Shown here: one piece after another, positions 1-64,000 of the stretch
Position numbering within the stretch: position 1 is the first letter of the stretch
Layout of the letters: every line of letters begins with the position of its first letter
Assembly (NCBI GenBank): GCA_002102555.1
Contig: MCFL01000098.1
Location: 18,973-82,972 of the forward strand
DNA from: Catenaria anguillulae PL171
Lineage: Eukaryota > Blastocladiomycota > Blastocladiomycetes > Blastocladiales > Catenariaceae
Direction of reading: 5' to 3'
DNA length: 64,000 bases
The notes under the pieces: generated by a model
Seen by the model: the letters and a program-made list of their open reading frames with translations, nothing else
Databases searched by the model: none
Told to the model about the DNA's origin: nothing
Program-made: the position numbers and the translations under genes

Positions 1-26
1 GTTGCAGTTGTTGTTGTTGTGTGCTG

Positions 27-62
<36 letters not shown>

Positions 63-3000
63 GGCGAGCCATATGGATTTGCAGCATACTTTGGTGACTG
101 CGCGGGCAACGGAGGCGGCGGCTGGCTAAAGAAGGACGACCCAGACGACTGCTTGCGGGCGACGGCATTCGGCCTTGACCTTGACTTTGCGGCGACCGAG
201 CGGGTGCAGCTTGCGATTGCGGCGACCGAACAGCGGGCGTGGAGAACACGGGTGGCGGAGGCTGGCTAAAGAAGGACGAGGATTGCTTGACAGGCGAAGG
301 AATCCGCTGCGATTGGGTGGGCTGTGCTTGTGGCGATGTAAAGCTCTGGCCTGTAACTGGAACTGCAGCGGCCGGAGCGTGTGTGGGTGAACCAAAGGGC
401 TGGGGTTGGGCGCAGACGGGTACGTGGCGTTGGCGCTCGGCGACACAACTTGAGGAGGGGGAGCAGACTGCCAGTACGGAGCAGGTTGTTGTTGTTGCTG
501 CTGTGGCTGCTCAAACACTGGAGCATTATTCCACTGCTGTTGCGGCTGCTGGTTGAACGCGCCAGTCCCATTCACGTTTGCACCATGTAAGCCGTCAAAA
601 CCAGGCACCTGCTGCGCGCCAGGGTTACTCGCCGATGACGGCACATGATCCACGGGCGACATGGGCTGTGCGGGAGCCGAGTCCCAGAAATTGGCCACGG
701 GCTGAGGCGGGTGCTGTGGCTGCTGGGAGGGGACTTGACGGGTGACGCGACCGGGTTGACTGGTTGCGGAGGCACGCCAAACTCATCGGCAATACCGGAG
801 GACCCGGCCTGCGGTTGCGACTCCCAAAATGGTGGAGGATTCGCCAACGGCGCCGCGGGCACCGGCTGCGGCGATTTTGTCGCTGCCGAGGTGGGAACTG
901 GTTGTTGCTGTTGGCGACCTTGCGCTTGCGTTTGCCCATACCCGACCGACTCAAACACATCGCACTCGAGCTGCTCCCCACAAATCGCAGGTGGTGGCTG
1001 TGCAACGACAGCAGGCGACGTCGACTTTGGCCGCTGCGGGCTTGTCGACACAGCGCGATTCACCGGCGCGGCTGCCGCACTCGAGGCGCAAACGCATCAA
1101 ATGCCGTTACCGACGGTCCGGACCAAAATGCCGCGGGCGGATCTGTGGATACTTGCACGGGCGGACTTGCGGCACGTGCGGGCGGCGACGCTACGGGTGC
1201 ATTTGCGATAACGGGCGGCGACCCAGGCGAACGTGCAGGCGGCGCTTGCGCTTGCGTCACAACGGCATCAAACGGCGACGGCCGGCATCCGTGGAAGCCG
1301 ACGACCAAAACGGCGGCGGGGCGCTCGACACGTGTACGGGCGGACTGGCTGCGCGCGGCGGAGGCGACGCCGACACTGGTGCGTTGGTGGGTGCCGGTGC
1401 GTTGGCGGGTGCCGGTACATTGGCGGGCGGCGCAATTGCATCAAACACCGAGGGTTGCGTGTCGGAAGCACCCCAGAACGGTGCTGGCGCTGGCGCAAAT
1501 GAGGCCGCGGGGACCGATGGCGGTGAAGTGGGCTTGACCGATGGACTAGCTGCACGCGGTGCGGGAGCGGGCGACGTGGGCTTATGAACGGGTGGCGATT
1601 GGCCGATCGCGTCAAAGTCGTTCGCTGGGCCGGTCGATGCACCCCAGAATGGGGCAGGTGCCGGCGCAAACGTCGACGCGGGGACCGGGGCAGGGCTCAC
1701 TGAGCGCTGGTGTTGTTGCTGCTGCTGAGGAGGAGGAGGACTAAACGAAGGCGACTTTGCCGCTGGCTGCTCTTGTTGACCGAATGAATCAAACTCGGAC
1801 ACGGCGGTCGACTCGCCAAACAGTGCAATGGGGGCACTTGACTGCACCGGCGGCGAGTTTGCCGCTGGCCTTCCGGAGCGAGGTGGCTGCGATGCAGTCG
1901 ACGTGCGAGGTTGCGCAGGCTCCAACGTGTCCTCGGCGGACCCCGTTGCCTCACCCCAGAATGGGACCGGTGCAGGTGCAAATGATGCTGCGGGTGCGGG
2001 AGGAGACGCTGGATTTACGGAAGTCGACTGGCCAGGCACAGGTTGGAGCGGCTGCGTGTCATGTGCGAATGTTTTCTCTTCTTGACCAACAGGAACATCA
2101 TCCTCGCTTGCCTCGCCCCAAAATGGAACAGGAGCAGGTGCGAACATGGAGGGTGGTGCCGTCGCAGTCGAGGTTGCAGCACGCGGCGGGGAAGCAGCGG
2201 GTTTGGGCGGTGAAGGAACACGCTCCGGTTGCGCTTGCTGCTGGGCATGTTGGGGCGGCGACCACGTGTCATTGACTTGTCCCCATCCATCTGCACTCGC
2301 TTGAGCAACGGGAGGTTCCGATTGAGGCACAGGTCGCACGCGCTCAAATGCTGCGGGGGTTGCCGGCTTGCTCATGGGCAGCGGTGGGAGATTGGCAAAC
2401 CCAGGCGTGGGTGGTGTTGACGTCGACGTTGTTGCCTGAGTTTGTGCGGGCACACCAAACAGTTCGTTGAGCGGCGGATAACTTGCTGACCCTGCACCCC
2501 CATTTGCATTTGCAAACAGCGACGATGGTGACTTTGGCAACCCAGACGCCGGTGCAGTCGGCAACGATGTCGTGGAAGTGGTGACAATGGGCGAGGGCAC
2601 GGGTGATTTGGGCTTTGTCTCTTGGTCGACCTTGACTGGTGATGGTGCACGCGGCAACGGCAAGGGAGCCTCCGGACTCTTTGGCCGTGCAGCCACTTCG
2701 GGTGATTGTGGGAGCGGCGGGCCGCCCATGGCTGTCTCTGCATTGACCGCGGCCGACGCGGCCGACGTCTCGAAAAACGAGCTTCCAGACCTGCGGCGTG
2801 CCGCTGCCAACCCCAACGGATTAGCGGCTGCCGCCAGGGGCGACGCCAACGGATTCGCGCTAGCGCTGGTGAACGGGTTGCTCAAGGACGACGTGGGCGA
2901 AAACGGGCCAGGGACCTTGGGCGCAAACGGCGACGCAAACCCAATGGACGTGGACCCGGGCCGGATCATGGGCGGCGTGACTGCCGCTGCGGGCGACATG

Positions 3001-3910
3001 GGCGCCCCCGTGGGAGCAGCAGCAAATGGGTTGCGGCCCAGCATGCCCGGCGGCGTCAAGCCCGACGGCGGTTTAGCGGCCGACATGGCTGGTGAGGGTG
3101 CAGAAATCATCGAGTTGAAGAAATCGTCGGCGGCGCCAGCCGATGAGGTGGTCGACTTGAAGCTCGCGTCGCCAGTACCGGCCGTTGTGGTGGCGGGCGG
3201 GTTGTTGCCTTGCAGCGAAAAGGACGGGACGCGCGAGCCCCAGGCGGGCGAGGCGAATGGCGACGCGATAGGGAGTTGTGGGGTGCGTGTGCCCGTTGAG
3301 CGGTCAATGGACGAGGCAGAGCCAAATAGTTGCGAAGCGGCTACATGTAGGATCGCGGACGGGATCGAGAGAGGTTCTGCGTGAGTGGACAAGTGACCAA
3401 GCGGGCCAATCGTGCAAGAGATGCGGGCGTACGAGTCAATGTGCGAAACGGTAGGGCAGCAGAAGCGCCGACACCCGATCCGGGCCCTGCAAACCGGGCA
3501 GGCCCACCAGCGGCAGCAGCCATGGCTTGCGAGCTGCCCGAGGCAGACCCTGGGCCCGAGTGCGTGTGCGGGTGAAAGTTGATGGAGCCAGACCGCGTGA
3601 CTGGATTGGAGTGCGCATGTTGCTGTTGGGGTGCCGCCGAGGTGTTGGCAGCGCCAAACGAGGTGAAAAAGTCGGGGTTGGACGTGGACGACGTCATGCC
3701 TCCCGTTCCCGTGGAGCCTGCTTGGGTTTGCGTGCCAGGGGCCGCAAAGGGATTTTGGCCCAAGCCGGGCGTACCCGTGCGGCCAGGGATGGATCCCGTG
3801 GACCCGTGGTGGTACGGTTTTGGGCCGTTGGCACCGGCGCCGGCGCCAAAGAGGGCCGACGCGTCCGGAGGACCGCCGCCAGAGCCGCCAGTGAAGGGAT
3901 TGGTGGCCAT
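1..3910 (-). CDS. Pro/Ala/Gln-rich protein with NPF motifs and repeated FW...FDA modules (3' end off window, frame broken)
   Basis: Function not recognised. Translation starts at the ATG at 3910 (MATNPFTGG). A 56-bp intron at 3377-3432 (GTACGC...CGCAG) restores one long frame down to about 1277. The protein is almost wholly low complexity. Two motif sets stand out: NPF tripeptides (ATNPFTG, GQNPFAAP, LGRNPFAA, SNPFTS) and a degenerate module of an aromatic FW/YW inside a Pro-rich run followed by FDA/FDS, present about nine times between 2170 and 450 (FAPAPVPFWGEA, FAPAPAPFWGAS, DFDAIG, AFDAFA). NPF binds EH domains in known endocytic adaptors, so a vesicle-coat or endocytic scaffold is an inference. 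Below about 1280 the same compositional signal hops frames at about 1275, 1065, 740 and 350, so either the 3' third is degenerate or the sequence has 1-bp errors. The gene runs off the left edge. Confidence 0.6.
27..60. repeat. CTG/CAG trinucleotide repeat
   Basis: About eleven consecutive CTG triplets on the plus strand, read as CAG on the minus strand. They lie at the 3' end of the minus-strand low-complexity gene, where they would encode a polyglutamine tract in a Pro/Gln-rich region. The run is pure, so its length is likely variable and easy to mis-sequence. Confidence 0.85.
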
Positions 3911-4448
3911 GGCGGGTGGTCAATGAACAGCGATCAGGTGGTAATGGCAATGGGGACCGGATGACTGAGTGTCTAGCTGAGCGAACGGTCAGGAGGTTTC
4001 TCGGGGAAGATCAATGGTTGAGTGCAAAGGAACCATAGGATACACATACGCTTACTTCCAACGTAACAGCAGCAGGCAACAAGAGGTCCTTTTCTGTTGA
4101 TGTCGTGCAGTTCAAGTCGAGTGCATGCGATACTATGTCGGTTCCAACGTACTTATAATTACTTACTGCACAGGTCAGCGCCATTGATCCGGTCGATTTA
4201 CATTGGACAAACGGCGTAGTGGTTGGCGGTGAAGTGTTGGATCGGAGGCCCTGCGCTCGTTCGCCGTTCATCACCGCCACGCTCACACGAGCAATGACGT
4301 GTCAGCTCACTTTGGCAACTGGACTCGACTGGACGGCAACACGATAAGTATTACTGTGTCGTACACTGCCAGCTATATTGATTGCCAGTAAACATCAACT
4401 GCTATACACTCGACAAGAATTACATCGTTGGCTGCACACTCACTGGGT
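3911..4448. other. Intergenic, no gene seen
   Basis: 5' flank of the low-complexity gene and 3' flank of fumarylacetoacetase. Only short unsupported ORFs and no RNA gene signature. Confidence 0.6.
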
Positions 4449-5854
4449 TTACTCAAACTTGATCTCTGGCGCTGGCACCACCACGCCTGCCGCGTCGCCA
4501 AACCCGACACGGAACCCATTGCCCTGGCACCACCCGGTCATCTTGACCTCGTCGCCATCCTCAATAAACGTCCGCTGCACCCCACCGTTGCCCACATCCA
4601 CCTTGTTGGCGCCACTCCACGTCAACTCCAACAAACTCCCAAAACTGTCCTGTGTCGGGCCCGAAATGGTGCCCGTGCCGCACAAGTCGCCCGCGCGCAT
4701 GTTGCATCCGTTGATGGCATGGTGCACGAGCTGCTGCTTAAACGACCAGTACATGTACTTGAGGTTGGACTTGCACACGGTCGCAAACTCGGCATGCCCC
4801 GCTGGCTTGATGTCCACTTGCAAATTCACGTCATAGGCCGTGGCGTGCTTGGCGCCGTCCGTGGAAGGTTGTTGCTCGCGCAAGTACGGCAAGGGTTGCG
4901 GGTTGTCCTGTGCGGGGCCCGCACACTTGAAGGGCTCGAGGGCATCCATAGTCACCACCCAGGGGGAAATGGTGGTGCCGAAATTCTTGCCCAAAAAGGG
5001 GCCCAAGGGCACATACTCCCAAGCCTGAATGTCGCGCGCAGACCAATCGTTCATGACCACCACGCCGAAAATGTGATCCTCGGCCTTGTCCATGCGCACG
5101 GGCTCGCCCAACGAGTTACCCGTGCCCACAATAAACGCCATCTCGAGCTCGAAATCCAAGCGGACAGAGGCGCCAAACACGGGCGCCGTGGCACCCTTTG
5201 CGGGCAACCGTTGGCCCAGCGGGCGGCGAATGGGCGTGCCCGACACCACCACGCTGGATGCGCGGCCGTGGTAGCCCACAGGCAAGTGCAGCCAGTTGGG
5301 CATAAGGGCATTGTCCTTGCCGCGGAACATGGTCCCGACATTGGTGGCGTGCTCGCGCGACGCGTAAAAGTCGGTGTAGTCGCCAATTTCAACGGGCAGG
5401 TGCATGGTGGCCGTCGCACGAGCGACAAACACGCGCGACCGCAAGTCTTGGTTGTCGCGAAGCGTCGGGTTGTCGGCCGAAAGCAGCGATTGCACGTGGT
5501 TGCGGGTCGCAGTCCACAGGGGCTTGCCCAGGGCCATGAAAGCGTTGAGCGTCGGCGAGGCAAACACGGCCCCGTGTGGCTCGAGGGGCGTGCCGGCAAA
5601 CAGGCCGGCCCAGGCGACGGCAGACAGGTCCAGGATAAAGTCGCCAATGGCAACACCCACACGCTTGGTCTGGTTCTGTGTGTGTGTACATTGTCGACAA
5701 ACGGCTTGTCAGTTAATGAATGATCCCGCATGATCCACTGAGCGAGAGTGAGTGAGCATACCGAGGCGTCCGAGAAGATGCCAAAGGGCAAGTTCTGGAT
5801 CGGGAAGTGCGACTCTGGGTCGACGGCGATAAAGGACGAGAGGTTGGCGGCCAT
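4449..5854 (-). CDS. Fumarylacetoacetase
   Basis: Hydrolyses 4-fumarylacetoacetate to fumarate and acetoacetate, the last step of tyrosine catabolism; cytosolic. Two exons: 5762-5854 (31 codons, [13 protein letters not shown]...) and 4449-5675, separated by a GTATGC...CACAG intron, giving about 439 residues (human enzyme 419). The N-terminal [12 protein letters not shown] segment is the family's usual start. The metal/catalytic core is intact: [15 protein letters not shown] (Asp and catalytic His), [30 protein letters not shown] (the two metal-binding Glu) and [20 protein letters not shown] followed by [13 protein letters not shown] (Asp and Lys). Start chosen at the first ATG giving the conserved N terminus. 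It is a stand-alone gene with no other tyrosine-pathway gene nearby. Confidence 0.96.
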
Positions 5855-6807
5855 GGTGGTTGGTTCGTTTGGTCGTCGTTGGTGGTGCACGAAATCAGTG
5901 TGACATGAACATGAACAGAGTCGTCGTTCTTGTGCAAAGCTCAGAGAGCCGAGTGGTGATGATGAGGTTTTCAAGTTGTGGCCGACCCGCCCATCGTGCG
6001 AGACACGAGACACGCACGACAAATGCGTTGGGGGCACGATCGATGGAAAACGGACCGTTCTTCCGAACGTCATTGACGGTTGCACCTCACGTGAACAAGC
6101 TGATCAGAGCATGCAGTCATCCCTGCCGTCTGGCGACTCGCACTCGCAGCGCAGCAACTGCACATAAAGAAACAAGAGGTTTTGGCATCCCATCGGTGGA
6201 ATCTTTGTACTCCAGTCGGCGTATTGTCTGACGCTCGCTCCATCGCTCGCTCGTTCTGTGTGTTTTCTCAACACATCACTACGGCGCCTATCCCAAAGCA
6301 GTTTCAGCTATCCGTCCTGACGAGAACCAAGTTCGCCCAGCCTTTCATCGCTCGTTTTTCTCCTCTCGCCTGCCGACCATTGTTTGTCAATGTCTAGTGG
6401 TCGCGGGCTCCAGAGGGGGCGACATTTTCTCCACGCATACTGACCCTCAACCAAAATTGCTAGTCTTCGTATCATGATGTGAACGGAACGGCACGATCGA
6501 AGCAATCCAGGCTGTACGGGACCCGTACCCGGAACTGCTAATCTTGTTGCCCACTTTGAGGGCCTCGAGACCCTGGCCTTTCCTGTGTCGCCCTTTATGG
6601 GGGTCTCCAGTCGCACTGGGTTGTCAAAACGACTGCCAACAGTACGAGGCACCTCAAGGCCTTGCCAGGCTGGTGCATGATGTCTCTGTCATACGGTCGT
6701 TGCCTGCGCCCTCTTGCCTTCAGTGGCCTTGCAGCATTACCAAATGAGACATTACATTTCTTGCTCTTTTATTTTATGGAATCTCTCTGACAGTCCAACA
6801 CTACATC
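5855..6807. other. Intergenic between divergent FAH and octanoyltransferase genes
   Basis: 953 bp separating two outward-facing genes, so it must hold both promoters. I see no RNA gene, repeat or convincing ORF. Confidence 0.6.
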
Positions 6808-7861
6808 ATGAAAATGAACCATTTCACTCTGAGAAACAATGCATTCAAGTCGTTGCGCTCACTCCTGGGCCGCCTCGACTCGTATTCTGGACCATCGTCG
6901 CTCTCGTCCGCCGTGACGCCTGACCCGACATCATCAACACCGAGCTGCGCCTTACAATCCAAACTCTTGCTTGCGGGCCACACACTTGCATACAAATACC
7001 TCGGGCCCGCAGTCCCCTACCAAACTGCGCTTGCCATCCAACAAGCCACCCTGGCTCACCGCCAATCGCTGGCCCGCCATGTGCCCAACGTCATGTACCT
7101 CGTGCAGCACGATCCGCCAGTGTACACGGCGGGCCGGCGCATCAAGGGCACCGATGCGACCGAGGGCGAGCGACTGCGCAAGCTCGGCGCGCAGTATTTC
7201 GAGATTCAGCGCGGCGGCGAGGTCACGTTTCATGGGCCTGGGCAGATTGTTGGGTACCCTGTGGTCAATCTCAAGGAACTTGGGGTATGAGTCGACAGGT
7301 CTGACATGACTCGTCTTTTGCATTGCTTTCAAAAAGCTCATGGGCAGCGCATCCTGTCATGTCATAGATTTCGGTTCGATGCTACGTCTCGCTATTGGAA
7401 CGCGGCATCATTCGGCTGTGCAAGGACCACTATGGCCTGGACGCAGGCACGTCGCCACATACAGGTGTTTGGGTTGGTGACAACAAGATTGCTGCGCTTG
7501 GTACGCCACCCACTTCACTCCGATTGACACTCACTCGCTCACTCATTTCACTTGGCCTCATAAAACAGGCGTCCATGTCTCGCGCTACGTTACCATGCAC
7601 GGCTTTGCCCTCAACGTGACGACCAATCTCGACTGGTACAAGCACATTGTGCCGTGCGGCATCACGGACAAGGGCGTCACGTCGATTGCCAACGAGTTGC
7701 AAAAGGGCCGTGCGAGTCCCGAGGATGCTGGCGTGTCAGAGGAGCAGGTTATGCCAAAGTTGCGCCAAGCGTTTGCGAGTGAGTGGGGCGTCAAGTGGGA
7801 AAAGTTGGAGGATGCGTGGCCAGAGTGGAACGAGGAGGTCGAGCGCATGCTCAAGATATAG
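6808..7861 (+). CDS. Octanoyl-[acyl-carrier-protein] : protein octanoyltransferase (LipB/LIPT2 family)
   Basis: Transfers octanoyl from mitochondrial ACP to lipoyl-domain proteins (GcvH-type), the first step of de novo lipoate attachment. Three exons, 6808-7284, 7368-7500 and 7569-7861, joined with GT...AG introns in correct phase, give about 300 residues. LipB signatures are in order: [38 protein letters not shown] (the conserved RGG loop), [14 protein letters not shown] (catalytic Lys), [13 protein letters not shown], and HIVPCGI (catalytic Cys). The first 40 residues are Ser/Arg/Leu-rich, acid-poor and upstream of the conserved domain, fitting a mitochondrial targeting peptide. The C terminus carries about 50 extra residues after the domain. 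The call is secure; the start could move to an internal Met a few codons on. Confidence 0.95.
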
Positions 7862-7996
7862 GCGGGATTGAGCTCAAAGGTATCGATCGGCACAATAGGA
7901 TAGGTCAGAAACATTGTCCAATCATGTATTCAGTCGGCACAATCCGAATGCAATTCTCCATCTTCCTCTCTGCCTCCTCGCCGACTACCAGAAGAC

Positions 7997-10900
7997 TCAA
8001 GTACTTGATCCAACATGATGGGTCGTTGACACAAACACGGCGCTCATGACATCCAATGTTTCGATCAACTCGGACTTGGCCACCACCTCCACTTGCGCGA
8101 GATACTGCTTTTCCTTTGCGCGCCGCTCCATGGACCACCGCCGCGGGTCCGCGTCGCGTTCCAAGTTGCCAGCGTCTGTCGACGGCGATGAGACGCCGGT
8201 TGCCGAACTGTTTAGCAGCGTGGCAGACGGATCCGTGGCGCCAATGTCACCTAAGCAGCAGCAAACACCTGGATTGTTAGAATCATGCAAATGGCCACGA
8301 CGTGAGTAACCAAAGTCCAAGATGAATATACCTTTCCCAGTTGCAGACGCGGCCGTTCCCGACTTTTGCCCACCAGCCGCACCCACATTCGATCCACTCC
8401 CACCCACCGCGCCTTTCCCACCTTGAGCGCCGGCCGCTCCAGTTTGCTTGCCACCGCCCCCCGCCGCCGCACTTGCACCGCCAGCCTTTCCCGCATCTTT
8501 CCCAGCCCCCGCCCCACCCGCCCCCGCCCCTGCCCTTTTCCCTCCATCTGCTGCCGACGCCCCCGTCCCCGCGGCCTTACCAACCTTATCGCCTTTCCCA
8601 CCGGCCCCTTGCTCTGCGGCGGCGGCCGCCGCACTTGCCTGCATCAAGGCGGCCGCCTGTGCAAGCGCCTCCTCCTCTGCCGCACTCGGCGTCGTGAACT
8701 TGCGCACGCACGCGCGGCTGGCTCCTGCTGGCAAACCGTGCGATTTGCGGGCCATGTGAAACTTGTCGCCGAGTTTGTCGAGCAGGTCGACGAGGAGCGA
8801 CCGTGCGGCCGTGTACAGGAGCGATGACGGGGAGCACGACGACGTGGCGGCGGCGGCGGCTGCCGAGCCGATGGCTGTTACGGGACGCAAAGGGGCCAAG
8901 AGCGTGTCTGCCGTGTCGGATGGTGCGCTACTGGCAGCGTCCGCTGCACAAGTAGCCGACATCGATCCGGTCGATGACTGCAGTGTGGACGTGGGCGAGG
9001 GCGACGTCAGAATGGCGTTGAGGTCGCGCAGCACTTGCTCGTGCGCATCGGGGTCGAGAATGAATTGGGCAGAGTCGAGGATGGATTGGATGCGAAAGTC
9101 CCACGTGGATGAGGATACGAGTTGCAGGTGAACCATTACAATGTTCGAGTAGAGGGCGGAAAGGCGAGCCGCGAGTTTGCGCGAGTAGGTCACCTAGAGC
9201 GGCAGTAGAGTGTCCAGTCTAGTTTAAGTCGTCCACGTGCAAGCTCCTTGTTGACAGTATCGTGTACCTTGAATGCCTTGTTGCGCTCTTCAAACAGCTT
9301 GGCCTCGGCATCCATGGGATTGACTTGAGCGCGGTGCTCCACCAGTGTCCAAACAGAATCGAGGACAAGGTCGATTGCGGACTTTGCGGCAGACTCCGCC
9401 CTGAGGCAATTAAAACGATTGATGAATGAGACACGGAGATGCTGTCCAAAGGGGGGCAAGCGTACGCTTTTCGAAGCAAACGGCGATTCCATTCGTCCCT
9501 GGCTTGAGCAAAATGGTCCTCCTCGGTACACACGCCCTATCAAATGACACGTTGAACGAGTAAGCCCATCCAAACGAATACGACAAGGGAATGAAACCAG
9601 CTGCACGGACGTAAAGCCTCAGTGTCAGCCACGGGCATGCGTCTGGCCCACTGCCCCCGCTTTGCTCCTTGTCCACAGGATATCCTGGCCTTGTCACCAG
9701 CTCGTAATCGTGCACGTGAATGCCTGGCTCATCCGCCTTGAACGTGACATGGAAATCAAAGGCCGACTGTGGTAAAATGACCCCACGTCGCACGGGCAAG
9801 TAAAACACCTCTTGATTGCTGGCAGTTGGGGTTCCCATGGCCGTGGGCGGCACAGGTACGCGCAAATTGTGCACGCGACGGACCCACTCGAAATGAACGA
9901 CAGTGTTGAATGGATTGTACACGGTAAACGCCGAAGCAACCACCTCGTTGACGGATGCATCAAATGCCAGGTACGACGTGGATATGGACAGCCCCGTTGA
10001 TGGTTGACTGGCTGCACCTTGCACTTCGCTCATGGATGTATGCGCCGGCTCAAACGCACCCGCGCACTCGGCAAGCCGTGACAGGCGCATATCCAACTCT
10101 TTCCTGATGGCACTCTCACTTGCGTTCTCCCCGCCTGCGCGACGCCCAATCCGATGGCCCGCAACCTTGACTCCTGCCAACCTCACCACTGGCTCCATCA
10201 TGTCCTCGGTCACCTGTGGATTGCTCGGATCCAGCTGGCGTATCTCCCGATACAGATCCTTGCGACGTGTGGCAAGGTAATCGAGCTCGGGCTTGCGCTC
10301 GCACACGTGCACGGGCGTGTCTGGATTGACCACACGCTCAAGCGGGCGAGGGCCGGCTTTTGGAAGTGGAAAGTTGAGACCAAACAGGTCATGGCCAATT
10401 TGCAGGCCACACATCCAAAAGCCATATTTGGATTCGAGGACTTTAATGGATTCGTCAATGAGTTGGCGGGTTTCGACATAGGATCGGTACGAGGCGGTCG
10501 ATGCCATGACAAGCGAATGCGGTTGCTGTGTAAACCATATTGGCATGAAGTGATGAGAATGATTCACGACGTGGGGAAACTAAATGAGGAGATAGCGTAC
10601 ACGACCAAGTTTATGGGCGAGCTTGCGCTCCGTGGATTTCCATTGGTCAAAGTGTCGTTGCCAGTTGCGCAGCGCGCGAGTTTGGCGCAATGTTCTTTGA
10701 TTGTCGATCGTTAGGGCGGTATTTCGTGGTAATCGTACAATAGAATAGGATATGGGAATGACAGCCGTACATGTAGTTCTCAAAGACCATCGCCTTTTCC
10801 TCATCCATCGGATCCAATTCTCCGCCAGCGACTGGATTGCTCATCTTCTTGCTGCCGCCAAATTTGCCAAACTGTAACACGGATCCAAACAAGCCCGACT

Positions 10901-11336
10901 TATCCAACGCAAACGTCTCGCTCTCAGATCGCATGGGCTCTCCCAAATCCACGGGATGCCAAGCTGGCAGAGCCAGCGACGAGTGGCTGTAAATCGACCG
11001 CCGCGGTGACGAGAACCCAGAGTGATTCGGGATCCCAAGTCCAAGTGAATGTGTGCCAGCCGCCGCGCTCGATGGTCGTGTTCCACTGGCCGTTGCAGGA
11101 ATAGACGCCAGCGGCGCGTTGGCGTGGAGCGAGCGGCCATGCATACCGACGTTGGAGCTCGTGGGCCGCCGAGAGCTTGCGATGGAGCGCATGCCAGACG
11201 CGGCGGCCGCGTGGTCACCAGGCGGCGGAGGCGCAGCAAATGCCGAGTCAAAGAGGTCGTCTGGATTGACAAGTTGCAGGGAGTTCATGTTGCCACTGAT
11301 TTGGTTCATCAATTTCATCCATGTGCCCAGCTCCAT
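7997..11336 (-). CDS. MYCBP-associated protein (MYCBPAP)-like ciliary central-apparatus protein
   Basis: Multi-exon gene matching the MYCBPAP family, an axonemal central-apparatus component in flagellates. Exon 1 starts at 11336 (MELGTWMKLMNQ). It is followed by a short exon with RALRNWQRHFDQWK near 10650-10720, then a long exon holding SYRSYVETRQLIDESIKVLE, YGFWMCGLQIGHDLFGLNFP and an Ig/ASH-like stretch (YNPFNTVVHFEWVRRVHNL, VILPQSAFDFHVTFKADEPG, FIPLSYSFGWAY). Exons near 9250-9420 (IDLVLDSVWTLVEHRAQ) and 8330-9190 follow, and the last, after an intron at about 8255-8330, ends at 7997. A segment of about 150 residues at 8340-8700 is almost only Ala/Gly/Lys/Ser, probably disordered. Exon borders are my GT/AG picks. 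The presence of this gene is the best sign that the organism builds flagella. Confidence 0.8.
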
Positions 11337-12486
11337 CGGACCTGACAGATCAAGCCTTTGTGTGTAAACCTGATCTCAGCCCATGCTTGTGGGAAACGTC
11401 ACGGTACTAAACGTAGTATTTTGGGTCCGACGCGTCAACCTGTCGATGAATCATCAACCAACAATTGCGGACGCGCTCACCAAAATAATCATGTCAGCGT
11501 CAAATAATGTAGCTAATGTACAGAGAACAAAGTAGAAAGCTCCCAGCAACATAGATCATTAACCAAGTTTTTAACCAGAGAACAACAGCGTTCACGCATG
11601 CAAAATGGTGAGTCAAGCCACCTTTCGATTTCTGGCATGTGCAACGATGGGCCTTGTCACGGTCTATTCGTTCTTGAAAAGCGTGTGTTTCGCGGAACGT
11701 CTGAAGAACGATGTCCGACCCATTGCTTCATTCTCACTTGATTGTTCATGGTGCACCGGCCAGCACGACAATATCAAAGCAGGACTTCCATCAAAGTACA
11801 GCATGCAGCAGTTTGCAAGCGCGTCATTAGAGTAGGTTTAGGAGAGAACGACCTGTTATTCGGTCCCTGCGCTCACCCGACAAGAATGTGAACTTTTTCA
11901 GGTCACAAGTCGCCCATGCTCTCGTGCTGCTTGGACTCACATTCAACTGCGCGGGACTATTCAAATGGACCACTTGCTTCCAATGGAGAACATTCCTCAT
12001 CCGTGCGTATCGTACCGTTTTCAGTCGCCTTCTATCTCTAACTTCCACTAAAGAAGGGCCGGACAAAGTAGAATCAACGCTTCATATAATTGGAAGTCTG
12101 TGGATCACTCTCCATGTCCAAAACAAGATGCATTTTCGAACCTTGTGGTACATTGTGGCATTGATATCGTACGTTCAATGCTCCAGAAATTGATGTCCAC
12201 CCGGCCATACTTGTGTAAACAGAGGAATGCTGATTTTGCCATTGAAAATCAGTGGACCCATGACAATTGTGGAGCTCATCAGTCAAGTCAGGGCATTACA
12301 AGTCTTGAAACCAAGCGGCATTTGGTGAGCGGTGGAATGGGTTCCATTGAAGCGAGAGTGCCATCCAAACGTTCAATGTTTTGCTCAGTCAGCCGGACGA
12401 GGCGTGAACACAATACAAGCATTCCAGAAATTGCGTTATGACTCGACATTAAGTGTGTCTGGCTTGGTAAATAGTAAACGAATAAA
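11337..12486. other. Intergenic up to the left inverted-repeat arm, no gene seen
   Basis: 1.15 kb, more AT-rich than the neighbours. ORFs at 11605-11835 and 11888-12193 have no recognisable content. The stretch has no counterpart beyond the right arm, so the duplication ends sharply at about 12487. Confidence 0.55.
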
Positions 12487-13541
12487 GGGGGCGAATCCTG
12501 TGCTTGTGTCGGCGACGGGTGGTGATGTTGCGGGTAGCATGCTGGTGCAGTCGATGGCCCAGCTTGGGTTGGCGACGCATGGCGTGATTCAGGCGTGTGA
12601 TGCTCGCACGGCAGTGTATTCGGCATTGCACACGGGTCAAGGCGAGCTGGTGACTGCGGTTGCCGACATGGATATCCTCAAGTCGCAAGTGACGGCTGAT
12701 CGTGCGTGCAAGCTTGTTTCTGAGAGCCGTGCGTCACTTGTTGTGGTGGATGGCAACGTGGATGACAAGGTGTTTGGTGCCGTTGTGGACGCATGTGCAA
12801 CGTCCAAGGTTCCAGCGCCTGTGATTTTCGAGCCGACATCGATTCCGAAATCGACGGCGATGCCGTGGCTGCGAGGTGGGGTGACTTATGCGACGCCGAA
12901 TACGGCCGAACTGGAGGCGATGGCGAATGCGTGGCGGGAGGCGCACAATCGGGCGTGGCCCGAGCATGTCAATGACGCGCTTGTGCAAGAGATTCCGATT
13001 GAGGGTGTCAAGTCAGCGACGCAGGCGCGGCGGGCGACAATAACGAAGACGGTGGCATGGGGGTTCCCGAGCTGATTGATTCGGTCATGGGCTCGGCGCT
13101 GGTTGTTACGGATCGGATTCCACGGTTGCTCATCAAGTGTGGGGCCCAAGGTGTTGTGTACATTGAGCGGTTGACGCGGGATTTCCGCGAGCCCAAGGCG
13201 AGCTGGTCGATGGCGGGTGAGTTGAAGCCTTTGTTGCGCACGCGTCGTGGGCGTGGGCAGGCGCGTTCAAGGCGCTGGCGTCGGATGCCATGTATGTGGT
13301 TGGGTGGAGCCGGCCGCAAAAGGGGGGTGTCAAGGTGAAGAATGTGACTGGCGCTGGGGATACGCTTGTTGGTGTGTTTGTTGGTGGGTTGAGCGAGCAC
13401 GGGTGCGAGCTGGGACAGGTGCCAGCGATTGTGGCAAGTGCGAGGCGCGCAGCGGAACGGACGGTTGAGAGTGACTTGGCCGTGAGCGAGGAGTTGGGGC
13501 CAGATGTGTTTACAGGCGGCGCTGAGGAGGAGTCATCTTGA
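12487..13541 (+). pseudogene. Truncated, frameshifted copy of the pseudouridine kinase (PfkB) domain
   Basis: Nearly identical to the 3' end of the intact bifunctional gene at 24455-26911 (opposite strand), starting abruptly inside the kinase domain at ANPVLVSATGGDVAGSM. The pseudouridine-5'-phosphate glycosidase half and the first part of the kinase domain are missing, so there is no native start. Two single-base deletions relative to the right copy break the frame, near 13030 (GCGGCGG shortened) and near 13229 (TTTT to TTT). The GAGDTLVGVF catalytic loop and the C terminus remain, ending at the TGA at 13539-13541. A non-functional by-product of the inverted duplication is the simplest reading; the indels could also be sequence errors. 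Confidence 0.9.
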
Positions 13542-14092
13542 GTGTGTGAGTGACAGTGGCTGGGAAAAAAAAAAGAATTGTGGTTGTTGTTGTTGAGAGA
13601 CGGTTTCGATTGTGGCTCACATCGACAGGCTGCAGCACCTGTCTCACTTGACCACAGCATGGAATACCTAGCGAATAAAAACAGGGCAATCGAGTCTTTC
13701 ACGGTTGACTTTCCGACGCAATGGGACTGATACAGACGACGTGAGGCGGACGGGGATGTTTGCCATTGATATTCGGCTCGTTCTCGCACAACGGATCATG
13801 AAAAATCGGTAACGGCAGCCGCGATTCATCCACCGAACAGGTGAGTCTCGCTGTGTTCGCATCAAGCATACAATGTTATCACACTATCACACTCTGCTCG
13901 CTTTTGTGCGAACCATTTCTGGCGGTTCTTGATTGATGGGCTGTCGGCTGGATTGCGTCTAGCAGTGAGTAAGCGAGCGAGCGAGCCGATCAGAGCAGAA
14001 TAGAGTGTTTGTTGTTTAGAGAGTGTTTGTTGTTTAGGTATCCGTCGACATACTAAATACTTGTTGATGGGAGACGATCACTGGCATAACAA
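13542..14092. other. Spacer between kinase remnant and tRNA cluster
   Basis: No gene seen. Contains a short A tract (about 13566) and a direct repeat of about 17 bp (AGAGTGTTTGTTGTTTA, twice near 14003-14036). Mirrored in the right arm. Confidence 0.6.
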
Positions 14093-14174
14093 GGTGTGAT
14101 GGCCGAGTGGTCTAAGGCGTAGGTCTCAAGTTCCTATGGAGCAATCCGCGTGGGTTCGAATCCCACTCGCACCA
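14093..14174 (+). tRNA. tRNA-Leu (CAA), left-arm copy
   Basis: 82 nt with a seven-pair acceptor (GGTGTGA/TCGCACC), D arm TGGCCGAGTGG, anticodon loop CTCAAGT (CAA), a long class II variable arm and T arm GTGGGTTCGAATCCCAC. No intron, although fungal tRNA-Leu(CAA) often has one. A T run (TTTTT) follows as Pol III terminator. Base pair 31-39 is a T-T mismatch. Confidence 0.93.
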
Positions 14175-14341
14175 AACTGTTTTTGGTTCTTGTGTGTGTT
14201 TTTCTGAGGAAAGTCATGTTTTTTTTACCTTGCTGTCAGAGGTGCTCCCCACCCCCAACCAAGCCAAGCTGCAGGAGGTCCGCAAAAACAAGGGGTTGCT
14301 CGAAGCGCCAAAGTTCAGAGCAAGGGAATTGAAAAGCAAAA

Positions 14342-14413
14342 AGGTCCCGCCGAGGTTCGAACTCGGGTTACCGGATTCAAAGTCCGGGGTGATCACCACT
14401 ACACTACGGAACC
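14342..14413 (-). tRNA. tRNA-Gln (TTG), left-arm copy
   Basis: Acceptor GGTTCCG pairs with CGGGACC. Anticodon stem CCGGA/TCCGG with loop CTTTGAA gives anticodon TTG. T arm CCGAG-TTCGAAC-CTCGG. Opposite in orientation to the other four tRNA genes of the arm. Confidence 0.94.
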
Positions 14414-14574
14414 ACCTTCTTGAATACGACTGAGTGCAGTCTCTTTATATACTCATAGATTCCACTGGAAAGAAAGGCGAGCTCGCACGCCAGACAGAAT
14501 GCAGCGGCGAGAAGTAAGCAACAGCCTTTGTGTTTCATACAAGCGAAGTGCAGAAGAACAAAAGAAAAGGGGCT

Positions 14575-14765
14575 CGTTGGGAGGTGGAGGCCAAGTATCG
14601 ATCTCGAGACCTTGGGATAACCACAAAATTTGCCAAAGTTTGTTCCCGGCGACAGAGACAACAAGAAGAAACAAAAAGGAAAGAAAAAAGGTTCCTGGAG
14701 CGAGTTTCGGCGTTGCAGGCAAGGATCGATCTACGGGCCTCGGGATAACCGCAAAACTGTTCCAA
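14575..14765. repeat. Two related tRNA-like fragments within the tRNA cluster
   Basis: On the minus strand two segments about 120 bp apart share GGTTATCCC(A/G)AGG followed by (T/C)-rich sequence and GATCGAT, each flanked by T-rich runs. They resemble 3' halves of tRNA genes (variable loop plus box B-like GATCGATNC) but I cannot fold either into a full cloverleaf. They may be decayed tRNA copies or a small Pol III-derived repeat. Also present in the right arm (about 23230-23420). Confidence 0.4.
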
Positions 14766-14812
14766 ATGTGTTCTGGCGGAACATGTAAAGAATTGGGGAT
14801 TTGCAGCCAACA

Positions 14813-14884
14813 GGGGTTATAGCTCAGTGGTAGAGCAATCGACTGCAGATCGATAGGTCGCCGGTTCAACTCCGGCTGGCCCCT
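14813..14884 (+). tRNA. tRNA-Cys (GCA), left-arm copy
   Basis: Acceptor GGGGTTA/TGGCCCC, D arm AGCTCAGTGGTAGAGC, anticodon stem-loop TCGA-CTGCAGA-TCGA (GCA), T arm CCGG-TTCAACT-CCGG. Confidence 0.94.
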
Positions 14885-15034
14885 TGACGAGGAGAAACAT
14901 CAGTTCTTTTTGGTTTGGTCCTTGGAATGCGTTTTGCTCGCGGAAGGCGCCGATAGCTGATTTGGTGGCCACGGACAAACCTTGCTTTGGTGGACTTGGT
15001 GTGTTGGCGCGTGGCTTGAGACAAATGCACAGCT

Positions 15035-15107
15035 GGGGGTTTAGCTCAGATGGTAGAGCGCGCGCTTCGCATGCGTGAGGCCAGGGGTTCGATTCCCCTA
15101 ACCTCCA
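15035..15107 (+). tRNA. tRNA-Ala (CGC), left-arm copy
   Basis: Acceptor GGGGGTT/AACCTCC (one G-T pair), D arm AGCTCAGATGGTAGAGC, anticodon loop TTCGCAT (CGC), T arm AGGGGTTCGATTCCCCT. Confidence 0.93.
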
Positions 15108-15439
15108 ACCTAAGCTGATGTATTCTTTTTTTGTGTCGCATTGCATTTTGATCGATGTCTGTGCCAACGGTCTTTTTTTTGTATTTTTATATTTTTTGCG
15201 TGGCCAGATCAACCATGTCTGCCTGCAGCTTGATTACATCCATTTGCATTGCCATACATGCTTCCCTGACCCCCCCCATGGTCGCCCACTTTACGACTGA
15301 AGGGAAACAGGGGCAACGGGGGCGATGCCGCCCAGAATCGAACACCGGCCCGACGGAAGATGACATTTTTTCCCAAAACATTTTGGCCAAAATGAGCAAG
15401 GAGTATGCGGTGGCGAATTCTCGGCACCTCAAACAACAA

Positions 15440-15512
15440 GGTCCCGTGGCCCAATGGCTAAGGCGCCTGACTACGGATCAGGAGATCGGAGGTTCGAATC
15501 CTCCCGGGATCG
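15440..15512 (+). tRNA. tRNA-Arg (ACG), left-arm copy
   Basis: Acceptor GGTCCCG/CGGGATC, anticodon stem CCTGA/TCAGG with loop CTACGGA (ACG, read as ICG after deamination), T arm GGAGGTTCGAATCCTCC. Confidence 0.94.
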
Positions 15513-15584
15513 GCTTCAGGCCGAATTGCCTTTTTGTGGTTTCTTGTTTCGGTACATGGTGTTAATACACGAGACGACAAGGTC

Positions 15585-15611
15585 TTTTTTTTTTTTTTTT
15601 TTTTTTTTTTT
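15585..15611. repeat. 27-nt poly-T tract, left arm
   Basis: Uninterrupted T run. The matching A run in the right arm is at 22382-22408 and is also 27 nt, striking for such an unstable sequence. Confidence 0.9.
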
Positions 15612-15612
15612 G

Positions 15613-16302
15613 AAGTCTTGTCATGCATTTCCTGGTGGGACAGACGGCGGATTTCCAGTCATCAGACGAGGTTGATAATGATGACGATGAAGCCTTTATG
15701 TACTCATGTCAGCACCAACATGATCAACGCACTCATGGCACTCCACAGGCGTCGTTTGTGGACCAGGACACACCAGCAAAGAACGCACCCGCATGCGCAC
15801 GACAGCAACCCTGCTGCTGCCACTGTCTCGGCATACCATGTACACACCACCACTGCCAGCAGTACACCCGCACCGCACCGCACCGCACCGCACTGCACAG
15901 CCGGCCGGCCGGCCCATGGTTACGCTGCCACCCTCAATTGGCGAGTGATCCACGCAGAAAGCCGCTGCCCTCATGCAAAGTTTGCCAACGACCTCAAGTA
16001 CTCGTCTGCGACCGTGCACCAAATCACAACCGTGATCGGTATATCGCCCTCAATAATGCCGCCGTACGTTTACGTACGGGTCCTCGACCGACCGCACTCA
16101 CTCCCACCGCTTCTTGCAACACATCGTCCCGCTCCTCATCGAAGGCAAACCGTGACAACGTTGGCCCGTCATCCGACAGCGCAGGCCACACACCGCCACC
16201 GTAAGCACAGCACACATGGAAGGGGATGATGCCAACGACAAACAATCTGGTCATTATGTATATGTCGTTTGCTTGCTTGCTTGCTTGCTTGCTTGAACCG
16301 TA
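15613..16302. other. Arm segment with coding-like but unresolved frames
   Basis: Long open stretches exist in two plus frames (15534-16229, 15623-16204) but none is convincing: His/Pro/Thr-rich and in different frames. A (GCTT)n microsatellite lies at 16271-16295 and a palindromic TACGTTTACGTA near 16066. A short segment with the frame THSHRFLQHIVPLLIEGKP (16095-16152) looks coding and may be an exon of the frame that continues into the spacer. I could not join it. Confidence 0.35.
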
Positions 16303-17244
16303 TTGCCGCCTATACCTCACCCGCCTTGTCATTCTGCGTTCAGTCCAACAAGTTTGACCGCGTCACGGTTGCAAAGCGCGGGCAAATTTGACAAGAGCCG
16401 CGGCAACGGCATGGAGTATGTACTCGCGCACGGCATGCATCATGCATGGGGACGGGCGGCCTTGTCAACATGTTGGCTCCGGCTGCCGCCGCTCCCGTTC
16501 CAGCCAGGAAAACAACCCATCAGCACCAACCATGAAGCTGCACGTGTGGGGCAACCGCGCGCCAAGCGCCGTACGGCCGACGGCTCGTCGCCGCCGTTGG
16601 AATACCATGAAGCGGTCGAGCGAAGCAGGCAACAGCTTCGCGCGTCCATGTTTCAAACCCTCGGCGTGACCCCGCCAAACAATCCGTTCCCGAGCATCTT
16701 GGCGTCCACGCCGACTGAACCGACCCTCTCGCGCAGAGCAACCCGCGAGACTTCCACGGCTCCTGCGGCTTCTGCGGCTCCCGCGCCCTCGACCATCTCG
16801 GCATTCTTTGCGGCCCAGGAAGATATACCATTGTCGGGCGAGGATGGCGGCGAGGTGATGGCATTGACGTCGAGCGAGGAGGATGACACGACACCGACAA
16901 CCGCTCGCGTGGCAGGCATGTTGTTGGCGCCTGGCGCATTGGGCATTGGAGCCAGTGGCGGTGGGATCCTGGACGCATCCATGTCCTAGGAGTCCGAGGA
17001 AATTGGAGGTGCAAACGCGAGCGCGGGTGGTTCATCAAGCAACATTGCAGCGGCTGAATCTATCCGTACCTTACTGGGCGGCGGGTTAGCCAGTCAGGTT
17101 GCGTCACGCGGCCGTGCAAAGCGTCGGCGTAACCCTTCCGCGGAGGCCAACGAGAAAGCAGGTGGTAGCGATGTAGACGAGTTTGGCGGCATGTACGAGA
17201 TTGGTGGTGTGCAGTCAGAGACTTCTCGCCGCAGGTTGGCGTGA
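16303..17244 (+). pseudogene. Unidentified reading frame crossing left arm/spacer border, interrupted by in-frame TAG
   Basis: Not recognised. One frame runs from the arm (NHEAARVGQPRAKRRTADGSS) across the border at 16591 into spacer-specific sequence (PPLEYHEAVERSRQQLRASM, NNPFPSILAS, then Ala/Ser/Thr-rich) to a TAG at 16987-16989. The same frame stays coding-like after it (ESEEIGGANAS, SQVASRGRAKRRRNPSAEAN with a basic NLS-like patch, DVDEFGGMYEIGGVQSETSR) and ends at the TGA at 17242-17244. CAG to TAG would be a single change. No start was found; upstream exons should lie in the arm. It is either a decayed gene or a gene with one premature stop. Confidence 0.45.
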
Positions 17245-17262
17245 GTACGTGATGAGGCGGGC

Positions 17263-17560
17263 ATGCTGGTTGGTCGTTGGCGGTCGAGTTTGGGTCCTGT
17301 ACGGCGAGCGCATCATGGGTGCGGGAAGGAAACCGTTGCCCTTGAAGCGTGGATATGCTGGTGGTGGTCGAGTTTGCGTCGTGTGTGTGTGGCGAGAGTC
17401 TCGTGGGTGGTCGAGGTTGGGTCGTGTGTGGCGAGCGCATCATGGGTGCGGGAAGAAAACCGTTGCCCGTGAAGCGTGGGTATGCTGGCTGGTTGGTGGC
17501 GGTCGAGTTTGGCTCGCATGTGGCGAGCGTCTCGCGGGCGCGGGAAGATAACCGTTGTCT
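17263..17560. repeat. Three imperfect tandem repeats (80-130 bp)
   Basis: Units start near 17263, 17353 and 17481. Each carries TATGCTGG or ATGCTGG, then GGTCGAG(T/G)TTGG, GGCGAGCG(C/T)..., and GCGGGAAGA/GGAAACCGTTG. The middle unit has an internal duplication of the GTCGAG box. It lies just downstream of the TGA at 17242. Confidence 0.75.
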
Positions 17561-18709
17561 GTTTTTGAACTGCCTCCTACAATTACACTGTACCATGGAT
17601 GGATGAGACGCAGATGCGGTTATCTTTTAAAATAAATTCCTGTTTCATTGTCGTTTTTGCTCCTCATCGGTGGATCCACAATTGGGCGCGCAATTGAGCC
17701 ATTTCGTCCAGGCGTTCGGTCTCATGCTCAGGTATACAGAGCATTTTGGATACTGTCCGTCGGTCTGGGAATAGGCCACCACAGACGCGGCAAAACTCGC
17801 ATGAGAATCGGCTCCTCGGCATCACTTCGTGGAGCCATTGACCGCATGTGGACTGTCTCCTGCGAGCCCGCCCATCCATCCACTACATTATTGTTGATGC
17901 GAGCGGGTGGGACGGATGTGTCCGCGCAGAGTTTCACGATTTAGAGTTAGCTGAATAGTCGGTTGGAGAGTAACTAAGAGGATGTACGCTCACGATGATT
18001 CAGGAAGACCAATGTGAAGAATGGACGGTGTCGTCATGCTTTCTTGGATTGACATCGCATGTGCGCATTCACAGGTCGCTGTACGAAGGAGATACAACTT
18101 GACTCATTTCCTTCGACGGCTACCGAGCCTCGACATCCGCAGCCAGTGTACCGAATAGTATTCCGGTATCATTTCCCCATATATATCTTTGAGTTACACC
18201 TCTGTGGATTGTGTTCGCACTTTGACTCGCGTCTGTTGTCATGTTTGCTTGACCATCTTCGTTGCAGCAACGCATTTCTTTCATTCTCCTGGCAGCAACT
18301 TGGATTGCTTGCATGCGACATGGACATCACGTCATTTACGACTAAGTGCATTGTACTGGACGTTCAGAAACTGTTTAATCCGAGCGCCTGCTTTCCTGCC
18401 TGCAAACGAGAATTTCTTCGGTCAGTCACCAATACGACGCATGTGTACATCGATGTTCGCATGGTCCTCATGTCATCCACGACGTAATACATTACACTGC
18501 ACATGTAGAAACTGTTGCCCTCGTATTCCATGAAGGTAGAAACCGAGCCTCGCATGTCAATGCACGACATACCGACACAGAAAGAGGAATACGTCCAAAA
18601 GTTATATATTCTCCAAGAGAAAACAAACAAAAAAAGCAGGAGCCAAGGAAGAAAACAACACTACTCAATGCAAACTTGCGCCGACAAACAAATGAGCACA
18701 ATGACATGC
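17561..18709. other. Spacer non-coding stretch
   Basis: No gene supported. A minus-strand ORF at 17664-17879 has a Cys-rich FSCEFCRVCGG segment that looks slightly like a zinc-finger fragment but has no neighbours to join. The rest is AT-richer with no RNA gene. Confidence 0.45.
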
Positions 18710-21690
18710 TCACACCGTAGCATTCTGCTCCAAATGCTGCCCATAAATCACCTTCGCGGCAGTTTGCAGCTGCTTGTCGGTCAACGCCAACTCCTTCTTA
18801 TTCTTGCGCCATTCGTCCGCGACGGTTGTAATACCAACCGACCGCATCTTGCCCTGGGCGGCGACACTGTCCACGTCCATGCCATACACGTCCTTGACGA
18901 ACGGCGCAAAGAAGGCCTCCGTCACGTCCGCGCTGTACGGCATTGGCGTCTGCTCGAGGGTCTGAAAGTACGCGATTGCGTACGACAGGTTCCGGTCCGC
19001 GGCAACGGCCTTTGGCACGTTTTTCTGATGCCGCTTGCACACGGGAGCGCACGTGGCAGCAGGCGCGCCAAACTTGCAGCCGAAAACAAAGAGCGACGGC
19101 ACGTGGATAAGGTGGACACCTTTCGTATCGTCCAGCGTGGGCAACGTTGATGACGCTGGCGCGGGTGCCGGTGTGGGCGGTTGCGGCGGAGCAAGCATGG
19201 TGAGACACGACAGCGGCACTTGGCGCACTGTTTCTTGCACCACACCAGACAAACCCGGCAACGACTGAGGAGGGGAGAGCACGTATTCGATTGTTAGAAC
19301 CGCGAGCAGAGGAATGGGAGAGTGACACTTACAAGACATTGTGTACCGTTTGCGTGATCACCGTTGCCATTTGGCCGGTGCCCTGGGCCGTCGACGAGCC
19401 GGCCGACAAACGAAAACCAAAGCCGATTCCAGCAGGCAAACCCGACCCTTCCGTCGCAGGTGCAAGTCGCATTCCTGCCTCGCCGCCAAGCTACTCCCAC
19501 TGGCGACCCGTCTCATCCTCCCGTGTCGCGCTGGCGCCAGTAACACCACCCACACCCAACATGCCCGCCCCCGCCGTAGCCGAACTGCTCGACTGCACAG
19601 CACTCATACCCACTGACATGCCGCCTTCACCCGCGGTCGATGAAGACGCCGACGCTGAAACCATCGCCAACGACGACCGCTCTTGGTTCACGAATGGCAG
19701 AAGCGGCGCAATATGGTGGTCGATCGCATAAACCCGGGCCCGTCGCAGTTTGTGGCATTGGGGGCGGCGGCGGCGGCGGTTGGGACATGGCGAGGTTCAT
19801 GTGATGCACATGATTGAAAGTGAAGTGGTTACGCATCAGGTCAGGAATTTGGCGGCCGAGATCGTCCAAGGTGGGGATGCGCTCCGCCATGGACGCAACC
19901 TGCACGGCAATAGGGTCGATCTCGTCGCCGCTGGCTGTGCTTGCCACCGAGGTTGGCTAGAGGGGGTCGGCCGAGGTGGCGGACGTGGGCGAGTCAAGGC
20001 TGGGTGATGCCGACAACGTCGGGGACAAGTTGGTGAAGATGCCTTGGTGAAGGAATGCGGATGTGGACATGTGCATCGGCGACGACTCGTTCGCCGCCGT
20101 GGGTTGTTGTGCGGTTTGGCCGTGGGCTTCGGTCGGGAACCGCAAGTTTGAGCTTGCAGCCTTCATCATTGATGCATGGCCACGAGCCCGCAAGGCAGTC
20201 CATACCAGCTTGGCGTAACAGGGATCCATGGCGATTCTGCGGATGGTGTGAGAATTTTGAGAATAGAGAATAGTTCTTGGTGAGCACCGATGATGCTCTG
20301 AGCGACAAGTCTTGTGCAGCGTGGGACGAGAGCGCTTCGTCGAATGTTGAGACGCGATTGGTCGGTGTAACAAACGACGAGAGACGTGGAGACGTGCTTC
20401 CAGAGAAGAGAAGGGCGAAGCGTACGAGGAAGAAGAAGCCAGACTTTTCACCCATGCCGGTCGGAAGCTCCATGGAAATGTTTCCGGCCTTGAGCGCTTT
20501 GAAATCCTCACGGATTTGTTTTTGCATCCTGGCAGTGGATTTGCCGTACATCCTGCGACCGGCGTACTCGGCAGCGTAGTTGCCTGCAGTCTGGATCAGA
20601 CCCAGGTCGCTGCTGCGTGACTGTGAGTACATGGAAGGCAGGCAGCGGTGTGTGTCAGCGGTGGCGTCTGTGGGAGGAAGCAGGCCGGGCAGAAACATGT
20701 GTACTTACCTTCGTGCGGTCGGCCTTGGCGTCCAAACCCTCGTCCTCTTCCAATTCTGAATCCAGCCCGGCGACCGTCCCTGCGTCCTCGCCGCGTAAGA
20801 TCTCGACGGGCGGAATCCAGATCTCATTTGGCTGGACTAAGCGCCTGCTGGTCGAAGCGCCTGGAGCGGCTGAGGCCGCTGTACCTGCCGCTGTACAAGC
20901 AGCGGAGGGGGCCGCTGAGCCTGCTGCAGAGGACTGTTTGCCCTTGCCGCGATTGCCGGTACCGCGTTTGGCTTTGGGGGCAGTGGCGAGAGGTGGGGTC
21001 GGCGCGGCAGATTCGGACGCATTGGCGACGGCATCGGCGGCAACGTCTGTGTTCGAAGTGCGGTTGACACTGGCAGCCCTTATGCTGCCGGTCGAATTTG
21101 GAGTGGAGATCGGTTTGGGGTGGTCGCGACCCGTACTCGACGCGCAACCTGGAATGGACAAAAGAGTCAGACACGGCAGGCAGATTCACGGGCGTTGAGA
21201 AACAAAGAAAACAGACTGCTCATTGGCCTCGGTGACTCTGTGTGTGTTGCGCTTGCACATGTCCTTCGAGTCTGGCCTGGTGCTTGGTGTTGAGCGTCGC
21301 GTACGTCTTGTCAGCTTCGTGCAGCAAGATTGCCCGTTCGTCTGCTTGAAACCCAACTGGATGCTTGGGCCCGGGCTCGTTCCACGCAGGCCAAATGAAC
21401 TGCGACGAGCCGTCGGCCGTACGGCGCTTGGCGCGCGGTTGCCCCACACGTGCAGCTTCATGGTTGGTGCTGATGGGTTGTTTTCCTGGCTGGAACGGGA
21501 GCGGCGGCAGCCGGAGCCAACATGTTGACAAGGCCGCCCGTCCCCATGCATGATGCATGCCGTGCGCGAGTACATACTCCATGCCGTTGCCGCGGCTCTT
21601 GTCAAATTTGCCCGCGCTTTGCAACCGTGACGCGGTCAAACTTGTTGGACTGAACGCAGAATGACAAGGCGGGTGAGGTATAGGCGGCAA
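18710..21690 (-). pseudogene. Unidentified multi-exon gene filling the spacer, interrupted by in-frame TAG codons and a frameshift
   Basis: Not recognised. From the right-arm border the frame TADGSSQFIWPAWNEPGPKH continues through HEADKTYATLNTKHQARLEG. An intron follows, then an exon at about 20707-21150 (Ala/Pro/Lys-rich, VQPNEIWIPPVEILRGEDAG) with a clean GTAAGT donor. Then come SDLGLIQTAGNYAAEYAGRR and MYGKSTARMQKQIREDFKAL, an intron, and MDPCYAKLVWTALRARGHAS. A TAG at 19957-19959 interrupts, and the frame resumes with DEIDPIAVQVASMAERIPTL and a Pro7 run. A 1-bp shift near 19735 leads to YAIDHHIAPLLPFVNQERSS. A second TAG sits at 19491-19493, after which LGGEAGMRLAPATEGSGLPA and MATVITQTVHNVL continue. 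A GTAAGT intron (19270-19337) joins the last exon, with SLFVFGCKFGAPAATCAPVC and LTDKQLQTAAKVIYGQHLEQ, ending at 18710. Either decayed or affected by sequence errors. Confidence 0.45.
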
Positions 21691-22381
21691 TACGGTTCAA
21701 GCAAGCAAGCAAGCAAGCAAGCAAACGACATATACATAATGACCAGATTGTTTGTCGTTGGCATCATCCCCTTCCATGTGTGCTGTGCTTACGGTGGCGG
21801 TGTGTGGCCTGCGCTGTCGGATGACGGGCCAACGTTGTCACGGTTTGCCTTCGATGAGGAGCGGGACGATGTGTTGCAAGAAGCGGTGGGAGTGAGTGCG
21901 GTCGGTCGAGGACCCGTACGTAAACGTACGGCGGCATTATTGAGGGCGATATACCGATCACGGTTGTGATTTGGTGCACGGTCGCAGACGAGTACTTGAG
22001 GTCGTTGGCAAACTTTGCATGAGGGCAGCGGCTTTCTGCGTGGATCACTCGCCAATTGAGGGTGGCAGCGTAACCATGGGCCGGCCGGCCGGCTGTGCAG
22101 TGCGGTGCGGTGCGGTGCGGTGCGGGTGTACTGCTGGCAGTGGTGGTGTGTACATGGTATGCCGAGACAGTGGCAGCAGCAGGGTTGCTGTCGTGCGCAT
22201 GCGGGTGCGTTCTTTGCTGGTGTGTCCTGGTCCACAAACGACGCCTGTGGAGTGCCATGAGTGCGTTGATCATGTTGGTGCTGACATGAGTACATAAAGG
22301 CTTCATCGTCATCATTATCAACCTCGTCTGATGACTGGAAATCCGCCGTCTGTCCCACCAGGAAATGCATGACAAGACTTC

Positions 22382-22408
22382 AAAAAAAAAAAAAAAAAAA
22401 AAAAAAAA
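22382..22408. repeat. 27-nt poly-A tract, right arm
   Basis: Mirror of the T tract at 15585-15611, with equal length. Confidence 0.9.
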
Positions 22409-22480
22409 GACCTTGTCGTCTCGTGTATTAACACCATGTACCGAAACAAGAAACCACAAAAAGGCAATTCGGCCTGAAGC

Positions 22481-22553
22481 CGATCCCGGGAGGATTCGAA
22501 CCTCCGATCTCCTGATCCGTAGTCAGGCGCCTTAGCCATTGGGCCACGGGACC
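22481..22553 (-). tRNA. tRNA-Arg (ACG), right-arm copy
   Basis: Same sequence as the left-arm gene at 15440-15512, in opposite orientation; intact acceptor, anticodon and T stems. Confidence 0.94.
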
Positions 22554-22886
22554 TTGTTGTTTGAGGTGCCGAGAATTCGCCACCGCATACTCCTTGCTCA
22601 TTTTGGCCAAAATGTTTTGGGAAAAAATGTCATCTTCCGTCGGGCCGGTGTTCGATTCTGGGCGGCATCGCCCCCGTTGCCCCTGTTTCCCTTCAGTCGT
22701 AAAGTGGGCGACCATGGGGGGGGGTCAGGGAAGCATGTATGGCAATGCAAATGGATGTAATCAAGCTGCAGGCAGACATGGTTGATCTGGCCACGCAAAA
22801 AATATAAAAATACAAAAAAAAGACCGTTGGCACAGACATCGATCAAAATGCAATGCGACACAAAAAAAGAATACATCAGCTTAGGT

Positions 22887-22959
22887 TGGAGGTTAGGGGA
22901 ATCGAACCCCTGGCCTCACGCATGCGAAGCGCGCGCTCTACCATCTGAGCTAAACCCCC
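22887..22959 (-). tRNA. tRNA-Ala (CGC), right-arm copy
   Basis: Same sequence as 15035-15107, opposite orientation; all stems intact. Confidence 0.93.
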
Positions 22960-23109
22960 AGCTGTGCATTTGTCTCAAGCCACGCGCCAACACACCAAGT
23001 CCACCAAAGCAAGGTTTGTCCGTGGCCACCAAATCAGCTATCGGCGCCTTCCGCGAGCAAAACGCATTCCAAGGACCAAACCAAAAAGAACTGATGTTTC
23101 TCCTCGTCA

Positions 23110-23181
23110 AGGGGCCAGCCGGAGTTGAACCGGCGACCTATCGATCTGCAGTCGATTGCTCTACCACTGAGCTATAACCCC
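23110..23181 (-). tRNA. tRNA-Cys (GCA), right-arm copy
   Basis: Same sequence as 14813-14884, opposite orientation; all stems intact. Confidence 0.94.
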
Positions 23182-23580
23182 TGTTGGCTGCAAATCCCCA
23201 ATTCTTTACATGTTCCGCCAGAACACATTTGGAACAGTTTTGCGGTTATCCCGAGGCCCGTAGATCGATCCTTGCCTGCAACGCCGAAACTCGCTCCAGG
23301 AACCTTTTTTCTTTCCTTTTTGTTTCTTCTTGTTGTCTCTGTCGCCGGGAACAAACTTTGGCAAATTTTGTGGTTATCCCAAGGTCTCGAGATCGATACT
23401 TGGCCTCCACCTCCCAACGAGCCCCTTTTCTTTTGTTCTTCTGCACTTCGCTTGTATGAAACACAAAGGCTGTTGCTTACTTCTCGCCGCTGCATTCTGT
23501 CTGGCGTGCGAGCTCGCCTTTCTTTCCAGTGGAATCTATGAGTATATAAAGAGACTGCACTCAGTCGTATTCAAGAAGGT

Positions 23581-23652
23581 GGTTCCGTAGTGTAGTGGTG
23601 ATCACCCCGGACTTTGAATCCGGTAACCCGAGTTCGAACCTCGGCGGGACCT
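23581..23652 (+). tRNA. tRNA-Gln (TTG), right-arm copy
   Basis: Same sequence as 14342-14413, opposite orientation; followed by a TTTTT terminator. Confidence 0.94.
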
Positions 23653-23820
23653 TTTTGCTTTTCAATTCCCTTGCTCTGAACTTTGGCGCTTCGAGCAACC
23701 CCTTGTTTTTGCGGACCTCCTGCAGCTTGGCTTGGTTGGGGGTGGGGAGCACCTCTGACAGCAAGGTAAAAAAAAACATGACTTTCCTCAGAAAAACACA
23801 CACAAGAACCAAAAACAGTT

Positions 23821-23902
23821 TGGTGCGAGTGGGATTCGAACCCACGCGGATTGCTCCATAGGAACTTGAGACCTACGCCTTAGACCACTCGGCCATCACA
23901 CC
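23821..23902 (-). tRNA. tRNA-Leu (CAA), right-arm copy
   Basis: Same sequence as 14093-14174, opposite orientation; class II variable arm intact, no intron. Confidence 0.93.
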
Positions 23903-24454
23903 TTGTTATGCCAGTGATCGTCTCCCATCAACAAGTATTTAGTATGTCGACGGATACCTAAACAACAAACACTCTCTAAACAACAAACACTCTATTCTGC
24001 TCTGATCGGCTCGCTCGCTCGCTTACTCACTGCTAGACGCAATCCAGCCGACAGCCCATCAATCAAGAACCGCCAGAAATGGTTCGCACAAAAGCGAGCA
24101 GAGTGTGATAGTGTGATAACATTGTATGCTTGATGCGAACACAGCGAGACTCACCTGTTCGGTGGATGAATCGCGGCTGCCGTTACCGATTTTTCATGAT
24201 CCGTTGTGCGAGAACGAGCCGAATATCAATGGCAAACATCCCCGTCCGCCTCACGTCGTCTGTATCAGTCCCATTGCGTCGGAAAGTCAACCGTGAAAGA
24301 CTCGATTGCCCTGTTTTTATTCGCTAGGTATTCCATGCTGTGGTCAAGTGAGACAGGTGCTGCAGCCTGTCGATGTGAGCCACAATCGAAACCGTCTCTC
24401 AACAACAACAACCACAATTCTTTTTTTTTTTCCCAGCCACTGTCACTCACACAC

Positions 24455-26911
24455 TCAAGATGACTCCTCCTCAGCGCCGCCTGTAAACACATCTGGCCCC
24501 AACTCCTCGCTCACGGCCAAGTCACTCTCAACCGTCCGTTCCGCTGCGCGCCTCGCACTTGCCACAATCGCTGGCACCTGTCCCAGCTCGCACCCGTGCT
24601 CGCTCAACCCACCAACAAACACACCAACAAGCGTATCCCCAGCGCCAGTCACATTCTTCACCTTGACACCCCCCTTTTGCGGCCGGCTCCACCCAACCAC
24701 ATACATGGCATCCGACGCCAGCGCCTTGAACGCGCCTGCCCACGCCCACGACGCGTGCGCAACAAAAGGCTTCAACTCACCCGCCATCGACCAGCTCGCC
24801 TTGGGCTCGCGGAAATCCCGCGTCAACCGCTCAATGTACACAACACCTTGGGCCCCACACTTGATGAGCAACCGTGGAATCCGATCCGTAACAACCAGCG
24901 CCGAGCCCATGACCGAATCAATCAGCTCGGGAACCCCCATGCCACCGTCTTCGTTATTGTCGCCCGCCGCCGCCTGCGTCGCTGACTTGACGCCCTCAAT
25001 CGGAATCTCTTGCACAAGCGCGTCATTGACATGCTCGGGCCACGCCCGATTGTGCGCCTCCCGCCACGCATTCGCCATCGCCTCCAGTTCGGCCGTATTC
25101 GGCGTCGCATAAGTCACCCCACCTCGCAGCCACGGCATCGCCGTCGATTTCGGAATCGATGTCGGCTCGAAAATCACAGGCGCTGGAACCTTGGACGTTG
25201 CACATGCGTCCACAACGGCACCAAACACCTTGTCATCCACGTTGCCATCCACCACAACAAGTGACGCACGGCTCTCAGAAACAAGCTTGCACGCACGATC
25301 AGCCGTCACTTGCGACTTGAGGATATCCATGTCGGCAACCGCAGTCACCAGCTCGCCTTGACCCGTGTGCAATGCCGAATACACTGCCGTGCGAGCATCA
25401 CACGCCTGAATCACGCCATGCGTCGCCAACCCAAGCTGGGCCATCGACTGCACCAGCATGCTACCCGCAACATCACCACCCGTCGCCGACACAAGCACAG
25501 GATTCGCCCCCGGGCACACACGGTGCAACGCCTCCGTCATGTTGCGTGCAACACCTCCTGGTGTTTGCGTTACACGCCCAGGGTACGACGAACCAGACAC
25601 AAGTTCGGCAGAGGCGAGGGTCGACGTGATATCCATGACAAGGCCGCCAATGAGCACAGGACGCTTCTTGTTTTTGGTATCGTTGTTGTTGGTTGCCGGT
25701 GTGAACGCGGATGCAACTGCACTTGGGGAGGCTCCTGCGGACGCAACCCGCATCCGCGCCAAGGCAACCGCAATCTGCGCCCCAACCTTTGCATTGTTGC
25801 GAATCAATCCAATATTCGCTTCCAGGCTCTTTCCACCCGTCAATTCTGCCACCCGCGCGAGCAGAAACGGCGTTGCATCTTTGCCCGAAATGCCTTGCTC
25901 ATGCGACTCGCGCACCGCCTGGTCGACGGCACGTTGAATGAGATCTGCATCGGCGGCGTCTGGGTTGGGCACGGCAATCACGACGCCCGAGCGCAGATTG
26001 AGCGCGCGGTTGTGGTAAATGATGGAGGCACATTCGCCGATCGTGGGCGAGTGATTGGGGGAGACAAGGCCCGAGGTTGGCGTGTAAAAGGCAGGGAAGT
26101 CTGGAGTTGGAGCGTGGGTCGTGACAGTGACACCTTGGGTTTCCTAGATGGGACGTCCAAAAGTCAGTTTCGGTCATCAGCCTGCCCAAAATGAAGGACG
26201 TACAAGATATTCAAGAGTTTTCGGGATATCGAGAATGGACTTGACACCGGCGCAGATAACGGCGACCGGCGTGCGACCCTAGATGTATAATGCATCCTTA
26301 CGTTAGTCACGGTAAATGAAGCTCACCCACGTTTCGGCCAACAAGCTCTGACAACGCACCAGCTCGGTCAAATCGGCACTGACATCAAACGTCGTCTCGG
26401 CTCCGCGATGGACACCACCAATCCCGCCCGTCACAAAAACGTCAATCCCAGCCTTCTCGGCAACCACCATGGTTCCACTGACGGTCGTGGCTCCATTGCC
26501 CTTGCGTGCCAACACGGGCGCGAAGTCCCTCCTTGACGTCTTTGTAACCTGATCCCGCTTGAGCTGTCCCAAATGCATGAGCGCCTCGTCCGTCAATCCA
26601 ACATGCACTTGGCCATCGAGAATGGCAATCGTGGCAGGCTCTGCGCCGTTGTTGCGGATGATGCGCTCGACATCGCGGGCCGTGTCGACGTTTGCCGGAA
26701 AGGGCATGCCGTGGGTGATGATGGTGGACTCGAGGGCAACCACGGGCTTTTGCGAGTCAAGGGCCGCACGCACGGCGGGCGAGTACACAAATTGGGTTGC
26801 GGGTGTCGACAGGTGGCGGCGACCAACAACGGATCGCGTGAGGGCAATGCCCTGGCGGGTGCTCCAGCCAGCCATGAGCAGGCGGCGGGCGGCGGTCGAC
26901 GGGAATAACAT
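24455..26911 (-). CDS. Bifunctional pseudouridine-5'-phosphate glycosidase / pseudouridine kinase
   Basis: Degrades pseudouridine: the C-terminal PfkB-family kinase makes pseudouridine 5'-phosphate and the N-terminal glycosidase (PsuG/indigoidine synthase A-like) cleaves it to uracil and ribose 5-phosphate. Three exons, 26327-26911, 26204-26278 and 24455-26143, all phase 0, give about 782 residues. Glycosidase marks: VVALESTIITHGMPFPANVD, ATIAILDGQVHVGLTDEAL, SRRDFAPVLARKGNGATTVS, VFVTGGIGGVHRGAETTFDV, GVKSILDIPKTLEYL, NLRSGVVIAVPNPDAADADL. Kinase marks: PVLIGGLVMDITS, TPGGVARNMTEALHRV and the catalytic loop NVTGAGDTLVGVFVGGL. The first 35 residues (MLFPSTAARRLLMAGWSTRQ...) are Arg/Ser-rich with no acidic residue, a plausible mitochondrial presequence. 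The 3' half lies in the right arm and is duplicated, broken, at 12487-13541. Confidence 0.94.
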
Positions 26912-27368
26912 TGTGGATGTTGTGTCGTGTGTGTAAATATCCGTCGGGAGTTGTATTGCGGGACTGCTTCAGTTGCACATTCCCTGAGAGACAGAGAGGC
27001 GTTCTGTTGATTGTCCTTGCTCATCATGCTGTGGCTGTGTCACTCTCAGGCAATTTGTGTCGAAAAGCTCAGACCGCCAACGAATTCCATTTTCAACGCG
27101 GCACGGCACTCAAGCTCAAAGAGAGATACTCGCAGTTAAATACATGAGTCAAAATACAGTCAAGGTTTACTTACTTGGTGAATACGGCATGAGATACTCG
27201 GATACAAGAGGAGGTGGGAGACAAAAAGAAAAGCCGAAAGCGAAACAAAACAAATGTGTTTGGTGAAGAACCTCGTCATCAGAACACTTCCATCCGAGGT
27301 GTATCCGCTCTCGCTCGCCAATTCCGGCCCCCATTCAACACTCCTTCGCACGCCGTTGCACTCCACGC
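26912..27368. other. Intergenic, no gene seen
   Basis: 5' flank of the pseudouridine gene and 3' flank of SNU13. Purine-rich near 27210-27250; no RNA gene. Confidence 0.6.
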
Positions 27369-27842
27369 TTAGATGAGGAGCTTCTCAATGTTCTGCTTGA
27401 TGGTGTTGATCTGGGGCACCAAGTCCGAAGCAGCGTTGGTGGTGAAGGAGCACGAAATGACGGACCGCGAGACACCGCAAGCACGGCCAAGAGCAACCTT
27501 GGAGGGCACAAACACGTAGGGGACGTTCTTGTCCTCGCACAAGAGCGGCAAGTGCAACAAAATCTCAATCGGCTCGGCATCAGCGGCCATGACAATGAAC
27601 TCGGACACACCACGGTTGAGCGTCTTGGTCACCTCGTTGGCGCCCTTCTTGAGCTGCTTGTAGTGCGACGCCTGCTGGACTAGGTCCAAAATGGTGTTGG
27701 TGAGGGTCGCATCAGCGAGCGGGAAAGCCTTGGGGTTGGGGGTCGACTACAATGCATTGGTCGGGTCCAGGAGGGGTCAAGCGTCAACCAATGAGGCTCC
27801 ATTTTGAATTCTGCATTGAATGAATGGCCGTGTCCATACCAT
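27369..27842 (-). CDS. SNU13: SNU13 / 15.5K, U4 snRNA and box C/D snoRNA k-turn-binding protein
   Basis: Binds k-turns in U4 snRNA (U4/U6.U5 tri-snRNP) and in box C/D snoRNAs; nuclear and nucleolar. Exon 1 is only the ATG (27840-27842), directly followed by a GTATGG donor. Exon 2 (27369-27746) begins at TCG after ...TTGTAG and reads [20 protein letters not shown]. The joined protein is 126 residues, exactly the yeast length. Core L7Ae features are intact: [16 protein letters not shown] (RNA-binding helix), [53 protein letters not shown]. The one-codon first exon is inferred from the conserved [12 protein letters not shown] start and consensus splice sites. Confidence 0.96.
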
Positions 27843-28194
27843 GGTGGAATGTGGTGGATGCTGAGTGCTTTCGTGAGTTAAACCGTCGTCACTGATGGAT
27901 AGAGCTGAATCCAGCCGGCGCATTCTCGCAAGTTTCGACAGAGTCAGACCGCAGACCGTGCAGCAACAGAGAAAGTGCATTGCCAGTCACGTGACTTCAT
28001 CTGAGGCATCACACGCTGCTTGATTGCTTGTCCTCGCTTACCTACAACACTTGCAACACAGAACAAATCGTTCTGGTACCTGGAACCGTGTCCCGAGTGC
28101 CAAGTACATTGGAACATCGCGGATTTGGCCTGAATACACTGTAGCCATTGCAATTTATGCCCACTCACATTGACCCCATACAAGCCTCCTCACA
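27843..28194. other. Divergent promoter region SNU13 / seven-pass membrane protein
   Basis: 352 bp between outward-facing starts; no ORF or repeat of note. Confidence 0.6.
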
Positions 28195-29679
28195 ATGCCC
28201 AACCCCACCATTCCCGCATGGATTGCCACCGCGATATGGACCGTGAGCTTTCCCCTCTGCATCTACCCAATCTACCACCTGGTCCATGACCGCCGCAAAC
28301 ACACCAGGTCGAGCCTGGCCACAAGCCAGCAACTCAAATATGCTCACCACGAGCGGTGGCGCACATTTAACATCTTTCTGTGGTCGTTTATCGCATTATC
28401 ACACGTGGGGCTGATAGCCTACTCACTGCTCGCTGCCCTTGAATCCACCTGCTACGCGGGCCGCCCGCCAGACTATGGCCTGCAAAGCCACCTGCGCATG
28501 TGCCCAAAAAACCAACTCTTGTTTGCGCTCGACCTGGCAAACTTTGTCGTGTGCCCCATGTACCCGATCATGATTCTCGCAACTTACACGGACCTGAGCT
28601 TGATGCATCACCGGCGCGCGGGCAAGTGGTTGAAACGCTACCTGTTTCCGATTCTCGGCGGCATTCTGACCGTGCTGACGGGCGTGGTCATGACGGCCAA
28701 CATAGGTATTCGCGTGCACTTGGTGACGCCTGACCGCGAGTTGAGCGGCGCGGGACTCGCATTTCAGGTTTGGGCGCGTGCGTGGGCCAATGCAGTGTAT
28801 GCGACGTGGTTTGCCGTGTTGATCTTGGTGGCACTTGTATCCACCGTGTTGATCATGCGACTCCTGCCCATGTTGAGGCAAAGGTCGGAATCCACTCGGG
28901 TCATGGGTCGAGGAGCAGGCGGCCAAGCGAGGAGCAGTGAGCGGCCGCTCGGATCATTGCTGGCAGCCGGCAGCACTGGCGGTGGGAATGTCAGCAGCTT
29001 GGTGAAAAGCGTGTCAAAGGGAATGGTGTCGGGGCTTTTGAATCCATTGACGCTCAGCATCAGTCGCACTAGTACATCTGTTACTGCCACTGAAGATGCG
29101 GATACGACAAGGTCAAGTACAACAGTCCCAGCACCCACAGCAACCACCACCAGTGTCGCAACGAACGCTTACACAAACCGCCTCGTACAATGCCTTTCGC
29201 ACCTGCGGCTCGCGCTGGGATTGCTCGTCCTGACACTCCTCGCCATCACGGCAGTGACCATCGCCAATGTGCTGCCCACCGTGCTTTATGTGTGCGCAGG
29301 CTGGCTCTCAGGCCGCATCGTTTTCCTATGCCTGTTCCTGGCGACACGTGAGGTCAGGCACGCCGTGCTTTTGCGTCGCCATGTTCCAAACAAGCGCGAT
29401 GCTGGGACATTGGCGTTGAGTGCGTGGGAACCTGGCGTGGAGGGAGGTCAGGAAAGTGCCATGAGTCGGCAGTCGGCGACGGTCGGGCAATTGGGAACGT
29501 ATGACGATGGATATGGCGGGGACGGATGGGAGGTCAGAAGTGGAGTTGAGGTGCGAGTCGAGCTGGTAAGTGAGTACAGGGACACTGTTGGGAGCGAAAG
29601 TCGGTCCTCGAGTGGTCAGGAAGTGAACCGATTACGGTTGATGAGCGGTAAAGGCGGCAAAAATGGCAGGAAGTTTTGA
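28195..29679 (+). CDS. Seven-pass membrane protein, GPCR-like topology, unassigned family
   Basis: Single-exon, 494 residues, family not recognised. Hydrophobic segments at about 8-28, 57-82, 106-130, 147-170, 192-224, 338-362 and 366-388 predict seven membrane spans. The loop between spans 5 and 6 is very long (about 225-335) and Ser/Thr/Gly-rich, and a cytoplasmic-type C tail of about 100 residues is rich in Ser/Gly with scattered charges. Two Cys (in STCYAGRPPDYG and RMCPKN) lie in the loop between spans 2 and 3. Seven spans with a long third intracellular loop resemble a G-protein-coupled receptor, but I see no DRY or NPxxY motif, so a transporter-like or structural role is possible. Confidence 0.7.
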   Translation: MPNPTIPAWIATAIWTVSFPLCIYPIYHLVHDRRKHTRSSLATSQQLKYAHHERWRTFNIFLWSFIALSHVGLIAYSLLAALESTCYAGRPPDYGLQSHLRMCPKNQLLFALDLANFVVCPMYPIMILATYTDLSLMHHRRAGKWLKRYLFPILGGILTVLTGVVMTANIGIRVHLVTPDRELSGAGLAFQVWARAWANAVYATWFAVLILVALVSTVLIMRLLPMLRQRSESTRVMGRGAGGQARSSERPLGSLLAAGSTGGGNVSSLVKSVSKGMVSGLLNPLTLSISRTSTSVTATEDADTTRSSTTVPAPTATTTSVATNAYTNRLVQCLSHLRLALGLLVLTLLAITAVTIANVLPTVLYVCAGWLSGRIVFLCLFLATREVRHAVLLRRHVPNKRDAGTLALSAWEPGVEGGQESAMSRQSATVGQLGTYDDGYGGDGWEVRSGVEVRVELVSEYRDTVGSESRSSSGQEVNRLRLMSGKGGKNGRKF

Positions 29680-29813
29680 AAGTAGGATGTATTTCGTCGA
29701 AATGATTGATTCATTGGCCAGGAGCACTTGAGCAGAGTTGAAGAGAAAAAAAAAATGATTGAAGTCTGCAGCAGAGGAGCATTTGCAAGTCCAGCCGTCC
29801 ATTATCTGCCTTC

Positions 29814-30472
29814 TCACCATTCTTGGTCGCCCTCCTCTAACTCCATCACCATGCTCTCCCACCTCTCTGCATCCACCGCCTCCTCCTCGCCAAAACCAGC
29901 CCCATCCCCAACGCTAAACAACTTGTCTGATGGGCCGGAAAAGTAGTCGCGGTGGTCGGACGCGTCGTGGACAAGCACCATGGGCGAATGAAACGAGTCG
30001 TACAAGTGGTCGTTGGCTAGCACCGTGTCCAAGAGCGAGGCTTCGGCAATGTGCGAGGGTCCAACGGCAGACACATGTTCCTCATGGGAAAGCGCGCCCA
30101 CGGAGCGTAACGTGTCGGCGATGGACGCGGCGTGAAACGATGGACCAGATGACGAGAAGGCGGATACGTGCTGATCCTGTGGAAAGGCGGATGGCAATTG
30201 GGAATGAGGTAGGAGGTATAGGCAAAGGACACAAGCACCTGGGGATTGCGTACGGCGACCGAAGGAGCAACGGCAACTTCGTCCAAGCGGCGTGCAGTGA
30301 TTGCAAACTCGGTTTGTGGAATGAGCGGGACCAAGGCCGCCACGAGCTGGTCGTTGTGTGGGTGAGCAGCTTGAGAATGTGCAGTCGTGACCAGTGCCGC
30401 CATGAGCATCACGGCGAGTGACAATGGCACCAGGCTGGCATGAGTGACAGAGTGCATGGAGTACGATTTCAT
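29814..30472 (-). CDS. Small secreted or membrane-anchored hypothetical protein
   Basis: Not recognised. Two exons, 30239-30472 and 29814-30176, joined in phase 0 by a 62-bp GTGCTT...CACAG intron, give about 198 residues. The N terminus (HASLVPLSLAVMLMAALVTTAHS) is a good signal peptide with a likely cleavage after AHS. The mature part is polar with a strongly acidic C terminus (GFGEEEAVDAERWESMVMEL then EEGDQEW) and no Cys-rich pattern. The gene converges on the seven-pass protein at 28195-29679 (134 bp between stops). Confidence 0.6.
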
Positions 30473-30760
30473 GATTGCAGCAAACAGAAGCTATGGTGTC
30501 ATTTGCTCGGCAGAGGCGTAGTTGTGCACAAGAGCGTCGCACACATCGGTCATTGAAGAAGCATGGGAATGAATCTCTTATGCTTGACGTTTGCGTGTTT
30601 TCCGGGTGTGCGGACACTTTCAATGATGTGATCGGTGGCCCATTTCGTTGGTCGATCATGCATGGCCAGACTCTGAGCGGTATCGACCATTACATGATGC
30701 CAGACACAATTATTGTTATGGCGATTCCTCACCACAGTCTGCCGATAAATAAACACCGCC

Positions 30761-31519
30761 ATGTACCGCACTGCCATCTCCCGCATTTTCACCTCAACGG
30801 CACCGGCTATGTCGGCCGTGCGCCACCCGGTCCTCCAGGTCTTCATGTGCCGGGCTGCTGGTGTCGCTGCACTCACCCATGGCGCATCCTTGCTCGCCAC
30901 CAAGACACAGAGCTACGCAACCGCCACGGGACCCAAGGAAACCGACCAAGCCATTTCTCTTTTCAACGAAGGCAACCAAGCCCTTCAAGCCGACAAGCCG
31001 CATCTGGCCCTCGCAAAGTACTTGGAATCCATCCAACTGCATCCAACCGCCGAAGCCCTGTTTAATGCAGGCAACGTGTACCTGCAAATGGGCCGGCCCG
31101 AGGACGCCCTGCGCATGTACCAGCAATCGCTCGATCTTGCCGAGCACCCGGACACGCTCATCAACATGGCCAACGTGACTTTTCTCATTCAAAAGAACCC
31201 TGCCGGCGCAATGGACCTGTACCGGCGCGCGGCCAAGGCACACAAGGCCATGAGTGGCAATCCCATGTCTGAGGACGAGCGTAAGGCCCATGGCGAGATC
31301 TGGTTCAATTTCGGGTGTGTGGCCGATGCCGCGGCGTCGCAAATGACCTTGCCCGACAAGTTGGCCGAGGCCGTTGAGAGCTGGAATGAGGCAGAGTCGG
31401 CGTTTGGCAAGGCTGCAGCCAGGGGCATTGAGCGTGCAGACATGTTGCAGAAGAATGTGCAGATCAAGCGGGTGGCTAAGCTCAAGGAGTGGCAAAAGAA
31501 GGGTGCGGAATCCTCTTGA
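30761..31519 (+). CDS. Mitochondrial TPR-repeat protein
   Basis: Single-exon, 252 residues. The first 55 residues are Arg/Ala/Ser/Thr-rich without acidic residues (MYRTAISRIFTSTAPAMSAV...), fitting a mitochondrial presequence. TPR-like helical repeats follow: ISLFNEGNQALQADKPHLAL, ALFNAGNVYLQMGRPEDALR, TLINMANVTFLIQKNPAGAM. The C-terminal helix is charged and ends KLKEWQKKGAESS. TPRs act as protein-interaction scaffolds; the partner is not evident. The ATG at 30761 is the first in frame. Confidence 0.8.
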   Translation: MYRTAISRIFTSTAPAMSAVRHPVLQVFMCRAAGVAALTHGASLLATKTQSYATATGPKETDQAISLFNEGNQALQADKPHLALAKYLESIQLHPTAEALFNAGNVYLQMGRPEDALRMYQQSLDLAEHPDTLINMANVTFLIQKNPAGAMDLYRRAAKAHKAMSGNPMSEDERKAHGEIWFNFGCVADAAASQMTLPDKLAEAVESWNEAESAFGKAAARGIERADMLQKNVQIKRVAKLKEWQKKGAESS

Positions 31520-32248
31520 GGTGTCTATTGGGTTGTTTGGGGAGCCATTGTATAGTATGGTTATGATACAAGTATCTTTGTACGGTTGTTTACACTTTGC
31601 TATCCCTATTTGCGTTGCCCAGGATTCATGCTTGCCTTTCGGTTGGATCCGTACAAGGTCAGAAACATGTCGAATAAGGTCAAGGCAAAGCACAGGGATC
31701 GTGCAAGGCAGCAAAGCAGGGAGGAGGCTGGGCAAGAGAACAAGGGAAGCAGCAGTTGAATGTCTTAATACCGAGTTCATGTGTGGATACGCATTGATAA
31801 TCAAGGTCTTGACTCTTTGACTCTGGCACACTAAAAAATCAGCATGTGCTGGATTGGTGGGAAAACGAGTCGGGGGTCGAGTTTGACTTTGCCAGCGTGC
31901 GTCAAATGATGGATGAAAAGGATAAACAGGTTGATGATGAGTCTTGGGAATGATTAGAAGAGCAAAAGAGCAAGCGTTGATGGATAAATACAAGTCTCTT
32001 TCTGCTCCATTGATGACTCCTTGCGAGAGACACTTGAACAGAAAAGCGCGAACCCCGAAGCGTGGAGACCAGTCACGTGAGCGCGGCCTGGCTCGCATGC
32101 ATCCTGTTCTGTTCAGGCATCGCAACGACAGCCACCGCCAGATGAACCAACGAGTGCAAGCAATTGCAGTCCTATCGCACACACAAGCTTGCGCGCCGTC
32201 CAAAAAAAAACAACGCACGCACGCACGCACGAAAACGCACACGCAACC
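31520..32248. other. Intergenic, no gene seen
   Basis: Only antisense or scattered ORFs. An (ACGC)n-type simple repeat lies near 32215-32230, just upstream of PWP1. Confidence 0.6.
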
Positions 32249-34007
32249 ATGATTTCATCACTCAAATGGATCCCGCGCGGCGCCTGCGCCACGACCCCGC
32301 GCCGCGTCGCCATGGACGATGCGGAATTCAAGCGCATGGCCGAGGTTGCAGGCCTTGAGCACGAGGAGGCCATGGCCGAGCTCGAGCGTGCGCGCGCGGC
32401 CGAGGCGGAGGCGGCCGACAAGGACGATGCCGAGGACGAGGACGAGGATATGGAGAGTGGGAACGAGTCTGGGTCGGATGACGACGAGGATGCAGAGGAC
32501 GACGAGGACGATGGTATGGATGTGGATGTCAAGGAAAAGAACCCGGATGATTTGTCCGAGTACAACTTGGATGGTTATGATGATGAGCCCGAGAATGTGA
32601 TTGAGAGTACGATTTTTTTTCTTTTCTCTTGTGCTCGGCGTTGATTGAATTGTTTGGCTCCATTGATCTTGACCACCGGTCTGTGTTCTACAACATTTAG
32701 CCGCCAACATCTTTTCCAACATGAAGTCCATGGTGTACCACGCGGCCGACGATTCGACCGAGGACCCTTATGTGACCAACGTGTCGGACGACGAAGCCGA
32801 GCGTGCCGAAGAAGAAGAAGCGCTTGCCATTGCCCCCTACGACTCTGTGCTTGTTGTTGCCACGACTGCTGACGACATTTCGCAGCTCGAGTTTCAAGTG
32901 CTCGAGGGCGAGCCCGACGATCTGTCCGACTCGGAGGACCAAGTGGCCGGCACCAACTTGTACACGCACCACGACGTGATGCTGCCCACGTTCCCGCTGG
33001 CCGTCGAATGGTTCGACTATGTGCCCGGGTCGCAAACTACCTTCAAGTCGACGGCACACGACGGCACGGATCGCGGCAGTTTTGTTGCGGTTGCCGGATT
33101 TGCGCCCGACATTGAGTTGTGGGACGTGGATGTGGTGGACGCCATGCTGCCATTGGCCGTTCTGGGTGCCCCACGGGAAACCGATGCGGCCACGGGCAAG
33201 CTCGGCAAGAAGAAGGTCAGCGGCGCGGCAAAGCGCACGCCCAACGACCAGTTTCACGTGGACGCGGTGCTTGCCCTGTCGTGGAACAAGGCGCATCGCA
33301 ACTTTTTGGCGTCTGGGTCGGCCGATGCCACCGTCAAGATTTGGGACTTGGACACGTTGACGGCAGTGCGCTCCTTCACGCCGCATGCCAAGGCGGCCAA
33401 GAAGCCGGCAGCAAAGCCCGGGCACGTTGCGGGCGCAAAGGTGTGCATCACGCAATGGGCCCCCGCAGCACCCACGTGCTTGTTGACGGGCGGACACGAT
33501 GCCACGGTCCGCTTCTTTGACACGCGCACGCCCGACCAGCTCGTCACGTGCAAGTTGACGGCCGACCCGGAATCGGCCGCCTTCAACACGGTCCCCGGAG
33601 CAGACTCGCAAGTGTATGTGTCGACGGAAGACGGTCACATTGTGCTTGTGGACTTGCGCAACGCCGCTCAGCCTGTGTGGACATTAAGTGCACATTCTGG
33701 CGGATCGGCATCGTGTGTATCGTTGACCCCCTTGGGCACCACGTTGGCCAGTGTGGGTGCAGACAAGACGGTCAAGATTTGGAATGTCAGCTCGGGCAAG
33801 CCGGCGTTGCGGCACTCGAGGCAGATGCCCCAGTTGGGTCCCTTGTTTTCGTGCGCGTGGTGTCCCGAGCAAGAGGGCGTGTTGGCTGTGGGTGGTGCAA
33901 GGGGCAGCGTTGTGTTGGATTTGAACATGAATGCCGTGGTGACGGCAAACGCCAATGCCGGCGACAAGGACGACGATATCTCGGAGGATGAGAGTGATGA
34001 TGAGTAG
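32249..34007 (+). CDS. PWP1: PWP1, WD40 ribosome-biogenesis protein
   Basis: Nucleolar WD-repeat protein needed for 60S subunit maturation. Two exons, 32249-32606 and 32701-34007, joined with a GTACGA...TTTAG intron (phase 1), give about 554 residues. The N terminus carries MISSLKWIPRGACATTPRR, the usual PWP1 start, then a long acidic tract (residues about 50-95) and ENPDDLSEYNLDGYDDEPE-like sequence. WD repeats include VDAVLALSWNKAHRNFLASG, SADATVKIWDLDTLTAVRSF, PTCLLTGGHDATVRFFDTRT, TTLASVGADKTVKIWNVSSG and VLAVGGARGSVVLDLNMN. The C terminus is acidic (DDDISEDESDDE), as in the family. Confidence 0.95.
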
Positions 34008-34242
34008 ACAGACCTTTTGTTCTTTTCCTTTTTTCTTTTTCTTTTTTCTTTACCCCCCTTCCCGACTCTTTACTCGATATCTACATGTAATCATCATTGC
34101 TGTATCATCTGTTTCTAATTATCCGCTGCCCAGTGGCATGGACTTGCTCCATATTGCCAGGAAACAATGAAGATGTATATGTACAGAATATATGTACAAC
34201 AACAAACTGCTACAGAAACAGCAGCAGGACAGTCAAGAGCGC

Positions 34243-34975
34243 CTAGATGGTCAATTCCTCGCGAGCAGAGAAAAAGTGCGTGTAAGTGACAATGGTGCCA
34301 TAGACGAGAATCCCGCCGGCGACCGACATGTAGCCGGCGACAGGATGAATCTGGGGGCAGAGGAAGGGGTGGCGCAAACAGCGGAATGAGAATCCCCAGA
34401 GCCAATAATGTGAAAAAAAGGACAAGAAAAGAAAAGAGAGCCGCACAATCGAGGATCGGGTGAGTGCAATAGGCAGACCTGGAGGAAGGGGCGGGGCGAT
34501 GTCAATCAAAATATAGTTGGCATGGTGCAAGAGAAACGAGTGGAACACACCAAAGCCCGTGACGACGAGAAAGGACGTGAGAAAGTATCCAGCGTCGCGC
34601 AATCCGCTATGTATGGCACGCATGGGACAACAGCCAACAAAGTTATCATCTCAGCCGGCTATTCCAACTAAGCTCATGATTGGGGACGAGACGGAAACCC
34701 GCCAACGAACCTGGACGGGCTGTCGGAAAAGACGTCGTCGGCGCCGGTACAACGTGCACAGATCATGTTGGGCAGCGGTGCGAGGATGTACGTGAAGACT
34801 GTTTGGGAGTGCGGCCAAATTGGCGGCGTTTGTGAGCCATGACCCGAGCTGCAGTGGATTGGAAGCACGAGAGATCGACGAACCGACGAGAAGAGGTAGC
34901 CAATTGCTGTACAAGGCACACGCCAAGATGACGAGGAGAAAGCCAGTCGCAAAGGCAAATGCCAGGCCGATTACA
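34243..34975 (-). CDS. VPS55: VPS55 / LEPROT-family endosomal membrane protein (first exon unresolved)
   Basis: Small four-pass protein that acts with Vps68 in late endosome-to-vacuole traffic. Exons on the minus strand: 34884-34975 (VIGLAFAFATGFLLVILACA), one starting at 34798 (VFTYILAPLPNMICARCTGA DDVFSDSPS in two pieces), one at about 34500-34615 (GLRDAGYFLTSFLVVTGFGV, HHANYILI) and a last ending at 34243 (IHPVAGYMSVAGGILVYGTI then VTYTHFFSAREELTI). Order, APLPN and the DAGYFLT segment match the family. The start codon lies in an upstream exon between about 35000 and 35250 that I could not place in phase. The final junction is also off by one base in my reading, so an indel or unusual splice site is possible. 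Confidence 0.83.
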
Positions 34976-35530
34976 CTGGAAAAGTAGAAGTAGGGTCGCG
35001 TGGCGTGAGGTGGGTGGTGGTGGTCCACAGTAGTTGGCGAGTCAGTTGAAATGGCTTATGCATAAGCTTGGCAATGGGGAAAGGAGGTTGTGGTTGTTGA
35101 GGCAAAAACATACGCTGGGTAAGACACGAATATGAATGTCGAGGAGAGTCAGCATATCGAGTGACGGTCAGAGGCAGGCAGATGACGGGTGGGTGCGGAC
35201 GACGGACTTTTGACGCCGGCTGGACGGGACATGATGATTCGGTGGTTGGGCAAGAAGCGATGGCGGGTCAACAAGGTGTGAATGCAGAGGGCTGCTTATG
35301 CGTATAGTTATGCATATGGATCCATAGGGTGTCTCGGTTCACGCTGTCCGGGAATCATGCCAAGGCTGGGCCCGTCTTGAAGGAGCGGAGCGTGAACTTG
35401 AAAAGGAGAATAAAGCGACCATGAATGATCGATGATTTTCAATTTTCATGATCGGCAGCCAATCATCGGTGCCATTGTGTAATATCTATACCGGTACATA
35501 CATATATGCAATCCGGATCCAATTGTCTCG
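34976..35530. other. VPS55 5' region and intergenic
   Basis: Should contain the first exon of VPS55 (a GTATGT donor lies near 35110 on the minus strand) and the promoters of both divergent genes. Nothing else is seen. Confidence 0.5.
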
Positions 35531-38256
35531 ATGGACAACCGCTTGGCCAGTCGGGAACCAGACGAGCAGCAACTTTTCGCAATGGACAGTCGTCGACCCC
35601 ATACCCAGACCCAGGATCCGTCCCCTCATGACCAAGATGGCCATGCGGCTGTCTCGCCCTCCCAGATTGCTCATTCTCATTCGCATGATGGTTTACGGAA
35701 TGGTGGCTCTGGCTTTGGCTCTGGCTCAGCTCCAGTCCCTCGTTCCCACGAGTCGCACTCGCACTGGCACTGGCACTCCTACTCGCAGACTCAGGCGGGC
35801 GTCCGCTATGGTGACTGTGGCGGAGGGGGTTATTCATACTACCCATATCCTGCCACAGCCGGGTACTACGGCTACGAGTACCAGTGCCAGTATCAGCACC
35901 AGCACCACTACCAACAACAGTACCAGTATCCCCATCCCCACCAGTATCATTACCGTCACGGTCACCCCGACTACCATCATTGGCACGACCGAGGCGACCA
36001 ACCCATCCACCACGCATTATACCAATCACACCATCATCGTCAGTACTCTGATCATCACCACAACGCATACAATCAACTCTACCCCCAGCAATCTGCAGGC
36101 GACCACTCGTACCCTCAATTCGAAACACCCCAGGGCCGCAATCCCAACCCTGCCATCCGTCGCACCGTTGCCCTTCACGGCCGCCCTCAACACACCACCA
36201 ATCAAACCAACCGACACTCACTTTCCTCCACCTCCGCGCGCAACCTCCACGCTCGCCAGAACAGTCCTCCGCCTCCACATTCTTCATCCCACCGCCGCGA
36301 CACTGACCGTCGATCCACTGCACGCCGCTCTCGTTCACGGTCCACGTCGCCACGGTCACAGTCCCGTTACGACACTCGATCACGCTCACGTTCACATTCA
36401 CGTTCCCGGTCCTGCCGCCGGGCTCGCTCCCGATCTCGCTCCCGATCTCGTTCCCGTTCTCGCTCGCACTCACGACGCCGCCGCCACCAATCACCCGACT
36501 ACCACTCCCACCGCCATCGTCAAAACCACCACCCGCGCCGGCACGATTACGATCAAGGCTACGACCACAGCTCTCGCCACCATCCCCGCTCTCATTTCCG
36601 CTCTCGCCACGACGATTTCTCGGACCGGCAGCACTCAGACCCTATCAAACGCAAGCGTACCGGCCGGCCGCGCGACAAGTACAAGAACCGTGGTCCCACC
36701 CTAAACCATCACGATAACGACACCGATTTGAGTCGAGAGACAGATTGCTCGTCATTTGCATTTGGTCCACCGGCCGAATATCCCGTCATTGCCTTTGACC
36801 ACCAACTCGAGCTGGCCTTGCAACGCGCCATGTCTGCATTTCCCACTGCTGCGGCCGCAACGGCAAGTGCGGCTGCGACTGCAGCAGCTGCTGCAACAAA
36901 GTCAGCCCGCACCTTGCTCATCCTCGGTTCGTACTCGCATTGTCTCACCGTTTTTCGGGCGAACGCTCACCAACTGACCATAAGTTCATCTTGTTTACAG
37001 ACCTCAACGGGTGTCTCATGACCCGGCTCAACCACCAAGAGTTTCAGCTAGCAAGAAAATCCGGGTATCCGCTTCCCGCCAAAGTCGGGACCGTTGCCAA
37101 GAAACCCGTGTTTATGCGGCCACACGCCATCGAGTTTGTGCGCTACGTGCAAGCCATGCCTGAGCTGGACGTTGCCGTATGGACTTCGGCCACTGCAAAG
37201 AATGCAGCAACCCTCATTGACATGGTGCTCGGATCCAAGACGTACAGCCAGTTCAAGTTTGTATGGGGCCGTGAAAAGTGTACGCCCGTGCAGAATGAGG
37301 AGACGCCGTGGGCCACCATCAAGGTAGACTTTCAACTGCCCTCCCTCCGTCTCTATGTATGCTCCTTGATTTTTCTTACTCTTCCCCCCTTTGTGGTTCT
37401 CCAGGACTTGGGCGCCATTTACAAAGCGTTTCCCGACTACACCCCCGAACGCACACTGATCGTCGACGACTCGCTGTACAAGGCGCGGCTCAATGCCGCC
37501 AACGCCCTCGTGCTGCCCTCGTTTGATCTCATCAATCCACTTGCCGCGCCCATGGCCGACACGGTGCTGCTTGACTTGGCGGCCTACTTGAGGCTGCTTG
37601 TGCGTGTCAACCCTCCGGATGTGCGAAAGTACATTCACGCCAACCCGTTTTCGATTCTCGTCAACACACCTGCAGCGGCTGCGCCAACGGCTGCGCCCAC
37701 GGCGGCAGGAACGGGTGCACGTCCCGGGTCGACCTCGCCATCCAAACGCAACCTACCTGCCAACCTGATTGCCGTGTCCAACCCACAACCGGATTTCTCG
37801 TCTCCACCAGGGTACTCGCCGCCCAAGCACGTGACGGACGCAGTGGCTGGCGACTTGACGGCGTCGTTGGCGCTTGAAAAGCCCACCCCTCCAGCGGCGG
37901 CGGCGGCGTCTTCAGGCATGAGCATGGATTCCGGGTCGTGGATTGATCTCTTGGCCACGGCCAAGGATGCCGTGCCGGCACCGCAAATGGATGCAGACGA
38001 TGATGATTTTTGGGAACAGGTGAGTAAAGTGTCCTTGTCGAGCGAGGCTTCGAGCGCGGCGCAAAGTGGTGCGTCGAGTCCGAGGGTGGGGAATGGCGAG
38101 CAAAGAGAGGGGGGTGGGGCAAAGGGCCCTAGCGAGGTGGAGGCCACGACGACAAGTGCCGAGGGGCGTGCAAAGAGCGCGGGGGCGGGTGGCAAGGCGG
38201 GGAATGGAAAGGGGTCGGCGGCATCCGTCAGGAAGTTGGATTGGAATGATTTTTGA
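35531..38256 (+). CDS. RS-domain protein fused to an FCP1/SCP-like (NIF) phosphatase domain
   Basis: Three exons, 35531-36926, 37001-37323 and 37405-38256, with consistent phases, give about 856 residues. Residues 1-230 are His/Tyr/Gln/Ser-rich. About 255-325 is an RS domain (runs of SRSRSRS), typical of splicing-associated proteins. From residue 460 comes a HAD-type NIF/FCP1-like domain: LLILDLNGCLMTR, FMRPHAIEFVRYVQAMPELD, VAVWTSATAKNAATLIDMVL, FVWGREKCT, ERTLIVDDSLYKARLNAANA. The family nucleophile is present (D466), but the usual DxDGT motif reads D-L-N-G-C, so the second Asp, the general acid, is Asn. The C-terminal about 230 residues are Ala/Ser/Pro-rich and end KLDWNDF. Likely nuclear; targeting of an RNA polymerase II or splicing substrate is inferred from the RS domain. 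Confidence 0.82.
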
Positions 38257-39027
38257 TATTGGTGTGGGCAAGACTGGACTATCAAGAGGGACGGAAACTG
38301 GTTAGGAGACGGGGATCTCCTGACTGCCCAGTTTTGGTTCGTTGGTTTGCAAGATCACGATTGAAAGTACCGAGGAAGGGCATATGGCTGTCATGTGATG
38401 TATCCGATTATTGACTCACTTGTGCTTCAAATTGCCCATCCGTGCCCACATGCGCCAGGGGATGTTGCCGCCGTGAGTGTGTGCACCCCAAACTAGTTTT
38501 GCACGTCTCGCGCGCGCTCATCCCACGTCGATCAATCACGGCCATCGCCAACGTTTCAGCCCACGGCTGGCAGCAATACTTGGCAGTCACATGGGCACCG
38601 CCGGCTCACGAGATGATTGTATTTCTTTCAATCGTGAACGGCTACTCCATGCAACCACTACATTACTAACACGACGCAATGCAATCGATCACATGCACAC
38701 GCATGCATCAACAAGTATGTGCCCCTGGTTGGGGTTGTGTGCAGCGGTAGCTGGCGCTGCTGGCAGCCGCGGTGCAGGCGTTTGATAACAAAATGCGATC
38801 TCTCCCGCCAGCGGCTGCAAGCTGCGGATCCAAAGGGAAACGACCTGGGCCAGGCTCGAGTCCAAGCGCCATGCATGCCAAGTGAGGCCTTCCTAGCATA
38901 AAGACTCCCTCTACCCGTCCGACCAATCTTCCCCCCGCCCGTCGGTATCTCTGTCTGACAGTCCTCAACTTGCCACGTCAGGGAGGTTTGACTCCCCAAA
39001 TCGCAGACTGCAACACATCCCATCATT
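38257..39027. other. Intergenic, no gene seen
   Basis: 771 bp between two plus-strand genes; short ORFs only, no RNA gene. Confidence 0.6.
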
Positions 39028-42000
39028 ATGCACTCAGCAACCACCTCCCTGGCCGCTGCTGCCAGCGGTAGTGGTTCCGCCGCTCATCCGCCCACTCTCG
39101 CTTCCGCATCGCGATGGGCCCAGTTCCGAGCCATGTTTCGGCTCCGTGTGCGAATGTTCCAGTCGGACCCGATCTCGGCGCTTCCCCTGCTTGGATTCCC
39201 GGTTCTCTTCTGCTCTGTGCTACTCTGGCTTGCCTCCAATGACGACTCGGTCTACTCCGCCAAAAAGGTCAACAACCCGTCGCCCTACCACCATTTCGTC
39301 ACGTTTGCACCTTCGTACGTTGCTGGTGGATCTGCAGACCCATGGGCCGTCAAGCAAGTCCTCACGGGTGCCAATGCGACCATCATGGACCTGCGCGCAC
39401 AACGGTTTACCCGCTTGATGCAGTTCCAGCCAAAGCTCATGCCCTACTTTATGAAGCCAAACTGGCACAAGGCAAACTCCATGCCCGACTTGCAAGCCCT
39501 CTCTCGCGAGTATGCCACGTTTTACCGCGAAAAGCGTGAGGAGGTCCGTCGCGAAAACATTCCGCCGTTTGGTGGATTCATGCTGCACTCTGCACCAACA
39601 CCAACCTCGCCCTCCGCGCCGCTCAACTGGTCCATTGTTCTCAATCCAAACCCAAACTTGCTCGAATGGTCGCTCAACATTCCGCAGCTCATGATGAATG
39701 CGGTCCTCAACGGCATGCAATTCACGCTCCCACCTGGCCCCATTGACACTGCCAACGTCCCGCCAGTCGCAACCATTGCCCAGGCCGGCGTCTTGCAAGA
39801 CCCTGGATTCAACGTTCGCCCACCTCCACCCATGCCCGAAGACAAAGATGCAGGGCCGGGATTTGTTGCGGCCGCGCTTCAAGGTGCCAGCGGCCCACCC
39901 GGCCCGTCCAACGGCAAAGAGGCCGTTATTCCCACTGGACCAGGCGACTTTGGTCCCGTTCCCTTGACGGACGACGAGCTCAAGCGTTTGGACGAGCTCG
40001 TCAAGTCGTTCAATGCGTCGTCGTACGCACGCACTGCTCGGCAGCTGGTGGAGCGACATCAGCGGGATCCGCAGGGTGCAGAGCTTGTAGCGCCGCCGTG
40101 GTCGATTCAAGTCAATGGGACATTGATTCCGTATCGCGTGCATCCGTCCGAGGCAGTCAATTTCTTGTCCGTGTTTGCGCCGCCGTTGCTCGTCATGGCC
40201 ATGTACGTTCCCCGACACATCATCCTACCTGTGCTCATCTAATTATGTCCTTATCGCTTCACTTGTGATTCATCCACAGCTTCTTCCTGCTCATGGCCGC
40301 GACGCGCAACATGACGGTCGAGCGCGTTGAAGGCCAGTTTGCTTACTTTGTCACCAACGGCTTGTCGCCGTCCATCTTTTACCTGTCGACCATTGCCGTG
40401 TACCTGGCCATGATTTGCATTGGGCTTGCCATGATTGCCTTCTTCTTTCTGGGCGCAAAGTACATGAGTGTCGGGTACACGGTCATTCTCCTGTTTGGAT
40501 TCACAGTTGTTGTGTTGCTGCAATCGGCCACCTTGTCGTTTGCATTTGATGACAAGCAACTGGTCCCCTCGGTCTTGTTCCTGTTGATCATTGCTGGATC
40601 CGTTGGACCGCAGATTATGACCCATTTGCTCAAGATTCCCTCGGTACGTTGTATTACGTTTTCGTTTACATCGCCATGTGGGCACACACTGACACCCATC
40701 GCTATCCATGTCCTTGACAGCTTCCTCAAACGACCACGACCATCCTGTACATCCTACTGCCATCGTTTGCCCTCAACAAGTGCTTCCTGGAAATGGTGCT
40801 TGCCAACACCGACATGACGTCATACCGGCCGTTTGCCCCCAACTCGGGCAGTGTCTACTCGCTCACGCTGTGCATTCTCGCCAGCCACGCGCTCGTGTTT
40901 TTCGCGTCCACATTGTTGCTCGCGCAATCCGCGTCGCGCGACCCGCTTGGCGGCTCGGTGGGCGGCTCGTGGGTACCATCGTGGCTCTCATTGGGCGGTA
41001 CGCGTGGCGAGTCAAAGAACGGCCATGACGAGGACGATGAGGACGACGAGGAAGCCATGAAGGCGACGGGTGTGCCGAGGGATCCGCACTTGACGGCCGA
41101 AAAGGAACGCATTCGGTCGGGTGCACATGCCGACGACGATGTGGTGCGCATTGAAGGGCTGAGCATGACGTTCCCTGGCACTGCAAGGACAGGACCGCAC
41201 AAGGTGTTGGATGATTTGTGGTTCAGTGTCAAGAAGAACGAGTGTTTTGCGTTCCTGGGTCCCAATGGAGCGGGCAAGGTTGGCCCTTTCTTTTTTTCGG
41301 CTTCATGCGGCTTGTCGCCCAGTTTCACTGATGCATCCCACCTTGTTCGTGTGTGTACACAGTCAACCACAATCAATATTCTCACGGGCCAACTCAAGGC
41401 CACTCAAGGCACCGCCACCGTGTGCGGCAAGCAACCCAACGATCCAGGCGTCAAACGTTTGTTTGGCCTGTGTCCACAATACGACCACGTGTACAAGGAA
41501 CTCACTGTCCGCGATCATTTGGTTGCGTTTGCCGCCATCAAGGGCGTGCCTGCCCAGGAGGTGGACGCGGCTGTCGACCAGGCAATTGCAGACGCCATGC
41601 TTGAGGACTTTAGGTATCGCAAGGTCAAGGAGCTTTCGGGAGGCACGAGGCGCAGGTTGACCATTGCTATTGCATGCTTGGGTCGCCCCGCTGTGGTGAT
41701 TTTGGATGGTGCGCCTTTCTTCCCTTTTTCGTGTTCGTTGTTGGAATACTGGACCGCGGAACTAACAATGGGTTTCCAGAGCCAACCACGGGCGTCGACA
41801 TTGCAACACGCCGCACCATCTGGTCCATGGTCCAACGTCTGAACAAGCACATGTCTGTGCTGCTCGTGACCCATGACATGGACGAGGCCGAGCGGCTTTC
41901 GCAACGCGCAGGTATCATGATCAACGGGTCGCTCGTGTGCCTCGGGTCGGCATCGCGCCTCAAGTCGCTGTTTGGCTCGGCCTACATGCTCAAGATGCAA

Positions 42001-42372
42001 TTTGCGTACGCAACACCCACCCAAGTGATTGATCAGTCCCTTGCCGACATTCAGGCAAAGGTCGCGGCGCAAGCCGGCCACGTGCTTGTGCCAAGGTTGC
42101 GCGTCGTGCATCGTGGCGAGTCGAGTATCGAGGTCGCCATGGACATGATTGAGAATACCAAGGGTGCTGCTGGTGGGGAGATTGATGACGAGCAACGGGT
42201 GGTTGCGCAAATGGCGTTTTTGGGCGAAATGCTCGGGTTTGTCACCGACATGCGTGCGCGATGGGCAGTCACGGATTACTCGTTGGCCGAATTGACGCTC
42301 ACAGAGTTGTTTGTGCGGCTCGCTCAGCATCATCGGACGTATCAGGACGAGGAGGCGGCAAAGCATTCATGA
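39028..42372 (+). CDS. Half-size ABC transporter, subfamily A type
   Basis: Membrane domain followed by one nucleotide-binding domain. Five exons: 39028-40202, about 40280-40644, about 40722-41277, about 41364-41708 and 41781-42372, with standard introns. A first span (ALPLLGFPVLFCSVLLWLAS) is followed by a loop of about 330 residues with N-glycosylation-type sites (NWS, NAS, NGT). A cluster of spans follows (FLSVFAPPLLVMAIFFLLMA, FYLSTIAVYLAMICIGLAMI, VGYTVILLFGFTVVVLLQSA, ILYILLPSFALNKCFLEMVL). NBD: Walker A LGPNGAGKST, Q-loop LCPQYD, signature LSGGTRRR, Walker B AVVILDEPTTG, H-loop LLVTHDMDEAE. The ABCA assignment rests on the membrane-NBD order, large loop and NBD style. Its 3' end is copied at 47974-48243. 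Confidence 0.9.
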
Positions 42373-43388
42373 ATTCCGTGAACGGGGAGGATTGTGTATT
42401 GTTGAATCAGTTCAATTTTGAGATAGATAGATGCTTTGAAGTAGAGGCCGCGCGAACAGCAACTTTATTTCACGTTGCGTCAAGGATCCTTGAGCACAAT
42501 GATGTCTATTGGAGTACTCGGCTTCCAACTCTTTCCCTTTCATCTCAATTACCTCCGATTCGCTTGACGTGTAGTAGCCCGCGATAACATTACATCGAGG
42601 CTCGCCCAACTCGACTGATTTAGTTGCCGAAGGACCTTGGAACGCAAAGCACATCCTCATGTCCAGTGAGACCCTGAACCCCGTTTGTGCACGGTCACGG
42701 CGTACCTATCAGGGCACCTGATGGCCGCCTAAACTGGCAGCTCTCGCAACTTCATTGTTGTGAAGTTGGCACTTTTCAAGCAGAGCTTGACGTATTCCGG
42801 CCACCTCGTTGGCAGATTGGAATCCTGTTTCTTTCCATACTTTGGGAATTGCTGCTGGGAATATGTTGGCAGGGGGAGCAGGAGCAGACGGCATGACAAT
42901 GTCTGGGCATCCGAGTGTCATCGGCAAAGGCATGATGACAGACCGTCATGAGTTTTCCATCGGCCACCTTGAGATCGATGTATGAGTTGTCTGTCGTGCG
43001 AACCCGCGCGAGACAGGCATCAGCGCCAAGTTTGACAGTTTGACGATTGTATTGCATCTCAGCTGCCGTTACTCGGACTCTGTGAGCTCTGGAACCGACT
43101 CGGTGACCCCCCCCCCCATGCGGCTGGGAGGAGGTACACCTGGGTTGCTTATCCAGAGGATTTCGTCGCGTCCACGATGACCGACTCATCAGCTTACGGG
43201 TGCATCGTGAGACAATTGTGGGATCCGAGTGGTCTATGATACTTGTCGCTCTTGATACCACAATGGACCTTGACGGCTGCGGTTATTGGCCAAAGCGTGC
43301 GAGCATCATGGCAAACTTCCACGACGGCTCCAAGCCGAACGGTTGATGTCGCTCAGATGTTATTTTGACCATAGTATACAAACACACA
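42373..43388. other. Intergenic, no gene seen
   Basis: About 1 kb between convergent genes. A C run lies at 43111-43119 and an AGAT microsatellite near 42421. Antisense ORFs lack coding character. Confidence 0.55.
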
Positions 43389-44128
43389 TCAGTTCATGTT
43401 CAAGTTGAACAGGTCCTCCTCGTTATCCCGCTTGAGCTTTTCAAACATGCCTGGCGCCATCATGGGCTCGAGCTTGCCCGTCTTTGCGTTTCGCTTGCCA
43501 ATGTACCGGTAGGGGAGCTCGACCGATTCGTGCTTTGAAAACTTGATTTCGGGCAAGTCGCAAAACTCGATCGTGTCGAGCGGCTGCTTCTTTTCGAGAA
43601 TCAGGTGTGTTGTGATGACGGCGGTATCTACACAACATCTCAGTTGGTGTCAGTATCAGCGGCTGGCAGATGAATACTCATCAGAAAATCGGGAAACGCG
43701 GCATATGTACCCGTGGTCATTTGAATAGGGCCCAACCGCCGGCTGGGAAACCCGAGCTTTCGCAAAATCGACGTGCGATCCGCACTCTCATACCCGTCGC
43801 CCAAAATGCCACCAAACAACATGTAATCAAACTTGTCTGCGTCCTCTGGACTCAACTCCTGCGTGGCTTCCATGTCGAGCAAGCAAATGCGGTCAAAGGG
43901 GATGCCGAGCTCAGTCACGTCCTTTGACGTGGGCAAGCATCCGCGGAGACGTTCGAGGTGCGGATGCTTGCCGGTGTCAGCCGTCAAGGAGGCAACAATG
44001 GGCGCGTGCATGTTGGTGAAGATGAGGTTGGCCGGCTCGGCGCGGCCAACGTGGTCGAGCATGTGCGAGTACTCGAGCCGGCACCATTCGTGCAGGTCCT
44101 CTTCGAGGTGTTCGACAATGTACTTCAT
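43389..44128 (-). CDS. SFM1: SFM1-like SPOUT-domain protein arginine methyltransferase
   Basis: Homologue of yeast Sfm1, which methylates ribosomal protein Rps3. Two exons, 43711-44128 and 43389-43627, joined in phase 1 (QMTT|DTAVITT), give about 218 residues (yeast 213). Family landmarks: MKYIVEHLEEDLHEWCRLEY at the start, NLIFTN, ICLLDMEATQELSPEDADKF, DYMLFGGILGDGYESADRTS (SPOUT AdoMet-binding knot), RRLGPIQMTTDTAVITTHLI, IEFCDLPEIKFSKHESVELP and a YRYIGKRNAKTGKLEPMMAP-type C terminus. Divergent from NAA25 across a 344-bp region. Confidence 0.92.
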
Positions 44129-44472
44129 GGCTGCGGCAGTGGATTGTTGTCTGTTGGTGGATACAGTACTGTATTTGGCATTGAAATGAAATTGGAGTCC
44201 GTTGGAACTGGAATCGCTTTAGTGTGTGTGAGAGTGCCTTCGTGCGTGCGTCCACGGGTGTTCCATCACGTGATCCATCACCACAGCGCAAAGTCAACAA
44301 CGACGTTCGGCCTTTGCGTTGGAGGCATGATGATCAGTCAATATGGAGCACGCTATGAATGAATGACTGCACGGCACCACCCCCATGCATATTGCACTGC
44401 CACTGGCCCAATCAAAGACAACCACCACATCCACGACAGCCTCGTGATCTACCAATCCGACCCCGACTCGAC
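44129..44472. promoter_or_regulatory. Shared divergent promoter region, SFM1 / NAA25
   Basis: 344 bp between two outward-facing start codons; no ORF of note and no clear TATA box. Both genes act on nascent proteins or ribosomes, so coordinate expression is possible but only inferred. Confidence 0.45.
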
Positions 44473-47400
44473 ATGCCGCCGCGTCGCAAACCGCCTGCAT
44501 CTGCCCCGCCCGCGGCCATTCGCGCGGCCGTAGGCGCCGCCGCAAAGGAAAAGGAGAAGTCCCTGCCCATCAAGGAGTGTCCCGACTGGCAGCTGCGTCC
44601 CGTCTACGGTAGGTGTCCTACCTGTTGTCGGTTGGTTGTGATCGTAAGCTCATGTTTTCCACCTTGGTTCTGTGCGTGTGAGTAGACCTCGTTGACAAGT
44701 GGGAAAGCAAGGCCGCATTGAATGTCATTGCCAAGCTCATGAAAAAGTATCCGCGGTCCCAAATGTTGCGCGTACGTGCATTCGTGGAATGGTACTTATC
44801 GCCATGAGGGGTAATCTGACAATAGGCTTTACATGATTGCAGGCGCTCGGTGCCGTCTGCCACCTGCGTCTGAGCGATGCCGACACCGCCTACGCTGTTG
44901 CCCGCGAGGTCGTCGATGAACACCCGCAAGATGTGGTTGTGTTGCAAGCACTCATGTTTACGCTGCGCCCGCTTGGTAAAGGTCCGTGTCTTTCTCGACG
45001 TTGCCGCTCAATGTACACATGGCACAAGTCCTGCGCGCATTCTCTGACACCATTCCGGGCCTGTCTTTTTGAATCAACACAGTCCACGACATTGTCGCCA
45101 TGTACAAGGGGGCCTACACGTCCAACCCGGACGACGAACAACTCGCCAACCAGCTGTTCATGGCCTACATTCGCGCGCTGGATTTCGCCGGCGCACAAGC
45201 CTTTGTTGTGAAATGCAAGCAAAAATTCGGCGGTTCGAGCTTCAAGTACGCCCACTGGCACGCCCTGCTCACGTACATGCAAGCACAGGCCACACACGAT
45301 GCGCAAGAGCGTCAGTTGTTGCTGGACGTGGCGGTGCGGCAGCTCGGTGGCTTGGCCGACAAGGGCGGCATTCAGACGTATGAGCATCTCGTCATGTATT
45401 TGGACGTGCTCAAGGCTGCAAAGGTGGCGAGCCCGAGGATGCGCGTGGATGCAATTAATATGCATTTGGAGCGGATTCCGCATATCAAGGAGGAGAGGTG
45501 GAGGTTGTTGTTGGAGCATTTGGATGTCAAGCAAGAGGAGGCGCAAGATGGAGAGGAGGCCATGAGCAAGGACGATATTGAGCTGGCCGTCGAGGTGGTA
45601 AGCGAGGTGTTGGAAGCAAAGTACGTCACTTTCGCTGCGTCAGCCTACGCTAGTGCATCAGCTGACCACACGATGATGTATTGTGTGGATAGCCCCGACG
45701 ACTGGTTCGCCTGGTGCAAGTATCTCGACGCGGCCGCATCCCTTTCCATGAACTCCACACAAATCGCCGACTTTATCGCACGCATGCAAGTGATTGCGGG
45801 CGACCGTGATCGCGGCGCATACCTTGCGCCGCTCGAGCTCGCACATCGCAACGAATCCAGCGACCCGGATGCTTTTCTCACATTTTGGTCAAAGTTTGGC
45901 CACAAGCCCGTGTTTTACGCTGATGTGGAACCTTACTTGTCGCGTACAAGGAGCTCGTGGAGCACCAGGTCGAACACGAGGTGCAGGCGACGCCCAAATC
46001 GACGGCACGTGGGGCGAACGTGCGCAAGATGAGGCGTTACTTGGGACTGGATTCGGTTGATTCTGGCGTGCTCGAGGCACTGGCTCGAGAATACGAAACG
46101 GCGCGCGAGTTGGACGTTGACTTGCTGCCCACCGAACCGAGACACGCCGACGACTTTATTCTGCTCGCCGTCCTCTACCTCCTCGACGACGCTTGTCCCT
46201 CCACAACCACCTGTTCAACTCTATTTCCCTGCTGGAAACAGGCATTGCCAACAGCCCTAGCAATCATACATTCAAACTGCTCCTGCAGTCGCTCTACCTG
46301 CACCTCGGCTCCCCCTCACGTGCCCTTTCCCTCTTTGACTCGCTCGAAATCAAACACGTCCAGCTTGACACGCTGTCGCACCACGTGCTCGATCGCCTCG
46401 GCTCCCTCGGCGCCTTTGACTCTGCCCTCCAACTGTCGATGCGCGTCCAGGCCATTTACCACAGCAACGCCCGCGACACGCCCGAGCAACTGATTGAAGC
46501 CATGCACCGCGGCGCGCTCACCAAGGTGCCCGAATTCCACCAATTTTACCGGCGGCTCGAGTCGAGCGTGAATCGGGCAGTGGCCTTGACCGAGCAATGG
46601 CGATGGGACGTGCTGCGGTCGCATGCACCGCAGCCAAAGGAGACAGTCAGCAAGAGTAGCGGCGTTGTGGTTCGCCCGCAGATCGCGCAAGGGCCGCAGT
46701 CATGTATCCGGGACGCTCGTGGACGAGGTGGAAGGTGGGTGGGCAGATAATCGAGATGTGTCGGTGGTGCCGACTTTTAGGCCCGTAGATGCCAAGGCGT
46801 GGCAGGTGCCCGAGGCTGCAACCAAGGTGGAGCATGAGCAAGCCAGAGCTTGGCGCACGTGCAGAGGGTCGTTCGCGCTGCGTTTGATTTACCTGCGGGC
46901 GAGGCTGGTGCTGCAGCCAATCCACTGCAAGTTTCGTTGGATGTGCTGGCAAAGATTACCGGCGGTGATGCGAGTCATGGCATTTCCAACGAGGTGTTGA
47001 CGGTGGTCAAGGTGGTGGAGAGGTTGGGATGTGTGGTTCAGCTGACGACCACGGCTGATGATCAAGGTACATCGATTCTTCGTTTTCATTGGTTTCAATC
47101 GCATGCCAGCTCACAAATTCATTTGCTTTTGCACAGCTGACGCCGCCAAATCCTACTTCGCCGACGCAATCGACTCCCTCACGTCGCTCTTGTCTTCAAT
47201 CAACGTCGACACGCCACACCTCTTGTCGGCCCACCCACTTCGCCAACTCACAAGCGTCCTCGAAGCCGCCAACCTGGCACTCATCCTGTGCTACCTGCAC
47301 CCACACATCTTTGCGCACGAGTGTGCCATGCACCCACCCTCGGGGTTGACGTGGCTGGCCAACCCGTTCCGCGGCTTCCTGGCCGACTTGCAAGCCAAGG

Positions 47401-47754
47401 TGCTTGATCCGCTGGCGGCCACGCTTGTGTGCGTGCGCGATGCGATTGCCCAGCACAAGGCCGACGCCATGGCTGAAGTCTCTCAGCAGGTCACGGCAAT
47501 GCGCGCATGGGGGCACATGTGCAGCTTGGCGGTGACGGAGACGGCGAGGCGGCGTTCCCCAAGGTTGTTTGGGAGGATTGGGCGTATTTGGTGGCGGGTT
47601 GATTGAGGAGACGAGGGTCAAGCAGGGCATTTTGCGCGACATCAGCGCCGAGTTTGAGGCTGCATCGGCAGCCGGGTCTGCTAGTGCGAGCGGAACTAAG
47701 GCACCGGCGGCTGGAGGGTCGAGCGGGAAGAGTAAGAAGGGTAAGAAGAAGTAG
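44473..47754 (+). CDS. NAA25: NatB auxiliary subunit NAA25 (MDM20 family), frame interrupted
   Basis: TPR-rich ribosome anchor of NatB, which with NAA20 acetylates Met-Asp/Glu/Asn/Gln N termini. Early exons join cleanly: 44473-44608 (ECPDWQLRPVYD), about 44686-44771 (KWESKAALNVIAKLMKKYPR), about 44843-44980 (ALGAVCHLRLSDADTAYAVA), about 45083-45621 (DIVAMYKGAYTSNPDDEQLA, LEAK) and from 45692 (PDDWFAWCKYLDAAASLSMN). From 45.9 kb the coding signal jumps frame at about 45938 (to VAYKELVEHQVEHEV), 46192 (to SLHNHLFNSISLLETG), 46675 (to HVSGTLVDEVEGGWADNRDV), 46847 (to LAHVQRVVRAAFDL) and 47590 (to LIEETRVKQGILRDISAEFE). An intron lies near 47067-47138. The stop is at 47754 after a Lys-rich tail (KSKKGKKK). 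The gene is normally conserved, so five nearby 1-bp breaks look like sequence errors, but pseudogenisation cannot be excluded. Confidence 0.82.
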
Positions 47755-47973
47755 TCGCGTGCGCAATGTCCTGTTTAGCCAATCGAAACATATTGTACTT
47801 CACATGGATACATTTACAAAGGTCTCATCGCTCGTGGATTCCTGCAAACATGGACGAATTGCGTGCCTCCACTTCGATATGATGTATCCCAAAATTGAAA
47901 ACTTATTCGACAATACACACGCACGCAGTAGAAACCACCAATATTCACTCCCCCCCCCCGTTCACGGCATTCA

Positions 47974-48243
47974 TCAATGCTTATGTACCGCCTCCTCGTC
48001 CTGATACGTCCGATGATGCTGAGCGAGCCGCACAAACAACTCTGTGAGCGTCAACTCGGCCAACGAGTAATCCGTGACTGCCCATCGTGCACGCATGTCG
48101 GTGACAAACCCGAGCATTTCGCCCAAAAACGCCGTTTGCGCAACCACCCTTTGTTCGCCATCAATCTCCCCACCAGCAGTACCCTTGGTATTCTCAATCA
48201 TGTCCATGGCCACCTCGGTACTCGACACGCCACGATGCACACT
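47974..48243 (-). pseudogene. Inverted fragment of the ABCA gene's 3' end
   Basis: The minus strand encodes a near-copy of the last about 85 residues of the ABC transporter at 39028-42372: EVAMDMIENTKGTAGGEIDG, AFLGEMLGFVTDMRARWAVT, DYSLAELTLTELFVRLAQHH and RTYQDEE. About five amino-acid differences from the parent are visible. Homology starts near 47990 (CCGCCTCCTCGTCC) and stops near 48240 (CGATGCAC), with unrelated sequence on both sides. No ATP-binding motif or start is included, so it is a non-functional duplicate, inverted and about 5.6 kb from its source. Confidence 0.92.
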
Positions 48244-48593
48244 GGGAAAAGTCAGGGCTAACCGAGCGGTGAGCTCGAGTCAAGGTAGAAAGTGGCATGG
48301 TCCCGACCGATTTCGATCGCTGACTGGCCCCATAGATTTGCTGGCAGTGCAGAAATGAAAAAGCGTGTATGCAGATGAGACACAATGAAGAAGAGAGACC
48401 AGGCAACAGAAAAACATCAAGGAGTTGCCATGAACGAGTTGGAATCACAATCAATCAACACGAAACGAAAAGGAGAAAACGAGAGAACCATCATTGGACA
48501 TCCCCAGGTCTCGAGTCGAGGAAAGGAGCGGAGAAAAAAAAAACATGTACAAATCGACTGAACCCCGTCACCAAAACTCACCACCCGATTGTT
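48244..48593. other. Intergenic, no gene seen
   Basis: 350 bp, A-rich on the plus strand; 3' flank of the NDFIP/BSD2-type gene. Confidence 0.6.
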
Positions 48594-49646
48594 CTACGCA
48601 ACAAGCGTCTCGGGTGACGCCATAACGAGTGCCTGTAACCGCTTGGCCCGCATGTACTCAAACATGGACTTGATGACCAAAAACCACCCGAGAAGCATGA
48701 GCAGGTACGCAATCCACTCTGTACGGTCCAGAATGGCCATGCGCTCGTCCGGTGTGGTGCCTGGAGGCAACGACGCGTTGAAATCGTCGTCCACAAATGG
48801 GTTGTCGCCATCTTCAATGATTTCCACGCGGTTGCGCACCACCATGCCGTACTGGAGAAGGGTCAGTCCAAAACCGGCTTTGGCGCCACACCGCCCGGCG
48901 TGGGAGGTGGCGAGTAGGTAGGTCATGAGGAAGCCGACGAATTGGAAAGCGACGGAGACTAGATAGATACATATGGGACAGCGGATGAGAGACAGCGACT
49001 GATAGGGAGAGAGAAAATACAACAAAAAAGAATACGTACCCATTGACGACAAGACAAACGTCAATGAAGACCCGACGGGCAATCCCTCCACCAGCACTTC
49101 GCCGTCATCCAGCTGCGTTGTGAACACGGTCGTGTCCCAGTACGTTGGCGTCGGGTCAGAAACGGCCGCCTCGTAACTGGGCGGCAGCTCGACGGGTGCA
49201 GCTTGTGTGGTCGGGGCATCTGCGGCACCTTCGGCTGTGGCCGCGCCACGTGTCACGGGCTCGGGCTTGGCCGAAAGGTTGGCAAACACGCCGTCGGCAG
49301 ACGACGTCAGAACCTTGCGTGGGACTTGGGTCGAGGATTTATCGGCCAAAGCCAGTGGCTGATTGTCGTCGTGAGCATCCTCGTTGTCAGAGTCGGAAAT
49401 GTGCAGGATGGCCGTGTCGGGGCGCGGAGCAGGAGAGGCAGGTGCGGACGACGCTGACGAGGTCAGGGGCACGGATTCGGGATGGTCTGAAGAGGAAGAC
49501 GACGATGAGCCGCCATTCCGCAGGTCCTCGTGGTCGTGGTGGTCGTCGAGGTCGTCAAAGTGGGCGGCCGAGTCGGAGGGTGCCAAGACATGGTCCGAGA
49601 GCGGGACCGGCTGGTAGTCGGCCGAGGGCTTGTTGCTCTTGGACAT
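48594..49646 (-). CDS. NDFIP/BSD2-family adaptor for a Nedd4/Rsp5-type ubiquitin ligase
   Basis: Multi-pass Golgi/endosome adaptor that recruits HECT ligases to membrane cargo. Translation starts at 49646 (MSKSNKPSADYQPVPLSDHV). An 81-bp intron (48959-49039, GTACGT...TCTAG) is a multiple of three, so the reading frame stays open through it; removing it gives about 323 residues. The N-terminal half is acidic and Ser-rich, with a PPxY ligase-binding motif (VELPPSYEAAV). The C-terminal half has three membrane spans with family motifs: VAFQFVGFLMTYLLATSHAG, RCGAKAGFGLTLLQYGMVVR, WIAYLLMLLGWFLVIKSMFE, then YMRAKRLQ. The PPxY and the TSHAGR..AGFGLTL stretch support the call. Confidence 0.88.
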   Translation of the reverse strand: MSKSNKPSADYQPVPLSDHVLAPSDSAAHFDDLDDHHDHEDLRNGGSSSSSSSDHPESVPLTSSASSAPASPAPRPDTAILHISDSDNEDAHDDNQPLALADKSSTQVPRKVLTSSADGVFANLSAKPEPVTRGAATAEGAADAPTTQAAPVELPPSYEAAVSDPTPTYWDTTVFTTQLDDGEVLVEGLPVGSSLTFVLSSMGTYSFLLYFLSPYQSLSLIRCPICIYLVSVAFQFVGFLMTYLLATSHAGRCGAKAGFGLTLLQYGMVVRNRVEIIEDGDNPFVDDDFNASLPPGTTPDERMAILDRTEWIAYLLMLLGWFLVIKSMFEYMRAKRLQALVMASPETLVA

Positions 49647-50441
49647 GGTTGAATGGTATCGAGTGCGCTGAGTGCGTCAAGTGCGTAGTGTGTGCAAAGA
49701 ATGGTGGAGAGTCGTATGTTTAAATGGAATCAAAAGTGGATGCATTATTCCATCATATGGATGAGTGAGTGAGTGAGCTGACTCAACGGCAATCGAAGCC
49801 ACGCAGACGCAGGGCAACCGTTCTCGAAAAGGCGCGCGCCAGCCTCCAATGGAAAGAGTGGTGGGCCGAGCAGCTCCAGTCTCCAGAGACCTTCCGTCCG
49901 CATTCGATCTGAGCTTCGTCTCTATTCCATCAAAGAAAGCTATGTATCCATCCAAGCTCTTTCCCTAGCTATCAAATGATTGTCTTCGAAACGATGTGAA
50001 TCATTCGTATTTACATGTCTCGCCATTCTTTATCGCATCAAGTAGCTCCACAGGGCAACAATGATCTGGGGCAACATCTCATCGATTTGACTGAAACACG
50101 TCCGATGGAAAGACACAAGTGGCACGGGGCAACAAAACATGACCAGAGTCGACCGGTTGCTTCTAGACCCAATTGCATGCATGGCGCAAAGTTTTACTGT
50201 GATTGGTATCGTGTGTGAAATTGAGTTTTCAATCCCAATGCGCTCGCAGACCCAGGTCCAGTCACATCGCCATACATATGCACGTAGACCTACATAAAAG
50301 CGTTCGCGCGCGTCAACATCTTCCTCCGACTATAACTCTGTTTTCTTTCAACTGCAAACACCGCACACCAGCTCGAACCCCGATTATAAGTTCAAGCACT
50401 CCCTTCACCGACCTCATTAGACCCCTTTCCTCATCAACATC
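49647..50441. other. Divergent intergenic region, no gene seen
   Basis: About 0.8 kb holding promoters of the NDFIP/BSD2-type gene and guanylate kinase; pyrimidine-rich near the guanylate kinase start. Confidence 0.6.
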
Positions 50442-51486
50442 ATGTCCGACTCTGCCGCCGCTGCCGCCGCCACGCCGCTGCCCGCGTCGCCCGAAGCAGC
50501 CAAGTCGGAGCTCGCTGCTGCCGTTACTGCTTCGGACGGTGCCGCCGCGACCACCGAGACATCGCCGGCACCCAAAAAGGAAGAATCTCCAGCCCCAGCG
50601 CCCGCTTCGGGCCCGCCCAAGGATAACAAACGTCCGCTGGTCGTGTCGGGCCCATCGGGATCAGGCAAGAGCACGCTGCTCAACAAGCTGTTTGCAGAGT
50701 ACCCGGATGCGTTTGGATTCACGGTTTCACGTATGTGGGGCCTCTCACTTTTAGTCTTGTAAAGGTCGCAACTCCTTCTGACTAACGAAATCGTCCTATG
50801 TACGTATATGTACAGACACGACGCGTGCCCCACGCGAGGGCGAGGTGGATGGGAAAAACTACCATTTCGTGACCCGTGAAAAGTTTGATTCGCTCGTGGC
50901 CGAAAAGGCGTTTTTGGAACATGCCGAGTTTGCAGACAACATGTACGGCACGAGCAAGTCGGCGGTCGAGGCTGTGACCAAGGCAAACAAGATCTGTGTG
51001 CTCGAGTACGTCGTCCTCGAACTTTGGTTTTTGTTGACACGTCACGAATGTCTGTTGTTGCTCACGAACCGAATTTGTGATCCTTGCTTTTGCAGTATCG
51101 AAATGAACGGCGTCAAGTCCATCAAGGCCATTGCCCAAGCCAACGAAATGCCCACGGGCGCGCCCTGGTTTGTGTTTATTCGCCCGCCGTCCATGGACGA
51201 GGTGGAAAAGCGGTTGCGTGCGCGTGGCACCGAAACAGACGACACGATTGCAAAACGGATGGCTGTGGCCAAGGCCGAAATCGAGTATGCCGACTCGGGC
51301 GCGCACGATTTCCAAGTGGTCAATGACAATGCCGACGAGGCGTATGGCAAGTTGAAGGAATGGGTGCTTGCTCATTACGAGTTGCCTGGGGCGGAAAAGA
51401 AGGGCGATGGCAAAAAGGACGCCACAAAGGACAAGAAGGGCGGCGCAGATGGCAAGAAGAAGAGCAAGTTTTGCTTGGTTCAGTAG
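50442..51486 (+). CDS. Guanylate kinase with N-terminal extension and C-terminal CaaX-like box
   Basis: Phosphorylates GMP to GDP. Three exons, 50442-50730, 50816-51005 and 51096-51486, in consistent phases, give about 289 residues (typical enzymes about 190-210). Residues 1-62 are Ala/Pro/Ser-rich. The kinase core is complete: [20 protein letters not shown] (P-loop, 70-78), [20 protein letters not shown] (GMP binding), [40 protein letters not shown] and [20 protein letters not shown]. After the core come about 45 residues of mostly Lys/Gly/Asp and the end [11 protein letters not shown] Cys four from the end followed by two aliphatic residues, preceded by a polybasic run, fits a prenylation signal. 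Membrane anchoring is my inference; ordinary guanylate kinases are soluble. Confidence 0.93.
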
Positions 51487-51654
51487 TTGGAGTTCCCAGC
51501 CGTCGTTCATGTCCACATTGCTTCAATTCTGTCTGACTTGCTGCCTCGACCTATTTATCTACTCTCCAGTACAGTACCCTAAACCTTACACAATACATTG
51601 AGCTATATCTGTCTGTCCACTTGCTGCCTCCTGCCCTTGCATCGGCCACACTGC

Positions 51655-52761
51655 TCACTCAACCACCAACGCACTCGCCGCCAACACACGCTGAATATCC
51701 TCACGCTCAACATCATGTGCATCCTCAACCTCGCCCCACCGATCAATTTGCGCTTGCACCTCGACCCTGGCCGCGTCGGCGGCCTGCTGCGCAGTCATCA
51801 CGCGCTCCGTGAGTGCCAGACCAATCAGGAATGACTTGGACGTGAGCACGGCCTTTTCAAACGCGGCCAGTTGCAGAGGCGAGTATTGCTCAATGTGTGT
51901 GCGAAGCGTGGCTGAGGTATGGTCGGGCTGACGCGTGCCGAGCAGCGAGTTGGTCGTGTGGATGGCAACGGAAAAGTGGGTACGGGCCCAGCCGAGCAGC
52001 GGGTCCCAGTGCGCTTGTTGCAGGCGCACAAGCTCTTCGGGAAACTCTTCGTGGAAGCTAGATATTGGCAAGAGGATCCGGTCAATCGTAAAGTGTTCCG
52101 AGAAAGGTGAGAAGGACATAGTGCAAAGCATACCAAGTAGCATCCGTTTGCAAAAACTTCATAAGCTTGTCAATGGATTCCTTGCGCACGTCTGGGTCGC
52201 TGAAATCGTCCTTTGCCCGCACCAGCAACGATGTCTTTCAACCAAACCAATGTGTCAGTCCAATTCACCAAAAGCAATCGCCAAGGAGGACAATACACTT
52301 ACCAGTGGCAACGAAAACGCCCTCAAGAGCTTTTGCTGCGACTCCCACTCGGCCGATACCAAGTGGGCAAGCATGGGCTGCGATTTCGGAATGGACAACG
52401 CGGTTCCCTGAGGTGTCTTGACGACACGACCATCCAAGAGGACTTGGAAACCGTCCTCGTCTTGGCGCAGGGTCACGGCACGCCAAAACTTTTTCAGTTG
52501 CGGCTTCTTGTCGTCGGTGACATCTGAGGTTTGGTAGAGAGGCGGTAAGTCCAGGATCAATCGATGCGGTGGCAGAGTGAGTGAGTGGGTGATAGGAATT
52601 CACTTACTTGGCGTAACATCAAGGCGGACTTGCGAGGTGGAGACAGATCGGGCGAGCAGCAGGTTCCATGATGGCCGCACCGTGCGAGCGGCAGCTGGAG
52701 AGCTGACGGTGCTGGCGGGCAGGGCTGCCAGAGTGAGCATGCGGCGGGTGGCAGAGTACAT
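51655..52761 (-). CDS. ATP12: ATP12-type F1-ATPase assembly chaperone
   Basis: Mitochondrial chaperone for the alpha subunit during F1 assembly. Exons on the minus strand: about 52615-52761 (MYSATRRMLTLAALPASTVS, presequence-like), about 52302-52527 (QLKKFWRAVTLRQDEDGFQV, LLDGRVVKTPQGTALSIPKS), about 52131-52232 (TSLLVRAKDDFSDPDVRKES) and 51655 to about 52057 (FHEEFPEELVRLQQAHWDPL, LALTERVMTAQQAADAARVE). The LDGR-KTPxG motif and the SAEWESQQKL segment are family marks. The first 30 residues are Arg/Ala/Ser-rich, supporting import. Exons join in phase (TP|N VTDDKKPQ; LPLV|TSLLVRA). Confidence 0.92.
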
Positions 52762-53055
52762 GGTTTGGCAAGCTACGTGGAGGTCAATGTAGCATTTGGC
52801 TCCATTTGTGTCGGCTGTGGAGTTGATGGATGAGGACGAGGATGATGCACACGGTCGGATCGGCGGCCGCACGTTCCGCGAACTTCTGTGTTGCTTCTAC
52901 CAGACTGCCGGACGAGCCGATGGCCGACGGAATGGCGACCCGATGACAATGGATGGTGCGTTTAAATTAACACCGAATCTCAATGCACCCATGCTGTTAA
53001 GATACTCTCCGAAACTCTACACAGCTGCCTCCCACTCTCCTTCACTTGCCATATC
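52762..53055. promoter_or_regulatory. Divergent promoter region, ATP12 / LYRM7
   Basis: 294 bp separates the start codons of two respiratory-complex assembly factors transcribed outward, so both promoters must lie here. No obvious TATA box. An AT-rich segment near 52963-52975 is a possible core promoter for the rightward gene. Confidence 0.5.
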
Positions 53056-53601
53056 ATGTCCTCACCACTCCGCCTCCAGGCCCTCGCAGCCTACAAGCGC
53101 CTACTCAGGGTCCAGCAGAACACATTTGCCGGCGACATGCGCACGCTGCTGGCTGCCCGCGACGAGACCCGCAAGCAGTTCCGGGAAGCAAGCACCGTGA
53201 CGGACGAGTCGCAGGTCAATGAGGTTTGTCGTGCCTGATACTGTCTCGCATTTCCCACGCCTCTCACACTCCGCCGTGTCCTGTCGAAACGTCCAGCTTT
53301 TGCAAAAGGCAAATGACATTGCCACCTATCTCGAGCGCAACATTGTCCAGGCCGTGCAAAAGGCACCCGATACTTATGGTACATCTATCGCACGCATTGC
53401 TGTTCGTCCCCACCCTTGGCAAGTGGTCTGACTTGCCCATCAACCACAAAATGCAATCCGTACACAGAGCTGCAATACGACCCAAATCGCCACGAACTCA
53501 ATGACAACAAGGAAGTCAAGAAGCCGTACGTCAAGGGCAAGCGGATCCCCTGCTGTGGGGCCGGGTCCGAAGCGTTGCCAAAGATTGGTGTGAATTATTG
53601 A
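53056..53601 (+). CDS. LYR-motif complex III assembly factor (MZM1/LYRM7)
   Basis: Stabilises the Rieske iron-sulfur protein in the mitochondrial matrix before it joins complex III. Three exons, 53056-53223, 53297-53378 and 53468-53601, with phases 0 and 1, give about 127 residues. Landmarks: LQALAAYKRLLRVQQNTFAG (LYR-like region, with YKRLLR rather than strict LYR), DMRTLLAARDETRKQFREAS and LLQKANDIATYLERNIVQAV. The C terminus has an extra CC pair (KRIPCCGAGSEALPKIGVNY) beyond the usual fold. MZM1 is favoured over other LYR proteins because of the ATYLERNIVQ helix. Confidence 0.85.
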
Positions 53602-54147
53602 TACTACATGTCTCATGCAACCTGTGCTGTGGTGTGCACTGTCGGATAAAGTTGCCTTTCATTTCTGGACTTGTATCCTGGGACCTCTGGGCCATCTCAT
53701 TCAGTTTGAAAACAAGGCGACCTCTCTTCATCTTTTCGCTCAGCTCTTCGTCAGCATCATGGTCATCAACCTCAGGTCACCGGCAGGACGGCAGGAGTCA
53801 AGAGATGAAATCGTCTGTCAGGATTTATTCGCCTCGTGTGGGAACAAACGGGAAAGGAATACCAGTGGTCCAATGAAAGCATCTGGGTAGGCTGTAGAGT
53901 GGAAAAGTGACGACAACAGTCGACAATTTACATCTTTTGTGTGTGAAACAAGGGGAATGTGAAGCGGCAGGTGAGAATGGTTTTTGATTGGAAACAAGGG
54001 GAAACAACAAAGGTATGAAGATGCTGAGGAAGTGAAATCAACCGAAAAATCAATACTTGCACTCTTGCTGTCGGATTGTAGACCCATTCAAGTTGGGTAA
54101 ATCCATGGCACAACATCCGTCGAAAAACGGGTTCTGAATCATATGCA
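53602..54147. other. Intergenic between convergent genes, no gene seen
   Basis: 546 bp shared 3' flank of LYRM7 and IPC synthase; ORFs here lack coding character. Confidence 0.6.
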
Positions 54148-55914
54148 TTACACGAGCGTCACGTCGCTCGCACCAGTTCCCCTGCGCTGCCTGCCGTCAC
54201 CCCTTGCCGGAACTGCCCAGAGGCCCGTGGCCATCATGGCCGCTACTTGTGCGGCCTCGACCTCATCCACATCATCCTGGGCCCAACTTGCCCGGCTATC
54301 GTTGCCGACCTTGCCTGCTAGCACTCTCCGCGCCTTGACCCATCCCACGCACACATACATGACAAATGCAATCGCACTGCCTGCCACCACATCGACCAAA
54401 AAGTGATGGCGCAAGTACATTGTGGCCCACCACACGAGCCCGACATACGCAACACCCGCCACGGCCACGGCCGCATTCCATACGCGCCCCCGATTACTCC
54501 ACAGACTCGAGGCCACGGACAGTGCACACATGGTTGCAAATCCAGCATGCAAGCTGGGCCATGCGCCAAACACCACTGGCGAACTCGCAAACACGCGCTT
54601 GTAAATTGGGGCACCGAGCAACGCGTCGATGCGCGACAAGCCTGCGGGGTCGCCATGCACGGCGAGCGGGTTGGCAGGTACGACGTATCCAAAGTGTTGG
54701 TTGTACCAGGGCGGGGCAGTTGGGAAGACGTATTGGATCATGACGCCGCACAGGTTCATGCATCCAAAGCAGGTCAGGAATGTGTGGATGGGGCCAAGGA
54801 TGGGAATCAGGGCTGGCGAGGAGAGGGCCGTGGCCAGACGCGCGGTGAGCGTTGTAGGTTTGTGGACCAAGATGCGTGGTGTTACTGGTGGTAATGGTTG
54901 AGGTGCAGGTGGGGCATTGGAAACAACAATGACCTCGGAAAGCGTGTCGTCTGAATCGGAATCCACATCGGTCGCGTCAGGACTCGTCATGGTGTGCGCC
55001 TCGACTTGATGATCGAATGAGCTTCTGGGACGACAATCCCACATAACCTCCTGATCCACCGCCGCCTCTTGTACCGTCCGCGCATCCAACTGCTTCCTCA
55101 CTCTCCTCACACCCACGAAACCCAACACCAAACAACATGCCACTGGCGACACAAAATGCCACACGCCATACGTGAACCAAGCCACCACGTCCACGGAAAC
55201 ACTGGCGTCCCTGTCGCTCGCCGGCGCAAAGTACTCGTACGCGGGCCGGCCAACGAGCCAGGTATCTGCCCAAGGCAACGAGGTTGTGTCCACAGTTGCC
55301 ATGCGATCGGCGGGCATGTGCTTGAGCAGCGAAAACAACGTGAGCCACGAGAGCACGGGCAGCAAGGTGCGAAGCACGTAGACGGCGGCGAGTGCCAGCG
55401 TACGTGCTGGCGTGGCATTCCGTGAGGGCGAAGTTCCGAGTGGCTGGTACCGGGGCGTGCGGAACGAGCCCGCCGAGGCAATGTGCAGGCACGCGTAGCA
55501 TAGCTGCACGGCAAGTCCGACCGAAATGATGATTTTGGCGAGTGCGGACAGTGAGGGGCCCGCGAGAAATGTGAGTGGAAAGACGACCAGGATCACGCCC
55601 AGTGAGACGAGCGGCGGGAGCAGGTGTGGCAGGAGCACGCGTGCGAACCACCAGGTCCATGGACTTTGTGGTTCCGGGTCTGGATCTTCTGGGGTGGTAG
55701 GTTTTGACGAAGATGGAGGGGCGGCGTCAACCAGGGTCACGTTGGAGTGGGAACGCGAGTGGGACGTGATGGTCAGGGTGGCCGCCGAGGGATTGCCTGC
55801 GTGTGGGAGTGGGCGTGACGGGGACGGTAATGGCCGTAGGGGCAAGGGCGAAGGCACAGGTGAAGGCGAAGGTGACCGTTGGGTGACCGGTGACCTTGAA
55901 GTTGAAGGAATCAT
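54148..55914 (-). CDS. Inositol phosphorylceramide synthase catalytic subunit (AUR1-like, PAP2 fold)
   Basis: Transfers phosphoinositol from phosphatidylinositol to (phyto)ceramide in the Golgi, an essential fungal sphingolipid step. Single-exon, 588 residues, longer than yeast Aur1 (401) because of a Pro/Ser-rich N terminus (about 90 residues) and an acidic loop (about 300-345). Multi-pass. Aur1 motifs: IQYVFPTAPPWYNQHFGYVV, DPAGLSRIDALLGAPIYKRV, SSPVVFGAWPSLHAGFATMC and VWWATMYLRHHFLVDVVAGS. The His residues of SLHAG and RHHFLVD plus the following Asp form the PAP2 catalytic triad. The C-terminal tail is polar. The start at 55914 precedes the Pro/Ser stretch; a later Met is possible. Confidence 0.92.
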   Translation of the reverse strand: MIPSTSRSPVTQRSPSPSPVPSPLPLRPLPSPSRPLPHAGNPSAATLTITSHSRSHSNVTLVDAAPPSSSKPTTPEDPDPEPQSPWTWWFARVLLPHLLPPLVSLGVILVVFPLTFLAGPSLSALAKIIISVGLAVQLCYACLHIASAGSFRTPRYQPLGTSPSRNATPARTLALAAVYVLRTLLPVLSWLTLFSLLKHMPADRMATVDTTSLPWADTWLVGRPAYEYFAPASDRDASVSVDVVAWFTYGVWHFVSPVACCLVLGFVGVRRVRKQLDARTVQEAAVDQEVMWDCRPRSSFDHQVEAHTMTSPDATDVDSDSDDTLSEVIVVSNAPPAPQPLPPVTPRILVHKPTTLTARLATALSSPALIPILGPIHTFLTCFGCMNLCGVMIQYVFPTAPPWYNQHFGYVVPANPLAVHGDPAGLSRIDALLGAPIYKRVFASSPVVFGAWPSLHAGFATMCALSVASSLWSNRGRVWNAAVAVAGVAYVGLVWWATMYLRHHFLVDVVAGSAIAFVMYVCVGWVKARRVLAGKVGNDSRASWAQDDVDEVEAAQVAAMMATGLWAVPARGDGRQRRGTGASDVTLV

Positions 55915-57299
55915 GCTGATGTGTAGGCGCTTGGGAAAAATGGATCGGCAGCTGCCAGTCTGCGGTCAAGTCTGGCAAGGAGGGACGAGGGTACCGAACG
56001 GGACGGAGAGGAGGTCAGGGTCAACTCTTGAGATACATGGGTGTGCAGCTTGAGCTTGGAGAAGGGTGTTGCCCACAGTGTCGGGCACTGTTGCACGCCG
56101 GCGGGGACGCCGAAGCTGCTCGATGGGGTCGTGGGAATTCGCGCTGTATGGCGGAGGATTTATGACGGAGCAGGTCAGAGTCTACTAGTAGAGTCTGGTG
56201 AGGAAATAGTAAATGCTCGCTCTTACAATCACAATCAGACAGGGCACATTTCCTATTTATTTCTTGCCTTGCACAACCCTCTGGCTTTCCAAGTTCCCAT
56301 CAACCCAACCCAGGGTTGACTGCAGCTGCGCATGCCAAGGACTGCTCCAGAGATCTTGATTGCCTGTGTCGTACATATGAGCCACGGTACATGAGAGCCA
56401 AGATGCCGTTGCAAGCTGACACAGATAACCCCTCTGGTGATGCCGCCAATGCCGATGGTGATGGGTGACGGGCGGGTGCGCCCAATGCATCGGTACTGCA
56501 CAATTTATTCCGACCACGTCTGTAACGTTAACCTGCGCTGGCTGCGAGCATAACTCGGAATCGAAACTGAATGTGATGCGTCATGCAATCAAGATCGAAT
56601 CGGGTGTTGCGAGCCATCCGCACGAGCCGTCTCACGGCACTGGCCCTATCGCGTGTTGCAACAATCCGCGGGCAAAGCCGCTTCGTTGCCGTCATCCGTT
56701 ACCACGAAGTATTTACCTTGGTATTTGGCTGCCGCAACGGATGTATTTGATGCGCATGTGCCAATATTAATGCAGAGGTAATGAAAATCTCTTGGCCAGT
56801 CGGCTGGGCAAGCTAGCCACATGATCGAGCTGGTCGCGATTGGTCTCACTCAACGCACTCATGTCGAGTGCAAACTGAATCATTTTGGAACGCCACTGCG
56901 CGCGCGCCTCAGTCTGCTCATACTTCTCCCGCACATGGTGAAGCGCCGGTACCTATACCGCTGGACTCACTTTGCTGCCAATGTGCTGATTGGACAGGTT
57001 ATCTTCTGCTCGAGGATTGGTCGAATCAACATGCCATCCTTAGTGGGTTGTGTTTAGTCATCGAGGGTTTCTCTTTTCCCGCAATTGCAACCGAACTCTG
57101 ACTCGGCCCCAAGCTAAGCCTAGGGTTGCCGACTTGACTGAATGTCCAACCAGTGTCCAATCTTTGTCACTTCCTGGGCTAACGCGGGTGAAGATAAAAC
57201 TATGTATATGTAGAGCTAACCAAGTACTTATTCAAGTCTATCTGATACCTTCCGCACACGCCTTCCATCCGCCAAACCCAGGGTGTGCCCGTGCTTGCA
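55915..57299. other. Intergenic, no gene seen
   Basis: 1.4 kb. Several short ORFs on both strands but none with coding-like composition; no RNA gene or repeat noticed. Confidence 0.55.
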
Positions 57300-57746
57300 T
57301 CAATCAATTAAATCCCTGCTCCCTCCTGCACCAGCGTGCTTCACCGCATCAACCACGTCGCACCGGCACTCGGGGCACTTGCGATTGGCCACCAGGGACT
57401 GCCGCGCACATGGTGCGTGAATCAGGTGCATGCACGGAAGCGTAATGCATTCGGCGGTGACAGTGGCCGCATGACCGGGTGTGAGCACCGGAACCTGGTC
57501 GTCGTCAGAGTCGCTCGAGTCACCCGCAGTAAATGGATTGGCGGGTGGGCGGCGACGGGATTGCGACGTGGGTGCCGAGTAGTCGAATGGCGGATGAGAT
57601 AGCGGCGCGAGACAGATTGGGCAGCTGTGAAGCGATACTGGTGAGAGAGACTGCCTGGCATGCTCGTTCAAAGCAAAGAAAATCATGCGCACGGGTTGAG
57701 ATTGTCTGACACTATTGACACTGGCAGTGAATCGATAATCATCCAT
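57300..57746 (-). CDS. RING-type zinc-finger protein (putative E3 ligase)
   Basis: 148 residues in the open frame. The RING is split by a low-complexity insert: HSCPICLAPL supplies the first Cys pair. After about 50 Ser/Pro/Asp-rich residues come ITLPCMHLIHAPCARQSLVA and NRKCPECRC, giving C-x2-C ... C-x-H-x2-H-x2-C ... C-x2-C (RING-H2 type). The C terminus is short. The insert inside the finger is long but within the range of RING-H2 loops. An upstream exon may exist: the acidic protein at 57950-58681 ends next to a GTATGA site and could be the N terminus of the same protein. Confidence 0.72.
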   Translation of the reverse strand: MDDYRFTASVNSVRQSQPVRMIFFALNEHARQSLSPVSLHSCPICLAPLSHPPFDYSAPTSQSRRRPPANPFTAGDSSDSDDDQVPVLTPGHAATVTAECITLPCMHLIHAPCARQSLVANRKCPECRCDVVDAVKHAGAGGSRDLID

Positions 57747-57949
57747 GGTGCGCCGAGATCTTGGAGGTGTGAACGCTGGTGCAGGCGGCCAGTGTCGGCG
57801 ACCGATAAGTCGGGCAATGGCGCTGCTTCGACCGGTTCAACGAGAAACGAGGTTGAAGCAGCGAGCAAGAAAGACTATACACCAAACCAAGACCCAACCC
57901 ATGTCAATGAATTGGCTTTCCACCGCTAGGGAATACTAGGTGGAAATAA

Positions 57950-58681
57950 TCATACCGAGTAGGATAGCTCATCGCCATCCGCGGCATTCCCATCATCCCT
58001 CAGTCGCTTGCTATCCCGCTGCCCCTCTAGACAATCGTCATCGGCCTCTTGGGACTGCCGCTTCCGCTTCCCAACCCGCTGACCAATAGCCCCAGCCCGA
58101 GGCACCAACTCGACGACCCTGCCTCCGCCATGCTCCATCCCGGCCTGCTGCCTCAAAAACGCCAAATGCTCATCGTCCTCATGCCACGCATCGCCCTCCT
58201 GACCCTCGTCGCCACTCCCACCTGTGGCCGTCTGGCCGCCCGCCTGCAGATCCGCCAGCGGCGGCTGGCCAGCCCAGCGATGCCGCCGCTGGCGGCGCTC
58301 CCCAAGAGCGTCGCTGCGCTTGCCCTCTTGTAACTTGACCGATGGCGCCTTTGGCCCGCCCCGCGACGTGCAATATGCCGTCAGGGAGTCCATCATGCCC
58401 GGAAGAAAGAACTCGGCGCGCAGGCATTCGTCCGTGAGCGGCGGGCGGTATTCTTCTTCCGAGTCGGAGCCGGAGGATGCGGAAGTGTCGGAAGACGGGT
58501 GGTCATAGGCCATCGAGGAGGTGGGTTTGGGTTTGGCTTGGCGAGACGAAGACTTTGGTTGGACAAGGGAGGTGCCGGGCTGCTGGCGGTTGGTCCTTGC
58601 CCCCGTCACTGGGTACGGCGTTGGGATCGGGAACGGTTGCGGCATGAGTATCAATGCATGGGGTCCCGGATTGGTTTTCAT
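57950..58681 (-). CDS. Acidic Ser/Glu/Arg-rich protein, possibly N-terminal part of the RING gene
   Basis: 243 residues in one frame from the ATG at 58681; family not recognised. A Pro-rich start, an acidic Ser patch (SDTSASSGSDSEEEYRPPLT), a possible ordered segment (CLRAEFFLPGMMDSLTAYCT), then highly charged sequence with basic NLS-like clusters (RVGKRKRQ, RDSKRLRDD). The last codons precede a GTATGATT splice-donor-like site 200 bp upstream of the RING frame, so one spliced gene 57300-58681 is plausible. A later Met (MAYDHPSSDT) could also be the start. Confidence 0.5.
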   Translation of the reverse strand: MKTNPGPHALILMPQPFPIPTPYPVTGARTNRQQPGTSLVQPKSSSRQAKPKPTSSMAYDHPSSDTSASSGSDSEEEYRPPLTDECLRAEFFLPGMMDSLTAYCTSRGGPKAPSVKLQEGKRSDALGERRQRRHRWAGQPPLADLQAGGQTATGGSGDEGQEGDAWHEDDEHLAFLRQQAGMEHGGGRVVELVPRAGAIGQRVGKRKRQSQEADDDCLEGQRDSKRLRDDGNAADGDELSYSV

Positions 58682-59041
58682 GGAGCTCAGTTGTGCATGG
58701 GCAATCTTACTCTATTCACTCATGCACATGTATACATGCAAGAAGAGACTTGATTCAGAGAGATCCGGTCTTATTAATTTAGCTCCACCAATTGCCAAAT
58801 AACGCAACGACCGTGACGTCCAGTATGCATCTGATTCATTTGGACTGGTCACACCCTTCGCCTGTCCTGTACTCATACTGTAAACGGATGACTTGGACCG
58901 CAGATGCTGCTTCCCACCTCCCAGGCCAGCCGGCAAACGCTTTAGGGTATTCAACACGGTAGAGTCCGTCGTTGCCACCGTCTTTTCAGTGACGAAAGAA
59001 TACCAACGACCACTTGATGTACATCCAATTGCTACATATGC
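58682..59041. other. Intergenic, no gene seen
   Basis: 360 bp with only short ORFs. Confidence 0.6.
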
Positions 59042-59803
59042 CTACTTCCTGCCGGCCAACTGTGCCAACCTGTCCGGCCCAAGCACCCCACGACACCCGT
59101 CGTCCTCCACTGCCCTGACAACCGCCGCGCCAATTTGCTCAGGCGTCAATACCTTGGGTACCAATCCAGCAACAGCCATGACCCGACCGCCGACCGCCAA
59201 CGGCCACGTGAACGGCCGCTTGATCGATGACACAATGCCCGGCCTGACGACCACGCCCCTGCCTGCGTTCTGCTCCACGTCACGTTTAATCAAAAAGTCT
59301 TCGGCAAGCGCCTTTGTCCGGAGATATTCGGGGTTCACGGCAAGCTTCATGAGCGGTGACACCTCGGCCGACACGTATGCAAATGTGGCGCCCGGTTTTG
59401 CGGCCTGGGCAAGCACCTTGATCATGTCAAACTGCACCGACGCGAAATCGAGCTTCTTGGCGGCGGGCCGGCGAAACAGCGCAGGTCCCACATTGCTGAG
59501 GGCCTCGCGGATCGTGGGCGCATTGACAAGCGCATTGAGTTCGGGCGTCGTAAAGAGCAAGCCAACCGAATGAACAATGGCGTCGGCCGTCGACGCATAG
59601 GCGTGCGCCGTGTCCGGATCGAGGGCAGACCCGGACGCCCAGGTGACGTTGCGCGACCATTGGTCGTAGTCGGGCGTCAAGTAGGTTGGGATGGGCTGGC
59701 CTTTGCGCGACAGGGACGTGACCGACCACCCGCGTAGGGCAGCGGAGCGAACGATTTGGGTGCCAATGAGGCCCGTGCCGCCGACAACGAGAAGGTGTTT
59801 CAT
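59042..59803 (-). CDS. NAD(P)-binding SDR-fold protein, COQ11 (YLR290C)-like
   Basis: 253 residues, single exon. N-terminal atypical-SDR nucleotide motif KHLLVVGGTGLIGTQIVRSA (GGTGxxG) directly after the start, then RGWSVTSLSRKGQPIP, ADAIVHSVGLLFTTPELNAL, FAYVSAEVSPLMKLAVNPEY, LRTKALAEDFLIKR (Tyr/Lys region) and GRGVVVRPGIVSSIKRPFTW. This pattern fits the Coq11/NDUFA9-like mitochondrial reductase group linked to coenzyme Q synthesis; a role in ubiquinone is therefore inferred from family. There is no long presequence, as the fold begins within a few residues of the Met. Confidence 0.82.
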   Translation of the reverse strand: MKHLLVVGGTGLIGTQIVRSAALRGWSVTSLSRKGQPIPTYLTPDYDQWSRNVTWASGSALDPDTAHAYASTADAIVHSVGLLFTTPELNALVNAPTIREALSNVGPALFRRPAAKKLDFASVQFDMIKVLAQAAKPGATFAYVSAEVSPLMKLAVNPEYLRTKALAEDFLIKRDVEQNAGRGVVVRPGIVSSIKRPFTWPLAVGGRVMAVAGLVPKVLTPEQIGAAVVRAVEDDGCRGVLGPDRLAQLAGRK

Positions 59804-60162
59804 GGTGTGATGGCTTTGTTATCCTTTGAGTAAGAAGAGAGTCGCATTCCATTGCCTGGCGGGCATGTATGTGGTACGAGGAATCGCGCATGATAAGGAC
59901 TGTGGGTGACGGCCGTGGCTCCTTAAGTTTTTGAATGTAAGTTGCATGTGCGGTGTCTGTGTCTCACAGGCAGCCCGATCATAACACTCCACCATCCACG
60001 TCAATGTGGAAACTTTCCGGAGGGTGACTCGACCGAGTAGAAGTGAGTCAAATCACTACGAATCACTGTTGACGATGGGCTTCATCGACTATGATTGCAA
60101 GACATGGGTAGACTGCCAGTGGGCGGGAAACATAGAGCAGCAAGAAGGAAATGAGAACAAAA
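59804..60162. other. Intergenic, no gene seen
   Basis: 359 bp between the COQ11-like start and the 3' end of U6. Ends in the U6 terminator A run (T on the minus strand). Confidence 0.6.
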
Positions 60163-60276
60163 AAAATTTGCTTCCGAAGAAGCTCCACTCTAGACATTTG
60201 TGTCATCCTTATGCAGGGACCATGCTAATCTTCTCTGTATCGATCCAATTTTGTAATGCACTCTCCGAAGAGAGGC
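60163..60276 (-). ncRNA. U6 spliceosomal snRNA
   Basis: The minus strand contains the near-invariant U6 core: AAATTGGATCGATACAGAGA followed by AGATTAGCATGGTCCCTGCA and TAAGGATGACAC, i.e. the ACAGAGA box, the AGC catalytic triad and the ISL region. The 5' stem-loop is CTCTCTTCGGAGAG near 60260-60275. The RNA ends in a run of eight T (60159-60166), a Pol III terminator. Length is about 114 nt; the exact 5' end is uncertain by a few bases. Confidence 0.96.
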
Positions 60277-60298
60277 AATGTGGAGGGGTGAAAAGCGG

Positions 60299-60306
60299 TA
60301 TTTAAA
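60299..60306 (-). promoter_or_regulatory. TATA box of the U6 gene
   Basis: TTTAAATA on the minus strand, 23-30 bp upstream of the U6 5' end, the usual spacing for a Pol III TATA element. Confidence 0.75.
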
Positions 60307-61475
60307 CCGTTGGCTTTTGGTCCCGTCACACGGTTGCAGTCACCAAGAATTCTTCACAATGAGAAACATCACGTGTGGCTGGTAGCCTGGAAGCGAGCCA
60401 ATCCGCTGGTGGCATTGCGCCGATCTCATCAGCCCACACACCGGCTCATCGATCCAGCTCATGTCGATCCCGTCCGCGTTCGGTCCATCAATCCACTATG
60501 TGTTTAGTATGTCGAGGCGAGGCACACATGCCGACTCTTCATCATACCGTTGCTGCTTGTTGAAAATCCATGAGCGGAAGTCGGTGATGACAGAAAATGT
60601 CCACACTCACCTACGGAATCGCCCTGTCTCACTTGTCTCACAGGATTCAACCGGATCACGTCTTTCTATGGCTGGCGGGTCCTTTAACTTACAAATACAG
60701 GATACGGAATCAGGAGCCCATGACAATACCACCCTCATTCATTTCCGTCCTCCCCTGGCATCAAGCGGTCATAGTTCCAACATCTCGCGTACACCTTGTC
60801 ACATTCAGCAACTTTTCTACTGTCCATCAATCCACCATGCCAGCGTCATCGTAGCCAGGGATCGTGTGTGTGTGTGTGTGTGTGTCTTTACACGCTGAGA
60901 CACTGTACTCAACGATCCAATCACGCAGCAGGAGCGCTCAGTCGTTGTCGCCGTATTAAAACAGATTGAGCCGAACACCTACTCCAAGTGGCCAGTTGCG
61001 AGAATAGTGTGTGACGTTGTCTGTCGGTCACACGCATTATACCAGTCATGGGGACGGATGTCTTCCTTTGCCTTGTTCAAAGTGACGACAAGCCCAAGCA
61101 GGTCGGAGCGATGAACGACGAGATAAACTGGACCTGTCGAGGGTAGATGGCGGAGTGCGATCCAGCAACGCACATGGCCAAATGGTACCTATCGGAATGC
61201 ACATGATGATGGGTTTGCTCGAACAGAGCATCGGCTGTGCGCTGTCTCGCTGGGGCCTGAATGTGGGAACTGATTCGGTCTCTGCTCGTGCGGTCCCGCC
61301 TCACTGCGTGCGCAGCGTGGAACGTCCCATTGATTTACAAGGTCATTCCGGTGCAGCCACTTTGATTCGAATAAGGAAGAAGGAAAAAAAAGTCTGAAGA
61401 TCGATACGAATGATAATATGCGCAACCTATTTATACCGTACACTATCACGGAATACCTATGCAAATCTCATAACC
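60307..61475. other. Intergenic, no gene seen
   Basis: 1.2 kb with no supported gene. A (GT)10 microsatellite lies at 60864-60883. ORFs at 60461-60898 and 61189-61464 lack recognisable content. Confidence 0.55.
60864..60883. repeat. (GT)10 microsatellite
   Basis: Ten uninterrupted GT dinucleotides on the plus strand. Confidence 0.9.
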
Positions 61476-62222
61476 TTACGACATGTCCTCCATCGACAAG
61501 CAATCCTCGCCCAGAATCAACGTCGCCTCCTTGTTGGCCACAAACTGCTTGCAATGGCCAACGGTAGTACGCACAAGCGTATCCATGTTGTCAGCCTGGT
61601 CCAAGAACAACACATCGCACTTGGCAGCCTCGACCTTATCCAAAAGCCCATGGCGCCCGTGATTCGGCAACATCGTAGCCAGGGATGTTGTACGCGCCGA
61701 GCTCGACCAGGCCCTTGAGGTTGTACGGCGGGTGGGTGACGCCAAGGTACGAGCTGTAGTCGATAACTCGGTCACAGCAGGGAGGTTCTGTGGCCGCGTA
61801 GCGAACGACAATGAGTAAATGGTGAGCGAGTGGTACATACAGCGTGAGATCCAAGCGACTCAATAACAGAGCTATACCTTAGTCATGCAGCGGAAGTTGC
61901 CTGACTGGCCAACGGTCATGACGGCACCATAATGGTTGGAAGTACGTCAAAGTCCCAGCAGACTTGCGCGTCAGCGGTGCTGTTGCCAAAAGGGGAACTC
62001 CTTGGCCACACCGTCGTATTCGGCGGGCTTCAAGTCCTTGCCGGAATCGCGTGGAACTTTTGCACTTGGCGGGCGTAAAGTAGGGCAACATCCAGTCTTG
62101 GGGATGGGGGACAGCGCGGGAGCGGGAACCGCGACGGCCGACGTGGCGACAAGAGCGAGATGGCAACAAGGTGGGGAAGCATGGTGGATGTGAATGGAAT
62201 GGAGAAGGCGAGCGGAGAGCAC
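61476..62222 (-). pseudogene. Probable small secreted protein, frame interrupted
   Basis: Not recognised. Coding-like pieces on the minus strand lie in different frames: a Leu/Ala/Pro start resembling a signal peptide, then LKPAEYDGVAKEFPFWQQ (about 61985-62040), TADAQVCWDFDVLP (61935-61975) and NHYGAVMTVGQSGNFRCMTK (61880-61937). After a GTATAG...CCACAG intron come PPCCDRVIDYSSYLGVTHPP, YNLKGLVELGAYNIPGYDVA (61685-61785) and LLDKVEAAKCDVLFLDQADN, ending at 61476. About three single-base shifts are needed. The Cys pattern (CWDF, FRCM, PPCC, AKCD, GHCK, EDCL) suggests disulfides. Read as a gene damaged by indels, real or technical. Confidence 0.45.
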
Positions 62223-63100
62223 AGTGATAAGATCTGATGAGGTTCGATTTACTGGAAATGGACATGGGAACGCTCGCCCTTATAGCTGTCAAAGCAGCCA
62301 GCTTGTCGCGCTTCTCAGATGGGTGATGTGGCGGGGCCTCACCCCACCTGTCTCTCTCTCCCAACGTACGTACATAAGGCTTAGCTTCGTGTCGTCACTA
62401 TGCACCGTCCATGAACCGCAAGTGGCACGCTGTCGCATCATTTGCGCCGCCCAATTGAACGTGGTGGAGAGAAATGACAACCTTCCGTTTTCAGAAAACC
62501 TTTGCAAACCGGATATTGAACAACTATATACATTCACGTTTCCGCAAACTGAGTGATACAGGCCGACCGGCCAAGTACCTAACATGCATGTAGATCGAAA
62601 GCACACATTTGCCTCAGTGGCTCAAACTCGAGGTCCACGCGTGATCCACCATGGAACGTCTGCAAACTGCGTCACGCCCAAGATGTGAGACAACGACAAC
62701 GAGTACCTTTCGTACGCTGCGGCCAACGAAGAGTACCTCACACTTGTGAATGGCTGAGATACGCCTTTTGAATAAGTTTACACAACGCAGCGGCAACTGT
62801 GTTGTCACCAGCCACAACTTACACACCAACAACTGCCATGCTCCTGCCATCGCAGTACAGATTCTGTCATCATCTTTTGAGCTGCCATGCGCATCAGATC
62901 GCTCAATCCCTGGCACAGATGACGGGGAGAAAACTTTCACATTCAGATCCCATGGCGAACAGAGACTGCAAGCTGCAAGTCTCAAACTCGAGCCAGCGGT
63001 GCTGTCGAAAATCAACCAATACCAAAACGATGAGCAAATATGCACAACGATCAGACCGTCAATCGGTTTGCAAAACTCGAATCTGTCTCAAACAAAACAT
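62223..63100. other. Intergenic, no gene seen
   Basis: 878 bp. Overlapping ORFs at 62614-63045 (minus) and 62750-63103 (plus) lie in opposite strands and neither has coding-like composition. Confidence 0.5.
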
Positions 63101-63179
63101 TGAACAGGGCAGGGTTCGAACCTGCGCCTCCGAAGAGATCAGGGCCTAAACCTGACGCGTTAACCCTCGCCACCTGTCC
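63101..63179 (-). tRNA. tRNA-Leu (TAG)
   Basis: Class II tRNA. Acceptor GGACAGG/CCTGTTC, D arm TGGCGAGGGTTAACGC, anticodon stem TCAGG/CCTGA with loop TTTAGGC (TAG, reads CUA-type codons), variable arm TCTCTTCGGAGGC, T arm GCAGGTTCGAACCCTGC. Single copy here, outside the inverted repeat. Confidence 0.93.
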
Positions 63180-63451
63180 AGTACGGTGTATGCTGGAAAA
63201 TCGGTGTTTGTTGACATCTTCACAAAAAAAACGTGACAAACCCAGCGATGAACCAGACCCGGCACAAAACGTGTTTGCATTTCATATTTTATGTGCAATG
63301 TGTGCAAGATTTGAACACAGAAGCGGAATAGTAACTCAGACAACCACAGACATAGATCATGCTATACCCATGCGAAATTGTACGCGCAGACACGACTCAT
63401 GGAGCGACTCTCGAGCGCCTCCCCACATTCAAATATCCACCCTCCCAGGCG
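63180..63451. other. No gene seen
   Basis: tRNA 5' flank; contains an A run near 63225. Confidence 0.5.
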
Positions 63452-63830
63452 CTACCCCGCAAACCGGTCCAGGACTTGAATGCTCGTGCTCTTCTTTTCC
63501 TTGTCACCAAACTGCCAGCCGTACATTTCAGCGGTGGTCGCTGGGAAAGAATATTTTCCTGTGGTTGGTGGCGACGAATCAATATGCCGGACATTGGTAC
63601 GCAGCAATGTCGCCCAGAGCGGCTCAGATGTGTCGGGCGTTGACGAATGGGAAACACAGAGACTTGAGATACAGTGCTTGTGGCCCAGTTGAGGACGCAT
63701 TGTGCGAGATGGGCGGGAGCGAGTCTTTTGAAGATAAGTTGCTCTTATTAGAACGAGGGAGCTGTGAACGGTTCAATAATCGGACTGGGATCAGATTGCT
63801 TGCCAAGAATGTTTCCATGAAGTGAATCGT
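63452..63830 (-). CDS. Possible small protein, exon structure unresolved
   Basis: The minus-strand frame ending with the TAG at 63452 contains GKYSFPATTAEMYGWQFGDK and EKKSTSIQVLDRFAG, which looks coding. A ...CCAACCACAG acceptor sits directly before GKYSFP, and upstream sequence in another frame (SHNASSTGPQALYLKSLCFP) may be the preceding exon. The TAEMYGW box recalls small microtubule-associated ciliary proteins, but I cannot name a family. The start and the donor are not resolved. Confidence 0.35.
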
Positions 63831-64000
63831 AAGCAAACGAACCCTGTTCTTCATGAAGGCCCAATTTTTTTCCCAGTTGGATGCGCATGTATACTCGTAC
63901 TGTATCATTTGCCGCCTGAGAAGACAGACTTCAAGTAAATCAGCGACTCAGCAGCTCCTTTGTATGCAACCTTGGTGCAACCCACCAAATCAGGTCGTTG

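Follow-up and report, generated by a model that had tools for sequence, protein, structure and literature searches.

Palindromic tRNA islands in the fungus Catenaria anguillulae, with arms probably kept alike by gene conversion

How dispersed copies of tRNA genes stay identical is a long-standing question. Plastid inverted repeats bear tRNA genes, undergo conversion and occur as two isomers; fungal mating-type loci hold inverted repeats and switch by flip/flop; FLP acts on the repeats of the yeast 2-micron plasmid; and Entamoeba keeps tRNA genes in tandem arrays of head-to-tail units. In mammalian X and Y palindromes, arms more than 99% alike through arm-to-arm conversion carry two-copy genes around a single-copy spacer, and the spacers are unstable, part of the spacer in one species being able to form arm in another (PMC8981503). 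Two further reports describe a macro-palindrome in Saccharomycopsis schoenii, with two 8.5-kb arms of 99.98% identity flanking a spacer of 2,019 bp (PMC13148404), and near-perfect inverted repeats that mark the centromere cores of Schizosaccharomyces osmophilus, in which 33% of tRNA genes are centromeric (PMC10085805).

Here we describe a tRNA-bearing inverted repeat in a 64,000-nucleotide stretch (the window) of nuclear DNA from Catenaria anguillulae PL171. C. anguillulae is a nematode-parasitic fungus, and the platform used to sequence PL171 was presumably PacBio. The matches listed from the open PMC literature include none on tRNA palindromes in Catenaria or in any other blastoclad, which is weak evidence, as most subscription papers lie outside that literature. 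Aligned to itself by BLASTN, the window pairs 12487–16591 with 25511–21402 on the minus strand at 99.854% over 4,110 columns, a match far beyond chance, with the caveat that arm differences under about 1% may have been levelled by consensus calling. This reproduces exactly the coordinates originally predicted for a 4.1-kb inverted repeat: a left arm of 4,105 bp (12487–16591, plus strand), a spacer of 4,810 bp (16592–21401) and a right arm of 4,110 bp (21402–25511, minus strand). The arms had been described as reverse complements apart from single-base homopolymer changes. Five gaps of one base each separate them, every one in the left arm, together with a single substitution (T/C at 13006/24992), which had gone unmentioned. 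Within the window, the only other inverted pair of at least 200 bp (BLASTN, E up to 1e-5) is 42106–42390/47953–48240, 288 bp long and 94% identical. It is also the single such pair outside tRNA-bearing repeats in the 292,542 bases compared (E up to 1e-10), which were chosen for their tRNAs. The eight compared stretches contain zero N bases.

Both ARAGORN and the Rfam tRNA model recover the predicted duplication of a five-tRNA cluster, with the same five isoacceptors in each arm. In the left arm these are tRNA-Leu(CAA) (14093–14174, plus strand), tRNA-Gln(TTG) (14342–14413, minus), tRNA-Cys(GCA) (14812–14885, plus), tRNA-Ala(CGC) (15034–15110, plus) and tRNA-Arg(ACG) (15440–15512, plus); in the right arm they follow in mirror order as tRNA-Arg(ACG) (22481–22553, minus), tRNA-Ala(CGC) (22884–22960, minus), tRNA-Cys(GCA) (23109–23182, minus), tRNA-Gln(TTG) (23581–23652, plus) and tRNA-Leu(CAA) (23821–23902, minus). 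In both arms, tRNA-Gln lies on the strand opposite to that of the other four. The two clusters are inverted, unlike the head-to-tail units of the Entamoeba arrays. Tandem tRNA spacing is present on two other contigs, C178 and C341.

The right arm also holds the 3′ part of a protein gene, an Indigoidine_A/PfkB fusion of the pseudouridine glycosidase/kinase type (24455–26968, minus strand; at least two open frames, 24455–26143 and 26303–26968), which is identical (100%) to the 771-aa database protein P0001; the arm boundary falls within this gene. Its truncated copy in the left arm (12487–13541, plus strand) comprises the PfkB part only, is deposited as P0002, ‘Ribokinase-like protein, partial’, and has single-base gaps relative to the right arm at 13026 and 13229. 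The six open reading frames scanned in or overlapping the spacer have zero Pfam matches above the curated cut-off; one match, to DUF2388 (E 0.082), falls below it. A protein search for the identity of the spacer gene gave its sole match on the same 82,972-bp contig. Pfam finds no mating-type domain in the six frames, although short exons could escape such a search. The spacer is framed by fungal nuclear inverted repeats, as at mating-type loci and in the S. schoenii macro-palindrome, but where mating-type loci carry MAT genes, the Catenaria repeats carry tRNA genes.

To ask how the arms evolve, we compared the contig carrying the window (C456) with contigs C133, C13, C45, C167, C321, C400 and C319. 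C133 aligns to C456 from window position 22948 rightwards, through the outer right arm and flank, at 96.4% over 23,262 columns, and the spacers of the two contigs match (93.0 and 93.7%) without a change of orientation. C133 has an inverted repeat of its own (8234–9273 against 15936–14898, 99.6%; 1–216 against 17202–16987, 99.5%), whose inner edge lies within about ten bases of the C456 edge. In an alignment of all four arms over a common 1.1 kb, the left and right arms differ by 0 of 1,104 substitutions in C456 and 3 of 1,039 in C133, whereas arms from different contigs differ at 62–65 of 1,024 positions, about 6%. Every informative site groups the arms by contig rather than by arm or in a crossed pattern (62:0:0, plus 12:0:0 in a further 217 bp; 74/74 in all). 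Arms that are near identical within a contig and diverged between contigs indicate homogenization by recombination within the chromosome, that is, gene conversion, so that the ongoing conversion offered in the original prediction is well supported. The very recent origin offered beside it is disfavoured, because the repeat is common to two diverged contigs, C456 and C133, and a diverged homologue exists elsewhere. This inverted repeat is old.

The same pattern recurs at two other loci, found through matches to the tRNA clusters. Substitutions between the arms number 3 of 4,740 on C13 (84–97 kb) and 0 of 4,652 on C45 (28–42 kb), compared with 246–247 per about 4,510 between the two contigs, and the informative sites again cluster by contig, both here (245:0:0; 245/245) and for C167 and C321 (29:0:0 plus 4:0:0; 33/33). 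Over five segments at three loci, this amounts to 352 of 352 sites. An exception outside these sites, in one segment, is the C321 left arm, which differs from C400 by 0 of 2,303 substitutions and from its own right arm by 7 of 2,287; this closeness fits conversion only if C400 continues the same chromosome or if exchange between contigs occurs. Arm identity is 99.5–99.6% on C133, 99.94% on C13 at 84 kb, 99.98% on C45, 99.3% on C321 and 99.8% on C13 at 470 kb. It is lower on C167 (97.9–98.8% by BLAST, with substitutions of 0.09–0.10% in two aligned segments), and the arms at 517–531 kb on C13 are only 86.5% alike, so homogenization is not universal. Across loci the arms span 0.6–5.5 kb. The window locus belongs to a set of tRNA islands in C. 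anguillulae in which inverted copies flank a spacer.

The original prediction also held that recombination between the arms would flip the spacer, giving two isomers. C13 and C45 bear this out: their spacers align on the minus strand (94.4%, 3,161 columns), while their outer flanks align on the plus strand (left, 95 and 98%; right, 95%) and, short repeats and a tRNA aside, match only each other’s contig. Collinear flanks around an inverted spacer suggest that the predicted isomers exist at this locus, the one contig pair to which the case for inversion is confined. At the window locus we found no inverted isomer, and C456 and C133, the pair of contigs with the spacer next to a common flank, share one orientation. 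C321 and C167 have spacers in opposite orientation relative to their common right flank, but we set this pair aside as a second proof of inversion, since that flank is also on C400 and C319, four contigs in all, and may belong to a longer arm.

We consider it probable (roughly 0.78), on the strength of these sequence comparisons, that conversion within the chromosome maintains these palindromic tRNA islands and that a crossover occasionally flips the spacer. An assembly chimera, also raised originally, would mean that the left arm is a fold-back, or that one arm was traversed twice in the assembly graph. The five gaps, all in the left arm, are what weaker consensus would produce; the left flank (7500–12486) is present on one contig only, with no second copy found in the assembly; and C133, C321, C319 and C400 begin or finish within such repeats. 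A fold-back, however, has no unique spacer and would be missing from an independent copy, whereas here the arms enclose 4.8 kb of unique sequence and C133 holds a copy, with nearly the same inner edge yet arms about 6% different by substitutions. Further, C13 and C45 exit their repeat at the identical base on both outer sides. Because the spacer recurs on C133, there between inverted arms with a sequence of their own, a chimera is unlikely. The coincident outer breakpoints of C13 and C45 also point to one founding event, and so weigh against a recent inverted duplication arising independently on each chromosome copy without conversion, which would likewise yield arms identical within contigs and different between them. 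Such duplications also sit poorly with the shared inner edge of C456 and C133, with the near-identical arm sequence on either side of the 7–10 kb inserts that C133 and C167 carry in one arm, and with the left arm of C45, which continues beyond the inner edge of the C13 arms and enters the spacer at its opposite end, although pairing between the C45 arms themselves stops about 145 bp before that edge. We regard this explanation as unlikely.

Resemblance to a fission-yeast centromere, a core between near-perfect tRNA-rich inverted repeats, is real in that arms and core of a few kilobases and tRNA clusters within the repeats look alike. Yet the Catenaria repeats lie several to a contig, rather than one to a chromosome, and beside or inside protein genes: C13 carries three or more tRNA inverted repeats in a 450-kb span, the ground on which we rejected the centromere reading, the window repeat cuts into a protein-coding gene and the spacer GC resembles its surroundings. 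That these are centromeres is thus very improbable. Still harder to credit is a site-specific invertase acting on the arms. One inverted spacer does exist (C13/C45), and an open reading frame in the C13 spacer (L028:5998–6987) resembled a tyrosine recombinase by eye, but for that frame Pfam gives nothing up to E 0.1 and PDB sequences nothing below E 0.58, and in a protein search its only homologues are two hypothetical proteins from the same species. Matches of 100 bp or more are absent between the C13 stretch and C456, C321 or C167, and an invertase alone would not homogenize arms of 4–5 kb.

The conversion reading brings these islands close to the mammalian X and Y palindromes. Both have arms more than 99% alike (99.85% at the window locus) around a unique spacer, the mark of conversion in arms closer within a chromosome than between lineages, and spacer sequence that becomes arm, as seen in C321 compared with C167. 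They differ in arm length (0.6–5.5 kb compared with tens of kilobases), in arm genes (tRNA rather than testis genes) and in density, with at least three on one fungal contig, C13. They differ also in base composition, arm GC being higher in mammals and lower in Catenaria: arms of 0.544, 0.516–0.518 and 0.532 face spacers of 0.571, 0.588–0.593 and 0.582, and the window-locus flanks are at 0.556–0.583. In this composition we see no sign of GC-biased conversion. Plastid inverted repeats likewise combine tRNA genes, conversion and isomers, but the Catenaria repeats are nuclear, dispersed and short.

How such islands might be maintained can be sketched. Genes transcribed by RNA polymerase III are strongly transcribed, and breaks or stalled forks there may start repair that would be templated by the partner arm, whether on the same chromatid or on its sister; repair with a crossover would flip the spacer. 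Any benefit would presumably lie in doubled tRNA dosage and in the purging of mutations from tRNA genes. A bolder idea, possible but doubtful, is that tRNA genes themselves drive both the formation and the upkeep of palindromes: fork stalling and breaks at RNA polymerase III clusters would repeatedly yield inverted duplications that persist through arm-to-arm repair of both tRNA sets, placing much of the tRNA complement in self-correcting, flipping islands. Each chromosome copy carries its own version of an island, so conversion within a chromosome can be separated from exchange between copies, and, with arms this short, rates of conversion and inversion could be measured in a laboratory strain. 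Known chiefly from sex chromosomes, gene-converting palindromes would extend to the tRNA genes of an early-diverging fungus, and these mirror-image repeats would offer a new setting in which to study how genomes keep duplicate genes identical.

In self-comparison, the window (from the 82,972-bp contig C456 of a 41-Mb assembly of 457 contigs) contains a single long inverted repeat, in which 12487–16591 pairs with 25511–21402 at 99.854% identity over 4,110 columns. ARAGORN places all five tRNA genes (Leu-CAA, Gln-TTG, Cys-GCA, Ala-CGC and Arg-ACG) intact in each arm, and Rfam also finds five per arm, confirming the inverted repeat and duplicated tRNA cluster of the original prediction. Its description of the arms as equal but for single-base changes holds for five gaps of one base each, every one of them in the left arm, and needs amending for one substitution (13006/24992), at which a second version of the locus, on contig C133, sides with the C456 left arm. 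The C133 right arm was compared at four of the five gaps: at 13026, 13229 and 14218 it has a base, its letter differing from that in the C456 right arm; the run of A at 13564 is shorter in C133 than in either C456 arm. The C456 left arm is therefore the odd one at three of these four gaps, which may be consensus errors. Because the right arm ends within an Indigoidine_A/PfkB fusion gene, the left arm carries only the PfkB end.

Elsewhere in the window, a U6 snRNA match (60162–60275) agrees with a eukaryotic nuclear origin. The spacer includes direct repeats of around 80–140 bp that are 79–80% alike (17259–17557), and a 288-bp inverted pair without tRNA genes lies at 42106–42390 and 47953–48240 (94% identical). 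The start of the contig (L009:1–2874) is another tRNA cluster (Gln, Leu), 97–99% identical to contigs C167, C319, C321 and C400; C456 diverges from them at 2874, which is a rearrangement or insertion breakpoint.

The second version, C133 (39,972 bp), aligns with C456 over a stretch that starts within the outer right arm, at window position 22948, and extends to the C133 end (96.4%, 23,262 columns). C133 starts within its own left arm, so this comparison covers no left outer flank, and the C456 left flank (7500–12486) has no second copy in the assembly. The inverted repeat of C133 pairs 8234–9273 with 15936–14898 (99.6%) and 1–216 with 17202–16987 (99.5%). About 1 kb of the left arm, with tRNA-Ala and more than half of tRNA-Arg, is missing between the two pieces; 8 kb of different sequence (L011:218–8233) stands there, with no Pfam match above the cut-off in the three open reading frames scanned. 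The two contigs may represent alleles or a duplication; the argument for conversion requires just two diverged lineages.

That argument rests on how sites are shared among the four arms. Across the 1.1 kb common to them, the C456 arms differ from each other at 0 of 1,104 positions and the C133 arms at 3 of 1,039, against 62–65 substitutions in 1,024 between contigs. Informative sites divide 62:0:0 (by contig, by arm position and crossed, respectively), and a further 217 bp gives 12:0:0. An old repeat without exchange would group sites by arm; their grouping by contig points instead to exchange between arms of one chromosome, which explains the pattern and bears out the ongoing conversion that the original prediction gave as one of its alternatives.

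Two sister repeats, each with six tRNA genes per arm, behave in the same way. That on C13 (84,073–96,704) has arms of 4,740 bp (99.94%) and a 3,152-bp spacer, and that on C45 (28,117–41,988) has arms of 4,653 bp (99.98%) and a 4,567-bp spacer. Substitutions number 3/4,740 between the C13 arms and 0/4,652 between those of C45, compared with 246–247 in about 4,510 sites between contigs, and all 245 informative sites group by contig. Within-contig substitutions thus amount to about 1% of between-contig ones for C13, 0 for C45 and C456, and about 5% for C133 (1.1-kb segment), low ratios suggesting that the last homogenisation of these arms was recent relative to the divergence of the versions.

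C13 and C45 also bear on the predicted flipping of the spacer. At the outer edges of the repeat, on both sides, they depart at the same base, so a single founding inverted duplication is behind both. Their flanks align on the plus strand, on the left (C45 20,001–28,000 with C13 75,278–83,956) in two pieces at 95 and 98% and on the right (C45 42,001–45,000 with C13 96,717–99,681) at 95%, whereas the spacers align on the minus strand (94.4%, 3,161 columns). The C45 left arm continues past the point where the C13 arms end on their inner side and enters the opposite end of the spacer, which in C13 follows the right arm. The right inner end of C45 is different: pairing of its arms stops about 145 bp before that inner edge, and a stretch of about 1.3 kb lacks a C13-spacer counterpart except a weak 72% match. 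Inversion of the spacer by recombination between arms is the simplest account. At the window locus, the C456 and C133 spacers lie the same way round (two pieces, 93.0 and 93.7%), so flipping is seen in one of the two readable contig pairs, each orientation being represented by one assembled contig.

A further pair, C321 and C167, was dropped as an inversion case. The strict spacer aligns on the minus strand (97.3%, 1,891 columns) and the right flank on the plus strand (97.4%, 4,777 columns); both contigs end within the left arm, and the right flank, also found on C400 and C319, may itself belong to the arm. Their tRNA types and order are those of the window arms, with one C321 tRNA-Gln untyped by ARAGORN, and their arms are about 71–80% like the window arms, short tRNA matches excepted. 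All 33 informative sites in two segments group by contig, at a higher within- to between-contig ratio (about 6–25%). In the longer segment, the C321 left arm differs from C400 at 0/2,303 positions and from its own right arm at 7/2,287; C400 may be the continuation of C321.

Inserts lie in or near these arms. A non-LTR retrotransposon (Exo_endo_phos, RVT_1, RNase_H; C167:494–10540, L015) sits in the 5′ end of the C167 left-arm tRNA-Cys, and this position, with an approximately 18-bp stretch duplicated at its ends, suggests tRNA-directed insertion. A second insert in that arm (C167:11507–18260, L016:1507–8260) matches a Plavaka transposase, and BLAST still finds the arms 97.9–98.8% identical around it. 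By coordinates only, about 680 bp at a tRNA-Ala 5′ end (C13:81556–82235) are missing from C45, with flanking matches overlapping by 17 bp, as for insertion with target duplication.

Inverted arrangements recur beyond these loci. C13 carries a 566-bp inverted repeat (99.8%) at 470–479 kb, the spacer of which (L030:2522–5653) is partly a repeat also on C403, C426, C112, C199 and C252. In its counterpart, C192, the inverted segments are only about 0.4 kb apart, versus 3.1 kb in C13, a difference that may reflect insertion of a mobile element into a more compact palindrome; C165 has inverted pairs as well (both contigs from coordinates only). Exact patterns for four tRNAs, which skip variant copies, returned 42 Arg-ACG, 20 His-GTG, 17 Gln-TTG and 22 Met-CAT copies. 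Among the 32 pairs of neighbouring same-tRNA copies at most 20 kb apart on one contig, inverted pairs outnumber direct ones by 23 to 9 (Arg 8:7, His 6:0, Gln 3:2, Met 6:0). Some loci enter this count in two contig versions and one repeat can contribute several tRNAs, so the pairs are not independent and carry no P value. Tandem spacing also occurs, on C178 and C341 (period about 5.66 kb), in what looks like a head-to-tail array. A first scan with the Rfam tRNA model flagged 1,333 candidates; scoring covered 63 of these, with at least 61 among the matches listed, so the figures give no tRNA gene total. Homogenisation has a counter-example in the 5.4-kb arms at C13 517–531 kb, which are 86.5% identical.

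The window repeat resembles sex-chromosome palindromes in how it works (PMC8981503); the elevated arm GC reported for those was absent from it. Fungal precedents are the Saccharomycopsis schoenii mating-type palindrome (PMC13148404) and the tRNA-bearing centromeric repeats of fission yeast (PMC10085805); the latter occur one per chromosome, which the repeats here do not. No report of tRNA palindromes in Catenaria anguillulae was recognised among the literature matches listed. The window repeat is a real and informative structure.

As read from the assembled contigs, the inverted repeat is old, its arms have been homogenised and, at one sister locus, its spacer has been inverted. Recombination between inverted repeats yields conversion and, with crossover, inversion, and replication forks can stall at tRNA genes; stalled forks or breaks at the tRNA clusters could initiate recombination between arms. 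tRNA-Gln(TTG) is identical in all 12 ARAGORN-typed copies of the stretches read (a thirteenth, on C321, is one base short), while the sequence around it is about 71–80% alike or less between loci. This invariance and the five intact tRNAs in both window arms count in favour of function; the tRNAs missing from the C133 left arm and the interrupted tRNA-Cys of C167 count against both sets being strictly required. Doubled tRNA dosage, or removal of tRNA mutations, may favour the repeat.
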